Source: Rhodohalobacter sulfatireducens
GTDB lineage: Bacteria > Bacteroidota > Rhodothermia > Balneolales > Balneolaceae
NCBI RefSeq assembly: GCF_022012475.1
Contig: NZ_JAKLWS010000003.1
Coordinates: 186,001-250,000, forward strand
DNA length: 64,000 nucleotides
Direction of reading: 5' to 3'
Shown: positions 1 to 64,000 of the stretch, in pieces
Layout: each line of letters starts with the position of its first letter
How positions within the stretch are numbered: position 1 is the stretch's first letter
Translations under genes and position numbers: made by a program
Notes under the pieces: generated by a model
The model's database searches: none
What the model was told of the DNA's origin: nothing
The model's input: only the letters and a program-made list of their open reading frames with translations

Positions 1-4
1 TGTT

Positions 5-1207
5 TTAAAGCGAAAAAGAAAGCTGAGCTTTCTTTACAATTTCATCTCCAATGGACAAGCCTGCCGTAGCCGCCGGACTCGGAGCGTTCAAAACATGAAT
101 TTCGCGGTCGGTGGTCTCAAAATAAAAATCATCTAATAGCTCACCGTCTGGTTTTAAAGCCATCGCGCGAACACCGGAGGGAGAGTTTTTAATGTCATTG
201 AGTGTAATCGAGGGGATTAATTTCTGCAGGTTCTTTAAAAACCCACTTTTGGAGAAGGATCGGTAGATCTCATCAAGCCCCATCTGCCAGTGTTTGCCGG
301 CCAATTTCCAGAATCCCGGATAATCAAAAGTTTCGAGGGTATCTTTCAGGTCAAAAGAGGTCTTATTGTACCCTTCTCGTTTAAAAGCAAAAACGGCGTT
401 CGGCCCGCATTCAACCCCTCCGAGAGCCATACGGGTAAAATGAACCCCCAGGAATGGAAACTCGGGATTGGGCATCGGGTAGATCAACCCTTTTACTTTA
501 TGTTCGGCCTCGGGTGTTAGCTCAAAATACTCACCCCGGAAAGGCACTATTTTAATGTCCGGTTTTATACCTGAAGCTTTTGCAACCCGATCGCTGTGGA
601 GGCCTGTACAGTTTATAAAGTGTTTTGCCTGGAAACTCTCCTTTCGGGATTGGACTGTTAAACATCCATTCGTCTGATGCACAGCTTTCACCGGAGTATC
701 AAACAACACAGAATTATTGGCCTCATTGAGTTTTTGATGCAGTGAGCGGCAAACTCCGGCATAATCAACAATACCGGAACAGGGGACGTGAATGGCCTGA
801 ACACCGGCTACGTAAGGCTCAATTTCTTTCAGTTCACTTTCATCAATGAGGCGGATATCTTCAATTTCATTTTGAAGTCCTCTTTCAAAAAGGTTATGCA
901 ATCGCGGCAGATCTTTAGCTTCAGAGGCTACAATTACTTTTCCGCAAATTTCATGCTCAATACCATTTTCCCGGCAGTATTTAACAATCTGATGACGTCC
1001 ATCTACACAGTTCTTTGCCTTGTAACTTCCGGGCTGATAATAGATACCCGAGTGTAATACTCCTGAATTATGACCGGTTTGATGAGCAGCAACCCGATCT
1101 TCTTTTTCGAGAACAAGAATAGAGGCATCCGGAAATTTTTTTGTGAGTTTGTAAGCCGTCGATAATCCAACAATACCGGCTCCGGCTACCAAAAAATCGT
1201 AAACCAT
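5..1207 (-). CDS. lhgO: L-2-hydroxyglutarate oxidase (FAD-dependent)
   Basis: Probable FAD-dependent enzyme that oxidises L-2-hydroxyglutarate to 2-oxoglutarate, a metabolite-repair and carbon-catabolism step at the membrane or respiratory chain. The 400-residue length is normal for the family. The N-terminus has the dinucleotide-binding GxGxxG at residues 9-14 (VAGAGIVGLS) and the ribose-binding acid E34 at the end of the second strand. The segment HNSGVLHSGIYY near residue 45 is characteristic of the LhgO branch of the DAO superfamily. The gene is complete; its stop lies 5 bases from the window edge, so downstream neighbours are unseen. It is divergent from the thioredoxin lipoprotein gene. 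A related glycerol-3-phosphate or D-amino-acid oxidase is a less likely alternative. Confidence 0.9.
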   Translation of the reverse strand: MVYDFLVAGAGIVGLSTAYKLTKKFPDASILVLEKEDRVAAHQTGHNSGVLHSGIYYQPGSYKAKNCVDGRHQIVKYCRENGIEHEICGKVIVASEAKDLPRLHNLFERGLQNEIEDIRLIDESELKEIEPYVAGVQAIHVPCSGIVDYAGVCRSLHQKLNEANNSVLFDTPVKAVHQTNGCLTVQSRKESFQAKHFINCTGLHSDRVAKASGIKPDIKIVPFRGEYFELTPEAEHKVKGLIYPMPNPEFPFLGVHFTRMALGGVECGPNAVFAFKREGYNKTSFDLKDTLETFDYPGFWKLAGKHWQMGLDEIYRSFSKSGFLKNLQKLIPSITLNDIKNSPSGVRAMALKPDGELLDDFYFETTDREIHVLNAPSPAATAGLSIGDEIVKKAQLSFSL

Positions 1208-1371
1208 TAGTAGTGTGTTTTAAATTCAAACGCTATAAATATAAGAATTGTATTAAGTATTCACACGATTTAATACTGCTGAAATGTTGAAAGAAAGCCG
1301 TTAGAGAATCGTTAAACATTTTAGGTTAAATCCTGTTATTTTAAACGACCAAACTTTTAGGAATATTTAGT

Positions 1372-1917
1372 ATGAAGAGAATCAGTTTATTTTTGATAGT
1401 TCTGCTACCAGTTTTTCTCTACGGATGTGGAGGAGAATCTAATTCGCAGTCTGAAAATCAGGCTCAAAACCAGGAAGATGAAACGGAAGAGAGCATTGTT
1501 CAAAACGCTGTGTTCACCGATCTGGATGGCAACGAAGTGAGCATAGATGCATATGAAGGAAAGCTCATTCTTATTGATTTTTGGGAAACGTGGTGTGGTC
1601 CATGTCTGCAGGTATTCCCGGCAATGCAAGATCTGCGCGAGGAATATCCGGAAAAATTTGATGTACTGGCAGTTACAGTCGGAATGAATGAAGGTCCGGA
1701 GGAAGCCCGCGTATTCGCTGAACGAAATGATTATGATTTTGAATTTCTGTATGATGAAAATAAAGTTTTCCAAAGGTTAGGAGGCCGTGGAATTCCTTTT
1801 AAAGTTTTTGTTGACCCTGATGGGAACCTGGTTTCCATTGAGATGGGGTCTTATGGGCGAGAGGAGGATTATAAAAAAACGAAAGATTTGATCGCTCAAT
1901 ATTTTGAGATAGATTAG
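1372..1917 (+). CDS. TlpA/ResA-like thioredoxin-fold lipoprotein
   Basis: Extracytoplasmic thiol-disulfide oxidoreductase. Residues 1-18 form a lipoprotein signal peptide ending in a lipobox (FLYGC, with C19 as the lipidated cysteine). A Q/N/E-rich linker (about 22-42) follows, then a thioredoxin fold of the AlkA/TlpA type. The active site WCGPC has C75 and C78, and the cis-proline loop GIPFKVF lies near residue 147. Members of this family keep cysteines reduced for cytochrome c maturation or repair oxidised envelope proteins; the exact client is not shown here. The ATG start gives a perfect signal peptide. It lies 75 bp upstream of ahcY on the same strand, possibly co-transcribed, although the functions are unrelated. 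Confidence 0.88.
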   Translation: MKRISLFLIVLLPVFLYGCGGESNSQSENQAQNQEDETEESIVQNAVFTDLDGNEVSIDAYEGKLILIDFWETWCGPCLQVFPAMQDLREEYPEKFDVLAVTVGMNEGPEEARVFAERNDYDFEFLYDENKVFQRLGGRGIPFKVFVDPDGNLVSIEMGSYGREEDYKKTKDLIAQYFEID

Positions 1918-1992
1918 AAAACTTTTTTCGGAGTCGAACCTTTTGTGATTCACAACTGTTTTAACGTAAAATTTTAAACCAATAAACAAGTA

Positions 1993-3294
1993 ATGGAACA
2001 ACAAGTAGAAAAATTACCGTACAAAGTTAAAGACATTGGGCTTGCTAAGTTCGGTCGTCAGGAGATTGCTCTCGCTGAAGCAGAGATGCCGGGACTGATG
2101 GCAACCCGTGAAGAATTTGGAGATTCAAAACCACTAAAGGGTGCCCGGATTGCAGGTTGCTTGCATATGACTGTACAGACTGCCGTTTTGATTGAAACAT
2201 TGGTTGAGCTCGGGGCCGAAGTTCAGTGGTCGTCTTGTAATATTTATTCCACTCAAGATCATGCAGCTGCCGCCATTGCGAAATCTGGTGTTCCCGTATA
2301 TGCATGGAAAGGGATGAGTGAAGAAGAGTATGACTGGTGCATTGAGCAGACCCTATTCTTTGAAGACGGCAAACCGTTGAATATGATTTTGGATGACGGC
2401 GGCGACCTCACCAATATGGTGTTAGATGACTATCCTGAACTGACAAAAAATATCCGCGGAATTTCTGAGGAGACAACGACGGGTGTGCTCCGATTATACG
2501 ACCGGAAGAAAAATGGCACCCTAACGATCCCGGCTATAAATGTAAACGATTCGGTAACAAAGTCTAAGTTTGACAACAAGTATGGTTGCCGTGAATCTTG
2601 TGCCGATGCCATTCGCCGGGCTACTGATGTTATGATGGCCGGAAAAGTTGCTGTTGTAGCCGGTTACGGTGATGTTGGGAAAGGTTCTGCCGCTTCCCTG
2701 AGAGGGGCAGGTGCGCGTGTGATCGTGACTGAAATTGACCCCATCTGTGCACTCCAGGCTGCAATGGACGGTTATGAAGTTAAACGCATGACAGATGCGG
2801 CGAAAGAGGGAGACATCTTTATAACTGCAACAGGGAACAAAGACATTCTCACTGAAGAACATTTCAGATTAATGAAAGACAAAGCAATTGTCGGTAACAT
2901 TGGTCACTTTGACAATGAGATTGACGTGAAATGGCTGAAGGACAATGCTGAGGAAGAGAATATCAAGCCTCAGGTAGATCTTTTCAGGTTTGAAGATGGC
3001 AAAGAGCTGATTCTTCTTTCACAAGGCCGCCTGATGAACCTGGGCAATGCTACGGGGCATCCAAGCTTTGTGATGAGTAATAGTTTCACCAATCAAACAC
3101 TCGCCCAGATTGCACTCTGGAATGAGGAATTTGACGTGGATGTACACGTTTTACCAAAACATCTCGACGAGAAAGTAGCGCGACTGCACCTTCAAAAAAT
3201 TGGTGTGGATTTAGAGGAACTCACTGAAGATCAATCTGAATATATAGGAGTTCCAAAAGAAGGGCCATATAAACCAGATCATTACAGATATTGA
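1993..3294 (+). CDS. ahcY: S-adenosylhomocysteinase
   Basis: Cytoplasmic NAD-dependent enzyme that splits S-adenosylhomocysteine into adenosine and homocysteine, removing the product inhibitor of methyltransferases. The 433 residues match the bacterial family. The NAD-binding loop reads [18 protein letters not shown] (around residues 222-239), and the conserved substrate segment [13 protein letters not shown] precedes it. The typical C-terminal K..HYRY signature, needed for the tetramer and cofactor site, is intact (YKPDHYRY). The start codon is the first ATG after a 75-bp gap from the lipoprotein gene. No recognisable SAH riboswitch fits in this short leader. A strong intrinsic terminator follows at 3321. 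Confidence 0.97.
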
Positions 3295-3320
3295 TCTTTT
3301 GGCCTAACAATAAACAATTA

Positions 3321-3357
3321 AAAAGCCCGTCTTAAGTTCTCAGGACGGGCTTTTTTT
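3321..3357 (+). terminator. Rho-independent terminator of ahcY
   Basis: A GCCCGTC/GACGGGC stem (3325-3331 with 3344-3350) is flanked by an A tract upstream and seven Ts downstream. It lies 30 bp after the ahcY stop codon. Confidence 0.92.
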
Positions 3358-3363
3358 ATCAGT

Positions 3364-3650
3364 CAGGGGTAACTTAGACATGGTATTTTTAGAATCTGTA
3401 AAGAAATGTTTTTCATAAAAATCATTTAGATACAGCACTATAATTTGTGCCAATGAGAAAAAATACCATGTCTTTAAAGGTATAATATTTTTCCCCTTTG
3501 TAATTTTTTTGGGACATAGGTTACACCCGTTCGGAGACATGGTGTTTTTAGTAACATTAATACGTTTCAACCGTTCAACTTGCCTTATAGCATAGAGGTA
3601 CATTTATACATTAGGAAAAAATACCATGTCTTAAACTCGAGTTACCCCTC
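3364..3650. repeat. MITE/BIME-like element made of four alternating inverted repeats
   Basis: The motif AGACATGGTATTTTT occurs four times in alternating orientation: 3373-3393 (+), 3455-3477 (-), 3533-3554 (+, one mismatch) and 3611-3633 (-). The copies therefore form two tandem hairpins of about 100 bp. The outermost ends also carry the inverted sequence AGGGGTAAC (3365-3373 and 3641-3649). This looks like a miniature inverted-repeat element or a bacterial interspersed mosaic element between the convergent ahcY and yceI genes. The right end overlaps the yceI stop codon. No target-site duplication is visible, and no protein in it is convincing. Confidence 0.7.
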
Positions 3651-4184
3651 TTCCGTAAACTGAACATTCAGATCCAGTTTTACACTTTCCGAGACAACCA
3701 GGTTACCGGCTTCCGTTACGCCATTCCATTTTAGGCCAAATTCCTTTCGGTTGATAGTCCCTGTCACTTCAAACCCGGCTTTTGTATTTCCGTAGGGATC
3801 CTGAACAGTTCCGCCATAAACCGCATCCAGCTCAACCGGCTTCGTATTTCCACGGATGGTGAGATTGCCGATCAGTTTGTATTGACCGTCACCAATTTGT
3901 TTGAATGAAGTCGATTCAAATGTCAACTTCGGATGTTCTTCCGCATTGAAGAAGTCGTCTGATTTCAGGTGTGCATCCCGATCATTATTGTTTGTGTCGA
4001 TACTGTTGATATCTGCTTCGAAGTGGATGGAAGCGTCTTCAAATTCCTCTCCTTCCGTTTCAAGAGTTGCATCAAAACTGTTGAATTTCCCTGTTACAGT
4101 TGAGATAACAAGATGCTTCACTTTGAAGTTAATTTCAGAATGAGCTGTATCGATTGTCCATTTGGTAAGTGTTTCTGTTGCCAT
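3642..4184 (-). CDS. YceI-family lipid-binding protein
   Basis: YceI/polyisoprenoid-binding lipocalin-like beta barrel, 180 residues, the usual length without a signal peptide. The N-terminus WTIDTAHSEINFKVKHL is the classic family opening, and later segments (SDDFFNAEEHPKLTFES, LTIRGNTKPVELDA, NRKEFGL) match conserved strands. Family members bind isoprenoid or other amphiphilic molecules and are often linked to stress; the ligand here cannot be read from sequence. No secretion signal is seen, so it is probably cytoplasmic. The stop codon lies inside the end of the adjacent repeat element, so the last residues may have been remodelled by that insertion. Confidence 0.9.
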   Translation of the reverse strand: MATETLTKWTIDTAHSEINFKVKHLVISTVTGKFNSFDATLETEGEEFEDASIHFEADINSIDTNNNDRDAHLKSDDFFNAEEHPKLTFESTSFKQIGDGQYKLIGNLTIRGNTKPVELDAVYGGTVQDPYGNTKAGFEVTGTINRKEFGLKWNGVTEAGNLVVSESVKLDLNVQFTEEG

Positions 4185-4349
4185 TGCTTTACAATTATAA
4201 ATTAATATTTAATAGTTTAATATTAAACTAATTTAAAGCGACATAAGTTCCGGGACAAATAAATTTTATTGATGAAGACTATAGAGAGGCAGAAGAGAGG
4301 TTAGATTGCAGGGACAAATCTTGAATTGCCCCTGCGATTTGAATCGAAT

Positions 4350-5129
4350 TTATAATTCCATAATAGAAATGTTCTTAAACTGCACCAGTGATGGCGGGCT
4401 TACCCATTCGCCACTTTCATTTTGGCTGCCGTGATGTTGCAGCGCTATTTTACCTGATTCGGGGAGACCGGGCAGGTGCGCATGATCCAATACCTTATGA
4501 CCATTCAATTCAACGGTCAAGTATTCATCTTCAACAGTAATTATAAAAGTGTTCCACTCGCCAATATTATTGTCAGCATTGATCGATGGTGTTACACCGG
4601 CGCGAACAGCCCGAGGCATAGAAGAATCCATTCTATAACCATAGACTTCACCTGAACCGATTGGCCAGTTCCAGATGTTAACCTGGGCTTTTGAAGTTCC
4701 CCGGATATAAATTCCGGAATCAGAATCGGGTACCGCCATTCGGATCACTTCGCCATTTTCATCCAGTTTGTGAGATCCATCCGGCAACACGATAGGTACA
4801 TTAGGATTTGTGTAAGGTGTTTCCGTGATACGCCAGTCAACTTTCAGAACAAAATCTTCATACTCCTGGTCTGACCAGAGAGCCTTGTCTCCTTCGGCTT
4901 CACTCATTGCATCATAATCGATGACTCCATCTACTACTCTCCAGTGGCCGTTATCCCCTTCAGGAATCATCCATCCTGAGAGATCTTCTCCGTTAAAAAG
5001 AGTGACCCATTCATTTTGGGCAATGGTTTCATCTGAAGGCGTAGAGGTGAATGCAAATACAAAAATTAAGAGTGAAGCAGTACAGAGCGATATAATAATA
5101 TTAGTTGGATTAGGAAGAGCTTTCATCAA
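4350..5129 (-). CDS. Secreted DUF1080 (3-keto-disaccharide hydrolase-like) protein
   Basis: Exported protein of 259 residues. Residues 1-31 form a signal peptide with a hydrophobic core (IIISLCTASLLIFVFAF). The remainder is one DUF1080 concanavalin-like beta-sandwich beginning WVTLFNGEDLSGW, the family's standard opening, and ending with the conserved QHHGSQNESGEW and VQFKNISI segments. Family members are linked to glycan or 3-keto-glycoside hydrolysis in Bacteroidota and Planctomycetota. The substrate is unknown. It stands alone, divergent from the large protease gene, with a 260-bp AT-rich gap between them. Confidence 0.85.
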   Translation of the reverse strand: MMKALPNPTNIIISLCTASLLIFVFAFTSTPSDETIAQNEWVTLFNGEDLSGWMIPEGDNGHWRVVDGVIDYDAMSEAEGDKALWSDQEYEDFVLKVDWRITETPYTNPNVPIVLPDGSHKLDENGEVIRMAVPDSDSGIYIRGTSKAQVNIWNWPIGSGEVYGYRMDSSMPRAVRAGVTPSINADNNIGEWNTFIITVEDEYLTVELNGHKVLDHAHLPGLPESGKIALQHHGSQNESGEWVSPPSLVQFKNISIMEL

Positions 5130-5388
5130 TAAGTGTTTTAGTTAAAAGTTATGTAAAAGTCACAAGAAGACATTCTTAAAAGTAGTGTAGAAAAAAGGAT
5201 TCGACAAAAAAATAGAACAGAAAAGAATGAAAAAAAATGTGAAACAAATAAGGTTTTAGAACGTGTCCGTTGAGTGAATCAGCACAAGATTTGAAACAGA
5301 ACAATTATGACATCTTTTCTTCTTTTTCTAATTTGTGCTTTATACAATTTGCTCGAGAACAGATAAACATTAATTGAATTCTATTCTT

Positions 5389-8300
5389 ATGAAAAAGGGT
5401 ATTCTACTAATAGTTGCGTTATTTGTAGTATCGCAATCTGCGTTTGGTCAAATCAGTGCAAAATTAATGCAGTACATGGATGTCTCTGAAACAGACATTG
5501 TGTTTGTTTATGGAGGAGATATCTGGCTGGTTCCGAAAGAGGGGGGTACAGCAGTTCAGGTAACAAGATCGCAGGGTGTGGAGACATGGCCGAAATTTTC
5601 GCCGGATGGAGAACATATTGCATACACGGCAAGCTACAATGGTAACGATGATATTTACGTAATTCCCGTTGATGGAGGAATACCCACACGTGTAACTTAC
5701 CAGTCACACAGTGACCGAATGATTGAATGGCACCCGGATGGAGAACATCTTCTGTTTGCATCCAGAAGACACATGGGGCAGCGAGGTTCCAATAAGTTTT
5801 ATTTAGTGGATAAGGATGGTGGATTCCCGGAACAACTGGAAATACCATATGGCGAGTTGGCAAGTTATTCGCCGGATGGAAGTAAATTGGCGTATATAAC
5901 AAAAATCACGGAAAACTATCCCTTTAAACGTTACAAGGGTGGTTTGGAATCCGACATTCTGATTTATGATTCCGATGAAAATGAGGTTGAAAAAATTACC
6001 GATAACGAGATTAATGATGGCAAGCCGGCCTGGGCGGGAGATACGGTTTATTTCTTATCAGACCGCGGCGAGAATTTCAGACTGAATGTGTGGGCTTATA
6101 ACACTGAGACGGAAGAGACGACTCAGCTAACCGATTTCAGCGATTTCGACATTTCATTTCTTTCCGCCGGCCCAAGTGATCTTGTTTTTGAGGTTGGCGG
6201 TGAATTGTATTTGATGGATTTAGAGACCCATGAATATGAAACAGTGGATGTAAATGTAGTGAGCGATCTTTCCAACGAGATGCCCAGAAGTGAGAATGTG
6301 AGCAACAATATATCAAATATGACAGCCTCACCCGGTGGAAAACGAATTGTATTTGAAGCGCGGGGAGAACTTTTTAACGTTCCTGTTAAAGAAGGATTTT
6401 CAAAGAATCTTACAAAGTCGAGTGGAGCTTTTGACCGTGAACCTGCATGGTCGCCCAATGGTCAGCAAATCGCATACTGGAGTGATAAGAACGGCGAATA
6501 TGAAATTTATATCCGGGATGTAAACAGGGATTCAGAAGCACGCCGGTTGACAGATCGCGAAGAGGGCTATGGCTACAGGCTGTACTGGTCGCCCGATAGC
6601 GAAAAGATTGCTTTTATTGATGAGACGAATACAATCTATGTTATCGATGCAGAAAGTGGTGATGTAACCGAGGCGGGCGATACAAATTGGAATATCACGC
6701 ATAGTGGCCGTCAGGGATATTCTATTTCATGGTCGCCTGATTCTAAATGGCTCGGCTTCAGAAAAGGCCTTGATAATGCAAATAATGCTGTGATGCTTTT
6801 TGATACGGAAACCGAAGAACTGCACCAGGCTACCAGTGGATTTTACTCAGACAGTGATCCCGTATTTAGTACGGATGGGAAATACCTGTTCTATCTGACG
6901 AACCGCGAATTCGATGCCGCCTATTCCGACATGGACAACACCTGGATCTATCCCAACTCAACACGAATTGCAGCGGTAAGCCTTACATCTGATACGCCAA
7001 CACTCCTTCAACCAAAGAATGACGCATTGGACCTGGATGAAGAATCAGAAGAAGAGAGTACAGAAGAGGAGGCTTCTGAAGAGGAGGAGAACGTTGAAGA
7101 AGAAGAGAGTTCAACCAACATTGAGTTCGATGGTTTTGAGACACGAATTTCTATTCTCCCGCCCGCTGCCGGTAATATCGGCAACCTGATGCCTTTCGAG
7201 GGTAAACTGGCTTACTTGAGATATCCAAATACCGGCGCTAATAACGGTCCTCCAACATTGATGGCATACGACTTTGAGGAGAGGGAAGAGATCACCATTA
7301 TGGATGGAGTGAGCTCAGCCGTACAAACCGCTGATGGAAAGGCAATCCTAGTATCAAGCCGAGGTCAGTATGGAGTGATTCAGCCAATGCCGGGGCAAAG
7401 TATTGAAGAGCCGATTCCGACTGACGGTTTAGTGATGGACTTGGTTCCTAAAGAAGAGTGGCGGCAAATATTTAACGATACCTGGCGGCGATACCGCGAT
7501 TTCTTTTATGATCCGGAAATGCAGCAAGTGGACTGGGAAGAGATGCGAGACCGGTACGGAGCGTTGATCGATGATGCGCGAACCCGCTGGGATATCACAA
7601 ACATTCAATCGAATATGCAAGCTGAATTGAGTGCTGGACATACCTACACTGCCGGCGGCGATACCGAAAATGTAGAGTATCGCGGAACCGGTTACCTTGG
7701 AATCGACTGGGAGCTGGATGATGGCCTGTATCGAATCAAACGAATTGTAAAACCCGCTGCATGGGATACTGAAGTTCGCTCACCATTGGATCGTCCCGGA
7801 GTTGAGATCTCAGAAGGAGATTATATCCATGCGGTGAATGGTGTGGAATTAGACCCAAATAAAGATCCATATGCACCTTTTGAAGGATTAGACGGTGAAA
7901 CAGTATCGTTGACAGTGAGCAGCGATGGTGATTCAGAGAATGCCAGGGAAGTCATTGTTGAGACTTTGGATCAGGGTGAGGAGTCTCAATTGCGTTACCA
8001 GGAATGGGTTGAAGAGAATCGAAAGATGGTTGATTTACTTTCTGATGGCCAGTTGGGATATGTTTACATGTCGAACACCTCTTCTCAGGGGCAACTTGAA
8101 CTGGTTCGGATGTATTATGGTCAGCTCGACAAGAAGGGATTTATTATTGATGAGCGGTTTAACGGTGGCGGCCAATTGGCGGATCGATTTCTCGAGTTAA
8201 TGCAGCGTCCTGTTGTTTACAATCTGCATTGGCGCCATGGACGCGATCATACCCAACCCATCAAAACGAACACAGGTCCGATGGGAATGTTGATTAATGG

Positions 8301-8673
8301 CTGGGCCGGTTCCGGTGGAGATGCTTTGCCATGGGCATTCCAGGAACTTGAGGCCGGTCCCATTGTTGGGGAGCGAACCGTAGGAATTTTAGTAGGCCCT
8401 GCAACAGGACACCAGTTAGTTGATGGAGGTTTTATAACCGTTCCGGGTGCACGGCTCTATGATAACGACGGACATTGGTTCTGGGAAGGAGAGGGTGTTC
8501 GGCCTGATATAGAAGTTTGGGATGACCCGAATTTATTAATGGAAGGTCGCGATCCACAAATCGAAAGAGTTGTAGAAGAAGTGATGAGCCAGGTTGATGA
8601 AGACTCAAATGAAATGACACCGGCACCGGATTATGAAGACCGGACGGCAGATGGGCTGAGAGAAGAAAACTGA
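5389..8673 (+). CDS. Tricorn-like S41 peptidase with beta-propeller and PDZ domains
   Basis: Large exported protease of about 1095 residues. I chose the ATG at 5389, which starts a clean signal peptide (MKKGILLIVALFVVSQSAFG); a TTG 15 bases upstream only adds five residues. Domains in order: an N-terminal TolB/PD40-type beta-propeller (about 25-330) with repeated SPDG/SPNG strand motifs; a second propeller (about 330-540); a very acidic linker (about 545-575, mostly E/D/S); a tricorn C1-type region (about 690-760); a PDZ domain (about 765-860); and the S41 catalytic domain. The nucleophile is probably S975 in GWAGSGGDALPW. Homologues degrade peptides in the periplasm. No partner genes are adjacent. 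Confidence 0.92.
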   Translation: MKKGILLIVALFVVSQSAFGQISAKLMQYMDVSETDIVFVYGGDIWLVPKEGGTAVQVTRSQGVETWPKFSPDGEHIAYTASYNGNDDIYVIPVDGGIPTRVTYQSHSDRMIEWHPDGEHLLFASRRHMGQRGSNKFYLVDKDGGFPEQLEIPYGELASYSPDGSKLAYITKITENYPFKRYKGGLESDILIYDSDENEVEKITDNEINDGKPAWAGDTVYFLSDRGENFRLNVWAYNTETEETTQLTDFSDFDISFLSAGPSDLVFEVGGELYLMDLETHEYETVDVNVVSDLSNEMPRSENVSNNISNMTASPGGKRIVFEARGELFNVPVKEGFSKNLTKSSGAFDREPAWSPNGQQIAYWSDKNGEYEIYIRDVNRDSEARRLTDREEGYGYRLYWSPDSEKIAFIDETNTIYVIDAESGDVTEAGDTNWNITHSGRQGYSISWSPDSKWLGFRKGLDNANNAVMLFDTETEELHQATSGFYSDSDPVFSTDGKYLFYLTNREFDAAYSDMDNTWIYPNSTRIAAVSLTSDTPTLLQPKNDALDLDEESEEESTEEEASEEEENVEEEESSTNIEFDGFETRISILPPAAGNIGNLMPFEGKLAYLRYPNTGANNGPPTLMAYDFEEREEITIMDGVSSAVQTADGKAILVSSRGQYGVIQPMPGQSIEEPIPTDGLVMDLVPKEEWRQIFNDTWRRYRDFFYDPEMQQVDWEEMRDRYGALIDDARTRWDITNIQSNMQAELSAGHTYTAGGDTENVEYRGTGYLGIDWELDDGLYRIKRIVKPAAWDTEVRSPLDRPGVEISEGDYIHAVNGVELDPNKDPYAPFEGLDGETVSLTVSSDGDSENAREVIVETLDQGEESQLRYQEWVEENRKMVDLLSDGQLGYVYMSNTSSQGQLELVRMYYGQLDKKGFIIDERFNGGGQLADRFLELMQRPVVYNLHWRHGRDHTQPIKTNTGPMGMLINGWAGSGGDALPWAFQELEAGPIVGERTVGILVGPATGHQLVDGGFITVPGARLYDNDGHWFWEGEGVRPDIEVWDDPNLLMEGRDPQIERVVEEVMSQVDEDSNEMTPAPDYEDRTADGLREEN

Positions 8674-8774
8674 TCATTATGAAGTCTGTTTGAAAAGTTC
8701 TTTGTATTTTAAATGTATACTCTCTTTAAAAGGGAGGAGAGATCATTTAGAATGCAGAGAGAAAGGAGGATGCC

Positions 8775-9005
8775 ATGGAAGAACGTATCCTTGATAGACG
8801 ATCAGCACTTCAGGAACGTGTAAATATTATGAAAACCACTGGATACAGGGGGTTTCGATTATTTAAAAGTTCTCAAAAACCAGAATTTTCATACGAGGTA
8901 AGTGCATCCAACAGAAATGGACTTGTTATTATAGCTGTTGGAGACACACTCGATGAAGCCTATGAAAGCCTGATTGAGAGAATAGATTTCACGCTTGATA
9001 ATTGA
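8775..9005 (+). CDS. Small hypothetical protein
   Basis: Not a family I recognise. It encodes 76 residues preceded by an unusually strong ribosome-binding site (GAAAGGAGG, 8761-8769) six bases before the ATG, which makes a real gene likely. The protein is charged at the N-terminus. It then has a predicted beta-beta segment (FSYEVSASNRNGLVIIAVG) and a C-terminal helix (TLDEAYESLIERIDFTL). That layout resembles the small alpha/beta HicB-like or DUF1902 fold, but no toxin partner is adjacent, so a functional claim is not justified. It lies just upstream of the tRNA-Arg pair. Confidence 0.7.
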   Translation: MEERILDRRSALQERVNIMKTTGYRGFRLFKSSQKPEFSYEVSASNRNGLVIIAVGDTLDEAYESLIERIDFTLDN

Positions 9006-9087
9006 GAATTCTTTATTCAGATCACCATTTGATTGATATTTTCCGCATCACGGAGAATTAAGGGGATAGCTTTGGTTGTTTCCAAAG

Positions 9088-9115
9088 TTGAAAACGCTTA
9101 TTTTTCTAGTCTTTG
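9088..9115 (+). promoter_or_regulatory. Possible Bacteroidota-type promoter for tRNA-Arg(TCG)
   Basis: A TTG at 9088 and a TAGTCTTTG at 9107 roughly match the Bacteroidota -33 TTG and -7 TANNTTTG elements (one extra base in the latter). They sit 30-57 bp before the mature tRNA. This is inference from consensus only. Confidence 0.35.
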
Positions 9116-9144
9116 ATTTTTCAGGGAAACCTGAACTCTTATTT

Positions 9145-9218
9145 GCGCCCGTAGCTCAACTGGATAGAGCGTCTGACTTCGGATCAGAAGGTTGAGGGTT
9201 CAAATCCTTCCGGGCGTA
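9145..9218 (+). tRNA. tRNA-Arg (anticodon TCG)
   Basis: A full cloverleaf can be drawn. The acceptor GCGCCCG pairs with CGGGCGT, the D arm is GCTC..GAGC, the anticodon stem TCTGA/TCAGA has loop CTTCGGA (anticodon TCG), and the T arm GAGGG/CCTTC carries loop TTCAAAT. The discriminator base is A and CCA is not encoded. Length is 74 nt. Confidence 0.95.
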
Positions 9219-9221
9219 CTT

Positions 9222-9286
9222 ACTGAATATCGAATAGCGAACAAGGAATTTCGAATGTTGAAGTATTTCAGAATTCAATATTCAGT
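9222..9286. repeat. Palindromic interspersed repeat between the two tRNA genes
   Basis: ACTGAATAT at 9222-9230 is inverted at 9278-9286 (ATATTCAGT), with further CGAAT/ATTCG and GAATTTCGAATGTTGAAG-type words inside. This composition (strings of GAATATCGAAT and its complement) is typical of short palindromic repeats scattered in many Bacteroidota intergenic regions. It is probably non-coding; a reading frame through it is not convincing. Confidence 0.55.
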
Positions 9287-9311
9287 GTTCGACATTCGTC
9301 ATTATTCTTCT

Positions 9312-9385
9312 GCACCCGTAGCTCAACTGGATAGAGTACCTGACTACGAATCAGGCGGTTACAAGTTCGAATCTTGTCGGGTGTA
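9312..9385 (+). tRNA. tRNA-Arg (anticodon ACG), integration target
   Basis: The cloverleaf has acceptor GCACCCG/CGGGTGT, D arm GCTC..GAGT, anticodon stem CCTGA/TCAGG with loop CTACGAA (anticodon ACG, normally deaminated to ICG), and T arm ACAAG/CTTGT with loop TTCGAAT. Length is 74 nt without encoded CCA. The 3' half of this gene is duplicated 36.6 kb downstream, marking it as the attachment site of island 1. Confidence 0.96.
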
Positions 9386-9388
9386 CTT
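9341..9388. other. attL core of island 1 (tRNA 3' end)
   Basis: These 48 bases, from the anticodon stem to three bases past the mature tRNA end, are repeated without mismatch at 45960-46007. A direct repeat of a tRNA 3' end with a tyrosine integrase next to it is the standard signature of site-specific island integration. Confidence 0.93.
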
Positions 9389-9395
9389 TTCTTTT

Positions 9396-9427
9396 AAAGC
9401 CGGAAATTTAGCGATTTCCGGCTTTTT
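9396..9427 (+). terminator. Terminator downstream of tRNA-Arg(ACG)
   Basis: A perfect 12-bp stem (AAAGCCGGAAAT, 9396-9407, with 9414-9425) has a 6-nt loop and ends in a T tract. It begins eight bases after the att core, so it is island DNA that now terminates the chromosomal tRNA transcript. Confidence 0.9.
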
Positions 9428-9524
9428 TTATGCCTTTAGGTTAAACAAACGGTGATTTTATTGTAATTGAATATTACCAAATATCACCTTATTTGTATTT
9501 AAAAGTACAATTTGGTAACATCTT

Positions 9525-9577
9525 TTGGGGTACACGTTAGGGGTACAAATCCCGTTGGGGTACACGTTTGGGGTACA
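9525..9577. repeat. Integrase arm-type site candidates, left end of island 1
   Basis: Two 23-bp direct repeats (TTGGGGTACACGTT followed by A or T and GGGGTACA; 9525-9547 and 9555-9577) differ at one base. Each contains two GGGGTACA words. The 22-bp form recurs at 45888-45909, just inside the other end of the island. Placement beside both att cores fits arm-type integrase or excisionase binding sites; this role is inferred. Confidence 0.75.
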
Positions 9578-9607
9578 CAAATTATTAATCAAAGAGCATA
9601 TGATTTC

Positions 9608-10807
9608 ATGGCATATCTTAAAAAAAGAAGAAATACATGGTACGTGCGATATCATATAGTTGAGTACGGAAAAGAGTTAACTATTACCCGTACACTAAAA
9701 ACTAAGCGAAAGGATGTTGCTGAAAAACGTCTTGAGAAACTTGAAAAGCTGGAAAAGAATGGCCGGATACATCCGCTTAGTGATAATTTCAATCCTATTG
9801 AAATATTGAATCGCCTTGAAGAAGAGGAACAAAATACGAAATGCAATACAGTCCAGGAATCGCTTGAAGCCTTCCTGAAATCGAAGAAGCATTTATCAAG
9901 TAAAACGGTTGAAGCGTATGAATGGGCTATACAACACTTTATCGATCACAATGGAATTGCTTTTCACCATCCCATTGAAATGCGAATAGATCATTTTGAG
10001 AATATCATTTTTAAAGATGATATATCGATTCAGACAAGGCATTATTACTTCCGTCATTTTCGTGCTTGGTGGAACTGGATGCTGGACAATAACATTGTTG
10101 ATTTTGACTTCTTTGATGCGATTAAAAAGAAGATGCCTAAAAAGAAAGAATCTACCAGGCCTAAGATGATTACGCTCGAAGAACTCTACCAGGTGTTTAA
10201 AGCATACGGTGAAGAACTGGTACGAAAATCGAAACGGCCAGATTTTGACGCTAAGAAGGTTCAATATTGGTTCCGGCCTATTATGTGCCTTTACACCTTT
10301 GCTGGATTGCGGAAGCATGAGGCAGGGTATAGTTCGGATCTGCCTTACTCCGGACTGAAAGGAGAGAACTTGATCTTTAAGAACAAAGAACTGGAGTATA
10401 TATACATACCGCCAGGGAAGGGACGCAAAGAGAAAGAGATACCAATCCATCCAATCCTGAAAAAAGAACTGGATCGATATTTGAAAGTGCGCGGTGAAGT
10501 AGACCAGGATGAATATGTCTTCATCTATTTCGGTGGCCGATTTAAAGGAAGGCCGGTAAGCGGTCAAGTAGTGTACAAAGAGTTTAAGCGTTATGCAGAA
10601 CTTGCCGATGTGCCATCTTCGCGTACACTGCATGGAATGAGACACCGTGCGGTTACGTCCTGGATTGAACTCGGGCTTTCAACTGCCGATGCTGCATTCT
10701 TAGCTGGACACTCCAACCAACGTGTTACTGAAAAATACACTCACCTAACCGCGAAACACCTGAAAGACAAAATGAACCGGCTTACAAATAAAAAAGATAG
10801 CGATTAA
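9608..10807 (+). CDS. int: Tyrosine recombinase, integrase of island 1
   Basis: Phage-type integrase of 399 residues that recombines the tRNA-Arg attachment site. The N-terminal MAYLKKRRNTWYVRYH is an arm-binding-like beta region, and a SAM-like core-binding domain lies at about 85-180. The C-terminal catalytic domain has the complete set R235, H342, R345, H368 and Y377 (GLRKHEA, HGMRHR, GHSNQRVTEKY). I start at the ATG at 9608 because upstream codons in frame run through the 23-bp repeats, which look like binding sites rather than protein. It is the first gene inside the island. It resembles the second integrase at 46184 and, more closely, a dead fragment near 45000. Confidence 0.95.
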   Translation: MAYLKKRRNTWYVRYHIVEYGKELTITRTLKTKRKDVAEKRLEKLEKLEKNGRIHPLSDNFNPIEILNRLEEEEQNTKCNTVQESLEAFLKSKKHLSSKTVEAYEWAIQHFIDHNGIAFHHPIEMRIDHFENIIFKDDISIQTRHYYFRHFRAWWNWMLDNNIVDFDFFDAIKKKMPKKKESTRPKMITLEELYQVFKAYGEELVRKSKRPDFDAKKVQYWFRPIMCLYTFAGLRKHEAGYSSDLPYSGLKGENLIFKNKELEYIYIPPGKGRKEKEIPIHPILKKELDRYLKVRGEVDQDEYVFIYFGGRFKGRPVSGQVVYKEFKRYAELADVPSSRTLHGMRHRAVTSWIELGLSTADAAFLAGHSNQRVTEKYTHLTAKHLKDKMNRLTNKKDSD

Positions 10808-10879
10808 AATACAGTGCCTTGAGTTTTTCAACTATTTTCTCATTATCACTATAGCCGTTCATTTTCTCATAGTTCCTTG

Positions 10880-11350
10880 ATGAAGCTAAAGTATAGCAGG
10901 TTAATCCACATCTTTATGTATGAATTCCAATTCTTGGATAAATTTCTTGGAGATAAATCCAAATATGCTCCACTATTTACTGAGTTACGCAAGTATCAAT
11001 CAGAAGAGAATTCACCACCTCTACAGAAGGATTTATTGAAAGCTCTGGGTATGAATAGAATCAGTCTGATGGAATTGATGAACGAACTTTTTGAAGAATT
11101 TCAACGACAGCTTTGGTCTCCAAAAGCATACAACATTAAAGAAACCGAGATCTGGCTACTTGCTGTTTCTAATAACGAGATGGAAATAGTGGGTATTGAA
11201 TCCTTAGAATGGATACCACGGATTGGAGAAACTGTCTTTCTGCATTCACTTATCCCAGTAAAATTTGGAAGCTCATATTTCACTGTTAATGAAATCATTC
11301 ATGAAATTGGAGGGGGAGTTCATAAAATCGAGATTCATATGCATGATTAA
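10880..11350 (+). CDS. Hypothetical protein
   Basis: No family recognised. It encodes about 156 residues from the ATG at 10880; a TTG three bases earlier or an ATG at 10916 are alternative starts. The N-terminal half is helical, with a helix-turn-helix-like stretch (LQKDLLKALGMNRISLMELMNELFEEF, around residues 54-80). The C-terminal half is beta-rich (GETVFLHSLIPVKFGSSYFTVNEIIHEI). A DNA-binding or regulatory role for an accessory gene beside the integrase is possible but unproven. It is AT-rich like the next gene, and both lie between the integrase and the Y-family polymerase. Confidence 0.65.
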   Translation: MKLKYSRLIHIFMYEFQFLDKFLGDKSKYAPLFTELRKYQSEENSPPLQKDLLKALGMNRISLMELMNELFEEFQRQLWSPKAYNIKETEIWLLAVSNNEMEIVGIESLEWIPRIGETVFLHSLIPVKFGSSYFTVNEIIHEIGGGVHKIEIHMHD

Positions 11351-11441
11351 TAAAAATTGCTGAATTGTTAGTGATAAACTATACTATCTTAGTTTTTGAT
11401 GCCTAAATAAATATCCATTAATGTAATACATTGTTTTACAA

Positions 11442-12395
11442 TTGAATTTTATAAAGATTGTCTTTGCAATTTATTTTTCATTACAAATGGCTTTATTAAG
11501 CTATTCCCAATCAAAGGAAATTGATGATGCAACTCAATTCATTGAATTGTATGAACAAGAATATGATGAGCTTATCTATACACTTCCCGAATTTGAAAGA
11601 ACTGACTGGATAATCAAGAAAGACAGTTTATCTAATGAGTATCTTAAATTTTATTCTGAAGAATTAGATCCAAGGAAGAAGTATTACGAGAATCCCGAAA
11701 GTAAAGGCATTTATGCAAAGCTATTCATTAACTCCACAAATGACTTTAAGCTCAATGGGTGGTCCACTATTTATTATAGACTGGGCAATTATGTTATAAA
11801 TAAATCCCTCGATGATGATATTGAACCACTAATTCAAAAACTGAAATCTAAATTCAATCTTTACTCACCAAATAACTCAAGAAGTGAATTGAGTAATTTA
11901 TATAGCAGATACAAAGATATTGAAATCAAAATTCAGAGAGTTGCTGAAGAACCAGAGGTGAAATATTATCATTGGTTTGAGCCAGGTAATTTTCTCATAC
12001 AAACAAAGTCTATTAGTAAAGAAAAATTTGAGATTCGTAATTATTATAAAGCGTATAATAATTTAGCTTCACTACAAGACTCATTAAAAACTATTAACAA
12101 AGATTTGAATATTTACGATTATACATTTGTAAAGGATCGGAATTGGTTGATTAACTTATTCACACAGATTGCAATTTTATTAATTTTAATTCCATCATTG
12201 ATGCATAACTACAGTTTGTCTATTCGAGGACCTGTAATTAAATCAATGATCCTATTATCTCTTATTATATCAGTATTACTCATATTAATTAGTCCTTTTA
12301 CATTTCTAAATATTGCTGTACAGAGTCTTATTCCAGGTGGTTTTGCAGCTTGGTATTTTATTTTAAATCAAGGACAAGAATCTATAGAAGAGTAA
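11442..12395 (+). CDS. Hypothetical membrane-anchored protein
   Basis: No family recognised. The 317 residues start at a TTG that begins a signal-peptide-like segment (residues 1-22, MNFIKIVFAIYFSLQMALLS). A long polar, probably helical domain (about 25-225, rich in Y, K and E) follows. The C-terminus has two or three membrane segments (WLINLFTQIAILLILIPSL, MILLSLIISVLLILI and FTFLNIAVQSLIPGGFAAWYFIL, about 230-310). The topology suggests a periplasmic sensor or anchor domain held by a C-terminal hairpin. It is very AT-rich, typical of recently acquired cargo. The TTG start is uncertain, but no in-frame ATG precedes the conserved-looking part. Confidence 0.6.
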   Translation: MNFIKIVFAIYFSLQMALLSYSQSKEIDDATQFIELYEQEYDELIYTLPEFERTDWIIKKDSLSNEYLKFYSEELDPRKKYYENPESKGIYAKLFINSTNDFKLNGWSTIYYRLGNYVINKSLDDDIEPLIQKLKSKFNLYSPNNSRSELSNLYSRYKDIEIKIQRVAEEPEVKYYHWFEPGNFLIQTKSISKEKFEIRNYYKAYNNLASLQDSLKTINKDLNIYDYTFVKDRNWLINLFTQIAILLILIPSLMHNYSLSIRGPVIKSMILLSLIISVLLILISPFTFLNIAVQSLIPGGFAAWYFILNQGQESIEE

Positions 12396-12518
12396 AATCA
12401 AAAAATTCCCTAAATTAATTTCCTCCCATCATTAAAACCCATAATTATTATCTAAAAATCACAATAACTTTAACCCTCTGCTAATTAATTACATTGACAG
12501 TCTTACCCGAAGCACTTT

Positions 12519-13136
12519 TCACCTCACAAAGAAAAACTCCTCATCCACTTCCTGCATAAACCGCCAGTCCATCTCATCCAGGATGTACACCAGGTGAAAA
12601 AACCGGTGCTGATCGGTTTCCACGACGTAGTTTAGCTCTTTGGTAATCATGGTGTTTTCCATATGGATGGTTGGAATCCCAAATACCTGTGTAGAGGGGA
12701 TTTTTCCGGATCGAAATCGGTAGGGCTGCATTCGGTGGATTAACGGCTTTTCAGTACCGTCATAGGTTTTTTTGGCCAGTTCTTCCGGCAGCAATTCAAA
12801 CCGGTACGGAATGACTCGATGTGCCCGTGATGGTTTATGCTTATGCCGGTCCACCAGTGCCAGTACCCGGTCAATTGCTTTGTCTTCATAGCCGGTGGAT
12901 TTGTCCAGCGACCAAAGCAATTCCTGTTCATTGAAGACCAGATCAAACCTCTCTCCTTGTTTGGTATCAATGGTATAATAAGATTTACGAACTCCACCTT
13001 TCTCTTTGCAGTGACAGGAACGCACGCGTTGCAGATCCCGTCGATAGGGTAACCGCCAGTCGGCATCCGGTTTCGTCTCAAACCGGGTAAAAAAAGCCAG
13101 CATTTCTACAAGAGGAAAATCATTCATGACCGTCAT
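12519..13136 (-). CDS. Hypothetical protein divergent to the Y-family polymerase
   Basis: A 205-residue soluble protein without a family I can name. It is rich in R, H and aromatic residues, and contains predicted beta-helical stretches such as CKEKGGVRKSYYTIDTK (a possible metal or DNA-contact loop with CHC) and QHRFFHLVYILDEMDWRF near the C-terminus. Its start lies only 63 bp from the start of the polymerase gene in the opposite direction, so the two share a promoter region and are probably co-regulated. GC content is higher than in the two genes to its left, matching the polymerase. A polymerase accessory role comparable to UmuD or ImuB-like partners is an inference from position only. Confidence 0.65.
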   Translation of the reverse strand: MTVMNDFPLVEMLAFFTRFETKPDADWRLPYRRDLQRVRSCHCKEKGGVRKSYYTIDTKQGERFDLVFNEQELLWSLDKSTGYEDKAIDRVLALVDRHKHKPSRAHRVIPYRFELLPEELAKKTYDGTEKPLIHRMQPYRFRSGKIPSTQVFGIPTIHMENTMITKELNYVVETDQHRFFHLVYILDEMDWRFMQEVDEEFFFVR

Positions 13137-13199
13137 TACATTTGGTCAAAGCAACCTACACACATATATTACACATATCAATAGGTTTCGAGAATATTT

Positions 13200-14543
13200 A
13201 TGAGAAAGAACAAAGAACATTCCTACCAACCCGAACACGATGTCCACCGGATTACACTCTACAATACCATCTATCCGGAGCATCAGCACAAGTCCCGGAA
13301 AGAGAGGCTGTACCTTCACTTTGATTTTGCTTGTTTCTACGCTCAGGTCGAGCAACTTCGAAAGAGTTTATATGGACTCCCATTGATTATTGGAGGGTGG
13401 CGGAAGGAGAACGGGCAGGTCAAGGGGATCGTAGCCACGGCCAGCTACGAGGCTCGAAGCTTCGGTATCATGACCGGCATGAGTGCTTACGAAGCCTGGA
13501 AGATTTGTCCTCACGTCTGTATGCTCCAGGTGGATTATGATGCTTATACGGCCATCTCCAAGCAGGTACATTTTATTTTTAAGGAGTTTGCTCCGGTTGT
13601 AGAACGCTACAGTATGGATGAATACTTTATGGAGGTGGATTTCCTGAAGGACAAATCCCGAAAAGAGATTGACGAGTTTGCCCGACGGCTACAGGAACGC
13701 ATTTACGAGGTTACAAAACTGGTGGGAGCTGTAGGAATTGCCCGTTCCAAAACATACGCTAAACTTTCAAGCAGCTTAGATAAACCCAAAGGACGAACCT
13801 TGCTCCTATCTGACGAGGATGAACGAACCCAAATCTGGCCGCTGGACCTGGATGAAGTTTGGGGCGTAGGCCGAAGACGGCACGAACATATCCTGGCCGA
13901 AGGGTATAAAACCATCGGAGACGTGGCCGAACGCGGCAACATTCACACCTTCGCGCGCCTGTTCGGTGCCAACTTTGGAAAGATGCTCTACCAGACCATT
14001 ACCGGAAAAGACCAGGGTCGGGTGTTGGAAGAGATCTCAGAGGATTACAAACCTAAACAGGGGGTGAGCTACGGCCACACCTTTTCAGAAGGCTCTACGG
14101 ACGTGGAAAGGATTAAAGGAGAGTATGCCATTGCAGTCCAGCAGATCTGCTACCGCATGAGAGCCTACGGCATTCGTGCCAACTCCTATTCAGGTATGTT
14201 TGGATTCAATGAACAGGATAAACCGGGAGTTGGATTTCGATTCGTAACCGAAGCCCATACGAGTATTGATGATTACGTGTACATCGCGTTGACGGACAAG
14301 GTAGAACCGGCCATTCAAAAAGCGTGTGAACATGGGCTGGAGATCCGAAATATTGGCCTGGGTACGCATAAGATCGACAAGACGAATCAACTAAATGTCT
14401 TCTTCCAGGATGATGAGGATAAAGTGGCCAGGACAAAAGCTGTGGATAAGATCAAAAACCGGTTTGGGCCGAAGGTAATTACGAAGGCAAATACGCTACA
14501 TCGGGTGGAAGGAAATACGCATTTTTTGGAGAGGAATGTATGA
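13200..14543 (+). CDS. Y-family (DinB/UmuC-like) translesion DNA polymerase
   Basis: Error-prone DNA polymerase of 447 residues, normal for the family. Catalytic acids are visible: D42 in LHFDFACFYAQVEQL (motif usually DxDxFFAxVE) and D140-E141 in YSMDEYF. The steric and dNTP-binding segment YEARSFGI and the little-finger/HhH entry VGIARSKTYAKLSS are also present. After the palm, an HhH region (LDEVWGVGRRRHEHI) and a little-finger domain (about 280-440) follow. No clear beta-clamp motif is evident at the C-terminus. The first metal ligand context HFDF differs from the usual DxD spacing. Island-borne copies probably raise mutation or damage tolerance. I see no convincing LexA box in the 63-bp divergent promoter. 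Confidence 0.88.
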   Translation: MRKNKEHSYQPEHDVHRITLYNTIYPEHQHKSRKERLYLHFDFACFYAQVEQLRKSLYGLPLIIGGWRKENGQVKGIVATASYEARSFGIMTGMSAYEAWKICPHVCMLQVDYDAYTAISKQVHFIFKEFAPVVERYSMDEYFMEVDFLKDKSRKEIDEFARRLQERIYEVTKLVGAVGIARSKTYAKLSSSLDKPKGRTLLLSDEDERTQIWPLDLDEVWGVGRRRHEHILAEGYKTIGDVAERGNIHTFARLFGANFGKMLYQTITGKDQGRVLEEISEDYKPKQGVSYGHTFSEGSTDVERIKGEYAIAVQQICYRMRAYGIRANSYSGMFGFNEQDKPGVGFRFVTEAHTSIDDYVYIALTDKVEPAIQKACEHGLEIRNIGLGTHKIDKTNQLNVFFQDDEDKVARTKAVDKIKNRFGPKVITKANTLHRVEGNTHFLERNV

Positions 14544-14596
14544 GTTGTAGATACAAACAAGAATTGAGATTATATTTTGTTTGATGATTACAATCT

Positions 14597-15568
14597 TTAA
14601 TTCTTGTTCGTAGCCTTGGGTAAGGAACTTTTTGACTCTGCATTTGCGACTCCAAAAGGAAGATGTACAAGAGTAATATTTTCTAAAGTATCATCTAAGT
14701 GGGACAATTGATCATCAATAAATAAATGAGGTTTAAGGGTTTCTAAAACTCTTTTTTTCTCAATACCCCCAAGAAAAAACATCTTGTCTACCGAAACACC
14801 CCAATGCTCAAGTGTATTAATTGCACGCCCATGGGAAGGTGCATTTCGAGCTGTAACAATCGCAGTTTTTAAAATCTTTTTATAAGATGAATTTTCTTCC
14901 TGTTTTTTTGATTCCAGTTTCTGGAAAAATGACAATTTCTTAAAAAAATCTGCCATTAAACCCGGATTATGTGGTGTTTCAAGTTTTTTTGTCTCATACT
15001 GATGAAACATTGATAACTGTTCAGTTTCTTTATAGACCTTTTCAGCTTCATCGTCAATTAATACACCATCAAAATCAAAGGCAACTCTTAACTCTAAGTC
15101 TTTTTCTTCCTCAACATCCAATACATTTGATTTGATAATTCTACCTGCAGGATAACCCGCATTGATGGCATTCAGAACATCATTCTCACTTGTGGACAAA
15201 AATAAAGAAATATTGTAAGGTGGGATATATTCGTAAGGAGATTCTCCTGAAGTAAAGGCAGCTCTGCTTATATCCAATCCATACTCTTTTATCGAGTTGA
15301 ATATTCTAACTCCTGTCTCAGGACTATTTTTTGAAATTAATACTACTTCTACTGGTTCTTCTTCCTTATAGACCTTGTTAATATTTAAGTATCTCTTGAT
15401 AAATGGAAATGCCAGCCCTTTATCAAGAATTGAATCTCGCTTTTCAATTTGATGCTCTTTGTAGGCAGTCAATCCTTTATTCTTGAATATTCTATCTTCA
15501 TCCTCCAAATCAAAAAGAGCATTAGAAGAAATCCCAACAACTAATTTTCTATCTATCGGATATGGCAT
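14597..15568 (-). CDS. Cytosolic 5'-nucleotidase (PF06189 family)
   Basis: Nucleotide monophosphatase of 323 residues, the usual size for the cN-I-like bacterial family. Recognisable segments in order: RKLVVGISSNALFDLEDEDRIF at the N-terminus; VVLISKNSPETGVRIFNSI; AAFTSGESPYEYI; the HAD-like acid motif VAFDFDGVLIDDEAE (around residue 167); AIVTARNAPSHGRAINTL; and FLGGIEKKRVLETLKPHLFIDDQ. These proteins hydrolyse nucleoside 5'-monophosphates to nucleosides. It is located 70 bp after the 3' end of brxL on the same strand, so it could be a trailing member of the BREX transcript. Whether it aids defence (nucleotide depletion) or only salvages nucleotides is unknown. Confidence 0.85.
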   Translation of the reverse strand: MPYPIDRKLVVGISSNALFDLEDEDRIFKNKGLTAYKEHQIEKRDSILDKGLAFPFIKRYLNINKVYKEEEPVEVVLISKNSPETGVRIFNSIKEYGLDISRAAFTSGESPYEYIPPYNISLFLSTSENDVLNAINAGYPAGRIIKSNVLDVEEEKDLELRVAFDFDGVLIDDEAEKVYKETEQLSMFHQYETKKLETPHNPGLMADFFKKLSFFQKLESKKQEENSSYKKILKTAIVTARNAPSHGRAINTLEHWGVSVDKMFFLGGIEKKRVLETLKPHLFIDDQLSHLDDTLENITLVHLPFGVANAESKSSLPKATNKN

Positions 15569-15640
15569 GTTTTAATAATTTGTAGATCATTATAGCTCTT
15601 AATGGATTCTTACAGATAGAAGGGCTAACGTCATTAATAT

Positions 15641-17680
15641 TTAACCCTCCCTCAAATACGTAATCTCACACCCCTTGCACTTCCTCACTTCCTGGTAGTG
15701 ATCGGCAATATCGAACCATCCGTTTGTTTTTTGAAAGATATCTAAGCCTCTGCCCAAAACTATTTTCCATCCATTATCCAATGTGATGGATCTGTCATGC
15801 AGGTCTTCGTCAAATTCATAGGTAAACTTCACTCCGATGGGCTCCAGGGAGTCGCTCATATCCGAGAATGCTTCCCTCGCATTTTCAAGATACTCTTCGT
15901 TGTTATTTGTTTTCAGATGGATAGACACTTCTTCATCCGGCTCTTTTAATTCCGCGATCAACCGGGCCAGCTCCATGAAGTTCTTCAGTTGATAGGGGAG
16001 CCGGATGTACGGATCAATAACTTCAATCTCTGTTGCGTCCTCTAAATAATCACCGAATAGCTTCTGGTAGCTAACTCCGGTCTGATTTTCTCGAATGATC
16101 TTCTGACCCTCTTTTAATTCTTTCTTGGACTTCTCTTTCTTCTCTTCTGCCAGGTCTTCATTTGGTATGTTTTCCCCTTCGCCATCCGTTTCACCTCCCG
16201 CGGGAATATTTAACTTGTGATCGCCATACTCTATGACCTCCAACGTCTCGATCTTTTGAACACTTCCGTCATCAGTTTTATACTGAAAGCGAACCACTTC
16301 ATCATTAAAGGTTTCGTCCATCTTCCGGAGCTGATCCTTCACACGCTTTCTGCCCTCAATGGCAAAATCAAGCAGCTCTTTGGCATCAGAGGCGCTAAAC
16401 TCTCCATGTGGATAGATCACCTTGATTAAACCAGAGAACGTCTTTTCAATGGCCGTTTTGTCACGTGTGGTGATGCTGTCTGAAAGTTCGAAGTACTGCT
16501 GATAGGATTTCATGTAATCCTCTTTACGAAGGTCTTTCATGATCTCCGCGAGATAGTCCACAATGAAACCGTAATCACTTGTAAACATTTCGTTGCGAAG
16601 CTTTTGTACTTCCCAACCGGGCAGATAGCAGTGAATACGATCCAGGAAGGCTGAATCATAATAGTCTTTCGGAAGGGCATCGAATAGATCACTGTGCTTG
16701 AGCATGTAGGGGACGGAGTGATCGGTATTACCAACATATACCATCGACGCTTCAGCCTGATATACTTGTGTACCACGGGAAAAGTTTTTGTTGGCCATAT
16801 AGTTTTTCAGAATATCTACCAGGCCGCGGTCTGCTTTCTTCGTTTTACCGGCAAATTCATCATAGGCAACCACATCCCAATAACCGACCAGTCCGATCTC
16901 CCCGGTGCTGTTGTTTACAAACAGCTTTGCTTTGGATACTTCACCACCGGAGATCAAAATACCATGAGGGGAAAGTTCTGAATAGAGGTGAGACTTACCG
17001 GTTCCTTTTGGGCCGAGTTCAATCAAGTTGTAATTCTTCTCCGCAAAAGGAATCAGCCTGGCCAACTGTAGAAGTTTGGATCGGTCAGAAAATTCTTCGG
17101 GGTTTAAACCAATGGATTGCATCAGTAAATTGATCCACTCTTCCGTTGTGAACTTCTGTCGAAGCTCTTTATACTCATCAAGATCAACACCTGAAATCTG
17201 AATGGGTTTCAGCTTTTCAATGGTCCAGGGAATGGCATCGCGTTCTTCAGAGGGTTGATATCCCAACGTGACAATGCACCAAACGCCGCCCGATAAAAGC
17301 TTCGGATGCTTCTTCACAAACGAATCCTGGATCGGCACTTTGTTCAGGCCAAGATTTCCAAAGTAGGCTTCATAGATGTCTTTCTTGTCGTTAAGCTTTA
17401 CAGCTACTTTATCAATAATCCGATGTGAACCCCGTTCCCGAACCGTCGATTTAATGACCTGTGCTTCATCGCGATGAACAAAGTGCTTGGTAATAATACT
17501 TTTAACCGTTTCAACCCCTTCACGAATAGTTTCCTCATCATCAGTAGCTGCATACTGTCCCAACAGGTACTCCAACACATAGGTCGGAATACTTGCATTG
17601 CCTTTGATCAGGTTTGTCAGATCTTTACGGACAACCTTCCCGGCAAAGAGTTCGTTAATTTTTTGATCGAGTTCTTTCAT
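15641..17680 (-). CDS. brxL: BREX protein BrxL (Lon-like ATPase)
   Basis: Final core gene of the BREX phage-defence system: an AAA+ ATPase with a Lon-like C-terminal domain, 679 residues. The N-terminal segment reads FAGKVVRKDLTNLIKGNASIPTYVLEYLLGQY (a family hallmark). Walker A GPKGTGKSH lies near residue 223-231 and Walker B is VAYDEFAG. The conserved SRGTQVYQAEASMVYVGN follows and precedes the arginine-finger region. The C-terminal 150 residues are acidic, then Lon-protease-like. BrxL forms hexameric rings on DNA and is needed for interference. It is only 3 bp downstream of pglZ on the same strand, so they are co-transcribed. Confidence 0.95.
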   Translation of the reverse strand: MKELDQKINELFAGKVVRKDLTNLIKGNASIPTYVLEYLLGQYAATDDEETIREGVETVKSIITKHFVHRDEAQVIKSTVRERGSHRIIDKVAVKLNDKKDIYEAYFGNLGLNKVPIQDSFVKKHPKLLSGGVWCIVTLGYQPSEERDAIPWTIEKLKPIQISGVDLDEYKELRQKFTTEEWINLLMQSIGLNPEEFSDRSKLLQLARLIPFAEKNYNLIELGPKGTGKSHLYSELSPHGILISGGEVSKAKLFVNNSTGEIGLVGYWDVVAYDEFAGKTKKADRGLVDILKNYMANKNFSRGTQVYQAEASMVYVGNTDHSVPYMLKHSDLFDALPKDYYDSAFLDRIHCYLPGWEVQKLRNEMFTSDYGFIVDYLAEIMKDLRKEDYMKSYQQYFELSDSITTRDKTAIEKTFSGLIKVIYPHGEFSASDAKELLDFAIEGRKRVKDQLRKMDETFNDEVVRFQYKTDDGSVQKIETLEVIEYGDHKLNIPAGGETDGEGENIPNEDLAEEKKEKSKKELKEGQKIIRENQTGVSYQKLFGDYLEDATEIEVIDPYIRLPYQLKNFMELARLIAELKEPDEEVSIHLKTNNNEEYLENAREAFSDMSDSLEPIGVKFTYEFDEDLHDRSITLDNGWKIVLGRGLDIFQKTNGWFDIADHYQEVRKCKGCEITYLREG

Positions 17681-17683
17681 AGT

Positions 17684-20185
17684 TTAAAAGTCGTCAAAGT
17701 CATTGGTGAATGTAATTCGTATCTCATAGGGGTACTTGTTGTATTCACGCCATTTGTTGCTCCCTTCAACCTGTTCTTCAAGCACAAGATAGACTTCCTG
17801 GTTTTTGTACTTATCACTTGCCTTGCTTGATAGCTGAAATTGATGCATCACCTCCCTCTCTTTTGAATTCTCGGCATCGGAATCAAACGTATAAGTAAAC
17901 AGATCGCTCAAAGATTCTCCATCTTCTGATTTGAATTGAATTTTGAGGGTTCTGCTCAATGTTTGCTCTTCCACAGGTTGTAACTGATAAAAACTGACCC
18001 GCTGAATATTGGTAGAAATCTTGTTATTCCGCTTATTTAAAACATCAACATCTACCTGCTTAATCGTGTCTTCGCGCTTCTTCTTGACCTTGATGACAGG
18101 TGTAATGAGTTCCTGCAACGTGGCTCCTCCATGGACAAAACGCGAGCCTGCCCCGTGAACACGTAGACGATTAATACTCTTCGGAATCAGCACCTGTAAG
18201 TCGCCTTCAATTCCAAGCTCATTGCAATCAAAAGCCATCACATTGTCTTTGTAAGACAGATTGCGGCCCAGCACAAACCGTCGGTTAGCTTTCACTACAT
18301 CACCCTCAACGTCAGCATCTGCAAAATCACTTTCCTCAATCGGATCATTTTGGTATATGAACCCGTGATCCGCAGTCACGATCATATTATATCCACCCAT
18401 GTTTGTGACTTTTTTGATGAGATCAATCAGGAACTCAATTTCATCCCGTGCCCCATCAATCACTTTCTCTTCAGAGCTTTTATCGTCGCCGAGCTTATCA
18501 ATACGATTGTGATAAACATAGATTAAATCATGTTTCTTCACCAGATCCCTGGCTTCATCACTTTTTGAAGCCATCTTCATCAGATCTTCGGCCAACACTG
18601 CGGTCGCATCGACGTCTGTATTCGCCTGCAAGATTTTACTGCGTGCAGATAGCCCCATCGTGCTTTTACCATCCACAAGAATAGAATCACCGTTACCAAA
18701 AGAGAGTGTTTTATGAGGAAGGAGCGATGCCATTCCTAACTGAGTGTAGGACGGTACAGGAGCTATTTGATATTCAATATCACTTTCAAATCGATTCTCC
18801 TTTTGCATCAATTGTTGAAATGAAACACCACACTCATACCGGAGTGCGTCAGAGATAATGACAAATAACCGGGTCTTCTTCTGAAGAAATGGTTTTACGT
18901 TGTGTCTGAAAAATTTCGATTGTGATCGCTGGTGATTAACCCATCCATCTTGCTCATCCAGAACGTTTTGCCAGGAATCGCTGAGTTTCAATAACCAATT
19001 GTTACTGTACGCTTTGTTAACTTCGCTGTAAAGCGGATTCAGTACACTGTTTTGATTAGTCTCCCTGTAGTGCTCAATAAAGACTCTGTAGTCCTGATCT
19101 ATCTGATACCATGTGGATGCATATGCCTCTATACCCTCTTCAAACGAAGGAATGTTAATATCTCCTGCCTCACGTATCGTTTCCAGGAGGTTGAAACCAA
19201 TGCGAAGTGCTCTGTAGAAATGCACGTACCGGTCATACCAGTATTTGGATTCCCGCTTCTTGATAACAGTTTCCAATCGCTGCTGATCTACGCTTTCATC
19301 CAGAATGCCTCGGATCAATTCTGAAATAATTCGCTGATCGATCAGTTCAAAAAGATCATCATCAACGATCTCTTCAATGGATGTATGATTCAGTGTTTCT
19401 TCAATTTTTAAATCGTTCTGTATCTGCCTGGAAATCGTCTTAAAGTCTTCCTGGAATGAGAGAGTGTCTTTCCAGGTAGAAAGCATCACACCCGTTTCCC
19501 GATTCACAACGGAGTGACTGCTAAGCGGTGAAAAGTTTTTCTGAAAGGCTTCCAACAGAAAGTCATAGATCGTCGGTTGATCGTGGGCGTAACCGTATTT
19601 CTTGGAGACTTCCTGCCAAAAAAGATCGGAAAGATTGAACCTCTCCAGCTCCCTTTTGACCGATTCCTCCTGGCCTTGAATAAAAGCCGATGCAAAGTTT
19701 CTCAGAAAGAGGTCAAAAGAAAGAATGTCTGCACCAAAAACAACCTGGATAAGTTTTAGGGAGAGCTGATGATCTCCATCTTCTTCCTGCGCGATCTCTT
19801 TAAAAGCGGCCACACGCTCTTTGTTCTTAAAAAAATCGATGTGTTCGCTGATCCACTTTTTGTAGTGATATCCCAGACCCACTTCTTGAAGATACAGCGC
19901 CTCCTGGTCTGTGTGATATACATGGTGAGCCAATTCAATATCTAACAGCCAGTTTTCTTCGTTCTTAGGCTTCTCTTTTGGTAGATAGAGAAGAAACTTT
20001 TGCTTGGGTTCCTGGTGAAGTACACGAACCTTGGTTTCAAACTCATTCCCGTTTACTGTGAGTTTTTTTGTATCTGAGAGTTCTAACGCTTCATACTCTT
20101 CTGTGAACGCCTTCTCGGCATCGTACCACAAAAGGATGCGGTGTTTTTGTAGAAGGCTTTCTATGGATTGTTTGATTTTGCTCAT
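17684..20185 (-). CDS. pglZ: BREX protein PglZ (alkaline-phosphatase-fold)
   Basis: Core BREX protein of 833 residues. The N-terminal half is helical, and the alkaline-phosphatase-like PglZ domain begins near residue 435 with FVIISDALRYECG (metal-ligand aspartate). The second metal-site motif TADHGFIYQ lies near residue 600, and a C-terminal beta domain (about 720-833) follows. In BREX, PglZ works with PglX in phage DNA recognition and modification. It is the first gene of a pglZ-brxL unit separated from pglX by a 5.8-kb insertion that holds two helicase genes on opposite strands, so it probably needs its own promoter in the 290-bp gap after 20185. Confidence 0.94.
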   Translation of the reverse strand: MSKIKQSIESLLQKHRILLWYDAEKAFTEEYEALELSDTKKLTVNGNEFETKVRVLHQEPKQKFLLYLPKEKPKNEENWLLDIELAHHVYHTDQEALYLQEVGLGYHYKKWISEHIDFFKNKERVAAFKEIAQEEDGDHQLSLKLIQVVFGADILSFDLFLRNFASAFIQGQEESVKRELERFNLSDLFWQEVSKKYGYAHDQPTIYDFLLEAFQKNFSPLSSHSVVNRETGVMLSTWKDTLSFQEDFKTISRQIQNDLKIEETLNHTSIEEIVDDDLFELIDQRIISELIRGILDESVDQQRLETVIKKRESKYWYDRYVHFYRALRIGFNLLETIREAGDINIPSFEEGIEAYASTWYQIDQDYRVFIEHYRETNQNSVLNPLYSEVNKAYSNNWLLKLSDSWQNVLDEQDGWVNHQRSQSKFFRHNVKPFLQKKTRLFVIISDALRYECGVSFQQLMQKENRFESDIEYQIAPVPSYTQLGMASLLPHKTLSFGNGDSILVDGKSTMGLSARSKILQANTDVDATAVLAEDLMKMASKSDEARDLVKKHDLIYVYHNRIDKLGDDKSSEEKVIDGARDEIEFLIDLIKKVTNMGGYNMIVTADHGFIYQNDPIEESDFADADVEGDVVKANRRFVLGRNLSYKDNVMAFDCNELGIEGDLQVLIPKSINRLRVHGAGSRFVHGGATLQELITPVIKVKKKREDTIKQVDVDVLNKRNNKISTNIQRVSFYQLQPVEEQTLSRTLKIQFKSEDGESLSDLFTYTFDSDAENSKEREVMHQFQLSSKASDKYKNQEVYLVLEEQVEGSNKWREYNKYPYEIRITFTNDFDDF

Positions 20186-20475
20186 TAAATCTGTCTGTAC
20201 TGCACAATTATTGAAAATTCAATCATTCTAAACATAGTTATTTACTATCAAAAGTGAGACTAATAGAATAATAAGATTTACTGATCGGACACATCTCTAA
20301 ATAATTGACTAACACAAACAGATTCAACCAATTCTACATTAATCTCAAAAAGGTAAGCACAGGCTCTAATTCAATTAAATTTAAATCCTTTAATCCTATA
20401 TTGTACAGAAATAGATTTAACTACAGGCAAAATAGCTGTGTCCTGATAACTAACCTGCACTGAAACTAACAAATA

Positions 20476-23310
20476 GTGGGACTTGCAAAATCTTTATTGG
20501 TTAAAGGTATTAAGAAAGTTAGACGTCTATTTTCGAATAAGCCCGAAGATTCAATCAGTTACCAGGAACCTGTAATAAGCTATAAATCTAATGGTGAGCC
20601 TGGTACTAAAAATATCAAGGAGCTTAAGCATGTCGATTTCAATCAAAGTTTTCTTGGATTATTTGGCACCAGTTTAAATCTAATCTTTCAGAATGATGAT
20701 AATGTAACAGTAAAAGGCTTAGACCACTCAACTGCTGTAAGGTTAAAAGACGAATTCGATAATAAAATACTTGAACTCTTAGTACAAAGTGCCAAAACAA
20801 AACTAATAAGCTCAACAGAGTTAATTAAGCAAGCTTTTACTGAGTTATATAAAGACCAATATTTGTCGTATTGGCAGATGAACCAATGGCTGATAAAATA
20901 TTCAGAGTTGAAGTTTCTGAGTGTTTTAGAGGTCGACATATTAAATAAAGCAGGAGCTGGTAAAGAATCATTACACTGTAGAAATGCAATTACAGATCCC
21001 ATTGAGTGGAGACAAAAAAGAAATGATAAGTGGGTTGAGAAAGAACTACAGTTAAAACAGGATCTGTTAGACACTTTACTGCCAACCAAACTTTCGAGAA
21101 AGCAGAGAGAAGCCATTGTAAGACACGATAACCGGGTTCTTGCCGTAGCAGGTGCAGGAACCGGTAAAACAACAACTGTTGTGGGTAAAGTAGCTTATCT
21201 GTTATCACAAAAAATTTGTAAGCCTGAAGAAATTCTATTGCTTTCATTTGCAAAAGGTGCAGTCGATGAATTGCAAGAAAGAATTGAAGCCACCTGTGGT
21301 AATGGTGTACAGGTTCAAACATTTCACAAATTAGGCCTGGACGTAATTATTGATGTGACAGGCAAAAAGCCTGCTATTTACGAGCAAGATGACTTAATTA
21401 ACTTTATTCAGAATCATCTTTCACAAATGCTTATGGGTGCCTCAGATAATGAAAAAATCTTAGAGTTTTTAGCTTATTACTTTTACCCAACAAAACTGCC
21501 CAATGAGTTTAACACTCAAAAAGAATATTTAAAACATGTTTCGAGTCATGATATAAGAACATTAAAGGGCGAAAAGGTTAAAAGTTATCAGGAAGCTCAG
21601 GTTGCTAACTTTCTGTTCTTGCACGGAATTGAGTACATCTATGAAGCAAAGTACCGAGGGGCCGATACAGGTAACACTCAAAAAAGAGTTTACAAACCAG
21701 ATTTCTATCTCCCTAAAAATGGCATCTATATTGAACATTTTGGAGTGGATCGAAATAATAATACTGCCCCTTGGGTTGATAGATATGAGTACTTAGAATC
21801 CATGCAGTGGAAGAGGGAGCTTCACTCAAGGAACGGAACTACCCTGGTTCAAACGTATTCTTATCAAGCCTCGGAAGGAAATCTCGCAAATGCATTGCAT
21901 TCCCAATTAAAAAAGCACAATGTTCAATTTATGCCAATAAACCAGGCATATCTATTCAGATTGAAAGAGATAAAGTCCAGATTAAAAAGTGTTGCAAAGT
22001 TGTTGGGTACTACCTTAACACTATTCAAAAGTGATAAAATGACGCTTAAAGATTTAAGCGAGGAAATCTATAACACAAATAAAGAGAATAATCAGAGAGA
22101 GAAGAGGTTTCTAAGGCTATTTAAACACGTGTTATCAGCTTATGAAAACCACTTGGATATTAAAGGAGAGATTGATTTTGGTGACATGATAACAAAGGCA
22201 GCAGCATATGTAGAGGATGGAAAATTTGAAAGTCCGTACAAAGTGATTGTAGTTGACGAATTCCAAGACATATCACGTGGTCGTGCATGGTTTTTGAATT
22301 CACTTTTGGAACAAGTAAAAGATGCTCGTTTACTTTGTGTGGGTGATGACTGGCAATCCATTTACAGATTTACTGGCAGCGATATTAGCTTGATGACCAA
22401 TTATAAAGAGCAATGGTCACAGGCCGTACGCATTGACCTGGACAAAACGTACCGGTTTAACGACAAGATCAAAGAGGTGTCGACTAAATTTATCACCAAA
22501 AATCCTTCACAACTTTCCAAAAACATAATTTGTGATAAGAAAAGAGAACATCCTGCCGTATATGTAACTCAAAAGCAGGTTTCGGATATTTACAATGAGA
22601 TTCGAGATAAAGATTCTGAAACCTCCGTTTTGGTTCTTAACAGATATAATTTTGGAGCTGATAATGTTGAGATAGATAAGGTAGGAGACGTTGACCTGAG
22701 AAATCTGACTGTTCACAGTGCAAAAGGAAAAGAAGCAGATTATGTGATTGTAGATAATTTAGAATCCGGCAAGTATGGCTTCCCATCTGAAATACTTGAT
22801 GATCCGATTATTAACCTTTTCTTGATTGAAAAAGAAAGTTATCCAAATAGTGAAGAAAGACGGCTCTTTTATGTTGCCCTTACAAGAGCACGCAAGGAAG
22901 TTTGGCTGAAGGTTAACGCATCTTTTCCGTCTCAGTTTGTTGAAGAGCTTAGAAAAGACGATGCATATACAGGCCTGGTTATCGATGAAGAAAACTCGAT
23001 ATTGACTGACTATTCCTGCCCAATTTGTGACTCCACAGTGATTGAAAGAAGAAATTCAAAAGACAACTCTTTGTTCTTTGGTTGTATTCACTACCCGAGA
23101 TGTACGGGAACTATTGCCGGGTGCCCCAAATGTAAAAGTGCCGTTCCAATACGTAGCGGAAATAAATTTATCTGCCCTTCTGAAACTTGTGACTGGCAGG
23201 CACCTAAATGCCCTGTATGTGATAATGGATATAGAGAAACAAAGACCGGACCTTATGGCAAATTTAAAGTCTGCTCTATGTACAGCGTAACTGGATGTAA
23301 GGGAAAATGA
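20476..23310 (+). CDS. UvrD/helicase IV-like SF1 helicase with inserted PD-(D/E)XK nuclease domain and zinc fingers
   Basis: DNA helicase of 944 residues from a GTG start. SF1A helicase motifs: Walker A AVAGAGTGKTTTV (about 222-234), Walker B VVDEFQD (about 593-599), the GDDWQSIYRFTG segment, and late motif VALTRARKEV. Inserted between helicase motifs is a restriction-endonuclease-like domain: SYQEAQ (E about 373), then YKPDFYLP with D409, then YIEHFG with E420, ending near residue 480. The C-terminus has several CxxC zinc fingers of the topoisomerase type (CPICDS, CPKCKS, CPVCDN; about 845-944). It reads opposite to BREX and converges with the next helicase, 77 bp apart. It is AT-richer than BREX, so probably a later insertion. 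The nuclease active site looks complete except for a canonical lysine. Confidence 0.85.
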   Translation: MGLAKSLLVKGIKKVRRLFSNKPEDSISYQEPVISYKSNGEPGTKNIKELKHVDFNQSFLGLFGTSLNLIFQNDDNVTVKGLDHSTAVRLKDEFDNKILELLVQSAKTKLISSTELIKQAFTELYKDQYLSYWQMNQWLIKYSELKFLSVLEVDILNKAGAGKESLHCRNAITDPIEWRQKRNDKWVEKELQLKQDLLDTLLPTKLSRKQREAIVRHDNRVLAVAGAGTGKTTTVVGKVAYLLSQKICKPEEILLLSFAKGAVDELQERIEATCGNGVQVQTFHKLGLDVIIDVTGKKPAIYEQDDLINFIQNHLSQMLMGASDNEKILEFLAYYFYPTKLPNEFNTQKEYLKHVSSHDIRTLKGEKVKSYQEAQVANFLFLHGIEYIYEAKYRGADTGNTQKRVYKPDFYLPKNGIYIEHFGVDRNNNTAPWVDRYEYLESMQWKRELHSRNGTTLVQTYSYQASEGNLANALHSQLKKHNVQFMPINQAYLFRLKEIKSRLKSVAKLLGTTLTLFKSDKMTLKDLSEEIYNTNKENNQREKRFLRLFKHVLSAYENHLDIKGEIDFGDMITKAAAYVEDGKFESPYKVIVVDEFQDISRGRAWFLNSLLEQVKDARLLCVGDDWQSIYRFTGSDISLMTNYKEQWSQAVRIDLDKTYRFNDKIKEVSTKFITKNPSQLSKNIICDKKREHPAVYVTQKQVSDIYNEIRDKDSETSVLVLNRYNFGADNVEIDKVGDVDLRNLTVHSAKGKEADYVIVDNLESGKYGFPSEILDDPIINLFLIEKESYPNSEERRLFYVALTRARKEVWLKVNASFPSQFVEELRKDDAYTGLVIDEENSILTDYSCPICDSTVIERRNSKDNSLFFGCIHYPRCTGTIAGCPKCKSAVPIRSGNKFICPSETCDWQAPKCPVCDNGYRETKTGPYGKFKVCSMYSVTGCKGK

Positions 23311-23387
23311 TCGTAGTAATAGTTTTTGCATCATACCAAAGCAGTATTCGATGTTTCTGAAGAAGGCTTGCAATGGTATGTTGGATT

Positions 23388-25865
23388 TCAGACATGCTCT
23401 GAACTGTTAATCACTTTAACATTTGAGGGTGAAGTATTCAGAAATTCCTGAATTGTCAAACCAAATTCTGATTCTTTATCTTCAATCTGTAAGTATAAAG
23501 AATCCATAGCACGAGTGGTTGCCATAAGTATCCATGTGGCTGCATACATTTTCTTCCGATCTTCATTTGATAAAAACATATCAGCTGTAAGAACCTCTGT
23601 TTCATCGCCAACCAGATATTTCTCTGCATCATCTTCTTCAGATTTCTTATCAAAGAACTTATCGATGGAAAAACACATGGCATTCCAGGCTTCCAAACCC
23701 CGGCAGGATTCGTAAAATATTACCCTGAATTCATCAGGTGTGGGCATACCATTTTCGGATTTATCATGCCTGGTACCATCCCAAAATTTAATGGTTAAAT
23801 CCGACGAGGGTCTGTTTTTCAGCAGGTCCATTTCATCTCTTTCATAAAGATGGTCATTCTTAATATTACCATACTCATTTACCAGCCCGATTTCTGGTTC
23901 TGAGCTATTAATTGTGTACTTGATATGTTCTAACATGATTAGAGTAGATTCATAATGGGTACATCCATGTACCTTTGCATTCTCGTTTAAACTTGTTAGA
24001 GCTTTTGCGATATCTTCATCTGACAAATTATTCCTGAAATCTATTATCAACTTACCTATATCGGGATTCTCTCCACCTTCTTCTTCATAAGGTTCAAGGT
24101 CTAAGTTGATTTGATACTTATTAGCAACAAACATGCAGAATTCAAGAAGGTGCTTTTTTACTCGATATGATGTGTTCCTGGTTCTGAACTTTTCAGGATT
24201 CAAATTCTTGCCTTGTGAATATTCCCAGTTACACAACTCCATATGCCTTATTAGCTGTTCTGTACCACCATTGGCTATCACAATATTTTCAGAACCAAAT
24301 ACCTTCACTAATATGTCTTTTTCTAAGTAATGGCAATCCTGTGCTTCATCCACAAAAAGTGTTCTGGCACGTCTGAAACCGCCAATCTTTCTATTCTTCT
24401 TTGTTACAAATGCACTCTCTAAAATTTCATTTTTATCATTATAGTGTTTATCTGAAAGGTTTAGTACTTCATTTAAAAGCTCTCCTCTGTCTTTTATCCC
24501 TTTGTCATTAAAATAGTTCTCGGGATTTTCAATTTGATCCAGTGTATTCTGAAGTACTCCATAATAATCAGCCAAAAAAATTTCATTGGTCGCAGTTCGT
24601 TCTAAAAGTGTTTCCTGTCGCGTAAAGAAATCTTTAAAAATCTCATCTCTGGAGTCTACAAATGATTTGTGGATATACCTGGAATACCGTACCAGATCAA
24701 TACCTAAATCTTTTGTTCCAATATCGAAACTCGGACTATTTTGAATGCTTTCCAGGAGCTTTTCCGGCTCACTTAAAAGGTGTTTGTTGTTTTGATTTCT
24801 CTTAATGAATTTAAACAGTACTGCTAATCTCTTCCTGAGTGTATTCTTCAATTCAGCGATCCGGTCTTCTGACATTACATGTAAAACTCCAAGGGACTTT
24901 GAAACGCGGTAAAAGAATTGATGTAACGTCATCACCTTACTCTCTCCAAACTTTTCAATATCCATTTTGTTTCTGTCACCTATGGCTTTTAGTGATTTAG
25001 CCAGGTCAAAAACAAGTAGTTTGTTGTAAGTAAGAAATAGCCCATTATTTCCTTTAGACAATGTTTTAGTCATAAGGGTAAGGAGTTCAGAAGTTTTTCC
25101 AGTACCTGCCTTACCACTTACTATGATCAGTGATTTATTGAGATGCTCATCTTTTTTGGTGGATCTGGCTACCTTTCGGCCAATACGCTCTATTTTTTTC
25201 TTTGTTAGATAACCGATTTTACTATCTAATGAAGCTTGTTCAGTTATTATCTCGACATCATCTGAAATATTTTTATATGCATCATAATCGTTTGAATTTA
25301 ACCATCGGTAAGTAGAGTAATAATTCTTATAAAAAACCTTCTTGAGATACGATTCGAGTCCGTTAAAGCTTAAATTATTACTCGTAAAATGGTGTGGTAG
25401 GACAAACTCCTCTTTATTCTTAATCAAAAACAAGGGATGAATATCTAACCTTGGATCATTTAACCTACATTTGGTCTTCAAGTAATCCTGTAGCCTGTAT
25501 TTAATACCATTTACCTCGTGTTCATAGTTAACCCCAGCTTCATTTATCAGTAATTCTCCATCCTCAATTTTAATATCCTGATCTTCAAATCCGTCAATAA
25601 AATTCACGGACATGATCAGGTTTTTTATATAAACGTTCCCTGAACTTGTATTAATACGATAATAGTTTCCATATATATCTTTAATAGCAATTATGATGAG
25701 CAAGTCAATTAAGCTCTCTTCGGTTACAACGACGGGAAAATTGTTATACAAGTATATCTTGGCCTCAGTACAGGTATTCTGAAGTCTGTATTTTATATCA
25801 GCTTCAAAAGATTCGTAATCGAGATGCTCATTTTGGCCGTTTATCGGTGTAAACTCAATTGACAT
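23388..25865 (-). CDS. SF1 helicase/ATPase with N-terminal nuclease-like domain
   Basis: An 825-residue protein. Residues 1-150 resemble a NERD/PD-(D/E)XK-type alpha/beta fold (SFEADIKYRL, ESLIDLLIIIAIKDIYGN), a weak assignment. The ATPase core has Walker A IIVSGKAGTGKTSELL (about 243-258), GLFLTYNKLLVFDLA, Walker B TLFVDEAQDCHYLEKD (about 500-515) and a C-terminal helicase part (YESCRGLEAWNAMCFS, TRAMDSLYLQI). The architecture is that of UvrD/DUF2075-type DNA helicases. It converges with the zinc-finger helicase and sits between pglX and pglZ in the BREX strand direction. Its AT-rich composition matches its partner rather than BREX. The two helicases may form a separate nested module; that is inferred. 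Confidence 0.75.
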   Translation of the reverse strand: MSIEFTPINGQNEHLDYESFEADIKYRLQNTCTEAKIYLYNNFPVVVTEESLIDLLIIIAIKDIYGNYYRINTSSGNVYIKNLIMSVNFIDGFEDQDIKIEDGELLINEAGVNYEHEVNGIKYRLQDYLKTKCRLNDPRLDIHPLFLIKNKEEFVLPHHFTSNNLSFNGLESYLKKVFYKNYYSTYRWLNSNDYDAYKNISDDVEIITEQASLDSKIGYLTKKKIERIGRKVARSTKKDEHLNKSLIIVSGKAGTGKTSELLTLMTKTLSKGNNGLFLTYNKLLVFDLAKSLKAIGDRNKMDIEKFGESKVMTLHQFFYRVSKSLGVLHVMSEDRIAELKNTLRKRLAVLFKFIKRNQNNKHLLSEPEKLLESIQNSPSFDIGTKDLGIDLVRYSRYIHKSFVDSRDEIFKDFFTRQETLLERTATNEIFLADYYGVLQNTLDQIENPENYFNDKGIKDRGELLNEVLNLSDKHYNDKNEILESAFVTKKNRKIGGFRRARTLFVDEAQDCHYLEKDILVKVFGSENIVIANGGTEQLIRHMELCNWEYSQGKNLNPEKFRTRNTSYRVKKHLLEFCMFVANKYQINLDLEPYEEEGGENPDIGKLIIDFRNNLSDEDIAKALTSLNENAKVHGCTHYESTLIMLEHIKYTINSSEPEIGLVNEYGNIKNDHLYERDEMDLLKNRPSSDLTIKFWDGTRHDKSENGMPTPDEFRVIFYESCRGLEAWNAMCFSIDKFFDKKSEEDDAEKYLVGDETEVLTADMFLSNEDRKKMYAATWILMATTRAMDSLYLQIEDKESEFGLTIQEFLNTSPSNVKVINSSEHV

Positions 25866-25999
25866 ATTACCATAGTTAGATCAAGGTGCTCTCACATAAT
25901 CAGTAAATTCAAACTCTTTTACTTCCTGATTTAATTATCTATCTGGATACCTGTTGAAGCTTCTCTATCAGGAATAAATAATAAGTTCATACACCCTTA

Positions 26000-26401
26000 T
26001 TATAGTAATCTCTTTTTAAAAATAGGCCAATCAACCTCATCCTGAATTGCTGGAACTAAAAGAACATCAATTAAATAGTCCCTTAGCACTAATTCATCTT
26101 TGATTTCATTAATATTTTGAACGATTTGTTCTACATATTCATCGATATACTCAGGTTCAACTTCTTTTAGCAAAAAGTTTACTGGAGCATTGTCTGTTTT
26201 CCATAGATATTTATCAATGTAGTGCTTGATTATGTGATCATCATCATACTGATAATCCAAACCATTGGTAGCTATCAACAAAAACATTAATTCAAAAACA
26301 TGTGCTTTTTTTGGATTAGCGCTGACATTAAAACGCTCTAAGTGGGCTTTAGCAGCAACATTTATCGGATGTTCATTAATATTTCCCTCTAAATCACTCA
26401 C
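26000..26401 (-). CDS. Hypothetical protein overlapping pglX
   Basis: No family recognised. The 133-residue, acidic, mostly helical protein contains a tetrad-rich middle (YQYDDDHIIKHYIDKYLW) and ends WPIFKKRLL. Its ATG overlaps the pglX stop by 4 bases (26398-26401), so it is translationally coupled to the methyltransferase and part of the BREX transcript as it now stands. It could be a small pglX partner or the leading gene of the inserted helicase module. The neighbouring helicase (23388-25865) is 134 bp downstream on the same strand. Confidence 0.65.
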   Translation of the reverse strand: MSDLEGNINEHPINVAAKAHLERFNVSANPKKAHVFELMFLLIATNGLDYQYDDDHIIKHYIDKYLWKTDNAPVNFLLKEVEPEYIDEYVEQIVQNINEIKDELVLRDYLIDVLLVPAIQDEVDWPIFKKRLL

Positions 26402-29400
26402 CTAATTCTCCCCCCATCAATCCAGTCAAACTCCTTCACCTTCTTTTTCTTCTTTTTGTCGTTGACGGATTTGATCTCTTCTACGGCTTTGCCGAAGAGG
26501 TTGTAGTTGACCAGCACGCCATCGTCGAGATCCATTTCTATCCGTTCAGAGGCTAAGGGGTATAAGATTTCTCGTTCGTAGGTTTGGCAGTCGGCGATCA
26601 TTTTGTTGAGTTTGTCGATTTCTTTGCTTGCCTGGGCTTTTTCGGAAGCGGAACCGGTGTTTTCCAGGTGCTGCATCTGCTCCTTGCGGGTTTTGAGCTT
26701 GTTTACAAACTCCCGCAGGTAGTTGTTAAGGATGTTATTGAGGGTATCCTGCGTGTAGCGGTGCATGTAGATGAGCACGCTGAAATGCCCTTTGGGTGAG
26801 GAGAACTTCCAGTAAATGGGGCGTTTGTTGTATCGCTTGTAGTGATCCGTGTAGAAGGTCTTATCGAAGTATTTACGGATATCATTGTGGGTGATATGTT
26901 CCTCAATAAACGCCAGGTTCTTCTGGAAATGTTCTTCCCCGAAGCTTGTTTTCAGGAATTCGTGGAAACGAAAAACGATATCGTCCTCAAACCACTCATC
27001 GTCTAAGACGGGGATGATGTTATCGTCATCGGGGAGGAAGGTGGCTTCTGCTTTGGATTTCTCCACCTTCTTGAGGTAGTCCTCCAGCGTTTCACCCTGA
27101 TTGGCTAAAATGAGCCCATCTTTATCCAGGCTGTAGCGCCCAAACATGCAGCCTACGGCATAGCTGATAAACTGCGCAAACACTTCTTTGTCTTTGAACG
27201 GCAGATCGGGATTCCTCCCTTCTGATTTCTGTCTTCTGAGATCTGAATCTTTCTTTTTAAGCTTTTTGGAATCCAACTCTTCCTGTAGAATGGTTATCTC
27301 ATCCAGCGGCACCTCTGGAGTGAGTTCTTCCTCCAAGCCGTAGATCTCAATAAACTGACGGTTCAGCTCTTCTTCGTTTTGGTGGAGCTGAAAGAATTTG
27401 TTGGTCCAGTATTGCCTATAGTGTTCGTAGGCATCTTCGAGGGTGTCGATGCCCCCTTCTTTATTGAATCGGATCAATTCGTTTTGTTGAAAGTCCCACG
27501 AGGTTTCTCTGGAGTTCCAGTCTTTCTTTGCAATCGCAACATTATTCTTACTTAAATTTTCAACCTCTTCATTCTTAGTAACAGTAATTGGTAACCTTCC
27601 AACATCACCAACTTGGAATGTAAGTGTGGGGCTCAAAATTGATAAAAAGTTAAATGCCACTTTAGAGTTGAGATATGCTAATACAAAAAATCTATCATCA
27701 TCTTTTGGAAAACCATGAACACTTGCGGTTTCAAAAATACTTCCTCGAGGAGAAAATCTTGCAGAAAAATATCCACTACCAATTCTATTCCATTCTAAAG
27801 CGGTTTTAAAATATTTATCACGATTAATCACCCTGCCATTAGACTTTACCTTTACCCCTGGTGTATTATCAATGTAATCACAAATTCTTTGCCCTTGGTT
27901 ACTAAATTCAATTACTAATTCTCTCTTGCCAAACCATTTATGAAATCCGCCTCCTTTATTAACAGGGAACCAAGTAAATTGATCCTTAATAGTGTCAGCC
28001 TCGGCTTGTGCTTCAAAATCAATATCACTATAAGTTATTTCTGACCAATATCTTATAAAAAGAGAGTTGTTAGTAGTAGCCAGCCCTTGACATGGACTAA
28101 TTGCCTCTTTAAGAGTATTTAAATTATCAAAACTTTTGATTTCATTTTCAGACAACCAATATCCAATTGGACTACCCGGTATTTTTTCAAAGTCTCTTTG
28201 AAGTGCATTATAGTACCATCCACAATTAGGATTTTGAATAGCCTCAAGAGTTTTAGATGATTTAAGAGATGAACTTCCAAAATTGACTAACCTGTAAAAC
28301 TGACCCTTTTTTCCTTTTTTTGTATTAAGTAGCGTGAACGATACATTTTGAACTACTTCTCCTCCAATTTCTGGAAATGTTCGGGGACCTAAGTGTAATA
28401 GTGTATCAATAAAACTATCATCAATAATTTTTTCTCTAATTTTTTTATAACTACTTAAGAACATCCAATTTTGTTGATTGATCATTCCAAGTATTCCTTT
28501 TTCTTCTAATCCTTTTAAACCACACTCCATAAAACAAGTCATAAGATCAGATTTACTGTCCGAATAATTGGCTTTTACAAATTCAGAAAGCTCTTTATTC
28601 ATATTCCCACTACCCATATAAGGAGGGTTATCCACCACACAGCAAACCTTGACTGCAAGCTTCTTCAGAGTTTCCAAAGCAATCATCAACTGCTCCAGCT
28701 TCTCCTTTTCAAACAGATCCGCTGAATCCATTGCCTGTTCACAAGCTGTTTTGGCTTGTTGGGTCTCTTGTAATGAGGCGTGAGGAACAATCAACGAACC
28801 AAAGTTGGTCGCTTGCTGCATGTTTTGGAGGTCGTGAAGCAGTTCGTCAGAAAAGTCAACTCCTGTACTTTTCAGCGTGTTTTTTATCTCCTCATCACTC
28901 AGCGTCAGATCTTCAAAACAGGTAATATTGGGTTCAGGTACCTCAGACTTACGAAAGAGTCGCTGTTGCTTCTCCCGTGCTTTCATTAGAATAGCGAGCC
29001 CCGCCAGTTGGGCTGCCCGTTCATCAATTTCAAAACCGTGGAGGTTGTGTTCAATAATCAGTCGGGGAATATCAGACGGGGCATAGCCTTCCTCTTCATA
29101 GATCTTATAGAGCAGTTCAAAGCCGTACACCAAAATGTGTCCCGAGCCACACGCCTGGTCTAACAGCGTAAGCTCTTCGGGTGTGTCAATGGTGAGTACA
29201 TCCTCCGACGTCACCTTACTTTCAATGTAATACTCCATGTGCTCCTTCAGACGGGAGTTGGGATGATTCAGCACCCACAGCTTACCTACCGTATTCTGCA
29301 CCATGTACTCCACAATCCACCGGGGTGTAAAGAGCTGGGTAGCTGCGGGAATTTCCTCTTTCTTCACCTTCCCTTTGGAGGCAAACACCTCATCTTTCTT

Positions 29401-30021
29401 CTCCGAGATGTAAAACTGGTAGAGCCATCCCAGAATTTCCACCTGATGGCAGTCTTCATCGGTCATGCCATCAATCACATCCTGCACAATAGAGAACTCG
29501 CTGGTGAGGTCATCGGGTAGCAGGAGTTCCGTATAATCATCAATGGCTTCAAACAGAAAGGGAAATATAGAATGCAGGTGGTTACAGCTCGCTACCAAAA
29601 GCCGTCGGTAGGCTTCATTTTCAGGGTTGGAGCTGGATGTACGACCATCCAGAATATCCATCACCTGTTGGGTGTTTACCTTCAGCTCACCGGGAATATG
29701 TCCCGCCATCGCTTCTTGCAAGATCTGTGGAGACACCTGTCCTTCTTGGGGAGTGAGAATCGCCATCTCCAGCGGCTGGTAGCCACGGGCATCCATATAA
29801 CGCAATGCCACCAGTCGGTTAAACCAGGTATAAGCAACCTTATCCACCAACGCTTCCCTGCCCAGGGTATCCAGTTCCTTCTTCAGCTCCTTCACCGTCT
29901 GCGCTTTCCCCCGAAGCTCTGAGCTATCCGTATTCAACACATGCTCCAGCTTTCCGTTTACCTGTTTAAGCAACTTACGACGTGTTTCCTGAGCGAATTT
30001 TTTGAGTTTGTTGGTGTTCAT
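26398..30021 (-). CDS. pglX: BREX adenine-specific DNA methyltransferase PglX/BrxX
   Basis: N6-adenine methyltransferase that marks host DNA in BREX, 1207 residues, standard length. SAM motif I is LLDQACGSGHILVYGFELL (about 288-306), and the catalytic motif IV is VDNPPYMGSG (about 463-472). The segment from about residue 467 to 827 holds the target-recognition region. There is a visible drop in GC content for bases 27540-28620 compared with the GC-rich flanks, so this middle looks exchanged by recombination. The C-terminal part is helical with a long coiled stretch (NKLKTRKEQMQHLENTG). It is 15 bp downstream of the AbiEii gene. The first ATG fits the family start (MNTNKLKKFAQETRRKLL). Confidence 0.95.
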   Translation of the reverse strand: MNTNKLKKFAQETRRKLLKQVNGKLEHVLNTDSSELRGKAQTVKELKKELDTLGREALVDKVAYTWFNRLVALRYMDARGYQPLEMAILTPQEGQVSPQILQEAMAGHIPGELKVNTQQVMDILDGRTSSSNPENEAYRRLLVASCNHLHSIFPFLFEAIDDYTELLLPDDLTSEFSIVQDVIDGMTDEDCHQVEILGWLYQFYISEKKDEVFASKGKVKKEEIPAATQLFTPRWIVEYMVQNTVGKLWVLNHPNSRLKEHMEYYIESKVTSEDVLTIDTPEELTLLDQACGSGHILVYGFELLYKIYEEEGYAPSDIPRLIIEHNLHGFEIDERAAQLAGLAILMKAREKQQRLFRKSEVPEPNITCFEDLTLSDEEIKNTLKSTGVDFSDELLHDLQNMQQATNFGSLIVPHASLQETQQAKTACEQAMDSADLFEKEKLEQLMIALETLKKLAVKVCCVVDNPPYMGSGNMNKELSEFVKANYSDSKSDLMTCFMECGLKGLEEKGILGMINQQNWMFLSSYKKIREKIIDDSFIDTLLHLGPRTFPEIGGEVVQNVSFTLLNTKKGKKGQFYRLVNFGSSSLKSSKTLEAIQNPNCGWYYNALQRDFEKIPGSPIGYWLSENEIKSFDNLNTLKEAISPCQGLATTNNSLFIRYWSEITYSDIDFEAQAEADTIKDQFTWFPVNKGGGFHKWFGKRELVIEFSNQGQRICDYIDNTPGVKVKSNGRVINRDKYFKTALEWNRIGSGYFSARFSPRGSIFETASVHGFPKDDDRFFVLAYLNSKVAFNFLSILSPTLTFQVGDVGRLPITVTKNEEVENLSKNNVAIAKKDWNSRETSWDFQQNELIRFNKEGGIDTLEDAYEHYRQYWTNKFFQLHQNEEELNRQFIEIYGLEEELTPEVPLDEITILQEELDSKKLKKKDSDLRRQKSEGRNPDLPFKDKEVFAQFISYAVGCMFGRYSLDKDGLILANQGETLEDYLKKVEKSKAEATFLPDDDNIIPVLDDEWFEDDIVFRFHEFLKTSFGEEHFQKNLAFIEEHITHNDIRKYFDKTFYTDHYKRYNKRPIYWKFSSPKGHFSVLIYMHRYTQDTLNNILNNYLREFVNKLKTRKEQMQHLENTGSASEKAQASKEIDKLNKMIADCQTYEREILYPLASERIEMDLDDGVLVNYNLFGKAVEEIKSVNDKKKKKKVKEFDWIDGGRIR

Positions 30022-30035
30022 AGATTGTAAATCGT

Positions 30036-31103
30036 TTAATCTTCTTGTGAAAGTTCAAATATTTTGTACCAGTAAAAAAATGCTTCCGGATCGGATTTTT
30101 TGAGCTTGTTGACCCTGGTATTTATCGGCTCTTCAATGATCCAATCTTTCATGTTGGTGTCAGAATCGAAGCGCTCAATGGAATCAGAATCTTTTCTTAA
30201 AAGAGTAGCCATGTATGCCGCTTTCGTTGCGTGAGTGATCGCTTTTTCAAGGTGGTAACTTTCCGAAAAAATAAAGCTCTTAATGCGCCGAATCCCTGAC
30301 TGAAGTTCATCGAAGTCGGCCTTCCCACCTTTTCCTCTTGTAGCTATGCTGAGTGAGGTTTGGTAGATATCTTCAATGACATCTTCAGGCTTCAGTCCAT
30401 CCTGATCCCGATAGGCCAATTCAGCAATAGCAAACTTGTGGAAGGTCTCCTTCACTACCTGTAGATCTTCGGCCACATCAAACAGATTGCCAATATCGTA
30501 GAGCTGTTTGATGATCTCCATACTCATGCTGTCATCGCCCTTGAAGTAGGGGATACCCGTTGTATTGGGAGCGAATGCTGTGAGTTTATCTCCAAGCAGA
30601 TCTTCAATGGACGGAATATCCACCATGAGCGGATTTCCGGTTTGAGGTACAAAAGGAGACTTCACCGGGAGCTGTTCCATCTTGGTGTAGTTTAGATCCT
30701 CGAAAAGAATATCGAGCAATACATATTCTTCATCGCCGCCGGAAGGACGCACCGGTGTATAATACAGCTTGTAGTGAGCTTTCTCGATATCGGACCGCGC
30801 ACTGCGTTCCTGTAATTCAAACTTGGTGAAGTTTTGTTCTTCAACCACTGACGTCAGAATTTCGTCCATGTTGATCTCTTTATCCGGAAGAATAATGTCG
30901 ATATCGATGGACAATCGTTTCGTAGAATTGAAATGAAGCATTAATGCCGTTCCGCCTTTAAAAACGAAGGAGAGGTCCTGCTTCACCAAACCTTCCAACA
31001 GCAACAGGGCACGAATTACTTTCTCGATGAGCAGAGGATCGGCTTTATGCTCCCCGGCTACCTGCTGTACCCATTCGTCTGTAAGTTTTGATTGGTCGAT
31101 CAT
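30036..31103 (-). CDS. abiEii: AbiEii-type nucleotidyltransferase toxin
   Basis: Toxin component of a type IV toxin-antitoxin/abortive-infection pair, 355 residues. The nucleotidyltransferase signature is intact: FKGGTALMLHF (GG at 50-51) followed by RLSIDIDIIL (D67xD69). Later conserved segments VLLDILFE and SIEDLLGDKLTAFAPNTTG are typical of the AbiEii/AbiGii family. These enzymes transfer nucleotides to tRNA or other targets and stall growth. It lies 15 bp downstream of the cognate antitoxin-like gene, between brxC and pglX, and has the same GC content as BREX. The pair is therefore an old resident of this BREX locus. Confidence 0.92.
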   Translation of the reverse strand: MIDQSKLTDEWVQQVAGEHKADPLLIEKVIRALLLLEGLVKQDLSFVFKGGTALMLHFNSTKRLSIDIDIILPDKEINMDEILTSVVEEQNFTKFELQERSARSDIEKAHYKLYYTPVRPSGGDEEYVLLDILFEDLNYTKMEQLPVKSPFVPQTGNPLMVDIPSIEDLLGDKLTAFAPNTTGIPYFKGDDSMSMEIIKQLYDIGNLFDVAEDLQVVKETFHKFAIAELAYRDQDGLKPEDVIEDIYQTSLSIATRGKGGKADFDELQSGIRRIKSFIFSESYHLEKAITHATKAAYMATLLRKDSDSIERFDSDTNMKDWIIEEPINTRVNKLKKSDPEAFFYWYKIFELSQED

Positions 31104-31118
31104 ATCAAATGTTCGGCA

Positions 31119-31907
31119 CTAATCGTTGTTTAGTGCCAATAATTGGAGGTTGGTTAGATAATTCTTGAGTTTTTCTTTCCGCTTTCTTCGGTCTGCATAT
31201 CGAAGGAGCGTTTTTTCATTAATGGAATATTGATTGAATGCTTCCTGGAAAATTCGTTTTCTCTCTACACCTTGGTAGGGTTCGTACAACTCCGTATCAC
31301 AAAACAGATCTACCAAAATTTTTTCGATCGTTACAGTTGTAACATTTTCAATTTTCTGCAACGGACTCTCTGAGATCAGAGTCTTTACAATGATGGTATG
31401 CTCCTGGTCATAGAGATAGTTTTGGATAATTTCTTTTCCTGGATTTAAATAGACCTGGAATTTTTTACTTCTCAGTAAGTTGAATACAGAACTGGTTACA
31501 TCCCGCTCCGTTTCAACGATAGTATTAAAATTTGAGGGTTGGTGTAACATCAAGTGGTTTAGAAAAGAGGTATCCCATACGCAAACTTCAGCATAGGGCA
31601 AGTCCTTATCTATACTTTTAAAAATTGACTTCAAATGGTGGTCAATCTTTGGAGTAAAATTCTGACTTTCTCCAAACTTAAAGACACCCTTACCGATTCT
31701 TGTTAAAACCCCTTTCTGTACCAACTCATACACCCGCCAGTTGATCGTAGATTTTTTTAAGTCCTTTTCAAACGAACGGTAGAATTTCGTGATATCACTT
31801 GTAGTAAAGTGATCTTTCGCTTCAAAATGATCCTTGAGTTCTTCAATATGTAAATTGTAGTCTGCGAATGCTTTAGGCTTAAACAGTTGAATTCCAATTA
31901 TTGGCAC
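31119..31907 (-). CDS. abiEi: AbiEi-type antitoxin (winged-helix regulator)
   Basis: A 262-residue partner of AbiEii. The N-terminal winged helix-turn-helix spans about residues 30-80 (HFTTSDITKFYRSFEKDLKKSTINWRVYELVQKG, then the wing LTRIGKGVFKFG). The C-terminal domain (about 85-262) is of the DUF6577/AbiEi_C type, with SPLQKIENVTTVTIEKILVDLF. Such proteins neutralise the toxin without direct toxin binding and repress their own promoter. It is 36 bp after brxC. Because it is inside the BREX operon, repression by it could also modulate pglX expression; that is inference. Confidence 0.83.
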   Translation of the reverse strand: MPIIGIQLFKPKAFADYNLHIEELKDHFEAKDHFTTSDITKFYRSFEKDLKKSTINWRVYELVQKGVLTRIGKGVFKFGESQNFTPKIDHHLKSIFKSIDKDLPYAEVCVWDTSFLNHLMLHQPSNFNTIVETERDVTSSVFNLLRSKKFQVYLNPGKEIIQNYLYDQEHTIIVKTLISESPLQKIENVTTVTIEKILVDLFCDTELYEPYQGVERKRIFQEAFNQYSINEKTLLRYADRRKRKEKLKNYLTNLQLLALNND

Positions 31908-31943
31908 AATTTACAAAAAGTGCCGATAATTTGAAATTAGTAT

Positions 31944-34900
31944 TTAATCCAATACAATGTTGTGATTCTTCTGAATATGCTTCACCATCGCTTCCCGAAG
32001 TGACTTCAGGTATTCGTCCACATCTTCTTCTGTTTCCAATTCCTTCTTGCTAAACGACGTATGAATGTTAGACTGCTTGATAAACTGTCGCTTTGGCTTT
32101 TCTTCCTCTTCAGGCGTGGCCAGGTCAATCATCTGGTTCAACTGTTCTGTATAAACATCGCCCAGATTGGTTTGAATATTCTTCAGGTTTCCTATGTACC
32201 GCTCACTCTTTGCCTGCTGCTTCAATTGATGCAAGGGAGCCAACACCTGTTCTTTTTGCGATCCTGAAAGTGCTGAATATTCGTCTTTATTCGTCAGATC
32301 AGAGATTTTCTCTTCGATACTACTGAGCGTACTCTCTTTTTCCTTGTCAATCGCTTTCTTCACCCGGCTCTCGATAGAATCCATCGCCTCTTTGGCCTCT
32401 TTCATAGAGTTTCCTCGGTAGGGAGTAGGATCTTCTTTCACCTCGGAAATTACATTCTTCTCCTCCGCATCGATGTAATTGAAGTTGGCCTGGTTGTAGC
32501 CTTCAAATTCTCTCAGCCGATCATAAATCGATCTCTGTCCGCTATGCATAAACTGCTTGACGGGATCAAGCACATCCTCTTTCAGGTCAAGGATTGTATC
32601 CTCAGCATCCCCAATAGATGTGATCAGTTTGGCATAGTCCATCTGCTGCAACTTCTTCAGCTCGTCAAACAGCGGCTGAAGTTGCTTCATAAAAGGATAG
32701 TTCGATTGTTGGGCGATAAAGCCGCTTATCGTTTCCAGCTCATCATTCAGTTTTTCCTTGAAGTAGTTGGCGGCTTCCTTCGCTTCGTTATGAGGATTTG
32801 ATTCATGAAACAGTTCCTGGTGAATCTGTCTGAGTTTACGGATCTGTCCCTGGTCGAAATCAATTTGTGGATAGATAAGCGTATTGGCGTGGGCACGATT
32901 GTTCATCATTGCATCCAGAAACTCACTATCGTCGAGTACATTCACATCTTGTTTACTCTCGATCTTTCCCCGCTTAAAAAGCATGGCCGTTATACACCAA
33001 ATAGCCAATTCAGACCACCCATAGGGCTTTTTGGAAAAATGTTCTTTCAAGCTTGTGAGCGTGGTTCGGTCATTCTGTTTTTTCCTGCGCTGAATGAGAT
33101 TTAGCACTTCATTTTCCGGCGCCGTCATCGATTGATCGTCCTCAACAAAAAGATCATCTTGCTTTCCTTTCATAATGCTCTTCAGGCGGCTCTCATCATA
33201 CGTCGTATCTCCTAAGAGCTTTAGCTTACTGTATGCATAGCGAATCAAGTCCTGAAAGGCGTAAATTACTTTCGTCTTGCCATCCCCCGTCGAGGACACC
33301 TTGTGCTCGGTTCCATTCATATAGACGGTAGCTTTGGCAAGCATCTCGTCTAATGCATCCATCATTTCTCTTTTCCGCTCTTGATTCTGCTGCCCCTGTT
33401 CAAACAAAATACGTTTCACAGAATCTTTGTTGGACGTGGATTGATTCTGTTTGATATACTTTTCGGTCTGAATATAGAGTCTTGCATCCCGTACAATCCG
33501 GTCGTGGGAGTCCAGCTTTAGAAGCATATGGGTTTGGTTCCCCATCGAAAGCCCCTGGTAGTAGTTCAGGTCTTCGTATCGTTCAAAATTAGGCGTAACC
33601 AGTTCAATCGTCAGTTCTTTCTCTCTACCGTACTGAACGCCATCCACTTTTTTTGTGAAATCGTAATACTGTTTGTTCTCTTCAAATTGAATGCGTGTAT
33701 CTTTTATAATGCCGTCAAAGAGGAGAGTGTTAAACAGGTCCGTAACCTGGGTAGATTCAATTTCAGTGGATTTAATCTCTTCCTGGATATCCTTTTCAAC
33801 ATCTGTTAAAAATTCATACACATCACCATGGCGCTGAACATAATTTTGCTGTTCCAAAAGGTTTAAAGCTTCTTCCACCTTTTGTTGATGGTTGTGCGGG
33901 TTTTCATCCAGATCATTCAGTAGCAGAACCGAAATATTACGTGTTGTGGACTTGAAGCTGTCGTAGTATTTCACCAAAAAGAGAGCTTTCAGAATCCGGA
34001 TCGCTAATGGTTTATTGGACAAATTCTTCTCGGCAACAATGATTGAGTTCTGAACTTCCGTCCGCATGGTTGAACGCAGTCCCTCGAAGAGCTGGTCAAA
34101 ACTAATGAGGTTTCGCTCACTGAAATCTTGTAGTCCTTTCAGCACTTCCTGGAATACGCCAAGCATGGAGCGCTCACCAACAGAGGCATGCTTCCCCTGG
34201 AAAGCATTGTGCCGCGAAAGTGCTTTTATACACTGCTGGAACAGATCAAACTGATAGGGGATAAATGGGTATTTAGAACTAAACTCCTCTTTATCGTCAT
34301 AACTTTTCTTGAATTGTATACCTACATCATCAAAAGAGATAAGTGTTGCCAAGTTGTCTTTTTCTGAACTCCACACCGAGTAAAGTTTACTTTCTCCCTT
34401 TTCGTTTTTGGCGAGCAACCGTTTTTCAATGACTTCATCCACGTTGGCCGAAGTAAGTGGCATTCTGATTTTGAATCGTCCCTGAATCTTGGAGAAATCA
34501 TCAGATTGGGTAGCTCTTTCATCACCAACCAAATTACCGAGATCTTCCTGCGAAGTAACAGTGATCCAGGATCGTCCTTTGCATTTCGTGGCCAACGATT
34601 CAGCGATGGTTTGAAGGTTCAGCATCAGCTTCGTGTTCTCCGCGATATACTGTCCCACTTCATCTACATAAAAGTTCAGCCTGAAACCATCTTCCTTGGT
34701 TTCGATATAGTCATGAACTTTTTTTGCAAAATCCTCGATGGAGAATTTGCTGCGGTCATCCATTTTATCGAGAATATCCAGGTATTTATCAGCATCCTTG
34801 TTGAACAACTCCCCACAAACTTCAGCCGTGATATCCTCAACAACGGGATCATGGTAGTCAATGCGTGCTTCCTTCCAGTCTTTACCGGAAGCCTCTTTGA

Positions 34901-35444
34901 ACTTTGATTTGAATGATTCATACTTCCCTTCTTTGGATAACCAAAGTTCGAATTCAGCTACATGCGGCTGAAAGCCATAAAACCCCTGGTGGTCATACAA
35001 AACCTTATAAAAGACCTGTAAGATAGCGTTGGCATCCGTTTTTGATGTAATCTGCGCCTGCTGATCAATATTAAACAAAATACTTTCAGACGGGATACGA
35101 GTTGCCGCTTTAATATCTCCCTTTAATTTTGCGTCTTCGACCACTTTTTCGGCAAAAAGCTCGCCCAGGTGAGTGCCGTCAATAGATCGGTCCTCAAGAA
35201 TGTAGCTAAGAATTTTTAACAGGTGTGATTTACCCGATCCAAAGAACCCTGAAATCCATACACCGTTGGCTCCCTCGTAGTTATTGTACTGTTCAAAAAA
35301 GTCCGCAATCTTTTGAGATATCTCATTGGTGATAACATACTCTTCAACTTCTTGCAGAATGTGAGTGGTGTCATCTGCTTTAATAACGGTTTCAATGTTG
35401 CGGCTGTAGTCCTTCTTGAATAGTTCTTTCAGATCCATGATCAA
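31944..35444 (-). CDS. brxC: BREX ATPase BrxC
   Basis: P-loop ATPase of 1166 residues (DUF6079-like BrxC family) and a core component of BREX complexes. The N-terminus MDLKELFKKDYSRNIETVIKADD is a family hallmark. Walker A GFFGSGKSHLLKILSYIL lies around residues 65-82, and FYVDEVGQYIAENTKLMLNLQTI supplies the Walker B and sensor region near residue 260. The C-terminal third is coiled-coil rich (about 830-1100). An internal ATG six bases downstream could be the true start. It overlaps brxB by 4 bases, indicating translational coupling. Confidence 0.94.
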   Translation of the reverse strand: MIMDLKELFKKDYSRNIETVIKADDTTHILQEVEEYVITNEISQKIADFFEQYNNYEGANGVWISGFFGSGKSHLLKILSYILEDRSIDGTHLGELFAEKVVEDAKLKGDIKAATRIPSESILFNIDQQAQITSKTDANAILQVFYKVLYDHQGFYGFQPHVAEFELWLSKEGKYESFKSKFKEASGKDWKEARIDYHDPVVEDITAEVCGELFNKDADKYLDILDKMDDRSKFSIEDFAKKVHDYIETKEDGFRLNFYVDEVGQYIAENTKLMLNLQTIAESLATKCKGRSWITVTSQEDLGNLVGDERATQSDDFSKIQGRFKIRMPLTSANVDEVIEKRLLAKNEKGESKLYSVWSSEKDNLATLISFDDVGIQFKKSYDDKEEFSSKYPFIPYQFDLFQQCIKALSRHNAFQGKHASVGERSMLGVFQEVLKGLQDFSERNLISFDQLFEGLRSTMRTEVQNSIIVAEKNLSNKPLAIRILKALFLVKYYDSFKSTTRNISVLLLNDLDENPHNHQQKVEEALNLLEQQNYVQRHGDVYEFLTDVEKDIQEEIKSTEIESTQVTDLFNTLLFDGIIKDTRIQFEENKQYYDFTKKVDGVQYGREKELTIELVTPNFERYEDLNYYQGLSMGNQTHMLLKLDSHDRIVRDARLYIQTEKYIKQNQSTSNKDSVKRILFEQGQQNQERKREMMDALDEMLAKATVYMNGTEHKVSSTGDGKTKVIYAFQDLIRYAYSKLKLLGDTTYDESRLKSIMKGKQDDLFVEDDQSMTAPENEVLNLIQRRKKQNDRTTLTSLKEHFSKKPYGWSELAIWCITAMLFKRGKIESKQDVNVLDDSEFLDAMMNNRAHANTLIYPQIDFDQGQIRKLRQIHQELFHESNPHNEAKEAANYFKEKLNDELETISGFIAQQSNYPFMKQLQPLFDELKKLQQMDYAKLITSIGDAEDTILDLKEDVLDPVKQFMHSGQRSIYDRLREFEGYNQANFNYIDAEEKNVISEVKEDPTPYRGNSMKEAKEAMDSIESRVKKAIDKEKESTLSSIEEKISDLTNKDEYSALSGSQKEQVLAPLHQLKQQAKSERYIGNLKNIQTNLGDVYTEQLNQMIDLATPEEEEKPKRQFIKQSNIHTSFSKKELETEEDVDEYLKSLREAMVKHIQKNHNIVLD

Positions 35445-36025
35445 AGTTTATAGTTATCTATATTAAAAGCCCTGTAGTAATTGTCGTCTTTCAGCAAACC
35501 GAAAAGTTCAAGTGATCTCCCCGTGTACTCTCCGGGAAAAAACATTAATGTTGGAACCTCTTTGACGGCACTTTGTAAATTGTTCAAAACATTGTGAGAC
35601 CGAATATACGGAAACGCTGACCCGACACCGTTAATCAGAAGCAGATCCGTTGAATGGTTATCTACCTGCCCCTTAATGGTAGGAATCAACCGTTCGTGAA
35701 TGTTGATAGTCGATTCGAGCGCCTTTTTAAAACGCTCTTTGCTTTTCCGCTTTTCAACTGCAAACATTTTCTCCAAACCAAGATGCTCTTCTATAATGTC
35801 AATGGAAAGCGTAAACAGGTTAATAAGATGAGGTTCTATCCCTTCGTTTTGAAGCTTCTTGACAAGATTCTGGATCTCGGTATTCACTTCAATTTCCTGG
35901 CTTGGATCGTATGTTGAAATCCAGAAAGGGATCTCACCGCCCAACGCATCCATCTTTAAGAAAGCCGGATTTAAGATGACCCTGTGAATATGATCGAACT
36001 TTTTATGCAGATCTTCAGTGATCAT
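35441..36025 (-). CDS. brxB: BREX protein BrxB (DUF1788)
   Basis: Small BREX core protein of 194 residues, standard for DUF1788. Conserved segments are FWISTYDPSQEIEVNTEI in the N-terminal half, and the C-terminal SAFPYIRSHNVLNNLQ and TLMFFPGEYTGRSLELFGLLKDDNYYRAF, the best-known family signature. It binds or bridges other BREX components. It overlaps both neighbours by 4 bases (brxA before, brxC after), a tight operon. Confidence 0.95.
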   Translation of the reverse strand: MITEDLHKKFDHIHRVILNPAFLKMDALGGEIPFWISTYDPSQEIEVNTEIQNLVKKLQNEGIEPHLINLFTLSIDIIEEHLGLEKMFAVEKRKSKERFKKALESTINIHERLIPTIKGQVDNHSTDLLLINGVGSAFPYIRSHNVLNNLQSAVKEVPTLMFFPGEYTGRSLELFGLLKDDNYYRAFNIDNYKL

Positions 36026-36651
36026 AGTAGAGTCTCAATTTGGTGTTCATTATATAAGAAGCAAGCCAACCATTTTGGGTGATCTTCGATGATAGCGTTC
36101 TCAACTTTTGAATGTACCGTTTGAGGTAAAATAGAAGGATTAGAGATAGAATCAATGATCCCGACTTGCTGCAACATTTTAATGATCACTTGCTTTACTT
36201 TCTTCTGAGTTGATTCAGCCAAACGGTCCAGTTCAGGATGCCCCATTTTCTTTTTACTGATAAAACTGTTGTAATCCATTTCAGTCAAGCTGTCATCGAA
36301 CACCTGTATTTTTTCAGATAGCACCTCCGTTACAAAGTCGTGATAGATGCCATAGGTTTTACAAAGAGCAAGATGGGTGATCTGGTTTCTTTCCGTTGGG
36401 TCCCCGTCGGCAAGAATTTCAATTTGGGCAGGAGTAAGAGTTTTTATTCTGTGCTTCAATTCACGAAACTCTCTACTGTTTGTCTCATATTTCTCGCGAC
36501 CCGCTACCTTTGTGTCAATTTCATCAAGAGTGAAACCATTCTGTATTTGCTGAGCAAGTGTTGTAAACTCCGGGATCATTGCACTGGCTCCGGTAAAAGA
36601 AAATCTATACTTCAAGGGTTCTTCAGTTATCAAATTGTTATTCATATACAA
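36022..36651 (-). CDS. brxA: BREX protein BrxA (DUF1819)
   Basis: First gene of the BREX operon, 209 residues, DUF1819 family, a DNA-binding protein with a NusB-like helical fold. Recognisable segments: YRFSFTGASAMIPEFTTLAQ at the N-terminus; REFRELKHRIKTLTPAQIEIL; CKTYGIYHDFVTEVL; and the C-terminal IDSISNPSILPQTV. The promoter should be in the 570-bp non-coding stretch upstream (36652-37225). Two ATGs (MYM) are in frame at the start; either works. Confidence 0.93.
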   Translation of the reverse strand: MYMNNNLITEEPLKYRFSFTGASAMIPEFTTLAQQIQNGFTLDEIDTKVAGREKYETNSREFRELKHRIKTLTPAQIEILADGDPTERNQITHLALCKTYGIYHDFVTEVLSEKIQVFDDSLTEMDYNSFISKKKMGHPELDRLAESTQKKVKQVIIKMLQQVGIIDSISNPSILPQTVHSKVENAIIEDHPKWLACFLYNEHQIETLL

Positions 36652-37225
36652 TCAGGATAAAAAATTTTAGATCAAATCTCGCTCATAATTGAATTTCAAA
36701 TTTTTGACTTCGAAAAATCCAATAAAACCATAAAATAGCAAGGGTAAACCATTCACAAATAGAGATAGGCGCTTAGAATGCAAATTTGACTAAAAGCTGC
36801 GTTTATACTGTTTAAAGGCATATTTTGACGGATAATCAAACAAATAAGGTAGATTTTTATAAAACAGGGCATCATACCTACCAGATATGATGCCTCGACT
36901 ATTCATCAATAGAGACGCCACTTGGGCGTCATTATAATTGTAGGTATATCAGATGTGGTTTCAAAATCGGAGCTGGATGTGGATTCGATAGAGAGTGTGT
37001 ATCAAATTAATACCTGTTTTTGATCACTCTAAAATAAAAAAACATTCTTTATCAACTTTGCCTGCCCTCGATAGTATGTAGAAGATGGATTCAGTAATCT
37101 GAATAATGAAAAGTTAGTCGCTTTCTTAGAACTAAAATCCCAAGCCTTTGGTAACACGAAACGAGATAAAAAAAGTATAAGTTAAGCTACAATACAATTT
37201 TGGATCTAAATAAGAACTAAGAGAA
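36652..37225. other. Non-coding region upstream of BREX with two hairpins
   Basis: No gene is seen in this 574-bp gap. It holds a 9-bp inverted repeat GGCATCATA/TATGATGCC (36868-36876 with 36886-36894) and a 6-bp GACGCC/GGCGTC hairpin (36914-36919 with 36925-36930), 19 bp apart. Read on the minus strand, the first is followed by a TTTT-containing sequence, so it could be the terminator of the PD-(D/E)XK gene at 37226 or a leader structure for BREX. The brx promoter must lie here. Confidence 0.6.
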
Positions 37226-38215
37226 TTACTCCCAAGTCTCACTTTTTAATTTTTCTGCAATCTGAGAAGTATCACCGTATTCATCAAGCACATCATTTAA
37301 ATTCATGTATCTTGCACCTTGAATTCCATATTTACTAACTTTTCTGAAGTTGGTGTTATGCACTTTCTTACCACAAAAGAATCGATGTGACCTATACAGG
37401 TCGTGTCCTAAATCTTCTTCTGCTTGTTCAATAATTCCAATCAGTTTTTGATCATAATCGTCAGTATCTCTACCGTCAATGAATACCTTTTTGAGTTCAT
37501 TTCCATCATACGTTACATCAAATACACTGTCTATTTCCCAAATATAGTGAATACATTTTTGGGTATAGATTCCAATGTATGAGTGTTTTCTATAGCCTCT
37601 GTCTGATGGATGATAATAGATGCCATATTTTCCGTTCAAATCATAGCTAACACTACAAGGGACAACTCTCATTAAGTATTTAGATTCATTAGTTAGATCT
37701 ATATCAGAACAGTAGCTTATATAATCATCTGCAATACGCCTCATGGTCGTTTCGTGTGGGGAAAAAAAGTCTTCAAGTATGTCACAAATTTCATCGTATG
37801 TATTACATGAAAATAGAATGTCAGGGCTTGTCTTTTTTAAATCTTCTTTAATAGACTCGATTCTTTTTTCATTGGGTTTCTCTTTTGAAAGAAATAGTAA
37901 AACTTTCACCTCTTCATCATCAAAAGCTTCTGCATGCCCCATCAGTTGCTCAGTGCTAACACCAGATCCTAACTTCGACTCAATCAATATTTTGAAGCTT
38001 CTTTGAATGATACTTCCATCTGGTACGGATTCACTGGTCCGAGTTTGTTGTTGAAATTCACAACCTAATGGGATATCTGTATCGACGAGATTTCCAAGAA
38101 ACTCTGAAGCTCGGTCAACTGAATGTTCATAAATTCGAGATATTAACTGAAGGGTATTATTTGTAACTGTGTTTTCTTTTGATGAGTAACGTGGGAAATA
38201 GTGAAGGTCGGACAT
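37226..38215 (-). CDS. PD-(D/E)XK nuclease-like protein next to BREX
   Basis: A 329-residue protein with no exact family recognised. The N-terminal 130 residues match a PD-(D/E)XK nuclease core: P65-D66 in ESVPDGSIIQ, then E79-S80-K81 in FKILIESKL, with a preceding helix that could supply the first acid (E38). The region KVLLFLSKEKPNE follows as the next strand. The C-terminal half (about 150-329) is a beta-rich unknown domain with several H/Y/C residues. It reads toward brxA in the same direction, with a 574-bp gap between. It is a good candidate for an independent restriction-type effector in the same island. Confidence 0.7.
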   Translation of the reverse strand: MSDLHYFPRYSSKENTVTNNTLQLISRIYEHSVDRASEFLGNLVDTDIPLGCEFQQQTRTSESVPDGSIIQRSFKILIESKLGSGVSTEQLMGHAEAFDDEEVKVLLFLSKEKPNEKRIESIKEDLKKTSPDILFSCNTYDEICDILEDFFSPHETTMRRIADDYISYCSDIDLTNESKYLMRVVPCSVSYDLNGKYGIYYHPSDRGYRKHSYIGIYTQKCIHYIWEIDSVFDVTYDGNELKKVFIDGRDTDDYDQKLIGIIEQAEEDLGHDLYRSHRFFCGKKVHNTNFRKVSKYGIQGARYMNLNDVLDEYGDTSQIAEKLKSETWE

Positions 38216-38357
38216 GATGTAATTACAGTTAATGTTGGGTCCAACGAATATTTAGATAAAAATTATTCATTACCGATCTGTTAAGAAAATACTTTTCAGA
38301 TGTATATTATCGCTGAGAAAATTACTACAAATAACGAAATTCTGAAGGAGAAATGAA

Positions 38358-38582
38358 TTGAAAAAAAGTAAAACAGATTACCCGGATTATGGAATAATTG
38401 ACTTAAATGAAAGGCCAGAAAGTTATTGGTCATTATCAACTGAGATTTCACATATACTAAGATCAATTAAAGGAACCGTTAGGCGTGATATTGCAAAAAA
38501 AATGCTTGAACAGGGAGATCTCAGTAATCTCAATGAATTTTTACTCAAAGAGAGCTTGAATGAAGAAGAAAAATTAGCCTAG
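38358..38582 (+). CDS. Small hypothetical protein, first of a pair
   Basis: A 74-residue protein from a TTG start. A GAAGGAG ribosome-binding site (38344-38350) is 7 bases upstream, and the only nearby ATG (38353) runs into a stop after two codons. It is charged and helical (EISHILRSIKGTVRRDIAKKMLEQGDLSNLNEFLL), with no family assigned. It precedes the 145-residue gene by 18 bp and is divergent from the nuclease-like gene, so the two small genes probably form one transcript. Confidence 0.55.
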   Translation: MKKSKTDYPDYGIIDLNERPESYWSLSTEISHILRSIKGTVRRDIAKKMLEQGDLSNLNEFLLKESLNEEEKLA

Positions 38583-38600
38583 GGGAGAATTCATCCTAAA

Positions 38601-39038
38601 ATGATTGGCGGCGAATTTTTACCAGACTTAGAGGAAAATGAGGTTGAAATTGTACGCATCAATTTGGAAAGCGTGACAAATGATCAAATCTCTATCCGGG
38701 CGAAGTGGGTTAATAAATTAAATTATTACTCTGTAGTTGATGAATATTTAGATGATGACATGGAGTTTATACCAGCAATCTCCAAAAGTAAATTACCTCT
38801 TACCTATGGAGAAATGATTTATTTAATAGAAGAAACAGCATTCGTCGGTCATGCATATGATTTCGCTGGGTTAATCAGATCAACTTGGCTCGCTAACTAT
38901 GACGTTCATGGTATTGCACCCCCAGATCAGGATAGAGATTTTATTACAATTGAATCAGATTTTTACCCTTTGTTAAATGACTATTATCAGGCAGTTTTTG
39001 ATGAGTATGTTCGTGAATTCGAGGAAAATAAAATATGA
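38601..39038 (+). CDS. Hypothetical protein, second of a pair
   Basis: A 145-residue acidic protein with no recognised domain. The first third looks beta-rich (EIVRINLESVTNDQISIRAKWVN), and the rest is mixed with many aromatic residues (YDFAGLIRSTWLANYDVHGI, DFYPLLNDYYQAVFDEYV). It lies 18 bp after the 74-residue gene. Size and pairing are compatible with a toxin-antitoxin or immunity pair, but nothing in the sequence proves it. Confidence 0.55.
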   Translation: MIGGEFLPDLEENEVEIVRINLESVTNDQISIRAKWVNKLNYYSVVDEYLDDDMEFIPAISKSKLPLTYGEMIYLIEETAFVGHAYDFAGLIRSTWLANYDVHGIAPPDQDRDFITIESDFYPLLNDYYQAVFDEYVREFEENKI

Positions 39039-39055
39039 GGAATTCGAGATTTAAT

Positions 39056-39277
39056 ATGAACTCAAAGACATTTGAAACTTATTTAAAAGAGAAAATTTTG
39101 ACAATTATTGTTTAAGTTGCAACATTGATAAATGTATTGGGGAATGGGAATTTTAGTATTCCATTTCTGATCGGATCTTCATTTCCTTTTCTAATAATCA
39201 TTGGAGTTGGCTATGCAATCTTAGACTCAATTCGAAGTAAAGAAAAAGAGAAAAAAAGACTCTTTATAAATGATTAA
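39056..39277 (+). pseudogene. Small membrane protein interrupted by an in-frame stop
   Basis: A 74-codon frame beginning MNSKTFETYLKEKILTIIV is broken by a TAA at codon 20 (39113-39115). It then continues open with a clear membrane helix (PFLIGSSFPFLIIIGVGYAIL) and a basic tail (RSKEKEKKRLFIND). The frame before and after the stop is the same, and the combined product would be a sensible single- or two-pass membrane protein. It could be a nonsense-mutated gene, or the downstream part could use a TTG start at 39125. It lies 18 bp after the previous gene. Confidence 0.45.
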
Positions 39278-39320
39278 GTCAATTCATTAATAAATAATTT
39301 TGATATTTGGGGGATTGCCA

Positions 39321-39956
39321 ATGAACAAGTGGTACTATGCAAAAGATAACAAACAACATGGACCGGTAGATAAAACTCAATTAATAAATCTTCTCCAAGA
39401 AGGCTCGCTGAATGCAGAAGATTTAGTTTGGTCAAATGGAATGGAAAATTGGGTAAAGATAGGAACGCTATCTGAGTTTGCTGATAAGCTTCAAGAAGCT
39501 AATCCAAGAAATGGAACAGAACATAATAGATCTGAGAGTAAGTTTGTAAATTTAGAAGAAGTAAGGTATGGAGGTTTTTGGCTTAGATTAGTTGCACTGT
39601 TTATTGACATGATCATAATAACAATTATTACAATCATTCCGGCGATGTTTATGATTTCTGGTGATCCGGATATGGATAATGCAACAGCTAACTTTTTAGG
39701 TTTTTTTATTACCTGGCTTTACTATTCATTAATGGAAAGTTCAGGTCATCAAGCAACATATGGTAAAAAACTTTTGGGCTTAAAAGTGACCACTGAAAAT
39801 GGATATCCAGTAAAATTTGGAAAAGCGACTGGAAGACATTTTTCTAAGATTCTATCAGGTTTAATTTTTGGAATTGGCTATTTAATGGCAGCTTTTACGA
39901 AGAAGAAGCAAGGTCTCCATGATATGATAGCTGGATGTATTATTGTAAAGGCTTAA
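39321..39956 (+). CDS. GYF_2-RDD domain membrane protein
   Basis: A 211-residue protein from the ATG at 39321 (an upstream TTG adds only seven unlikely residues; a GGGGGA precedes the ATG). The N-terminal GYF_2 domain is MNKWYYAKDNKQHGPVDKTQLINLLQEGSLNAEDLVWSNGMENWVKI (1-50, a peptide-binding adaptor fold). After a short linker, an RDD membrane domain begins at GGFWLRLVALFIDMIIITIITI. It has three helices and the conserved YGKKLLGLKV loop and HDMIAG ending. RDD proteins are small transporters or membrane scaffolds. The following gene has a second GYF_2 domain, so they probably work together. Confidence 0.82.
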   Translation: MNKWYYAKDNKQHGPVDKTQLINLLQEGSLNAEDLVWSNGMENWVKIGTLSEFADKLQEANPRNGTEHNRSESKFVNLEEVRYGGFWLRLVALFIDMIIITIITIIPAMFMISGDPDMDNATANFLGFFITWLYYSLMESSGHQATYGKKLLGLKVTTENGYPVKFGKATGRHFSKILSGLIFGIGYLMAAFTKKKQGLHDMIAGCIIVKA

Positions 39957-39966
39957 AACTATTAAT

Positions 39967-41475
39967 ATGAAACGTTCATGGTTTTATTTCAAGAATGGTA
40001 AAGCATACGGCCCATATACATGGAAAAAGATATTGGAACTTCTCAAAAGTGAGGAGATCAGTGAACATACCAAAGTATGGGCTAATGGATTTTCTGAAAG
40101 AGTTTACTTAGCCCATGTTATTAAGAAAAAACACAAGTCGATTAAGCCTCCCCCGTTACCTACTGATACCGATAAATTAACGGATGATTTAGAACGTGAA
40201 ACTGAGTCTACCCCACCACCTTTACCTATTGATCAAAAAAATGATGTAGTAGATAAAATAAGCTCTTCAAACCCTCCCCACTTGCCATTTGACATAAAAT
40301 ATGAATTTACTGAGAGAGAATCACAATCAAAGAAAGTAACAGTTGGTCCATTACAATCTAAGGAAGATATTATTGCAGCAAACACGATCACAAAAGTCAG
40401 TTTTGGTGTTTTCTCTCTACTTCTTATGGCTTCACTTTATTCCTTCTTTATTTATGACCCAATCACAAATGATCCACCTACAGAAAGGTGGCCATCAGTT
40501 TTTTCTGAAAAAATAAGCAACAACAATTATGAACCTTATATAGAGATTTTAAATGAGTCTACTCTTAATGATATCTACTATACACAAGGCTTTAAAATTG
40601 GCCAAGACCATGGAATAGAGGTTCTTAGTTTTTTGTATCCTGATATATCAAATGATCTGTATATAGCCAAGAGAAATTTCGATTTAAAGTTCGAAGATGC
40701 ATTTAGAAATATCGATCAAACCTTATCATCAGAATTTCCAAGCTGGCCAACGCAAAAGGAAGAGTTAGTTAAATCTGTCTCTCAAAACCTTAATTTTACT
40801 GATTTTTCTAAACAAGAAGCTGAGGAGTTTTTAAAACTTATTCAGAATCGAGGTAACGGGCATGTTCAATCACCAGTTTTAGAAACATTGTTAATGTTTC
40901 ACCCTAAATACATTAAAGCTCCACAACTTTTATTCAGTGATGAATTTACACAAGAATATAGATCCAATAACTCCCCTAAAGCAAAAGGAGTTGATTTAGC
41001 TATTGAATACCCAACTAATTGGGAAGCAGAGGAGGGAAGAAGACCAAATATTGTTCAAAAATTCACAAGTAAAAATGGAGATGGTCTTGTCACAGTAAAT
41101 ATCTTGATAAAGGACCTTCCTGAAGAAATTGCAGCTGAACTCTCAGAAGACGACATTTATTTTCTAAACGATGACGATATTTGGGCTGAAACTTTTAATG
41201 GTACTACGAGAATTGATAAGGGTAATGCAATTCTTGCGAAACAACCATCAATTTGGGGGGAGTTTGCTGGGACAACAAAACAAGTAGGTGTAGAATTGGA
41301 TGTACACGGATTAGCTTTTATGATGATTAAAGATAAAAAAATGATCCAGCTTTTATTCATGGCATCACCAACTAACGATAATAGTAAAGTAGAAGTAAAA
41401 TCATTATTTAATCACTATGCACCTGTATTTCATATGATGCTTATCAGCTTAGATTTCTATGACCGGTATAATTAG
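39967..41475 (+). CDS. GYF_2 domain protein with proline-rich repeats and one membrane helix
   Basis: A 502-residue protein, 10 bp after the GYF-RDD gene. Residues 1-52 form a GYF_2 domain (SWFYFKNGKAYGPYTWKKI, TKVWANGF). Residues 56-105 carry three spaced proline motifs of the type PPPLPTD/PPPLPID/PPHLPFD, the kind of ligand GYF domains bind, which suggests self-association or binding to the neighbour. A single membrane helix follows at about 138-160 (VSFGVFSLLLMASLYSFFIY). The large extracytoplasmic part (about 165-502) has no family I recognise, though the region after about 340 (AIEYPTNWEAEEGRRPNIVQKFTS) resembles a PsbP/DUF-type beta domain. Confidence 0.75.
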   Translation: MKRSWFYFKNGKAYGPYTWKKILELLKSEEISEHTKVWANGFSERVYLAHVIKKKHKSIKPPPLPTDTDKLTDDLERETESTPPPLPIDQKNDVVDKISSSNPPHLPFDIKYEFTERESQSKKVTVGPLQSKEDIIAANTITKVSFGVFSLLLMASLYSFFIYDPITNDPPTERWPSVFSEKISNNNYEPYIEILNESTLNDIYYTQGFKIGQDHGIEVLSFLYPDISNDLYIAKRNFDLKFEDAFRNIDQTLSSEFPSWPTQKEELVKSVSQNLNFTDFSKQEAEEFLKLIQNRGNGHVQSPVLETLLMFHPKYIKAPQLLFSDEFTQEYRSNNSPKAKGVDLAIEYPTNWEAEEGRRPNIVQKFTSKNGDGLVTVNILIKDLPEEIAAELSEDDIYFLNDDDIWAETFNGTTRIDKGNAILAKQPSIWGEFAGTTKQVGVELDVHGLAFMMIKDKKMIQLLFMASPTNDNSKVEVKSLFNHYAPVFHMMLISLDFYDRYN

Positions 41476-41781
41476 TAATGATTTTTCACTTTTTGAAAAA
41501 AAGTGGAATTTGTATTCTACCCTGAAAGTTATTGGTTGAAGGAGTGTAATTTAAACTCTGTCGCATTATTTATTCGGGTTCGGGGTTTCGATTTATCTCC
41601 AATGGCAACCGATCACCAAATCTAATTGCCAGCAGCAGGGCAAATAACTACAATGTTTGACAAGATACTCTAATGGATCAGTAGCAAACACTTGTTAAGG
41701 TGCAAATTGGTTGCAATTTTTTAATCATTAGATTTGTCATAATTGACTAATGAAAAAACTCTTAGTAATAAATTTTAATTG
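41476..41781. other. Non-coding gap between convergent genes
   Basis: No gene, repeat or strong terminator is visible in these 306 bases. They separate the GYF gene from the convergent AbiU2-like gene. Confidence 0.7.
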
Positions 41782-42483
41782 CTACTTCATAAAAACATCA
41801 TCCGGGTTGTAGTCTTCACTAAAGAATGCAGACTTACGAATTTTATTGATATTCTTATTTTTCCAAAATCTTTCCATTGCCCGAAGTCTTGTTAAATATA
41901 ATCTTGCATTTTGCGAAGAATGAATTCTACTCATGTCAATATCTGCATTAGTTAGCAGGCTATAATGTTTGCGAATTATCAACTTTATCAAATCTAACAA
42001 CTCATTAATTTCTGCCCAGCTTACAGGGAAGTCTCTACTCACTTGATATTTATTCAAATAATAATCTTTATCAGAGTGTGCTATAAGATTATTTCTAAGT
42101 TTCTGAATGTTATCTTTTACATCGTCAAATTTTGATAGACTTTTCTTTTGCATTCTTATGAGATTTACGTATTCCTTCTTCTCAACTTTTCTACCATCAC
42201 CGTCTTCGGGTTTAATTTCGTCGTAGTATCTTGATAACTGATTTAGAAATTGATATAAATTTTGGTGTTCAGTATCCCAGATCAGTTTATAACATTCTAA
42301 AACTATAACTCGATAAAAACAGACAGATATCATTCCAAAAAACTGACCTCTAATCCCGGCTTCATCATCTGGATCATTCTCTTCCCATTCTATTAGTAAA
42401 TTCATCTGATGTAATAATGTCCCCGTATAAAGTACCGAATCTCTCAATTCTTTCAGATGTGCAATGATTTCTTCTCTATCCAT
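41782..42483 (-). CDS. AbiU2/HEPN-like protein
   Basis: A 233-residue helical protein. The motif LRNNLIAHSD gives R130-N131 and H136, the RN(x)4H active site of HEPN ribonucleases. The family layout (a long N-terminal helix pair, the RNxxxAH motif in the middle, then DFPVSWAEINELLDLIKLIIRKH) matches AbiU2-like HEPN proteins. HEPN RNases act in abortive infection by cutting tRNA or mRNA. No antitoxin gene is adjacent. It is the last intact gene on island 1 and is followed by a decayed region. Confidence 0.65.
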   Translation of the reverse strand: MDREEIIAHLKELRDSVLYTGTLLHQMNLLIEWEENDPDDEAGIRGQFFGMISVCFYRVIVLECYKLIWDTEHQNLYQFLNQLSRYYDEIKPEDGDGRKVEKKEYVNLIRMQKKSLSKFDDVKDNIQKLRNNLIAHSDKDYYLNKYQVSRDFPVSWAEINELLDLIKLIIRKHYSLLTNADIDMSRIHSSQNARLYLTRLRAMERFWKNKNINKIRKSAFFSEDYNPDDVFMK

Positions 42484-44580
42484 TAAAATTTAGGTTTAAA
42501 AAATTAATGTCATTAACCGATAAACCGATCACAATATACTGTTGAATGCTTAAGTAATGTTATCTATTGTATTTTGAGATTATCAATGATTATCAGGCAT
42601 TCGCATACTTTAGTAGTAGATATATTTTCTAATTTTCTATCTCAATTCCATTCAAACCCATAAATTTTCTACTTTTTAGCAATTAGCACTCTTTTCGAGA
42701 CTAATTTTTAACTTTTTTTTCAAGCCACCAGAAGTTTTCGAACACCGGTCTACGCATTTGATTGCCAATACCATTTATACGATTCCTACCCGATATGTTG
42801 ACCGTTATTCAACTCGTTACATGTTTCAATAGATAATGGTAGGTACGATCAATTTAGCATCAAACTGACAATTGTCTTTTTGATATTTAAAATCAATTAC
42901 TCTTAAGTCCTTTTGATTTGAAACTTCATTGGGTTTTCTCCTTTTTTGCAATAACTGTATCCCTCTTCAAGCTTTAAAGGCTTTACCTCTCTTATCAAAG
43001 TAAGTAAAGTTACTTTGATAATTTTTTGATACACCCTTTCAAAAAAAGACGGGCAATTTTTTAATTTTTGATAGACTACCCAGGTCGAATATCCCATTGC
43101 ACAAGCTTTGCGAGGGGTGAAAACACCAATAATTCTACTAAACTTGAGTGAAACACGGTGAATTTTAAATATTTCAGCCGTATATGGTCACATGTAATGC
43201 TGCCATGCGAACGCTGTCATCAGTGTACTGGAGTAGAAGCCTTCAAACTCCATTAAAAAATTAACTTTTTGGACACATCTGCTGTAAATAAGCCCCAATT
43301 TGATCAATAAGAAGGTTTTTGACAGTTTTAAAAACTTAAAAATTTTAATTATTAATATTTTCAAACCAGAATAACTGCCTTTGTGAACTTCACAAATACT
43401 ATTTAACCACCCAACATTAATATAAAACCGCTTAATAATTTGAATTTCATTCGGGTTTTGGGACACACAAGGCGACCTTGCCCGCTATATATTCATGTAC
43501 TGGAATTAAAGCTTATAAAATTTTTCGTTTTTTAACTTTTTGGATTCCTTTTACCCAAAAAGAATTGCCAAGATACTTTGATAGTAGGCATGTTTATCCT
43601 TTTTGGATACTTGAAAATTATAATTTTCTACTCGTTTGCCGGGTTGAGAGCACGTGTCATAGTCCACTGAGCAGCAAAACCATTTAAAAATTAACTTTCC
43701 CAACGCTTTTAGTTTCACATATACAGATCGATGGGGGACTCTTTTTCTTGACACTTTAATCAATAATTTAAAATACGATGTCACTTTCCTCTGCTGCAGC
43801 CGATAATGAACTTTTTCCTGTGTGTTCTCGGTCCAAATACGACTTTGTAACATCGATAATGAAATTTTTTAAGCAGAAAGGCAGGTAAAATAAAAGGACT
43901 ATTACAAAGCCAGTCCTCCAAATTTCATATTTTTCGTAGGCTCCTTTTGATTCTAATTTTTATCCGAGTGAAGCAAAAATCAACTTTTTAATCAACGGGC
44001 CTCCTGACGGTTATGATCATTTAAAAAATCTAAAAATTACCTGTTGTTTGGTAAACTATATTTCTGACCATATAGCAGCACTATTTTATATCTGAAATAA
44101 GTTAAAAACCTCAATTTTGAAACACTCCCTCTCAAAAATAGCTTCCGTGATTCTTCAAGCATCCCAATAATATTAAATTTCATTTTCAAAAAATCTTGGC
44201 AGATTCTCTCCTTGGTTCAAAAAATTTGATTATCACGGCTTTATGAAGAACTTGATATCAATTGCTTGAAAAATAAAAACCTGTTAATCATTGTAAGTGA
44301 TGAATGTAAACCTTCCATAGGACATTCAATGGGCCATTGAACGGTAGGAGTATCACAGAATTCGTTGATTTTGAAATTTTCAGAGTCTTAACCAATACTA
44401 AACTATTTCAGTCACTTGTAGAGGCAGACATGGGCTATCTACTACCGACACCAAAAGCGTTCAAAAATCATATATTTATAATTTTAAAATATTAGTCAAA
44501 AATACATGCTAACGTAAATTATTTAATACACATATTTTACACATGTTCTTTGAATTTCAAATTTTTGGGGGTTTTAACTT
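42484..44580. other. AT-rich gene-poor region of island 1
   Basis: About 2.1 kb with very low GC content and no convincing gene. Short frames on both strands have no family resemblance. Loose repeats of an ATTAACTTT-type word occur at about 42705, 43257, 43534 and 43688. A 17-nt palindrome (TTCAATGGGCCATTGAA) lies at 44325-44341. This is probably decayed cargo. Confidence 0.6.
42994..43019. terminator. Strong hairpin, terminator-like
   Basis: A perfect 10-bp stem ATCAAAGTAA/TTACTTTGAT with a 6-nt loop (GTAAAG) is followed on the plus strand by an AATTTTTT tract. It terminates no recognisable gene now, so it may be left over from a lost gene. Confidence 0.5.
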
Positions 44581-44594
44581 AGGGGTATTAGATT

Positions 44595-44728
44595 TTCTAA
44601 CCTTTCTAACCTTTTACATAAGTGCTTGTTTTTATTAATAATTTTAGGGTTAGAAATTGGGTTAGAAACATTTTGATTTTCTAACCCATTTCTAACCTTC
44701 ATAACCCTTTTCTAACCCATTTCTAACC
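44595..44728. repeat. Iteron-like TTCTAACC array
   Basis: Eight exact copies of TTCTAACC lie in 134 bp: direct at 44595, 44604, 44679, 44690, 44710 and 44721, and inverted at 44648 and 44660. Partial copies follow at 44734 and 44790. Several are paired with 11-bp spacing. The layout is that of replication iterons or a cooperative protein-binding array. No replication protein survives in island 1. Confidence 0.75.
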
Positions 44729-44965
44729 AAAAATCTAACGTTAAATAAAGTAATAAAAACAGTCACTTATAAGGATAAAAGTGGCTTACGTTAGAAGATA
44801 CTTTGATATTTAGGCAATCGTTTCCCCCATCGGAAAAGGTGGTTAAATAATTTAAGTTTGCTAAAATGTTAGAAAACGGATGATATCAAGTCTATATGAT
44901 TCATCTCAATGATCTAATGGATGCTGTTAACAAATGTATCCGAGGGCATACATATCGTCTGCCGT

Positions 44966-45184
44966 TTAGGTGTAATGGGCAGAGACCTTTTGCACCTTTT
45001 TTGTAGTAAACCTTTCCATTTTACTTTTGAGTTGCCTGGAAGTCAGATGGGCATCCTTCTCTGTAACTCGTTCAGTAGAGTAGCCTGTCAATTCTGCATA
45101 TCTCTCAAGATCTTTTACACGACCTATTTGCTTACAGGTGGTAGCTACTCTTGAATCGACCAACGTAACCGCGAATGTGTTAAC
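44966..45184 (-). pseudogene. Decayed integrase C-terminal fragment
   Basis: The minus-strand frame here ends with LTGYSTERVTEKDAHLT and SKMERFTTKK, which aligns with the island 1 integrase C-terminus (LAGHSNQRVTEKYTHLT, DKMNRLTNKK), about 19 of 32 identical. The catalytic H and Y positions are replaced by Y and D, so it is dead. An upstream stretch (FAVTLVDSRV) may match the integrase HRAVTSW region after a small rearrangement. It is a relic of a related element that lay here in the opposite orientation. Confidence 0.7.
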
Positions 45185-45887
45185 ACCGAAATAATTCCCG
45201 TTTACAGGGACCTCTCTTATCTTAATAGATATTGGTTTCATTAGCACACTATTGCTCTGGACAACGGATGGTATTGTAATTGAAAGCAAAATCAGTTTAA
45301 AAGGAACATGTAGGTTGGAATATTGCTTTTTAACCTTCAATCTTTTTTGATGTCAAAATCAAAATATCAGAACTGATTTTGATTTGTGTTGCGATTAAAA
45401 AACACATAATTGTCGATTTTCAACAATTTGTAATCTCGTTGAAGTCCAATTCTTTTTAATCCATACGCAGATAAAGCTTAACCGTAAGTAGCCTTGGCCG
45501 CCACATTGAACTGTGGAACTCGGAATTTAAATTCCGAAGGCTTCAACGTTCTTCATCCAGCTCAATGAATTGACTGCTTCTACTGTGTTTCAGCAAACAA
45601 ACCTACTCTGACGGCTCATAACCGCACTTTCTGACAAACTCAAAAAAGCAGATTTCAAATTTCGCTTCTAAGCGGCTCAAATTTCTTTTTAAAGGTGTTG
45701 GCTTCTTGAATTTTGGCAGTTAACAGTACATTTGTCAAAATGTCTCTTTTGATTGGTTATAGAGTTGTAGATCGAGCTGGTGATGCCGTTGCCATATTAC
45801 CAAATCAGGTTGCAAGCTATTTTACCGAATCACCGACTGGGCGGTCTACTGGTCGTTTTTGCCTACCATTGGCCATCTTGAATTTTC
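45185..45887. other. Non-coding right end of island 1
   Basis: No intact gene is seen. A perfect 18-nt palindrome TCGGAATTTAAATTCCGA (45520-45537) sits inside a longer imperfect AGCCTT...AAGGCT arrangement. Short open frames overlap the att region but have no protein-like features. Confidence 0.55.
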
Positions 45888-45909
45888 TTGGGGTACACGT
45901 TTGGGGTAC
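45888..45909. repeat. Integrase arm-type site candidate, right end of island 1
   Basis: This 22-bp sequence is identical to 9555-9576 beside the integrase. It lies 50 bp before the attR core. A matched repeat on both arms is expected for integrase arm-binding sites. Confidence 0.75.
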
Positions 45910-45959
45910 CTATTTGTCCTATATATGGTCTTTAAAGCCTTTAAACGTACAAATACGTT

Positions 45960-46007
45960 TGACTACGAATCAGGCGGTTACAAGTTCGAATCTTGTCGGG
46001 TGTACTT
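45960..46007. other. attR of island 1 / attL of island 2 (tRNA-Arg 3' fragment)
   Basis: A 48-bp exact copy of the 3' part of tRNA-Arg(ACG). Only the 3' half exists here, so no tRNA is encoded. It is followed directly by a new terminator and a second integrase, so the same sequence also serves as the left junction of island 2. Confidence 0.92.
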
Positions 46008-46012
46008 CTCAA

Positions 46013-46042
46013 AAACCCGTTTAATTCATTTTAAACGGGTTT
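46013..46042 (+). terminator. Terminator-like hairpin after attR
   Basis: A perfect 12-bp stem (AAACCCGTTTAA/TTAAACGGGTTT) with a 6-nt loop begins six bases after the att core. It occupies the same place as the terminator after the intact tRNA at 9396 but has a different sequence. Confidence 0.8.
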
Positions 46043-46117
46043 ATTTGTATCTAAATGCATTTCTGAGCTAGTCATATCAGTTAACAGAATTCCCGTAATA
46101 CCCTCTTTTTACTGGAA

Positions 46118-46171
46118 TGGTAGTACATTTGGTGGTACATTATACTACCAAACAATAAGTATGTACTACCA
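46118..46171. repeat. Integrase-proximal repeats of island 2
   Basis: TGGTAGTACAT (46118) and TGGTGGTACAT (46130) are followed by inverted versions at 46142 (ATACTACCA) and 46161 (ATGTACTACCA). They lie just before the integrase start, as the GGGGTACA repeats do in island 1. These are probable arm-type or autoregulatory sites. Confidence 0.65.
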
Positions 46172-46183
46172 AATTCTATCATT

Positions 46184-47347
46184 ATGGCAAGTTTAAAGAA
46201 GAGAGGTAAGAACTATTCAATTGTATTTAAGAAGCATATTGACGGTAAACCGATTACGAAAACATATGCTATTGGAACCAAATACAAAAAGATTGCAGAA
46301 CAAAAAAAGGTTCATTATGAAAAGTTGTATGACTCAGGGAAGATTAATCCTTTTGATCCAGAATGGAATTTAAAAGATTATGAAGAAGAACAAATCCAGG
46401 AGTCAAGCCCATCGGAGTATTCAGTAATATTAGATAGGCTTATTGACGATTTTTTAGATAGTAAAACTGGTGTGACTCAAAAAACGAAGGATACTTATGA
46501 AGAAATTCTGAAAAGGTTTTCTCGTGAAGTTGGTAAAACAATGCCAATCCAAAGAGTAAATAGTGATGATGTAGCAAACTTTTGTTTGCGCAAAGATCTT
46601 GCGAATGCTTCAAAGAAAAATTATCACAGGCATCTTAAAGCTTTTTTTAATTGGTTAGTAGAAAAAGGGATTATTGAGAAAAATCCTTGTAAAGACGTAA
46701 GCCTCCCAAAAGTAAAGGACAATCTTTCTGAAAAAATTATTGAAGAGAGGCATCTCGATTTGATTTTTGAATCTTATAGAAAGGTTCATGCTAAAAAGAG
46801 AAAGAATGGAGATTTGAATACCTCTATGTCAAAAAAGAATTGGTTTAGGCCTTTAGTGATGACCGGATTTTACACTGGAATGCGCAGAAAAGAGTTAATT
46901 CAACTGAAATGGGCAAATGTTCATTTAAATGATCGGATGATTCGGATCACCGATACAAAGAGTGGTAAGGAAAGAACAGTACCCATATTTGATCCACTGT
47001 ATAAAATCTTGAAGGCCTGGTATAGATTGAATGGGAGACCAAGCTCAGGTCTAGTTTTTCCGCATCCTAATTCTACTTCAAAGCATGAATTTGCTCTTAC
47101 AGGTGACCATATCTATAGGGTTTTTAAGAGATTCGTGAAAAAAGCGGGACTTAAAAAGACAATTAATATTCACAGTTTACGGCATTCGTGCGCTACATTT
47201 TTGTTCAGGAATGATTTTGACAGCCTTGAAATAAAGAAACTATTAGGGCATAGCAGTTTGGAAGTAACAAATCGGTATGTACAGTTAGTTACAACTGACT
47301 TACTTAATAAAGCAGAAAAAACCGGCTTAATCACGGAGATGAAATGA
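46184..47347 (+). CDS. int: Tyrosine recombinase, integrase of island 2
   Basis: Phage-type integrase of 387 residues. N-terminal MASLKKRGKNYSIVFKKHIDGKPITKTY is an arm-binding beta region, and a SAM-like core-binding domain spans about 80-175. The catalytic set is complete: R234 (GMRRKE), H330 and R333 (HSLRHS), H356 (GHSSLEV) and Y365. It shares fold and N-terminal style with the island 1 integrase but is clearly a different protein. It presumably uses the same tRNA-Arg site. The stop overlaps the next gene (ATGA at 47344), so the two are translationally coupled. Confidence 0.94.
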   Translation: MASLKKRGKNYSIVFKKHIDGKPITKTYAIGTKYKKIAEQKKVHYEKLYDSGKINPFDPEWNLKDYEEEQIQESSPSEYSVILDRLIDDFLDSKTGVTQKTKDTYEEILKRFSREVGKTMPIQRVNSDDVANFCLRKDLANASKKNYHRHLKAFFNWLVEKGIIEKNPCKDVSLPKVKDNLSEKIIEERHLDLIFESYRKVHAKKRKNGDLNTSMSKKNWFRPLVMTGFYTGMRRKELIQLKWANVHLNDRMIRITDTKSGKERTVPIFDPLYKILKAWYRLNGRPSSGLVFPHPNSTSKHEFALTGDHIYRVFKRFVKKAGLKKTINIHSLRHSCATFLFRNDFDSLEIKKLLGHSSLEVTNRYVQLVTTDLLNKAEKTGLITEMK

Positions 47348-48213
47348 CTGAGATTATAAATGTAGCTGACTATGAAGATACTGCTTTTAAAGAGATACGA
47401 TTAAAAACTTTAATGAATGAATTAGTACGAGAGAAGCAGTTCTTTGATACAAATGATGAAAGAGCCAGAGCCTTGAAACCGGGAAGATTAGCAAAAGAAT
47501 ACCTTAAATATACTGGTCAATATCTACGACAATTCGAACTATGCCTGAAAACCTTTGATGGTAAAACGACTGAGGAATTTACCGATGAAAATAGAACAGC
47601 GATAATAAAGCTATACGAAGACCATGTAATTGAAATAGGTAAGGATCTAAAAAGTTTTGCATCAGATAGTATCAATACGAACAAACTAATCATCCTTGAT
47701 TTTACAGAGGTAGAGAAGAAAATAGATTCTTCAAACCGGGACGAGTATGGCTTTTTTCTTTGGTACGGTTTTGATGTGTTAGACAAAAGTGAAGAATTAT
47801 ATAGTAGTGATAATGAGATTTGCCAAAAGATGAGAATATACAACTGCTCAGATACATCAATTAATAGGTTGGAAGGTAAACTAAGAGATATTGGTAAGTT
47901 TGCTTGTATATATGAAGCCATTAATTTTGTACAAAATCATATCAATTTGAATGGTAAATATCGATTCAGAAAACTGGTAAGCAATCTGGATGAATTATTT
48001 AACGATTTTTTAGTTGATAAATCTAAGAATGAAATAAATTCTAAGAAGGCAGAAGAAGAGATAAATGAATTGGTTAAAGAGGCTTTTAAAAAATACGAGG
48101 TTTTAGATAACCCAAAATATTTAATAGATAAAAACGCATATAAATCAGCCCTCAGAAGTAAATTTGAGAGTAAGCTTGAGAGAAAAAAGAAAAAATCTTC
48201 TGAAAATGAGTAA
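47344..48213 (+). CDS. Hypothetical protein coupled to integrase 2
   Basis: A 289-residue, lysine- and glutamate-rich, almost entirely helical protein without a family I recognise. The C-terminus is strongly coiled-coil and basic (NSKKAEEEINELVKEAFKKYEVL, then SKLERKKKKSSENE). The 4-base overlap with the integrase gene implies coordinated translation, so a role in integration or excision control is plausible. A structural or abortive-infection role cannot be excluded. Confidence 0.65.
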   Translation: MTEIINVADYEDTAFKEIRLKTLMNELVREKQFFDTNDERARALKPGRLAKEYLKYTGQYLRQFELCLKTFDGKTTEEFTDENRTAIIKLYEDHVIEIGKDLKSFASDSINTNKLIILDFTEVEKKIDSSNRDEYGFFLWYGFDVLDKSEELYSSDNEICQKMRIYNCSDTSINRLEGKLRDIGKFACIYEAINFVQNHINLNGKYRFRKLVSNLDELFNDFLVDKSKNEINSKKAEEEINELVKEAFKKYEVLDNPKYLIDKNAYKSALRSKFESKLERKKKKSSENE

Positions 48214-48290
48214 AACAGTTAACAAGTAATATCCGCCTGTATATTAAATAAACCGCAAATAGATCCTCCAATATTATCTGTTTTAAAAAA

Positions 48291-48308
48291 ACCCTCATTT
48301 AAGAGGGT
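48291..48308 (-). terminator. Terminator-like hairpin
   Basis: ACCCTC/GAGGGT stem with a 6-nt loop. On the minus strand it is followed by a run of seven Ts. On the plus strand it still forms the hairpin but lacks the T run. It separates the integrase pair from the HTH gene. Confidence 0.5.
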
Positions 48309-48320
48309 GAATTTAAAACA

Positions 48321-48391
48321 CTGATTTGATTTGGACTATGAAATGTAACCCCATAGTCCATTTATTTAATCAATTCTTGAAATCAAATCAG
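48321..48391. promoter_or_regulatory. Nested inverted repeats in the leader of the HTH gene
   Basis: An outer 12-bp inverted repeat CTGATTTGATTT/AAATCAAATCAG (48321-48332 with 48380-48391) encloses an inner 9-bp repeat TGGACTATG/CATAGTCCA (48332-48340 with 48352-48360). The structure ends 6 bases before the HTH start codon. It could be an operator for an autoregulator or an RNA structure that hides the start. Confidence 0.7.
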
Positions 48392-48397
48392 ATAATT

Positions 48398-48703
48398 ATG
48401 TCAGATATAAACAAAAAAACTACAGACCATTCAGACTCTAACTCAGAAGAATCTGATAAAATCTCATCTATAGAAAAGAAGCTTGATATTGTTATTAGTG
48501 CGCTTGAGGCAAAGCCGAAACGTACTAAATATCTTACTGCGCAAATGATCGAAAAAGAGTTCGGTATTGATCAGCGAACCATTCTAAACCGTAGCAATCT
48601 CCCTCCTTCCGATAAGCGATATATCCCCAGCCTAAAGATGAATGGCCGCAGAAAGTATTTCGAACGGAAAGTGATTAATAGACTTCTGAATCCAGCGAAA
48701 TAG
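48398..48703 (+). CDS. Helix-turn-helix (excisionase-like) protein
   Basis: A 101-residue protein from the ATG at 48398; an in-frame upstream extension to 48326 would cross the inverted repeats and is unlikely. The first 45 residues are a polar, helical tail (SSIEKKLDIVISALEAK). The C-terminal part is a winged helix of the MerR/excisionase type (YLTAQMIEKEFGIDQRTILNRSNLPPSDKRYIPSLKMNGRRKYFERKVINRLL). Such proteins direct excision or control replication genes of integrative elements. It precedes the replication ATPase by about 100 bp. Confidence 0.75.
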   Translation: MSDINKKTTDHSDSNSEESDKISSIEKKLDIVISALEAKPKRTKYLTAQMIEKEFGIDQRTILNRSNLPPSDKRYIPSLKMNGRRKYFERKVINRLLNPAK

Positions 48704-48806
48704 TTGCAGAAACCAGTGCGGAAAATCTCTGATTTAGCCCTGAAAAATTTGTTAATAACCGAATGAAGGATAAAAGAACTTCAACTCTCAAGACTATACA
48801 GTGACA

Positions 48807-51134
48807 ATGGACACTAAAAGAGAATTAAGTACCTCCGATAACCATCATAAAGTTGATCTGAGGGAAGCCATCGATTATCTGCCACAAAACACAGGCAAAG
48901 AAGTCATTTGTAAGGCACTGAAAATCGTTTATGCGGAGGATGGGCGCGAGATCGCGCTACAATGGCTTCAGGAAACCAAGAATACGATCCCGATAGATTT
49001 TAAGACATATTGGGAAGATATCCGGATTACATCTTTCCAAACGCAGAATCCTAATCAATATCTTAAAAAGAATATCTATGATCCTGCGAAGAAAACGGGC
49101 TGGGTTCCCAAACGGTTACGTCATGGAAAGCAAACCAAGAAACCGCCATTAAAGCGCAAACAGAAGCAACTGGCCGCGGAAATCTCCTCTGAAAAAACCC
49201 TTGACGAAAAGTTGACCCAATCCAGGGAGCGTAATCTTCCGGAAGAGGAGCGATCCTATGTCCCTGCCGGAATTCTCAACATGTTTGGCGCTTGTTATGC
49301 ACACCCGTTTATGAAAAAAGACGATAAACCAGAAGGTGATGCGGAATACAAGCAGATGTTGCGCAAGCATAAGATAGTGGACTGTGAGGTGCGCATACTT
49401 GAAGCAGTAGAACACATTCGCGAAAAACAAGGGCGCGAGCCGGATGAAATGGAAGTTCGGTATATGTTGGAGTTAAACAACCGCAAAGATAAATGCGTAA
49501 AAACAATCGCTTCACATGAAGAACTGACGACAAAGACACGATTCTCTAATTTTCTGGTGAAGCACGGCTTTGTGAAATTTCTTAGTCAGACAAATGACTT
49601 TGATCGATTCCATGAATTTCTGATCAATACTCAAACTTATCCAACTGTGCGGAAACCGAATAGTTGGGGCGAGATCCGGCCGGGTATCTTTCTATTTGAA
49701 AACGGATTGTTTAATACTCATCGCAACGAATTTATTGAAGCTGATGAGGATGGACGAATTCCCTTTGGAAGTAACTTCCTGGTTTGTACGGAGGGCAGCG
49801 AACAGGTACGAGCGCCGCGGCTTGAAGCAATTACTGGCGATTCCTCGCGCTTTCTTGCGGATAAATTCAGGCTATGGGAGAGTTTTAATGGGTCCGTAAA
49901 TGTTCGAATAACTCTTGGGTATGCTGTCGCATGTGTATTTAGCCGCGAAATCACTGAAAAGGGATTGGGATTTCCGTTTCTGTTTAAATTTGGGCAACGT
50001 GGCACGGGGAAAAGCTCCAGTATGGATTGGTTTATGGCGCTATTTGGCTATCCAAATGGAAACCGGCAATCTGTTTCTAAGCAAAATACTATTAAAGGAG
50101 TCATTCGACGAATGACACTACCGCGGTCTTTTCCATTCTTTTTGGATGATTTTCGCAATTCCGATACCAATCCCAATGCTCCCGATCTTACAAGTTCGTT
50201 TTTAAACTGGTATGAGCGCATTGGAACCGGTATGGCCGCAAAAACCACAGATTACACAACCATCGATACACCCATGAAAGCCTGCATTGTGATGACTGGC
50301 AATGATAAGCCAACCGATCCTGCGGCTGTAAGTCGAATGATTATTCTCAACTACAACCGGTTTTTGAAACGGGAACAATTAGGACAAGTCTCTGAGATTA
50401 CGCGGAATTTGCGGAAGTTTTCGCAGTTCTTGCGGTTATTGCTGGAAAACTACTCCCTGGTAAGGCACAACTTTTTCGAAGCACTTGCGGAGAATCAGGA
50501 CTATTTAGCAGGAAAAAACTTTGAAGGCCGTACGGTTAATAATTGGGCCATCGTTCTTGCAGGATTGCAATGCATTGAGCACTTCATCCCGCATCTTTCA
50601 CACTGGTTTACGGAATTTGAAGAGTTTAAGAGCAAAATCTGTGAGGTAATTCGACGTGAGGAATCCCAGCAAAAGTCACATAATCCCCTTCATGAATTTC
50701 TCTCAAACCTTGAATATTTCGCGACTCAGAAGCAGGATCCCGCAACAGGGGCCTATTCTCCGCGATTTTGCCTGGATCACCGGCATTTTCGATATCGACA
50801 CGATATTGAGATTCGAACCAGTGATGGATCGATTTACTATGGTGATGCGTTGGCGATCCATTTAAACAAAACTTGGAGTGTTCTGCAAGATCTCCGCGCA
50901 TCCACTACGCAACAGAATACCTATCCGTCCATTCAGGCAACCCTTGAAAACAGTTCCTACTTCCTGGAGAAAAGTGTACAGGTTCCGCTCACAAAATCTA
51001 TAGAGGTGCAAGAAGAGAGTAATCTACGATGTTACTTACTTAATATTGAAGAGCTGGAAAAGGCCGGCCTGGTCGATGAACTCATCGAAAAAGCGCAAGA
51101 GTACGAACAGAACCGCGGAAAACACAATTATTAA
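48807..51134 (+). CDS. Primase-helicase-like replication protein (PriCT_2 and AAA+/SF3)
   Basis: A replication-initiator-like protein of 775 residues from the ATG at 48807 (a GTG two codons upstream is possible). Residues about 15-75 resemble the PriCT_2 primase C-terminal domain (EAIDYLPQNTGKEVICKALKI, followed by a conserved W and YWEDIR). A basic linker (PLKRKQKQ) follows. The ATPase has Walker A FGQRGTGKSSSMDWF (about 390-404), Walker B FPFFLDDFRN (about 440-450) and the sensor ACIVMTGND (about 492). This combination is common in phage satellites and plasmids that replicate from iterons. A matching array of short repeats lies 1.1 kb downstream. It is followed after 11 bp by a second HTH gene. 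Confidence 0.78.
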   Translation: MDTKRELSTSDNHHKVDLREAIDYLPQNTGKEVICKALKIVYAEDGREIALQWLQETKNTIPIDFKTYWEDIRITSFQTQNPNQYLKKNIYDPAKKTGWVPKRLRHGKQTKKPPLKRKQKQLAAEISSEKTLDEKLTQSRERNLPEEERSYVPAGILNMFGACYAHPFMKKDDKPEGDAEYKQMLRKHKIVDCEVRILEAVEHIREKQGREPDEMEVRYMLELNNRKDKCVKTIASHEELTTKTRFSNFLVKHGFVKFLSQTNDFDRFHEFLINTQTYPTVRKPNSWGEIRPGIFLFENGLFNTHRNEFIEADEDGRIPFGSNFLVCTEGSEQVRAPRLEAITGDSSRFLADKFRLWESFNGSVNVRITLGYAVACVFSREITEKGLGFPFLFKFGQRGTGKSSSMDWFMALFGYPNGNRQSVSKQNTIKGVIRRMTLPRSFPFFLDDFRNSDTNPNAPDLTSSFLNWYERIGTGMAAKTTDYTTIDTPMKACIVMTGNDKPTDPAAVSRMIILNYNRFLKREQLGQVSEITRNLRKFSQFLRLLLENYSLVRHNFFEALAENQDYLAGKNFEGRTVNNWAIVLAGLQCIEHFIPHLSHWFTEFEEFKSKICEVIRREESQQKSHNPLHEFLSNLEYFATQKQDPATGAYSPRFCLDHRHFRYRHDIEIRTSDGSIYYGDALAIHLNKTWSVLQDLRASTTQQNTYPSIQATLENSSYFLEKSVQVPLTKSIEVQEESNLRCYLLNIEELEKAGLVDELIEKAQEYEQNRGKHNY

Positions 51135-51145
51135 GGAGACAAGCC

Positions 51146-51445
51146 ATGAGTAAAACAAGAACCGCTGACCAGCTAAAGCCCGGAGATCTTCTAACCAAAA
51201 TGGAGTGTTGTGCTCTTTTTTGCGAAAAACTGCGCATAAGCCGCGATACGTATTATAAATACGTGCGGCCCAAACTTAAATTCAAGAACGTTATGGAGAG
51301 TTTGACGAGCTATGGAAAGAAATCCCCCGGGATTGAGAGAATCCCGTATACCATTGCTGTTGGCATCATTAATAAGCTCATGGATAATAAACAGCCGGAT
51401 GATCCACCCGGTTATGATTTGAAGGAGTATATGAAACGTTTGTAA
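51146..51445 (+). CDS. Small HTH-like DNA-binding protein
   Basis: A 99-residue basic protein, 11 bp after the replication gene, with a good ribosome-binding site (AAGGAGA). The central ECCALFCEKLRISRDTYYKYVRPKLKF resembles a MerR/excisionase winged helix. It may be an excisionase or a copy-control partner of the replication protein, and the two genes are almost certainly co-transcribed. No exact family is recognised. Confidence 0.7.
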   Translation: MSKTRTADQLKPGDLLTKMECCALFCEKLRISRDTYYKYVRPKLKFKNVMESLTSYGKKSPGIERIPYTIAVGIINKLMDNKQPDDPPGYDLKEYMKRL

Positions 51446-52190
51446 AGATGTTCAACAAAATCAATCAATATGCTCAAAAATGAGAAATATGCGGAGTATT
51501 GAGTCTGAACCGTAAAAGTAACCTGTCAATCTACCTGTAGACATACTCTACTCAAAATCAAACCTGTTCATACGTACATACGTCTTCTCTAAATGTTGCG
51601 GAATGTGCGGATTTAAGCCATTGAGTGCGGAATTATCCTTGACTAAATAGATAATTCGAAGTAGTCTCACATCCAAGGTTTTACGCGTATAGAAGGCTTA
51701 AAGCGCAAAAATGACTATTGCAAAGAACTGACCAAGAGTTGCTGGTTGGATATTTTGATTCTAAGAGCCTATCTCTTTCAGTTACGCAAAAACAAGAGCT
51801 CAATTTGTGTCCAAAATCGCGGATTGTAGGCTATATTCCGCATAATGCAGTCTATCCATTATACAAACCAATCATCGGTTGAAGTCGTGTCAGATACATA
51901 ATTTGCAGTTAGTTTTGCTTACTTCCTCGTCTGATTTAGATTGGGACGGCTCAATTTCCATTCAAATTCAGGGGATAGATCAATTTTTGGGCAATTAGCA
52001 ATGCTCTGTGCAATATTTGAAGAAAATGATTGCATTGGGTTTCATATGAATTCTGAATATTTGCTAATCACTTCAGAATCTTTCTGTTTCTTTCAGTGAG
52101 TTTCTGAGAGGTATTTATAGGAAATAAAGGGAATACACCTATTTCTACAAGTAGGGAAATAAAAAAATGAGATAACATTTAGAATTCGAC
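51446..52190. other. Non-coding region before the repeat array
   Basis: About 750 bp without a convincing gene. It contains scattered GTGCGGA and TGCGGA words (51480-51640) and a short CATACGTACATACGT stretch near 51570. It joins the replication genes to the repeat array, so it may be part of the origin. Confidence 0.55.
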
Positions 52191-52408
52191 TGCTAACTGC
52201 TAAGAATATCAATAAATGGCGGAGTATAGGGAATGAGTGCGATTTTGTGAAAGAAAGTCTCTTGCTAAAGACTGCTAAGAGGTGCTAAAAGATGCTAAAA
52301 CGTATAGCAGTGTATAGCAGGGGTATAGCATCTATAAAAAATAAAAAGTGTGTTCACAGTCAAAGAGATGTAGATTTTGCGGGGTTTTAGCACGGTTAGC
52401 AGGTTAGC
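52191..52408. repeat. Origin-like array of GCTAA repeats in both orientations
   Basis: Direct TGCTAA copies lie at 52191, 52198, 52263, 52273, 52283 and 52293. Inverted TATAGCA copies follow at 52303, 52313 and 52324, and TTAGCA copies at 52387, 52395 and 52403. So six direct words face six inverted words across about 220 bp, with an AT-rich centre (52330-52350). This resembles the iteron/crr-type origins used by primase-helicase proteins of phage satellites. The assignment to the replication protein upstream is inferred. Confidence 0.72.
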
Positions 52409-52499
52409 AGCAGTGTCTTCCTACATTTTTTGGATGACATAACCTGTCACTCTTACTTATTATATTCCTTGAAGTAAAACTTCAATACATCTTAGTGAG

Positions 52500-54749
52500 A
52501 TGCATACATTTCTTACAAAATCTAAATTCACTCACTGTTTAGAATGCCCGACCAAGTTATACTACAAAAACCATGAAGATGAGTACGTCACCTCGCAAGA
52601 TGACAATGATTTTCTGCAAGCTCTTGCCGACGGCGGAATACAGGTAGGGGAACTGGCTAAACTGTACTATCCCGGCGGGACCGAAATAGAATACTCGAGG
52701 GATAAGTCTATTTCACTGGATCAAACAACAGAATTGCTAAAACTCGATGAGATAATTATTTACGAAGCAGCTATTCGATATGGGTTAACCTACGCTTTAG
52801 TTGATATCTTAGTAAAAAAGGGGGACCGGATTGACTTGATTGAAGTGAAGTCCAAATCGTGGGATGAAGAAAAAGGGTTTTACAAGCGAAATGGAGATAT
52901 CTATCCGGATTGGCATAAATATCTCTACGATGTAGCTTTTCAAACATGGGTGATGCAAAAAGCCTATCCTGATTACAATATTTGTCCTCATCTTATGCTG
53001 ATTGATAAGGGTGTTCCGACGAGTGTGGAAGGGCTGCATCAATACTTTAAGATCATAGAGAATGAAGAGGGCCGTAGTGAAGTCAGGCTGACCGAAAACC
53101 GATCGGATATCCAACTTGGTGATCCGATCATGACAACCATTGACGTCTCGGATGAGGTGGCACTTATTTTTAATGACGAGGCCAGGAAACCAGAAAGCGA
53201 GCTGGAAGCCAGAGGGTTTGATGGATGGATAGACGGACTGTGTGAGTTGATCAGTAGGGATGAAAAGTACCCGGTTAGTATTGGAGCGAAATGCCGAAAC
53301 TGCGAACACCGGGTGAACACTGATAAACTGAACGGAAAGAAAGCCGGGTTTAACGAGTGCTGGAAAGAAGCGCTGAACTGGAGCGACAAAGAACTGGCCA
53401 AACCTCATGTCTTTGACGTGTGGTACGCCAATTCCAAGAAATATATGGATGATGAAATCTATCTGATGGAGGAGATTTCTCCGGAATATATTGGGACAGA
53501 TGAGAAAACGCTCTATAAACAGCCCATTTGGAATGATGGACGCAAACAACGGCAACTGGCACAGGTCATGAAAATGACGGGTCGCCATGATGATAGTGAA
53601 GTCATTCTGCCCGGCCTCTTCCACGAAATGGATAGTTGGACCTACCCGCTTCACTTTATCGACTTTGAGGGAATTTCTCCGGCCATTCCTTTTCATAAGG
53701 GATGTTATCCATACAAAAAGATTCCCTTTCAGTTTTCCATGCATAACGTATATAGAGATGGGAGAGTAGAACATGCCGCCGAGTGGGTGGACAAACGTAA
53801 GGGAGTTTATCCAGGGTTCGATTTTGTGCGAGAACTAAAAAAGGTTCTGGAGCAGGATGAAGGCAGCGTGTTTATGTATTATCATTATGAAAAGACCACT
53901 TTGAATGATGTGAAAAGCCGTTTGTTGGAATCGGAAGAGCCAGACAAAGAAGAATTGATTACATGGATCGATACGTTGGTATTCGAAGGAGCACCGCGTT
54001 ATTTAATAGACCAACAGAGATTAGTTGTAAAATATTACTATTCGGTGCACATGGGCGGTTCCAACAGCATTAAAGATGTATTACCGGCAGTCCTGAATGA
54101 AAGTGAAGCGCTCAAGCAGATTTACACAAAGCCGTACTCAGGGCTGAGCCTGAAGAACAAGGTGCTGTATGAAACCGATGAAAACGGAATGGCAATCAAT
54201 CCCTATAAACTGCTCGATCCGGTAGGTTATGGCATTCCGGATGAATCCGAGGATGTGGAAATTGAACTGGAATCCGGCGATCGAATTACCGAAGGCGGAA
54301 CGGCTATGATGGTCTGGGCACGCATGCAGTTTGATGATGTGTCGGATGAAGAGCGCGAAGATGTGTTTGAAGCCTTATTAAGATATTGTGAGTTGGATAC
54401 CTTGGCTATGGTGATGATTTATCAGCACTGGGATTCGTTAAATAATGAAACTCGATTGACTGATAAAGAGCGCCTGATAAATTACTGTATAGAAAATGAT
54501 AGAGTTTGTCCGATGCCTAAAAAATGGAATGAACTTTTTAAAGTATTACCAAATAAAAAAAGAGAGGGTTTAAAAAATATCCCCTCCATGCCTCTTATTT
54601 TGGCTGCATGGCATAATTCCTCAAACCTCGAAAAAACAGAACGATTAAAAGAGCATATTGAATGGGCAGATAGACACGGAAAATTGGAAACGGTAGCTAA
54701 GTTTATATTTTCAATAAAAGAAGATGAGTGGTATTGCTCAGATAGTTAA
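52500..54749 (+). CDS. Cas4-like Fe-S nuclease fused to DUF2779 (RNase H-like) domain
   Basis: A 749-residue two-part protein. The N-terminal half is a Cas4/AddB-like PD-(D/E)XK nuclease: early HCLECPTKLYY (C14, C17), D near residue 102 (ALVDILV), E-V-K in DLIEVKSKSW (about 115-124), and late cysteines KCRNCEH (about C265, C268) and ECW (about C287), as expected for an iron-sulfur cluster. The second half is DUF2779, an RNase H/DEDD-like exonuclease opening with HFIDFEG (about 385-391), with a later FEALLRYCELDTLAMVMIY that supplies the final acid. Such proteins occur in defence islands; the exact substrate is unknown. It is followed after 18 bp by a small membrane protein gene. Confidence 0.82.
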   Translation: MHTFLTKSKFTHCLECPTKLYYKNHEDEYVTSQDDNDFLQALADGGIQVGELAKLYYPGGTEIEYSRDKSISLDQTTELLKLDEIIIYEAAIRYGLTYALVDILVKKGDRIDLIEVKSKSWDEEKGFYKRNGDIYPDWHKYLYDVAFQTWVMQKAYPDYNICPHLMLIDKGVPTSVEGLHQYFKIIENEEGRSEVRLTENRSDIQLGDPIMTTIDVSDEVALIFNDEARKPESELEARGFDGWIDGLCELISRDEKYPVSIGAKCRNCEHRVNTDKLNGKKAGFNECWKEALNWSDKELAKPHVFDVWYANSKKYMDDEIYLMEEISPEYIGTDEKTLYKQPIWNDGRKQRQLAQVMKMTGRHDDSEVILPGLFHEMDSWTYPLHFIDFEGISPAIPFHKGCYPYKKIPFQFSMHNVYRDGRVEHAAEWVDKRKGVYPGFDFVRELKKVLEQDEGSVFMYYHYEKTTLNDVKSRLLESEEPDKEELITWIDTLVFEGAPRYLIDQQRLVVKYYYSVHMGGSNSIKDVLPAVLNESEALKQIYTKPYSGLSLKNKVLYETDENGMAINPYKLLDPVGYGIPDESEDVEIELESGDRITEGGTAMMVWARMQFDDVSDEEREDVFEALLRYCELDTLAMVMIYQHWDSLNNETRLTDKERLINYCIENDRVCPMPKKWNELFKVLPNKKREGLKNIPSMPLILAAWHNSSNLEKTERLKEHIEWADRHGKLETVAKFIFSIKEDEWYCSDS

Positions 54750-54767
54750 GAAAAAAATAACAGCGAC

Positions 54768-55268
54768 ATGAATTTTATACTTCGATACAAATTTTCTCTT
54801 TTGCTAATTATAGGGGTAACAGGTGCATTTTTTTTGATTGGTACAAATGGTGTATCTGATAAATATTTCTTTAGTATTATAGGTACATTAATAACACTAT
54901 ATATCGGGTTGACACAATATCAATTAAATAACGATAAAATATTTAAAGAGTTATTTAACAATTTCAACCAAAGGTACGACGAAGAATTTAATGATCTAAT
55001 CAACGAGCTCTCTAGCAATGGTGATAAAAGAGTGTTAAATCGAAAAGAAAAAACACTTATTATTGACTACTTAAATTTGTGTGCTGAAGAGTATTTGTGG
55101 TATAAAAAGAGCCGGATTCCTAAAGATGTTTGGACAGCTTGGAAAAATGGTATTGAATCCAATCTAGAAATTGAAGAAGTAAGAGAAGTTGTAAGCCATG
55201 AGTTGATAAAGTTTAAAGACTCGTATTATGGCCTTTTTGATGAAATCAATTTTAAATCCGATAGATAA
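54768..55268 (+). CDS. Hypothetical membrane protein
   Basis: A 166-residue protein with two N-terminal membrane helices (FSLLLIIGVTGAFFLIGT and YFFSIIGTLITLYIGLT, about 9-27 and 32-50). A helical cytoplasmic tail of about 115 residues follows, with DEEFNDLINELSSNG and EEYLWYKKSRIPKDVWTAWKNGI. This topology resembles DUF4760/SLATT-like sensors or effectors found beside nucleases in defence loci. It lies between the DUF2779 gene (18 bp away) and the reverse transcriptase leader. Co-transcription with the nuclease is likely; a role with the reverse transcriptase is possible but unsupported. Confidence 0.65.
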   Translation: MNFILRYKFSLLLIIGVTGAFFLIGTNGVSDKYFFSIIGTLITLYIGLTQYQLNNDKIFKELFNNFNQRYDEEFNDLINELSSNGDKRVLNRKEKTLIIDYLNLCAEEYLWYKKSRIPKDVWTAWKNGIESNLEIEEVREVVSHELIKFKDSYYGLFDEINFKSDR

Positions 55269-55369
55269 AACTCTATTATTTTGGTGTATAAAATTATTTT
55301 AAGTAGGTTTAAAAAACAACAAGTAGTAGAAGCTGATTCATTACGTTTGTTAATGTTAAATGTCTACTA

Positions 55370-55620
55370 AGAAATATGTTAGTAGAGTCGTTTCATTACT
55401 GAAATGCAAGAGAAATCTTGCGCCAGTATGCATTCCAACTCTGGAATAGCGCTGCGTATCAGTGTGATTAACGATGTAGCCATAGTGATTAATTTCATTA
55501 TGTATAAAGTTACATAAATAATTCCTATAAAGAGGGGCGGTACTCTGCGAGAGTATCGTGTTAGCATGTATGAATCAATGCCTAGGCATTAAAAGCGAGC
55601 CCCGATACTACTTGTTGTTT
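55370..55620 (+). ncRNA. Structured non-coding RNA candidate upstream of the reverse transcriptase
   Basis: Several stable stems fit in the space before the RT gene. One is a 6-bp hairpin with a GAAA tetraloop (55406-55421). A compound stem GTATGC/GCGTAT (55426-55431 with 55454-55459) encloses ATTCCA/TGGAAT (55432-55447). An 8-bp hairpin lies at 55539-55557. A 5-bp hairpin with loop CTAG lies at 55577-55590. A GGGGC/GCCCC pair (55534-55538 with 55599-55603) closes the last two. GTGATTAA occurs twice (55464, 55485). No plus-strand gene fits. Position and structure match the template RNAs of DRT2/DRT9-type systems. The ends are approximate. Confidence 0.6.
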
Positions 55621-55625
55621 TTATT

Positions 55626-57161
55626 ATGGAAAATAAGCCCTACAGAAGTGATAAAGATTGGTTTAAACCAAAGTTTTACCAGCATATTGGCTTACCCTTA
55701 ACACAGAAAGATAGAGATTGGGTAGAAAAATATGTACAAAATCCTAAAAATATAGCAGCTCACTCTTTTCTACCATTCATATACAGAAAGATTGAGAAGA
55801 AAAAGTTTAGAAGAGATATACATTCGGATGGAACTCGATCATATAAGAGAGTGAAGAGTTCGAAAACGAGGCATATATATTATGCGAGTCACCTAGACTC
55901 TCAAATATACAGTTACTATTCGGAGCTTTTAAGAAAACCTTATGAATCTAAACTGCAAGAATTAGGAATTGGTGACTGTGTTACTGCTTACAGAAGGATA
56001 CCGGTCAAAGAAGAGAAAAGAAATAAATGTAATATAGATTTTGCACGAGAAGCATTTGAGTTCATTAGAGAATGGGATGAAAGTGAAGTAGATGTAATTA
56101 CTCTAGACATTAAAAGTTTTTTTGACTCTTTAGATCATAGCATCTTAAAAAAAAGGTGGTATAATCTGATTGGTTCTAAAAAGAACCTAAGAGCGGATCA
56201 CTATAATATTTTTAAAAATCTTACAAGATACTCATTTATTAACGAGAATCAGCTTTTTAAAGAATTCTGTGATGATATCATTGTACGAATGGCTGATGGT
56301 TCACTGAAAAGGAAGAGAATAAATAGGTCAAGATATTTAAACGAAAAGAATGCCATTGCTTACTGTTATAAGAAAGAATTTCAAGACAGGGTTAAAAATA
56401 AAGGATTGATTAACGAATCAACTCTAGAACAGGGCTCAAAGACAGGAAGAAAAATTCCTGGAAAGATCCGAACAAAAGGTATTCCACAAGGAACACCCTT
56501 AAGTGCAATGTTGGCGAATATATATATGATAAATTTCGACCATTCTATGTATCAGGAGGTAAAAAAAATGGGAGGTGTCTATCGAAGATATTCGGATGAT
56601 ATGATAATCATTTGTAGCCCTGTAGATTCTAAGAAACTTGAAGAAGGTGCGATTGAACTTATAGAACGATCTAAGCTGAAAATACAACCTAAAAAAACTA
56701 GAAAGTTTAGGTTCAAAAAAAGTGAAACTGGTTTTAATTGTTCTGAATGGATGCCAGAGTCAAAGATTTGGTATCCCAATACAAATTTGGAATATTTAGG
56801 TTTTGAATTTGATGGCAAAAGAGCTTTAATCAAATCATCAAGTATTTCTAAGTTTTACAGAAATATGAAAAGATCTGTTCGAAGAAGTGCATTTTTTGCA
56901 AAGTATGGGAAAAGCAAAGACGACAATATTTATAAAAGAAGATTATTTAAAAGGTATTCCCATTTAGGAGCGGGTCGAAGAAAAATTTATAAGAGGGATA
57001 AAAATGATAATACTAAATGGTTTATCAGCTATAAATATGACTGGGGTAATTTTATAACTTATGTTCGTCTTGCTGAAAATGCTTTCAATAGTTCTGATAT
57101 CAGAGGACAATTAAAGAATCATTGGAAGAAGTTAAATAATGAGATTGATAAGCATGAGTGA
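55626..57161 (+). CDS. Defence-type reverse transcriptase (DRT2/DRT9-like candidate)
   Basis: A 511-residue reverse transcriptase of the unknown-group/defence type. Motif A is VITLDIKSFFDSLDH with catalytic D161. A long basic insertion (about 185-280) precedes the motif B-like block IPQGTPLSAMLANIYM (about 286-301). The active site is YSDD at 322-325. A thumb-like basic C-terminus (about 390-511) is rich in R/K/Y (RRSAFFAKYGKS, HLGAGRRKIYKR). The N-terminal WFKPKFYQHIGLPLTQKDRDWVEKYV and RHIYYASHLDSQIYSYY are typical of single-gene DRT RTs. It has no maturase, integrase or HNH domain, so it is not a group II intron protein. It follows the structured RNA by a few bases and converges with hsdR, 12 bp apart. 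The exact DRT class is not certain. Confidence 0.82.
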   Translation: MENKPYRSDKDWFKPKFYQHIGLPLTQKDRDWVEKYVQNPKNIAAHSFLPFIYRKIEKKKFRRDIHSDGTRSYKRVKSSKTRHIYYASHLDSQIYSYYSELLRKPYESKLQELGIGDCVTAYRRIPVKEEKRNKCNIDFAREAFEFIREWDESEVDVITLDIKSFFDSLDHSILKKRWYNLIGSKKNLRADHYNIFKNLTRYSFINENQLFKEFCDDIIVRMADGSLKRKRINRSRYLNEKNAIAYCYKKEFQDRVKNKGLINESTLEQGSKTGRKIPGKIRTKGIPQGTPLSAMLANIYMINFDHSMYQEVKKMGGVYRRYSDDMIIICSPVDSKKLEEGAIELIERSKLKIQPKKTRKFRFKKSETGFNCSEWMPESKIWYPNTNLEYLGFEFDGKRALIKSSSISKFYRNMKRSVRRSAFFAKYGKSKDDNIYKRRLFKRYSHLGAGRRKIYKRDKNDNTKWFISYKYDWGNFITYVRLAENAFNSSDIRGQLKNHWKKLNNEIDKHE

Positions 57162-57173
57162 AGGTAACTAATC

Positions 57174-60041
57174 CTAAGCCACCATCTCATCAACAAACAC
57201 ATTCACAAACTCATCCATCTTACTGATGATGCGTTGCGAAATTCTATGTGCTTCTAAAACACTGGGTCGTTCTTCCAAGCATTCTCGAATTTCCTTGTTC
57301 AATGGTTTTTTACCTGTAAATACATAAGTATTTACTAAGTTCTTGAATTGCTTCTTGTCAAGGTTTTCCTCTTCACAGATTTTGTTGAGGGCCAGCACTT
57401 TTTGTTCCTGCCAGTATTTATCGAATTCATCCTGAATGGCATCCACATCATCGATATTTGGTAACTGCTCTTCAATGAATTTCTCAATGAGTTCTCGCTT
57501 GCTGCGCAGTTCTACATCTCCGGCAATGATATCGAGGATGGCTTTCTTCTGTTTGTCTTTATCTGAGCCTTCTGCATGCTTCATCTTGGCGATGAGCTTG
57601 AGGATGTAGGCTACATTGATTTCATCCCGGTGGATTAGCTCCAGTTCAAAATCCACGTCTTCCAAGATGGATACTTTTTCTTTTTGGTGATCATGCTTAA
57701 CCATTTCATGCAGATCGAGGTATTTGCTCTTGTAATCTTCGAACTGTTGCTCTTCCATGGATAGATCATCCCATTCAAAGTCCGCAAAGGTTTTAAGAAC
57801 ATTGAAAATCCGCATGAGATCACGGAAAGCTTTGATAAAGGCAAGCTGATCATCTTCTGAAACCAGGTTGTCTACACTTTTAACGGTTGGAACGATTTGA
57901 AGCAACTCGATAAACGAACTGTTGAACCGTTCTACGATCTCGTCATATTCTGGGACAAAGATCTCTTCTTTCGCATCTTTATTGGAGAATAATGTCAGGG
58001 CTTCATCGGTTCTTTCTTTTAGATTTCTGAAACAGAGAATGTTACCCTGAGACTTTTGCTCATTGATGACTCGGTTGGTTCTTGAATAGGCCTGAATGAG
58101 CCCGTGGTATCTTAGATTCTTATCTACATAAAGTGTATTGACCTTTTTTGCATCAAAGCCGGTGAGAAACATATTTACTACCAATAGGATATCAATTCGA
58201 TCTTTGTCCTGAAAGCTTTCTTTTTCCCGTTCTTTAATACGCTTGCTGATGTCCTTGTAATAATTTTCATAGGACTTTGTATCGCAGGTGGAAAAATTCG
58301 TGCCAAACATTTCATTATAGTCAGCTATGTATTCATCCAGTTTTTCGCGGGTGTGGGAGGTTTGATATTTCCCTTTCGGTTCAGCAGCTAAATTGAAATC
58401 TGGAAGTTCGCCGGTGGCGTCAGAATCATCTTCATTCGTTTCATAGGAAAAGATCGTAGCGATTCGAAGATCGTGGTCGCCCGCTTCTTTCTTTTCTTTG
58501 AATAGATCATAGTAAGTAATAAGCTCATCAACCCAGTTTACTGCAAAAATTGCCGTGTATGCTTTGCTATGCGTTTTTCGGTCATGCTGAGCAATGATAA
58601 AGTCCGCAATATTACTGAGCCTTACCTGATCGCTCATAGCTTCCGCGCGATCAATATCTTCTACATTGATATCGCCACCCACAGTTGGCTTTCGCTTTAT
58701 CGTACTGTAATACTCCAGGGCGAATTTCAAAACGTTCTTATCCCGGATGGCATCGGTGATCACATATTTGTGCAGACATTCATCGAACAGGTCTTTGGTC
58801 GTACGTTTGCCCAATTCATTTTTGATGGCGTTATCTGCAAAGATGGGCGTTCCGGTGAAGCCAAATAACTGACAGTCATTAAAGAAATTGATAATTCTCT
58901 GGTGGGTATCGCCAAACTGACTGCGGTGACATTCGTCAAAGATGAATACGATCTTTTTATCCCGCAGGTATTCGATCTGTTTATGATATCGCTTTCGTTT
59001 GATGGCAAAGTTCAGCTTCTGAATAGTGGTTACGATCAGTTTATTATTCACATCCTTGAGCTGATCGACCAAGCCTTTGGTATTCTCAGTCATGTCGATG
59101 CTGCCTTTTTTGAAGGCATTGAACTCGTTGGCCGTTTGATAATCCAGGTCTTTGCGGTCGACTACAAATACCACTTTGTGTATCTTCGGCTGGTTCATGA
59201 TCACCTGACTTGCTTTAAAGGAGGTCAGCGTTTTTCCTGAACCGGTGGTGTGCCAGATGTAGCCGTTCTTCTCGGAGTTTTTCACCTGATCGATAATGGC
59301 TTCCACCGCATAATACTGATAGGGGCGAAGGACCATCAAGATCTTGAAGGTCTCATTCATTACCATGTATTTGGCGATCATCTTGCCGAGGTGATTTTTA
59401 TTCAGAAATGCATCGGTAAATTTCTCGAGCTTGGTGATGTTGTTGTTCTTCTCATCGGCCCAGAAAAAGGTTTGTTTGAACGACTGCTTCCGGTTATTGG
59501 CGTAATACTTGGTATTTACACCGTTGCTGATCACAAAGATCTGTACATACTGGAATAGGGCAGAATCGCTCCAAAAGGAGTGCCGTTGGTAGCGGTTGAT
59601 TTGGTTAAAGGCTTCTTTGAGTTCCAGGCCCCGACGTTTGAGTTCGATTTGAACAAGGGGAAGACCGTTTACCAGCAGCGTCACATCGTACCGAGTTTTA
59701 TAGGTGCCCTCTGCGGTGACCTGATGCGTTACCTGAAAGTGATTTTGTGTCCAGTCCTCGCTGTTGAAAAAGCGAACATAAAGTGTTTGTTCATCTTCTC
59801 GCTTTAAAGCAAAGCGATCTCGCAGTGTTTTGGCCTTTTCAAACACATTGCCTTTGGACAAGTGATTCAGGATCTGATTGAATTCCTGATCTGAGTAAGT
59901 GTGGCCGTTGAAGTTCTCTAATTGCTGTTTCAGATTGGCAAACAGTTCTTCCGAATCATTGATCTTTACATACTCATAGCCCAGATTGATTAATTGCTTA
60001 ACCAGCTCTTGCTCGAGGATATGTTCGGATTGTCTACTCAT
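57174..60041 (-). CDS. hsdR: Type I restriction enzyme R subunit
   Basis: Restriction and translocase subunit of a type I system, 955 residues. The nuclease domain has D119 (RYDVTLLV) and E133-x-K135 (VQIELKRRG). The SF2 motor has Walker A WHTTGSGKTLTSFKAS (about 262-277), DECH box FIFDECHRSQFG (about 365-376) and motif III GFTGTPIF. Late motif VI lies in QAYSRTNRVINEQKSQGNI. The C-terminus is the helical HsdM/S-binding region. The HsdR start overlaps the AbiC-like stop by 8 bases, so these genes are coupled. Confidence 0.95.
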   Translation of the reverse strand: MSRQSEHILEQELVKQLINLGYEYVKINDSEELFANLKQQLENFNGHTYSDQEFNQILNHLSKGNVFEKAKTLRDRFALKREDEQTLYVRFFNSEDWTQNHFQVTHQVTAEGTYKTRYDVTLLVNGLPLVQIELKRRGLELKEAFNQINRYQRHSFWSDSALFQYVQIFVISNGVNTKYYANNRKQSFKQTFFWADEKNNNITKLEKFTDAFLNKNHLGKMIAKYMVMNETFKILMVLRPYQYYAVEAIIDQVKNSEKNGYIWHTTGSGKTLTSFKASQVIMNQPKIHKVVFVVDRKDLDYQTANEFNAFKKGSIDMTENTKGLVDQLKDVNNKLIVTTIQKLNFAIKRKRYHKQIEYLRDKKIVFIFDECHRSQFGDTHQRIINFFNDCQLFGFTGTPIFADNAIKNELGKRTTKDLFDECLHKYVITDAIRDKNVLKFALEYYSTIKRKPTVGGDINVEDIDRAEAMSDQVRLSNIADFIIAQHDRKTHSKAYTAIFAVNWVDELITYYDLFKEKKEAGDHDLRIATIFSYETNEDDSDATGELPDFNLAAEPKGKYQTSHTREKLDEYIADYNEMFGTNFSTCDTKSYENYYKDISKRIKEREKESFQDKDRIDILLVVNMFLTGFDAKKVNTLYVDKNLRYHGLIQAYSRTNRVINEQKSQGNILCFRNLKERTDEALTLFSNKDAKEEIFVPEYDEIVERFNSSFIELLQIVPTVKSVDNLVSEDDQLAFIKAFRDLMRIFNVLKTFADFEWDDLSMEEQQFEDYKSKYLDLHEMVKHDHQKEKVSILEDVDFELELIHRDEINVAYILKLIAKMKHAEGSDKDKQKKAILDIIAGDVELRSKRELIEKFIEEQLPNIDDVDAIQDEFDKYWQEQKVLALNKICEEENLDKKQFKNLVNTYVFTGKKPLNKEIRECLEERPSVLEAHRISQRIISKMDEFVNVFVDEMVA

Positions 60042-60675
60042 CTTCTATGCCTTGTTCATCTTTATAATCCCTGAGTTGCTCTTCGTAAGCAACTCTATCC
60101 TGATAAAACAATGCCTCGCTATAGCTTAAGCTAAAATCAAGATAGGCTTCATCAAGGTAATCGTTGAAATCAAAATTTTCCTCATATTTGATGTCCTCTT
60201 TATGTGATAGATCAATCTTAAAAAAGTGTTCTAAGAGATAATGGGCAATAGAGTCTGTTACTCCCATGATCATTTTGGCACTTTGTTTTGTACTAACAAA
60301 TTCCTTTGGCGATGATTTACCGTGAGAGATATCTCCTCTGTCATTTCTTATTTCTCCCATTCTTTTGACAAGATTATAACCTTGTCTGCTAAAAGGTTCT
60401 TCTATTGGATTTTCAGTTGTACTCAATCTCCAGCAGGCATTCTTAAATAATTCTTGTACATCAAAACTGTTAATCTCTTTTTTTGTGATAGAATCATCTA
60501 GCCTAACTAATATCGTTTTACAGATTCCTTCGATTAATGATTTTGAGCATTCAATGGATATGTCAGGGTTGCTGCTTACATTCTCCTCAATTTTTTCAAT
60601 GATGTTTTTGTAGTACCCAAATTCATTATGAATATTTTCATGCTTATCGATGATATTTCGGGTTAGAGTCATCAT
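60034..60675 (-). CDS. AbiC-type HEPN protein inside the type I R-M operon
   Basis: A 213-residue helical protein. EIRNDRGDISHGK gives R110-N111 and H118, a HEPN-type RN...HG motif, in the abortive-infection C-terminal (AbiC/AbiJ C-term) family. The preceding CSKSLIEGICKTIL is also typical. HEPN proteins are RNases or RNA-binding effectors that act when restriction fails. It sits between hsdS (1-bp gap) and hsdR (8-bp overlap) in the same strand direction, so it is a true operon member rather than a bystander. Confidence 0.8.
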   Translation of the reverse strand: MMTLTRNIIDKHENIHNEFGYYKNIIEKIEENVSSNPDISIECSKSLIEGICKTILVRLDDSITKKEINSFDVQELFKNACWRLSTTENPIEEPFSRQGYNLVKRMGEIRNDRGDISHGKSSPKEFVSTKQSAKMIMGVTDSIAHYLLEHFFKIDLSHKEDIKYEENFDFNDYLDEAYLDFSLSYSEALFYQDRVAYEEQLRDYKDEQGIEDE

Positions 60676-60676
60676 A

Positions 60677-61897
60677 TCAGACGAACATTTTCTGGAGTAA
60701 TCCTTTTTTGAATTTTTCAGCTAACTCCAGCTTTTGATTTACTGTTTTTATCTTTTTTGAAACCGTGTTAATAAAATCAGTAATCATTTCTCGTTCTTTT
60801 TCAGATGGAACTGGAATAGGTAGTTTTTGGAAATCACCGACAGTAATATTCATTCTGTCATGCCGAGCTCCAAAATTGGCCACACTGTGCATGTATCGAT
60901 GCCATAATGTGGTTTCAAAGAAGTATTCAAAAAAATCGAGATGGTTTTCATTTATCCTAAATACAGAGTAGAGTGGTGACATTACACCCGTTTTGAGCTT
61001 ATTTCTTTTAATGGGCCCAACCGGCGCCTCACTGGAGATTCTAGGGTTATATACGAAGTCATCCTTTTTAACAATGTAATATCCACCGAGATTACTCTTG
61101 TTTGCGATACTTTTATCGAAGTATTCTGTTTGACTGACTACTCCCTGAACAGCAGAATTCGTTAATACAAAATCATACTCTTCATCTTCATTCTTATCTG
61201 TAATCCGATCTGAAATTTCACCTAATTCTTTGTATTTCCATTCAGGAAAATTCTTTCTTTTCTCATCTTTGAACCGGATTTCCTGAGAAAAGAGTTTTTG
61301 CATTACCCCTTTTTTGTATTCTTCTAGAAGCTCCTTCTTTCTCCTAAAATGCTGAATTTTCAGATCTACGGAGGAAAGGAAATCGGCTATTTTTTGCTGT
61401 TCATTTCTTGAAGGTAAATTCAAGTTCAACAACTTTAGTTGTGTTGAATACAGGTGTATAACAGATGAGCCTTGAGCAAATCTTGCTATATCTTTGCTCT
61501 TCTTTCCATTAAGATAATATGCTAAATATGTTGAATCTTGATCACTTTTGATGATGTTAATATCGCCACCTAATGCTATCCCAGACCTTCTAACACAGGA
61601 AGCTGTAGCAATATCAATTGCAGTTTCACCTGATGAAGGAATGATTAGGTCATTTGCTTCACTTAATTCTAGATCTTTTTCATTTAAATTCGTTTTAGAA
61701 ACTGTGTGATCTATTAATTCACTGTATGTGGTATATAATTCACCATAACGAATACAATCAGTTTTTCCATCCTCAATAACTTCATCTTTAGAAATCCCTT
61801 TACCCTTACTGAATTTTCCAATTTCACTTAATAAGAAAATACTGTAATCATTACTAAATTCTGGGAATCTCAATTTTGGCTCTGACTTTTTCTTCAT
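60677..61897 (-). CDS. hsdS: Type I restriction-modification specificity subunit
   Basis: DNA sequence-recognition subunit, 406 residues from the ATG at 61897 (MKKKSEPKLRFPEF); an upstream in-frame ATG at 61915 would overlap hsdM and add six residues. Two target-recognition domains (about 10-170 and 215-375) are each followed by a conserved helix (LPSRNEQQKIADFLSSVDLKI and PVPSEKEREMITDFINTV). The C-terminal helix has KLELAEKFKKGLLQKMF, the repeat partner of ELLEEYKKGVMQKLF. It is more AT-rich than hsdM and hsdR, as is common for a recombining specificity gene. Confidence 0.94.
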   Translation of the reverse strand: MKKKSEPKLRFPEFSNDYSIFLLSEIGKFSKGKGISKDEVIEDGKTDCIRYGELYTTYSELIDHTVSKTNLNEKDLELSEANDLIIPSSGETAIDIATASCVRRSGIALGGDINIIKSDQDSTYLAYYLNGKKSKDIARFAQGSSVIHLYSTQLKLLNLNLPSRNEQQKIADFLSSVDLKIQHFRRKKELLEEYKKGVMQKLFSQEIRFKDEKRKNFPEWKYKELGEISDRITDKNEDEEYDFVLTNSAVQGVVSQTEYFDKSIANKSNLGGYYIVKKDDFVYNPRISSEAPVGPIKRNKLKTGVMSPLYSVFRINENHLDFFEYFFETTLWHRYMHSVANFGARHDRMNITVGDFQKLPIPVPSEKEREMITDFINTVSKKIKTVNQKLELAEKFKKGLLQKMFV

Positions 61898-61898
61898 C

Positions 61899-63491
61899 TT
61901 AAAAAGGAGCCTCAATCCCTAATTCTTTGCAGTAGTTGGCAATGGCTTCATCCGTTTTCTGGATATTATTATCCAAAGCTTTCAGTTCTTGGGCAACAGC
62001 TTGCAGGTCCACCACTTCTTCTTCCTCAAAGGTATCCACATAGCGGGGAATGTTGAGGTTATAATCGTTTTCGGCAATTTCATCCCGGTTGGTGATATAG
62101 CTGTATTTTTCTTCCAGCTCTCCGGTGTATTCAGAGTCCCAATTGCCACTCACATACTCTTTGTAGGTCTCAATAATCTTAGAAATGTCTTCCGGTCGGA
62201 GCTTATGCTGCGTGGATACTTTCTCATAATGCTCACTCGCATCAATAAAAAGCACATGCTCAGAGTGTGTACGCTGTTTTCTAAGCACCAGAACACAAGT
62301 GGGAATTGAGGTGCCAAAAAAGATATTGGCCGGCAAGCCAATCACCGCATCCAGGTAATTCAGCTCCTTAATAATATGCTCACGAATGGTTCCCTCACCG
62401 CCACTTCTAAACAACACGCCATGAGGTAGCACACAGGCCATGGTTCCGTTATCATCCAACTGGTGAATCATGTGCTGAACGAAAGCAAAATCGGCCCGGC
62501 TCTTAGGAGCCAGTTTTCCATACGCAGAAAATCGGTCGTCATTCATCTTCAGCGGGTCGGAACTCCACTTGGCCGAGAACGGGGGATTGGCCACCACGGC
62601 TTCAAATTTCTTATCAATATGCTGAGGCCGTTCCAGTGTATCCTCATTCTTAATATCAAACCGGCTGTAATGCACATCGTGCATAATCATGTTCATCCGG
62701 CAGAGGTTATAGGTGGTCGGGTTGCTTTCCTGCCCAAAATACTCCCCAACTTCATCTACTTCCCGTGCCACACGGAGCAGCAAAGATCCCGATCCACAAG
62801 TGGGATCGTACACGTTTTTAAGTCGCTCCTTACCTACCGTAACCAGCTTGGCCAACACCGAGCTCACTTCCTGAGGCGTATAAAACTCACCGGCCTTTTT
62901 CCCGGCACCACTGGCAAACTGCCCGATCAGGTATTCGTAGGCATCACCTAACACATCGTTTTCAGGATTGTCGAGCTCAAAATCCACCTCATCCAGTTTC
63001 TCCATCACCTTCACGATAATTTCGTTACGGTCCTCCGGAGTTTTACCCAGCTTGCTGCTGTCCAAATCCAGATCTTCAAAAAGGTTTTCAAAATCTTCCT
63101 CACTGTCAGTACCCATCGTGCTTTGCTCAATATCAATCAGCACCTTTTGGAGATCATCCAGAATGAATTTGGCCTTACCGTTGCCATTGCCCCGCATCAC
63201 CATGGTACTAAATAGCTCACCCGGTTCCAGGAAATAACCCAAATCATCAATGGCATTTTCCTTTACCGCTTCCAGATACTGTTGTCCCGGTTTGGTATTC
63301 AGGTTAATCGAGTGGTAGGTCATGTTATCCGGTGCCAGAATCTTGTTGGCGTACCGAAGCATCTTTTCACTCAAATACTTGTAAAAAATAAACCCAAGAA
63401 TATAGTCCCTGAATTCATCTGCCCCCATTTTGCCCCGAAGGTTATTAGCTATATCCCAAAGCTTCTGATTGAGCTTTTGTTTTTCTGTCAT
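61899..63491 (-). CDS. hsdM: Type I restriction-modification methyltransferase subunit
   Basis: N6-adenine methyltransferase of 530 residues. The N-terminal helical domain opens LWDIANNLRGKMGADEFRDYILGFIFYKYLSEK, the family standard. SAM motif I is YDPTCGSGSLLLRVA (about 224-238), and motif IV is VVANPPFSAKW (about 298-308). With HsdS it modifies host DNA; with HsdR it restricts. It is the first gene of the operon and is divergent from the TIR gene, with a 216-bp promoter gap. Confidence 0.96.
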   Translation of the reverse strand: MTEKQKLNQKLWDIANNLRGKMGADEFRDYILGFIFYKYLSEKMLRYANKILAPDNMTYHSINLNTKPGQQYLEAVKENAIDDLGYFLEPGELFSTMVMRGNGNGKAKFILDDLQKVLIDIEQSTMGTDSEEDFENLFEDLDLDSSKLGKTPEDRNEIIVKVMEKLDEVDFELDNPENDVLGDAYEYLIGQFASGAGKKAGEFYTPQEVSSVLAKLVTVGKERLKNVYDPTCGSGSLLLRVAREVDEVGEYFGQESNPTTYNLCRMNMIMHDVHYSRFDIKNEDTLERPQHIDKKFEAVVANPPFSAKWSSDPLKMNDDRFSAYGKLAPKSRADFAFVQHMIHQLDDNGTMACVLPHGVLFRSGGEGTIREHIIKELNYLDAVIGLPANIFFGTSIPTCVLVLRKQRTHSEHVLFIDASEHYEKVSTQHKLRPEDISKIIETYKEYVSGNWDSEYTGELEEKYSYITNRDEIAENDYNLNIPRYVDTFEEEEVVDLQAVAQELKALDNNIQKTDEAIANYCKELGIEAPF

Positions 63492-63707
63492 GTGTACCCA
63501 ATGAATGATTTGTTAGAGTAGCTTCAATTCTTGATAAACAATATAAAAATGATTGGTGGGATTCAAAGGGTCAACGGAATAAGCAAAAGATGAAAATTTT
63601 CTTTTTTTAGAAACTTTTATTAGCTACTGATGGATTAAACAAAATTCTCACATCTTTTAGAGAAAAACTTCACCAATATATGTGGGTACAATTAAAACTA
63701 CTTTATC

Positions 63708-64000
63708 ATGTCAAAAATTTTCATGTCATATTCCCATAAAGATGAAAGTCTGAGGGACGAATTGGAGACTCATCTTTCTTTGCTTAAACGTCAAGGGCTA
63801 ATTTCTACTTGGCATGACCGAAAAATTTTACCAGGAGATGAATTCGGAAATGAAATCGATGAGAACCTTGAGAGTTCGGTTATCATTTTGCTCTTAGTCA
63901 GTCCGTATTTTATAGCTTCTGATTACTGTTATGATATTGAAATGAAAAGAGCATTGGAGCGGCATAGAAATAATCAAGCAAGAGTAATTCCTATCATATT
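63708..64000 (+). CDS. TIR-domain protein, truncated by the window edge
   Basis: The first 97 residues of a longer protein. MSKIFMSYSHKDESLRDEL is a TIR-domain start, followed by WHDRKILPGDEFGNEI (BB-loop region) and SSVIILLLVSPYFIASDYC, then the EMKRALERH helix. This is the TIR subgroup found as N-terminal domains of defence proteins (often followed by TPR, NACHT or STAND domains). The catalytic glutamate expected in the DYCxxxE context appears as E79 (CYDIEMKRAL). The rest is outside the window, so the effector type is unknown. It is divergent from hsdM. Confidence 0.85.
   Translation, partial: MSKIFMSYSHKDESLRDELETHLSLLKRQGLISTWHDRKILPGDEFGNEIDENLESSVIILLLVSPYFIASDYCYDIEMKRALERHRNNQARVIPII

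What the first reader, a model, noticed from the sequence alone, without database searches (positions are those of the whole stretch)
55370..57161. Reverse transcriptase with a structured upstream RNA: candidate DRT-type defence system
Seen: an RT with intact LDIKSFFD and YSDD motifs is preceded by about 250 nt of non-coding DNA holding at least five stems, including a GAAA-tetraloop hairpin, a compound stem and a closed multibranch. Known: DRT2 and DRT9 systems are a single RT plus an upstream ncRNA that the RT copies (rolling-circle concatemers, or homopolymeric cDNA). Inferred: this is a member, or a new subtype, because the RT has a long basic insertion between motif A and the QG motif and I cannot match it confidently to one class.
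Basis: partly seen in the sequence, partly recalled or inferred. Interest (0 to 1): 0.85.

Follow-up and report, generated by a model that had tools for sequence, protein, structure and literature searches.

The report
Bacteroidota DRT2 with hidden neo gene
This is a phage-defence reverse transcriptase of the DRT2 kind whose upstream RNA hides a gene fragment that makes a promoter and an endless toxin gene only when copied head to tail; here, as in dozens of relatives across the Bacteroidota, it uses a different jump signal and a different kind of promoter from the one DRT2 that has been worked out.

Summary
Observation confirmed: an intact RT (55626-57161) follows a highly structured RNA (55312-55622; folding z -8.35). 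The RT is DRT2 (PADLOC 473 bits, next family 88; predicted fold Z 35.6 to the Klebsiella DRT2 structure). It belongs to a separate, almost wholly Bacteroidota DRT2 clade with a ~30-residue insertion. The paper on DRT2 diversity found Neo hard to annotate in divergent clades and suggested alternative mechanisms. Comparing 54 clade loci, I find the hallmark anatomy: two copies of a locus-specific microhomology, not the fixed ACA, bound a template of 114-162 nt. Lengths are multiples of 3 in 26/31 clusters. The antisense concatemer is stop-free in one conserved phase in 25/26 (0.8 expected). All 22 template indels are multiples of 3, against 3/73 in the rest of the RNA. The junction rebuilds a Bacteroidota-type promoter, TTG-N20-TAnnTT, in 21/26 clusters, with an in-frame ATG just downstream in all 24 examined. 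The window's unit is most likely 55395-55520 (126 nt, 42 codons). The RNA is closed by a long 5'-3' helix, a covarying helix P3 and a covarying pseudoknot. A gammaproteobacterial member rebuilds a perfect sigma-70 promoter instead. New variant of a known kind; no wet evidence.

The parts
55280..55311 (+). putative ncRNA promoter, TTTG-N20-TAGGTTTA (Bacteroidota sigma-A-like)
   Evidence: sequence; consensus TAnnTTTG / TTTG from papers; not enriched genome-wide at this exact spacing, so only a consensus match
55312..55328 (+). P1, 5' strand of the closing helix (pairs with 55606-55622, 17 bp)
   Evidence: conserved with different sequences in relatives: own pairing -22.9 kcal/mol vs -13.0 when strands are swapped between loci, best of 5000 swaps -16.0
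55334..55341 (+). P3, 5' strand TGATTCAT (pairs with 55570-55577), followed by the conserved ACGTTT
   Evidence: helix covaries in 26 relatives: 95.5% paired, covariation 0.653 vs 0.232 shuffled
55364..55385 (+). 5' hairpin CTACTAA..TTAGTAG just before the template
55395..55399 (+). m1, 5' template boundary (ATTAC), first copy of the jump microhomology
   Evidence: aligned with m1 of relatives; shares ATT with m2
55395..55520 (-). template / neo proto-gene, 126 nt = 42 codons; antisense repeat IYVTLYIMKLITMATSLITLIRSAIPELECILAQDFSCISVI, stop-free across junctions
55407..55410 (-). CTTG, -33-like element of the junction promoter (lies downstream of the -7 box until repeats are joined)
55505..55512 (-). 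TAACTTTA, -7-like element of the junction promoter; 20 bp from CTTG only across the repeat junction; in-frame ATG starts 6 and 21 nt downstream
55521..55525 (+). m2 (ATTCC), 3' template boundary, second copy of the jump microhomology
55534..55538 (+). pseudoknot strand GGGGC (pairs with 55599-55603, crossing P3)
   Evidence: covaries as GGGGC/GCCCC, GGAGC/GCTCC, GTGGC/GCCAC, GTAGC/GCTAC, GGGAC/GTCCC: 100% paired, covariation 0.610 vs 0.289 (strands were picked by eye)
55539..55557 (+). scaffold hairpin GGTACTC..GAGTATC (position of the DRT2 'tower')
55570..55577 (+). P3, 3' strand ATGAATCA
55577..55590 (+). scaffold hairpin AATGCC..GGCATT (position of the DRT2 'buttress')
55599..55603 (+). pseudoknot strand GCCCC
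55606..55622 (+). P1, 3' strand, ending in a T run next to the RT start codon
55626..57161 (+). DRT2 reverse transcriptase, 511 aa, YSDD
   Evidence: PADLOC Drt2 E 3.4e-142; AlphaFold2 pLDDT 91.4; Z 35.6, 2.1 A over 418 residues to 9c0i

Best explanation
A DRT2 phage-defence system of a separate Bacteroidota clade. The ncRNA (about 55312-55622) is held by the RT. On infection the RT copies the template 55395-55520; at the 5' end the new cDNA 3' end lets go of m1 and re-anneals to the matching m2, and copying starts again. This gives tandem antisense repeats of 126 nt. Each repeat junction brings a -33-like box to 20 bp from a -7-like box, so the joined repeats, and not the chromosome, carry a promoter of the host's own kind. 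It drives an endless, stop-free, hydrophobic reading frame (Neo, 42 residues per repeat) that stops growth of the infected cell. Shown here by sequence comparison: RT family, RNA structure and covariation, microhomology pair, triplet length, one conserved open phase, in-frame indels, promoter spacing, start codon. Inferred from Klebsiella DRT2: copying on infection, second strand, transcription, translation, toxicity.
For: RT. RNA: folding z -8.35; 5'/3' end pairing -32.8 vs -22.4 kcal/mol when swapped, P1 alone -22.9 vs -13.0; P3 covariation; pseudoknot covariation. Neo: the m1-m2 distance, aligned without regard to frame, is a multiple of 3 in 26/31 clusters (p 1e-8); stop-free in phase 0 in 25/26 against 0.77 expected, the other two phases 0 and 1; template indels 22/22 multiples of 3, 5' domain 2/27, scaffold 1/46; in-register m1/m2 identity 4.0 of 6 against 3.04 when swapped, 0/10000; TTG-N20-TAnnTT across the junction in 21/26, no other spacing over 7; in-frame ATG 3-27 nt after the -7 box in 24/24; mean hydropathy positive in all 26. 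Positive control: the same logic finds the known ACA-bounded unit of about 120 nt in gammaproteobacterial DRT2 loci.
Against: No transcript, cDNA or infection data. The window's own signals are among the weaker ones: m1 and m2 share only ATT (ATTAC/ATTCC), the promoter matches 8 of 10 bases, and a second antisense frame is open. Two other registers (114 nt on TTAC, 102 nt on TTTCATTA) also keep the frame; 126 nt is chosen because relatives align there and only it gives N20. Five of 31 clusters give a length that is not a multiple of 3 in the blind alignment. NCBIfam's Drt2 cut-off is missed by 6 bits.
Confidence: 0.87

Rival explanations
1. A DRT2-related RT that copies its ncRNA into a cDNA acting as DNA (sponge, guide or retron-like msDNA); the antisense frame is a by-product of composition.
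For: No Neo protein has been seen for this clade; the DRT2 diversity paper left room for alternative mechanisms in divergent clades.
Against: Composition does not give one conserved open phase in 25/26 (0.77 expected), indels of 3, 6 and 9 only in the template and not in its flanks, or a start codon and promoter at fixed spacing.
Confidence: 0.07
2. A DRT9/DRT10-like system that makes homopolymer or short telomere-like repeats from a short template in the ncRNA.
For: Also single RT plus upstream structured ncRNA; DRT9 structures are second in Foldseek.
Against: PADLOC Drt9 52.7 bits against Drt2 473; DRT9 structures TM 0.4, Z 18 against 0.73-0.87, Z 35.6 for DRT2; the template is over 100 nt and coding.
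Confidence: 0.02
3. The upstream RNA is only a 5' UTR / attenuator that controls the RT gene: P1 closes on the RT start and is followed by a T run.
For: P1 3' strand ends 0-14 nt from the RT start in the loci compared, mostly in a T-rich stretch.
Against: Does not explain triplet lengths, open phase, microhomology or junction promoter. It may well be true in addition.
Confidence: 0.03

Closest known systems
Klebsiella pneumoniae DRT2 (KpnDRT2; Wilkinson et al. 2024 PMC12039810; Tang et al. 2024 PMC11100668; PDB 9c0i)
   Same: Same RT family and fold (Z 35.6); single RT behind an upstream pseudoknotted ncRNA; template between two microhomologies, triplet length, endless antisense hydrophobic ORF, promoter rebuilt at the repeat junction.
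   Different: Jump motif varies between loci instead of ACA; template 114-162 nt instead of 111-129 nt; junction promoter TTTG-N20-TAnnTTTG-like instead of TTGACA-N17-TATAAT; about 80 nt of RNA before the template instead of 28, closed to the 3' end by P1 and P3; RT about 85 aa longer, about 30 of them between motif A and QG.
DRT9 and DRT10 (ncRNA-templated DRTs)
   Same: RT plus upstream ncRNA acting as template; DRT10 also uses repeat addition.
   Different: Products are homopolymer or short tandem repeats, not a protein-coding concatemer; RT scores far lower here.
UG17, DRT3a, UG39 RTs
   Same: Next-best RT families by profile.
   Different: 65-88 bits against 473.

Membership tests
DRT2 | RT of the Drt2 family, full length | tested here: met
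   PADLOC Drt2 473 bits, E 3.4e-142, next family 87.7 bits; tree places it in a clade next to ACA-type DRT2
DRT2 | NCBIfam NF041746 equivalog naming cut-off (390 bits) | tested here: inconclusive
   384.1 bits over the full model (1-416/416), 6 under the cut-off; next model 73.6 bits
DRT2 | DRT2 RT fold | tested here: met
   Model pLDDT 91.4; 9c0i Z 35.6, 2.1 A over 418 of 425 residues, next entry Z 21.9
DRT2 | Intact YxDD active site | tested here: met
   YSDD at residues 322-325
DRT2 | Upstream same-strand ncRNA with conserved fold and a pseudoknot in the 3' scaffold | tested here: met
   pseudoknot strands were chosen by eye
DRT2 | Template bounded by matching microhomologies for template jumping | tested here: met
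   Clade: own 4.0/6 vs swapped 3.04. Window: ATT shared, ATTAC/ATTCC
DRT2, Klebsiella-type subgroup | The microhomology is ACA | tested here: not met
   No ACA pair in 55270-55640 gives a triplet length or open frame. I therefore do not file it in the Klebsiella-type subgroup; the motif is not taken as defining the whole family
DRT2 | Repeat length a multiple of 3 with a stop-free antisense frame (neo) | tested here: met
   126 nt, open; clade 26/31 and 25/26
DRT2 | Promoter rebuilt at the repeat junction | tested here: met
   TTG-N20-TAnnTT in 21/26 clusters, window CTTG-N20-TAACTTTA; consensus match only, activity not tested
DRT2 | Concatemeric cDNA, Neo expression and phage defence | not testable with these tools
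   Needs infection experiments
group II intron / retron RT | RT scores at the family cut-off | tested here: not met
   group_II_RT_mat 73.6 of 300, retron_St85 58.5 of 235 bits

The most novel reading that the evidence does not exclude
In DRT2 systems both the jump motif and the neo promoter are free to evolve: any locus-specific microhomology will do, and the promoter assembled at the repeat junction follows the sigma factor of the host. Bacteroidota members assemble TTTG-N20-TAnnTTTG-like promoters, while a clade member in the gammaproteobacterium Psychrobacter immobilis assembles a perfect TTGACA-N17-TATAAT (12/12; no other clade locus exceeds 10). The long P1 helix that closes the RNA onto the RT start codon may also act as an attenuator or processing site that splits ncRNA from RT mRNA.
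Probability: 0.6. Interest if true: 0.8.

Novelty: new variant of a known kind. Interest (0 to 1): 0.7.

Why it matters
The DRT2 diversity paper could predict ncRNAs in divergent clades but found Neo annotation challenging there and suggested alternative mechanisms. This analysis gives, for a large divergent clade, predicted template borders, repeat sequence, start codon and promoter, all testable by PCR across the predicted junction. [quoted passage not shown] It also warns gene finders: the conserved protein here is on the wrong strand, split across a repeat junction, and inside a non-coding RNA.

Tried and rejected
First guess DRT10 (RT plus SLATT), because a 2-TM protein lies just upstream: rejected by RT score and because this gene is not upstream of the nearest relative's RT. 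ACA-bounded template as in Klebsiella: no valid pair. Single-protein scan of genome contigs found nothing; the alignment scan worked. Viral contigs gave one distant relative. TTTG-N20-TAnnTTTG was not enriched in the host genome, so promoter function rests on published consensus and on spacing conservation. For five clusters the blind alignment gave lengths not divisible by 3; for some (e.g. the Cyclobacteriaceae group L027/L036/L039) no convincing register was found.

Full report
What is there. The window lies in contig C72 of a 5.1-Mb genome whose relatives place it in the Bacteroidota. At 55626-57161 (+) there is an intact 511-aa reverse transcriptase with LDIKSFFD and YRRYSDD. It scores 473 bits against PADLOC Drt2, 88 for the next family. 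NCBIfam Drt2 gives 384.1 against a naming cut-off of 390, next model 73.6. Its predicted structure (pLDDT 91.4) matches the Klebsiella DRT2 RT with Z 35.6, 2.1 A over 418 residues; the next entry has Z 21.9. The closest solved sequences are also DRT2.

Relatives. A profile scan returned 80 loci, mostly Bacteroidota; others came from the genome search and the plasmid collection. In an RT tree (87 rows) the Bacteroidota-junction loci and the ACA/sigma-70 loci (Vibrio, Marinomonas and others) each form one side of a branch with support 99.

The RNA. The region 55309-55625 folds with z -8.35. A 17-bp helix P1 (55312-55328 / 55606-55622) closes the RNA from end to end. Relatives have other sequences there and still pair: -22.9 kcal/mol for own strands, -13.0 when strands are swapped between loci, best of 5000 swaps -16.0. 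Inside it, helix P3 (55334-55341 / 55570-55577 in the window) covaries in 26 relatives: 95.5% paired, covariation 0.653 against 0.232 in shuffles and at most 0.171 when slid. Rows were taken at fixed anchors or, for some loci, set by hand; relatives with a bulge in this helix, the window included, were left out of the count. GGGGC (55534-55538) pairs with GCCCC (55599-55603), crossing P3, and covaries (0.610 against 0.289; strands picked by eye). So the 3' scaffold is pseudoknotted, as in Klebsiella DRT2.

The hidden gene. In Klebsiella DRT2 the RT copies a 120-nt template between two ACA motifs into concatemers; the repeat is a multiple of three, its antisense strand has no stop, and the junction rebuilds a sigma-70 promoter with 17-bp spacing. 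The window has no usable ACA pair. Aligning the upstream regions of 54 clade loci (31 clusters at 75% identity) showed instead two sites, m1 and m2, that carry the same short sequence within a locus but different ones between loci: TATACC, ATTTC, TATTTTAC, TATTTC, ATTC and so on. In-register identity is 4.0 of 6 within loci and 3.04 when loci are swapped (0 of 10000 as high). Without using any frame information the m1-m2 distance is a multiple of three in 26 of 31 clusters (p 1e-8). In 25 of these 26 the antisense concatemer is stop-free, always in the same phase; shuffles expect 0.77, and the other two phases are open in 0 and 1. In pairwise comparisons all 22 indels inside the template are 3, 6 or 9 nt, while only 2 of 27 in the 5' domain and 1 of 46 in the scaffold are multiples of three. 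Differences are commonest at third codon positions (610 against 498 and 488). These pairs are not independent of each other, but the contrast between regions of the same RNAs is not explained by that.

The promoter. Read across the junction, 21 of 26 clusters have TTG, exactly 20 bp, then TAnnTT; no other spacing occurs in more than 7. This resembles the Bacteroidota sigma-A consensus TTTG (-33) and TAnnTTTG (-7). An in-frame ATG follows 3-27 nt after the -7 box in 24 of 24 clusters examined. The positive control behaved: the same scan found ACA-bounded units of about 120 nt with TTGACA-type junctions in the gammaproteobacterial loci. The clade member in Psychrobacter immobilis (L020), nested in the Bacteroidota clade, gives with microhomology ATAC a 108-nt stop-free unit whose junction is TTGACA-N17-TATAAT, 12 of 12; over 17 registers per locus no other clade member exceeds 10. 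A 114-nt register is also open there but has no such promoter, so this single case is suggestive, not proven. A second non-Bacteroidota row, a Desulfobulbaceae MAG (L018), shows no such switch; its register is unclear.

The window itself. Aligned with its relatives, m1 is 55395 (ATTAC) and m2 55521 (ATTCC): 126 nt, 42 codons, repeat IYVTLYIMKLITMATSLITLIRSAIPELECILAQDFSCISVI, junction CTTG-N20-TAACTTTA. Registers of 114 and 102 nt keep the same frame; they lack homologous position and promoter. A promoter-like TTTG-N20-TAGGTTTA at 55280-55311 would start the ncRNA near 55316. The consensus motif is not enriched in the genome at this spacing, so promoter claims rest on consensus and conservation.

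Mechanism and certainty. Shown by comparison: family, RNA fold, microhomology, triplet length, coding phase, promoter spacing. Inferred from the Klebsiella system: copying on infection, second-strand synthesis, transcription, translation, growth arrest. That it is DRT2: about 0.97. That it makes a Neo by template jumping at or near the stated borders: about 0.87. That the window's register is exactly 126 nt: about 0.75.

Novelty. The family and mechanism are known. New, as far as the held literature shows, are the Neo genes, variable jump motif, closed RNA architecture and Bacteroidota-type promoter of this clade, where Tang et al. [quoted passage not shown] The library holds only open-licence papers and their supplements were not read, so an earlier description elsewhere cannot be excluded.

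Noticed in passing
15641-36651: Complete type I BREX cluster (BrxL, PglZ, PglX, BrxC, BrxB, BrxA) with an AbiE toxin-antitoxin pair (30036-31907) nested between PglX and BrxC.
   Followed up: partly
57174-63491: Type I restriction-modification operon on the minus strand (HsdR, HsdS, HsdM) with a 213-aa Abi_C-domain protein between HsdR and HsdS, tail to tail with the DRT2 RT.
   Followed up: partly
9145-10807 and 46184-47347: Two tRNA-Arg genes followed directly by an integrase-like gene, and a second integrase-like gene further on: the island looks like two neighbouring mobile elements loaded with defence genes.
   Followed up: no
54768-55268: 166-aa protein with likely N-terminal membrane helices just upstream of the ncRNA; weak PADLOC match to ThsA (E 0.0019). 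It is not upstream of the nearest relative's RT, so probably not part of the system.
   Followed up: partly
52500-54749: 749-aa DUF2779 protein of unknown function inside the defence island.
   Followed up: no
L010 3001-4452: Marivirga plasmid p1 carries a member of this DRT2 clade broken into several frames; tblastn joins 8 pieces.
   Followed up: no
L027, L036, L039: Three Cyclobacteriaceae loci keep the conserved m1/m2 sites but give 148 nt (not a multiple of 3); no convincing register was found.
   Followed up: partly
G000 whole genome: TTTG-N20-TAnnTTTG is rarer in the genome (12) than the same boxes 26 bp apart (33), as if accidental promoters were avoided.
   Followed up: no
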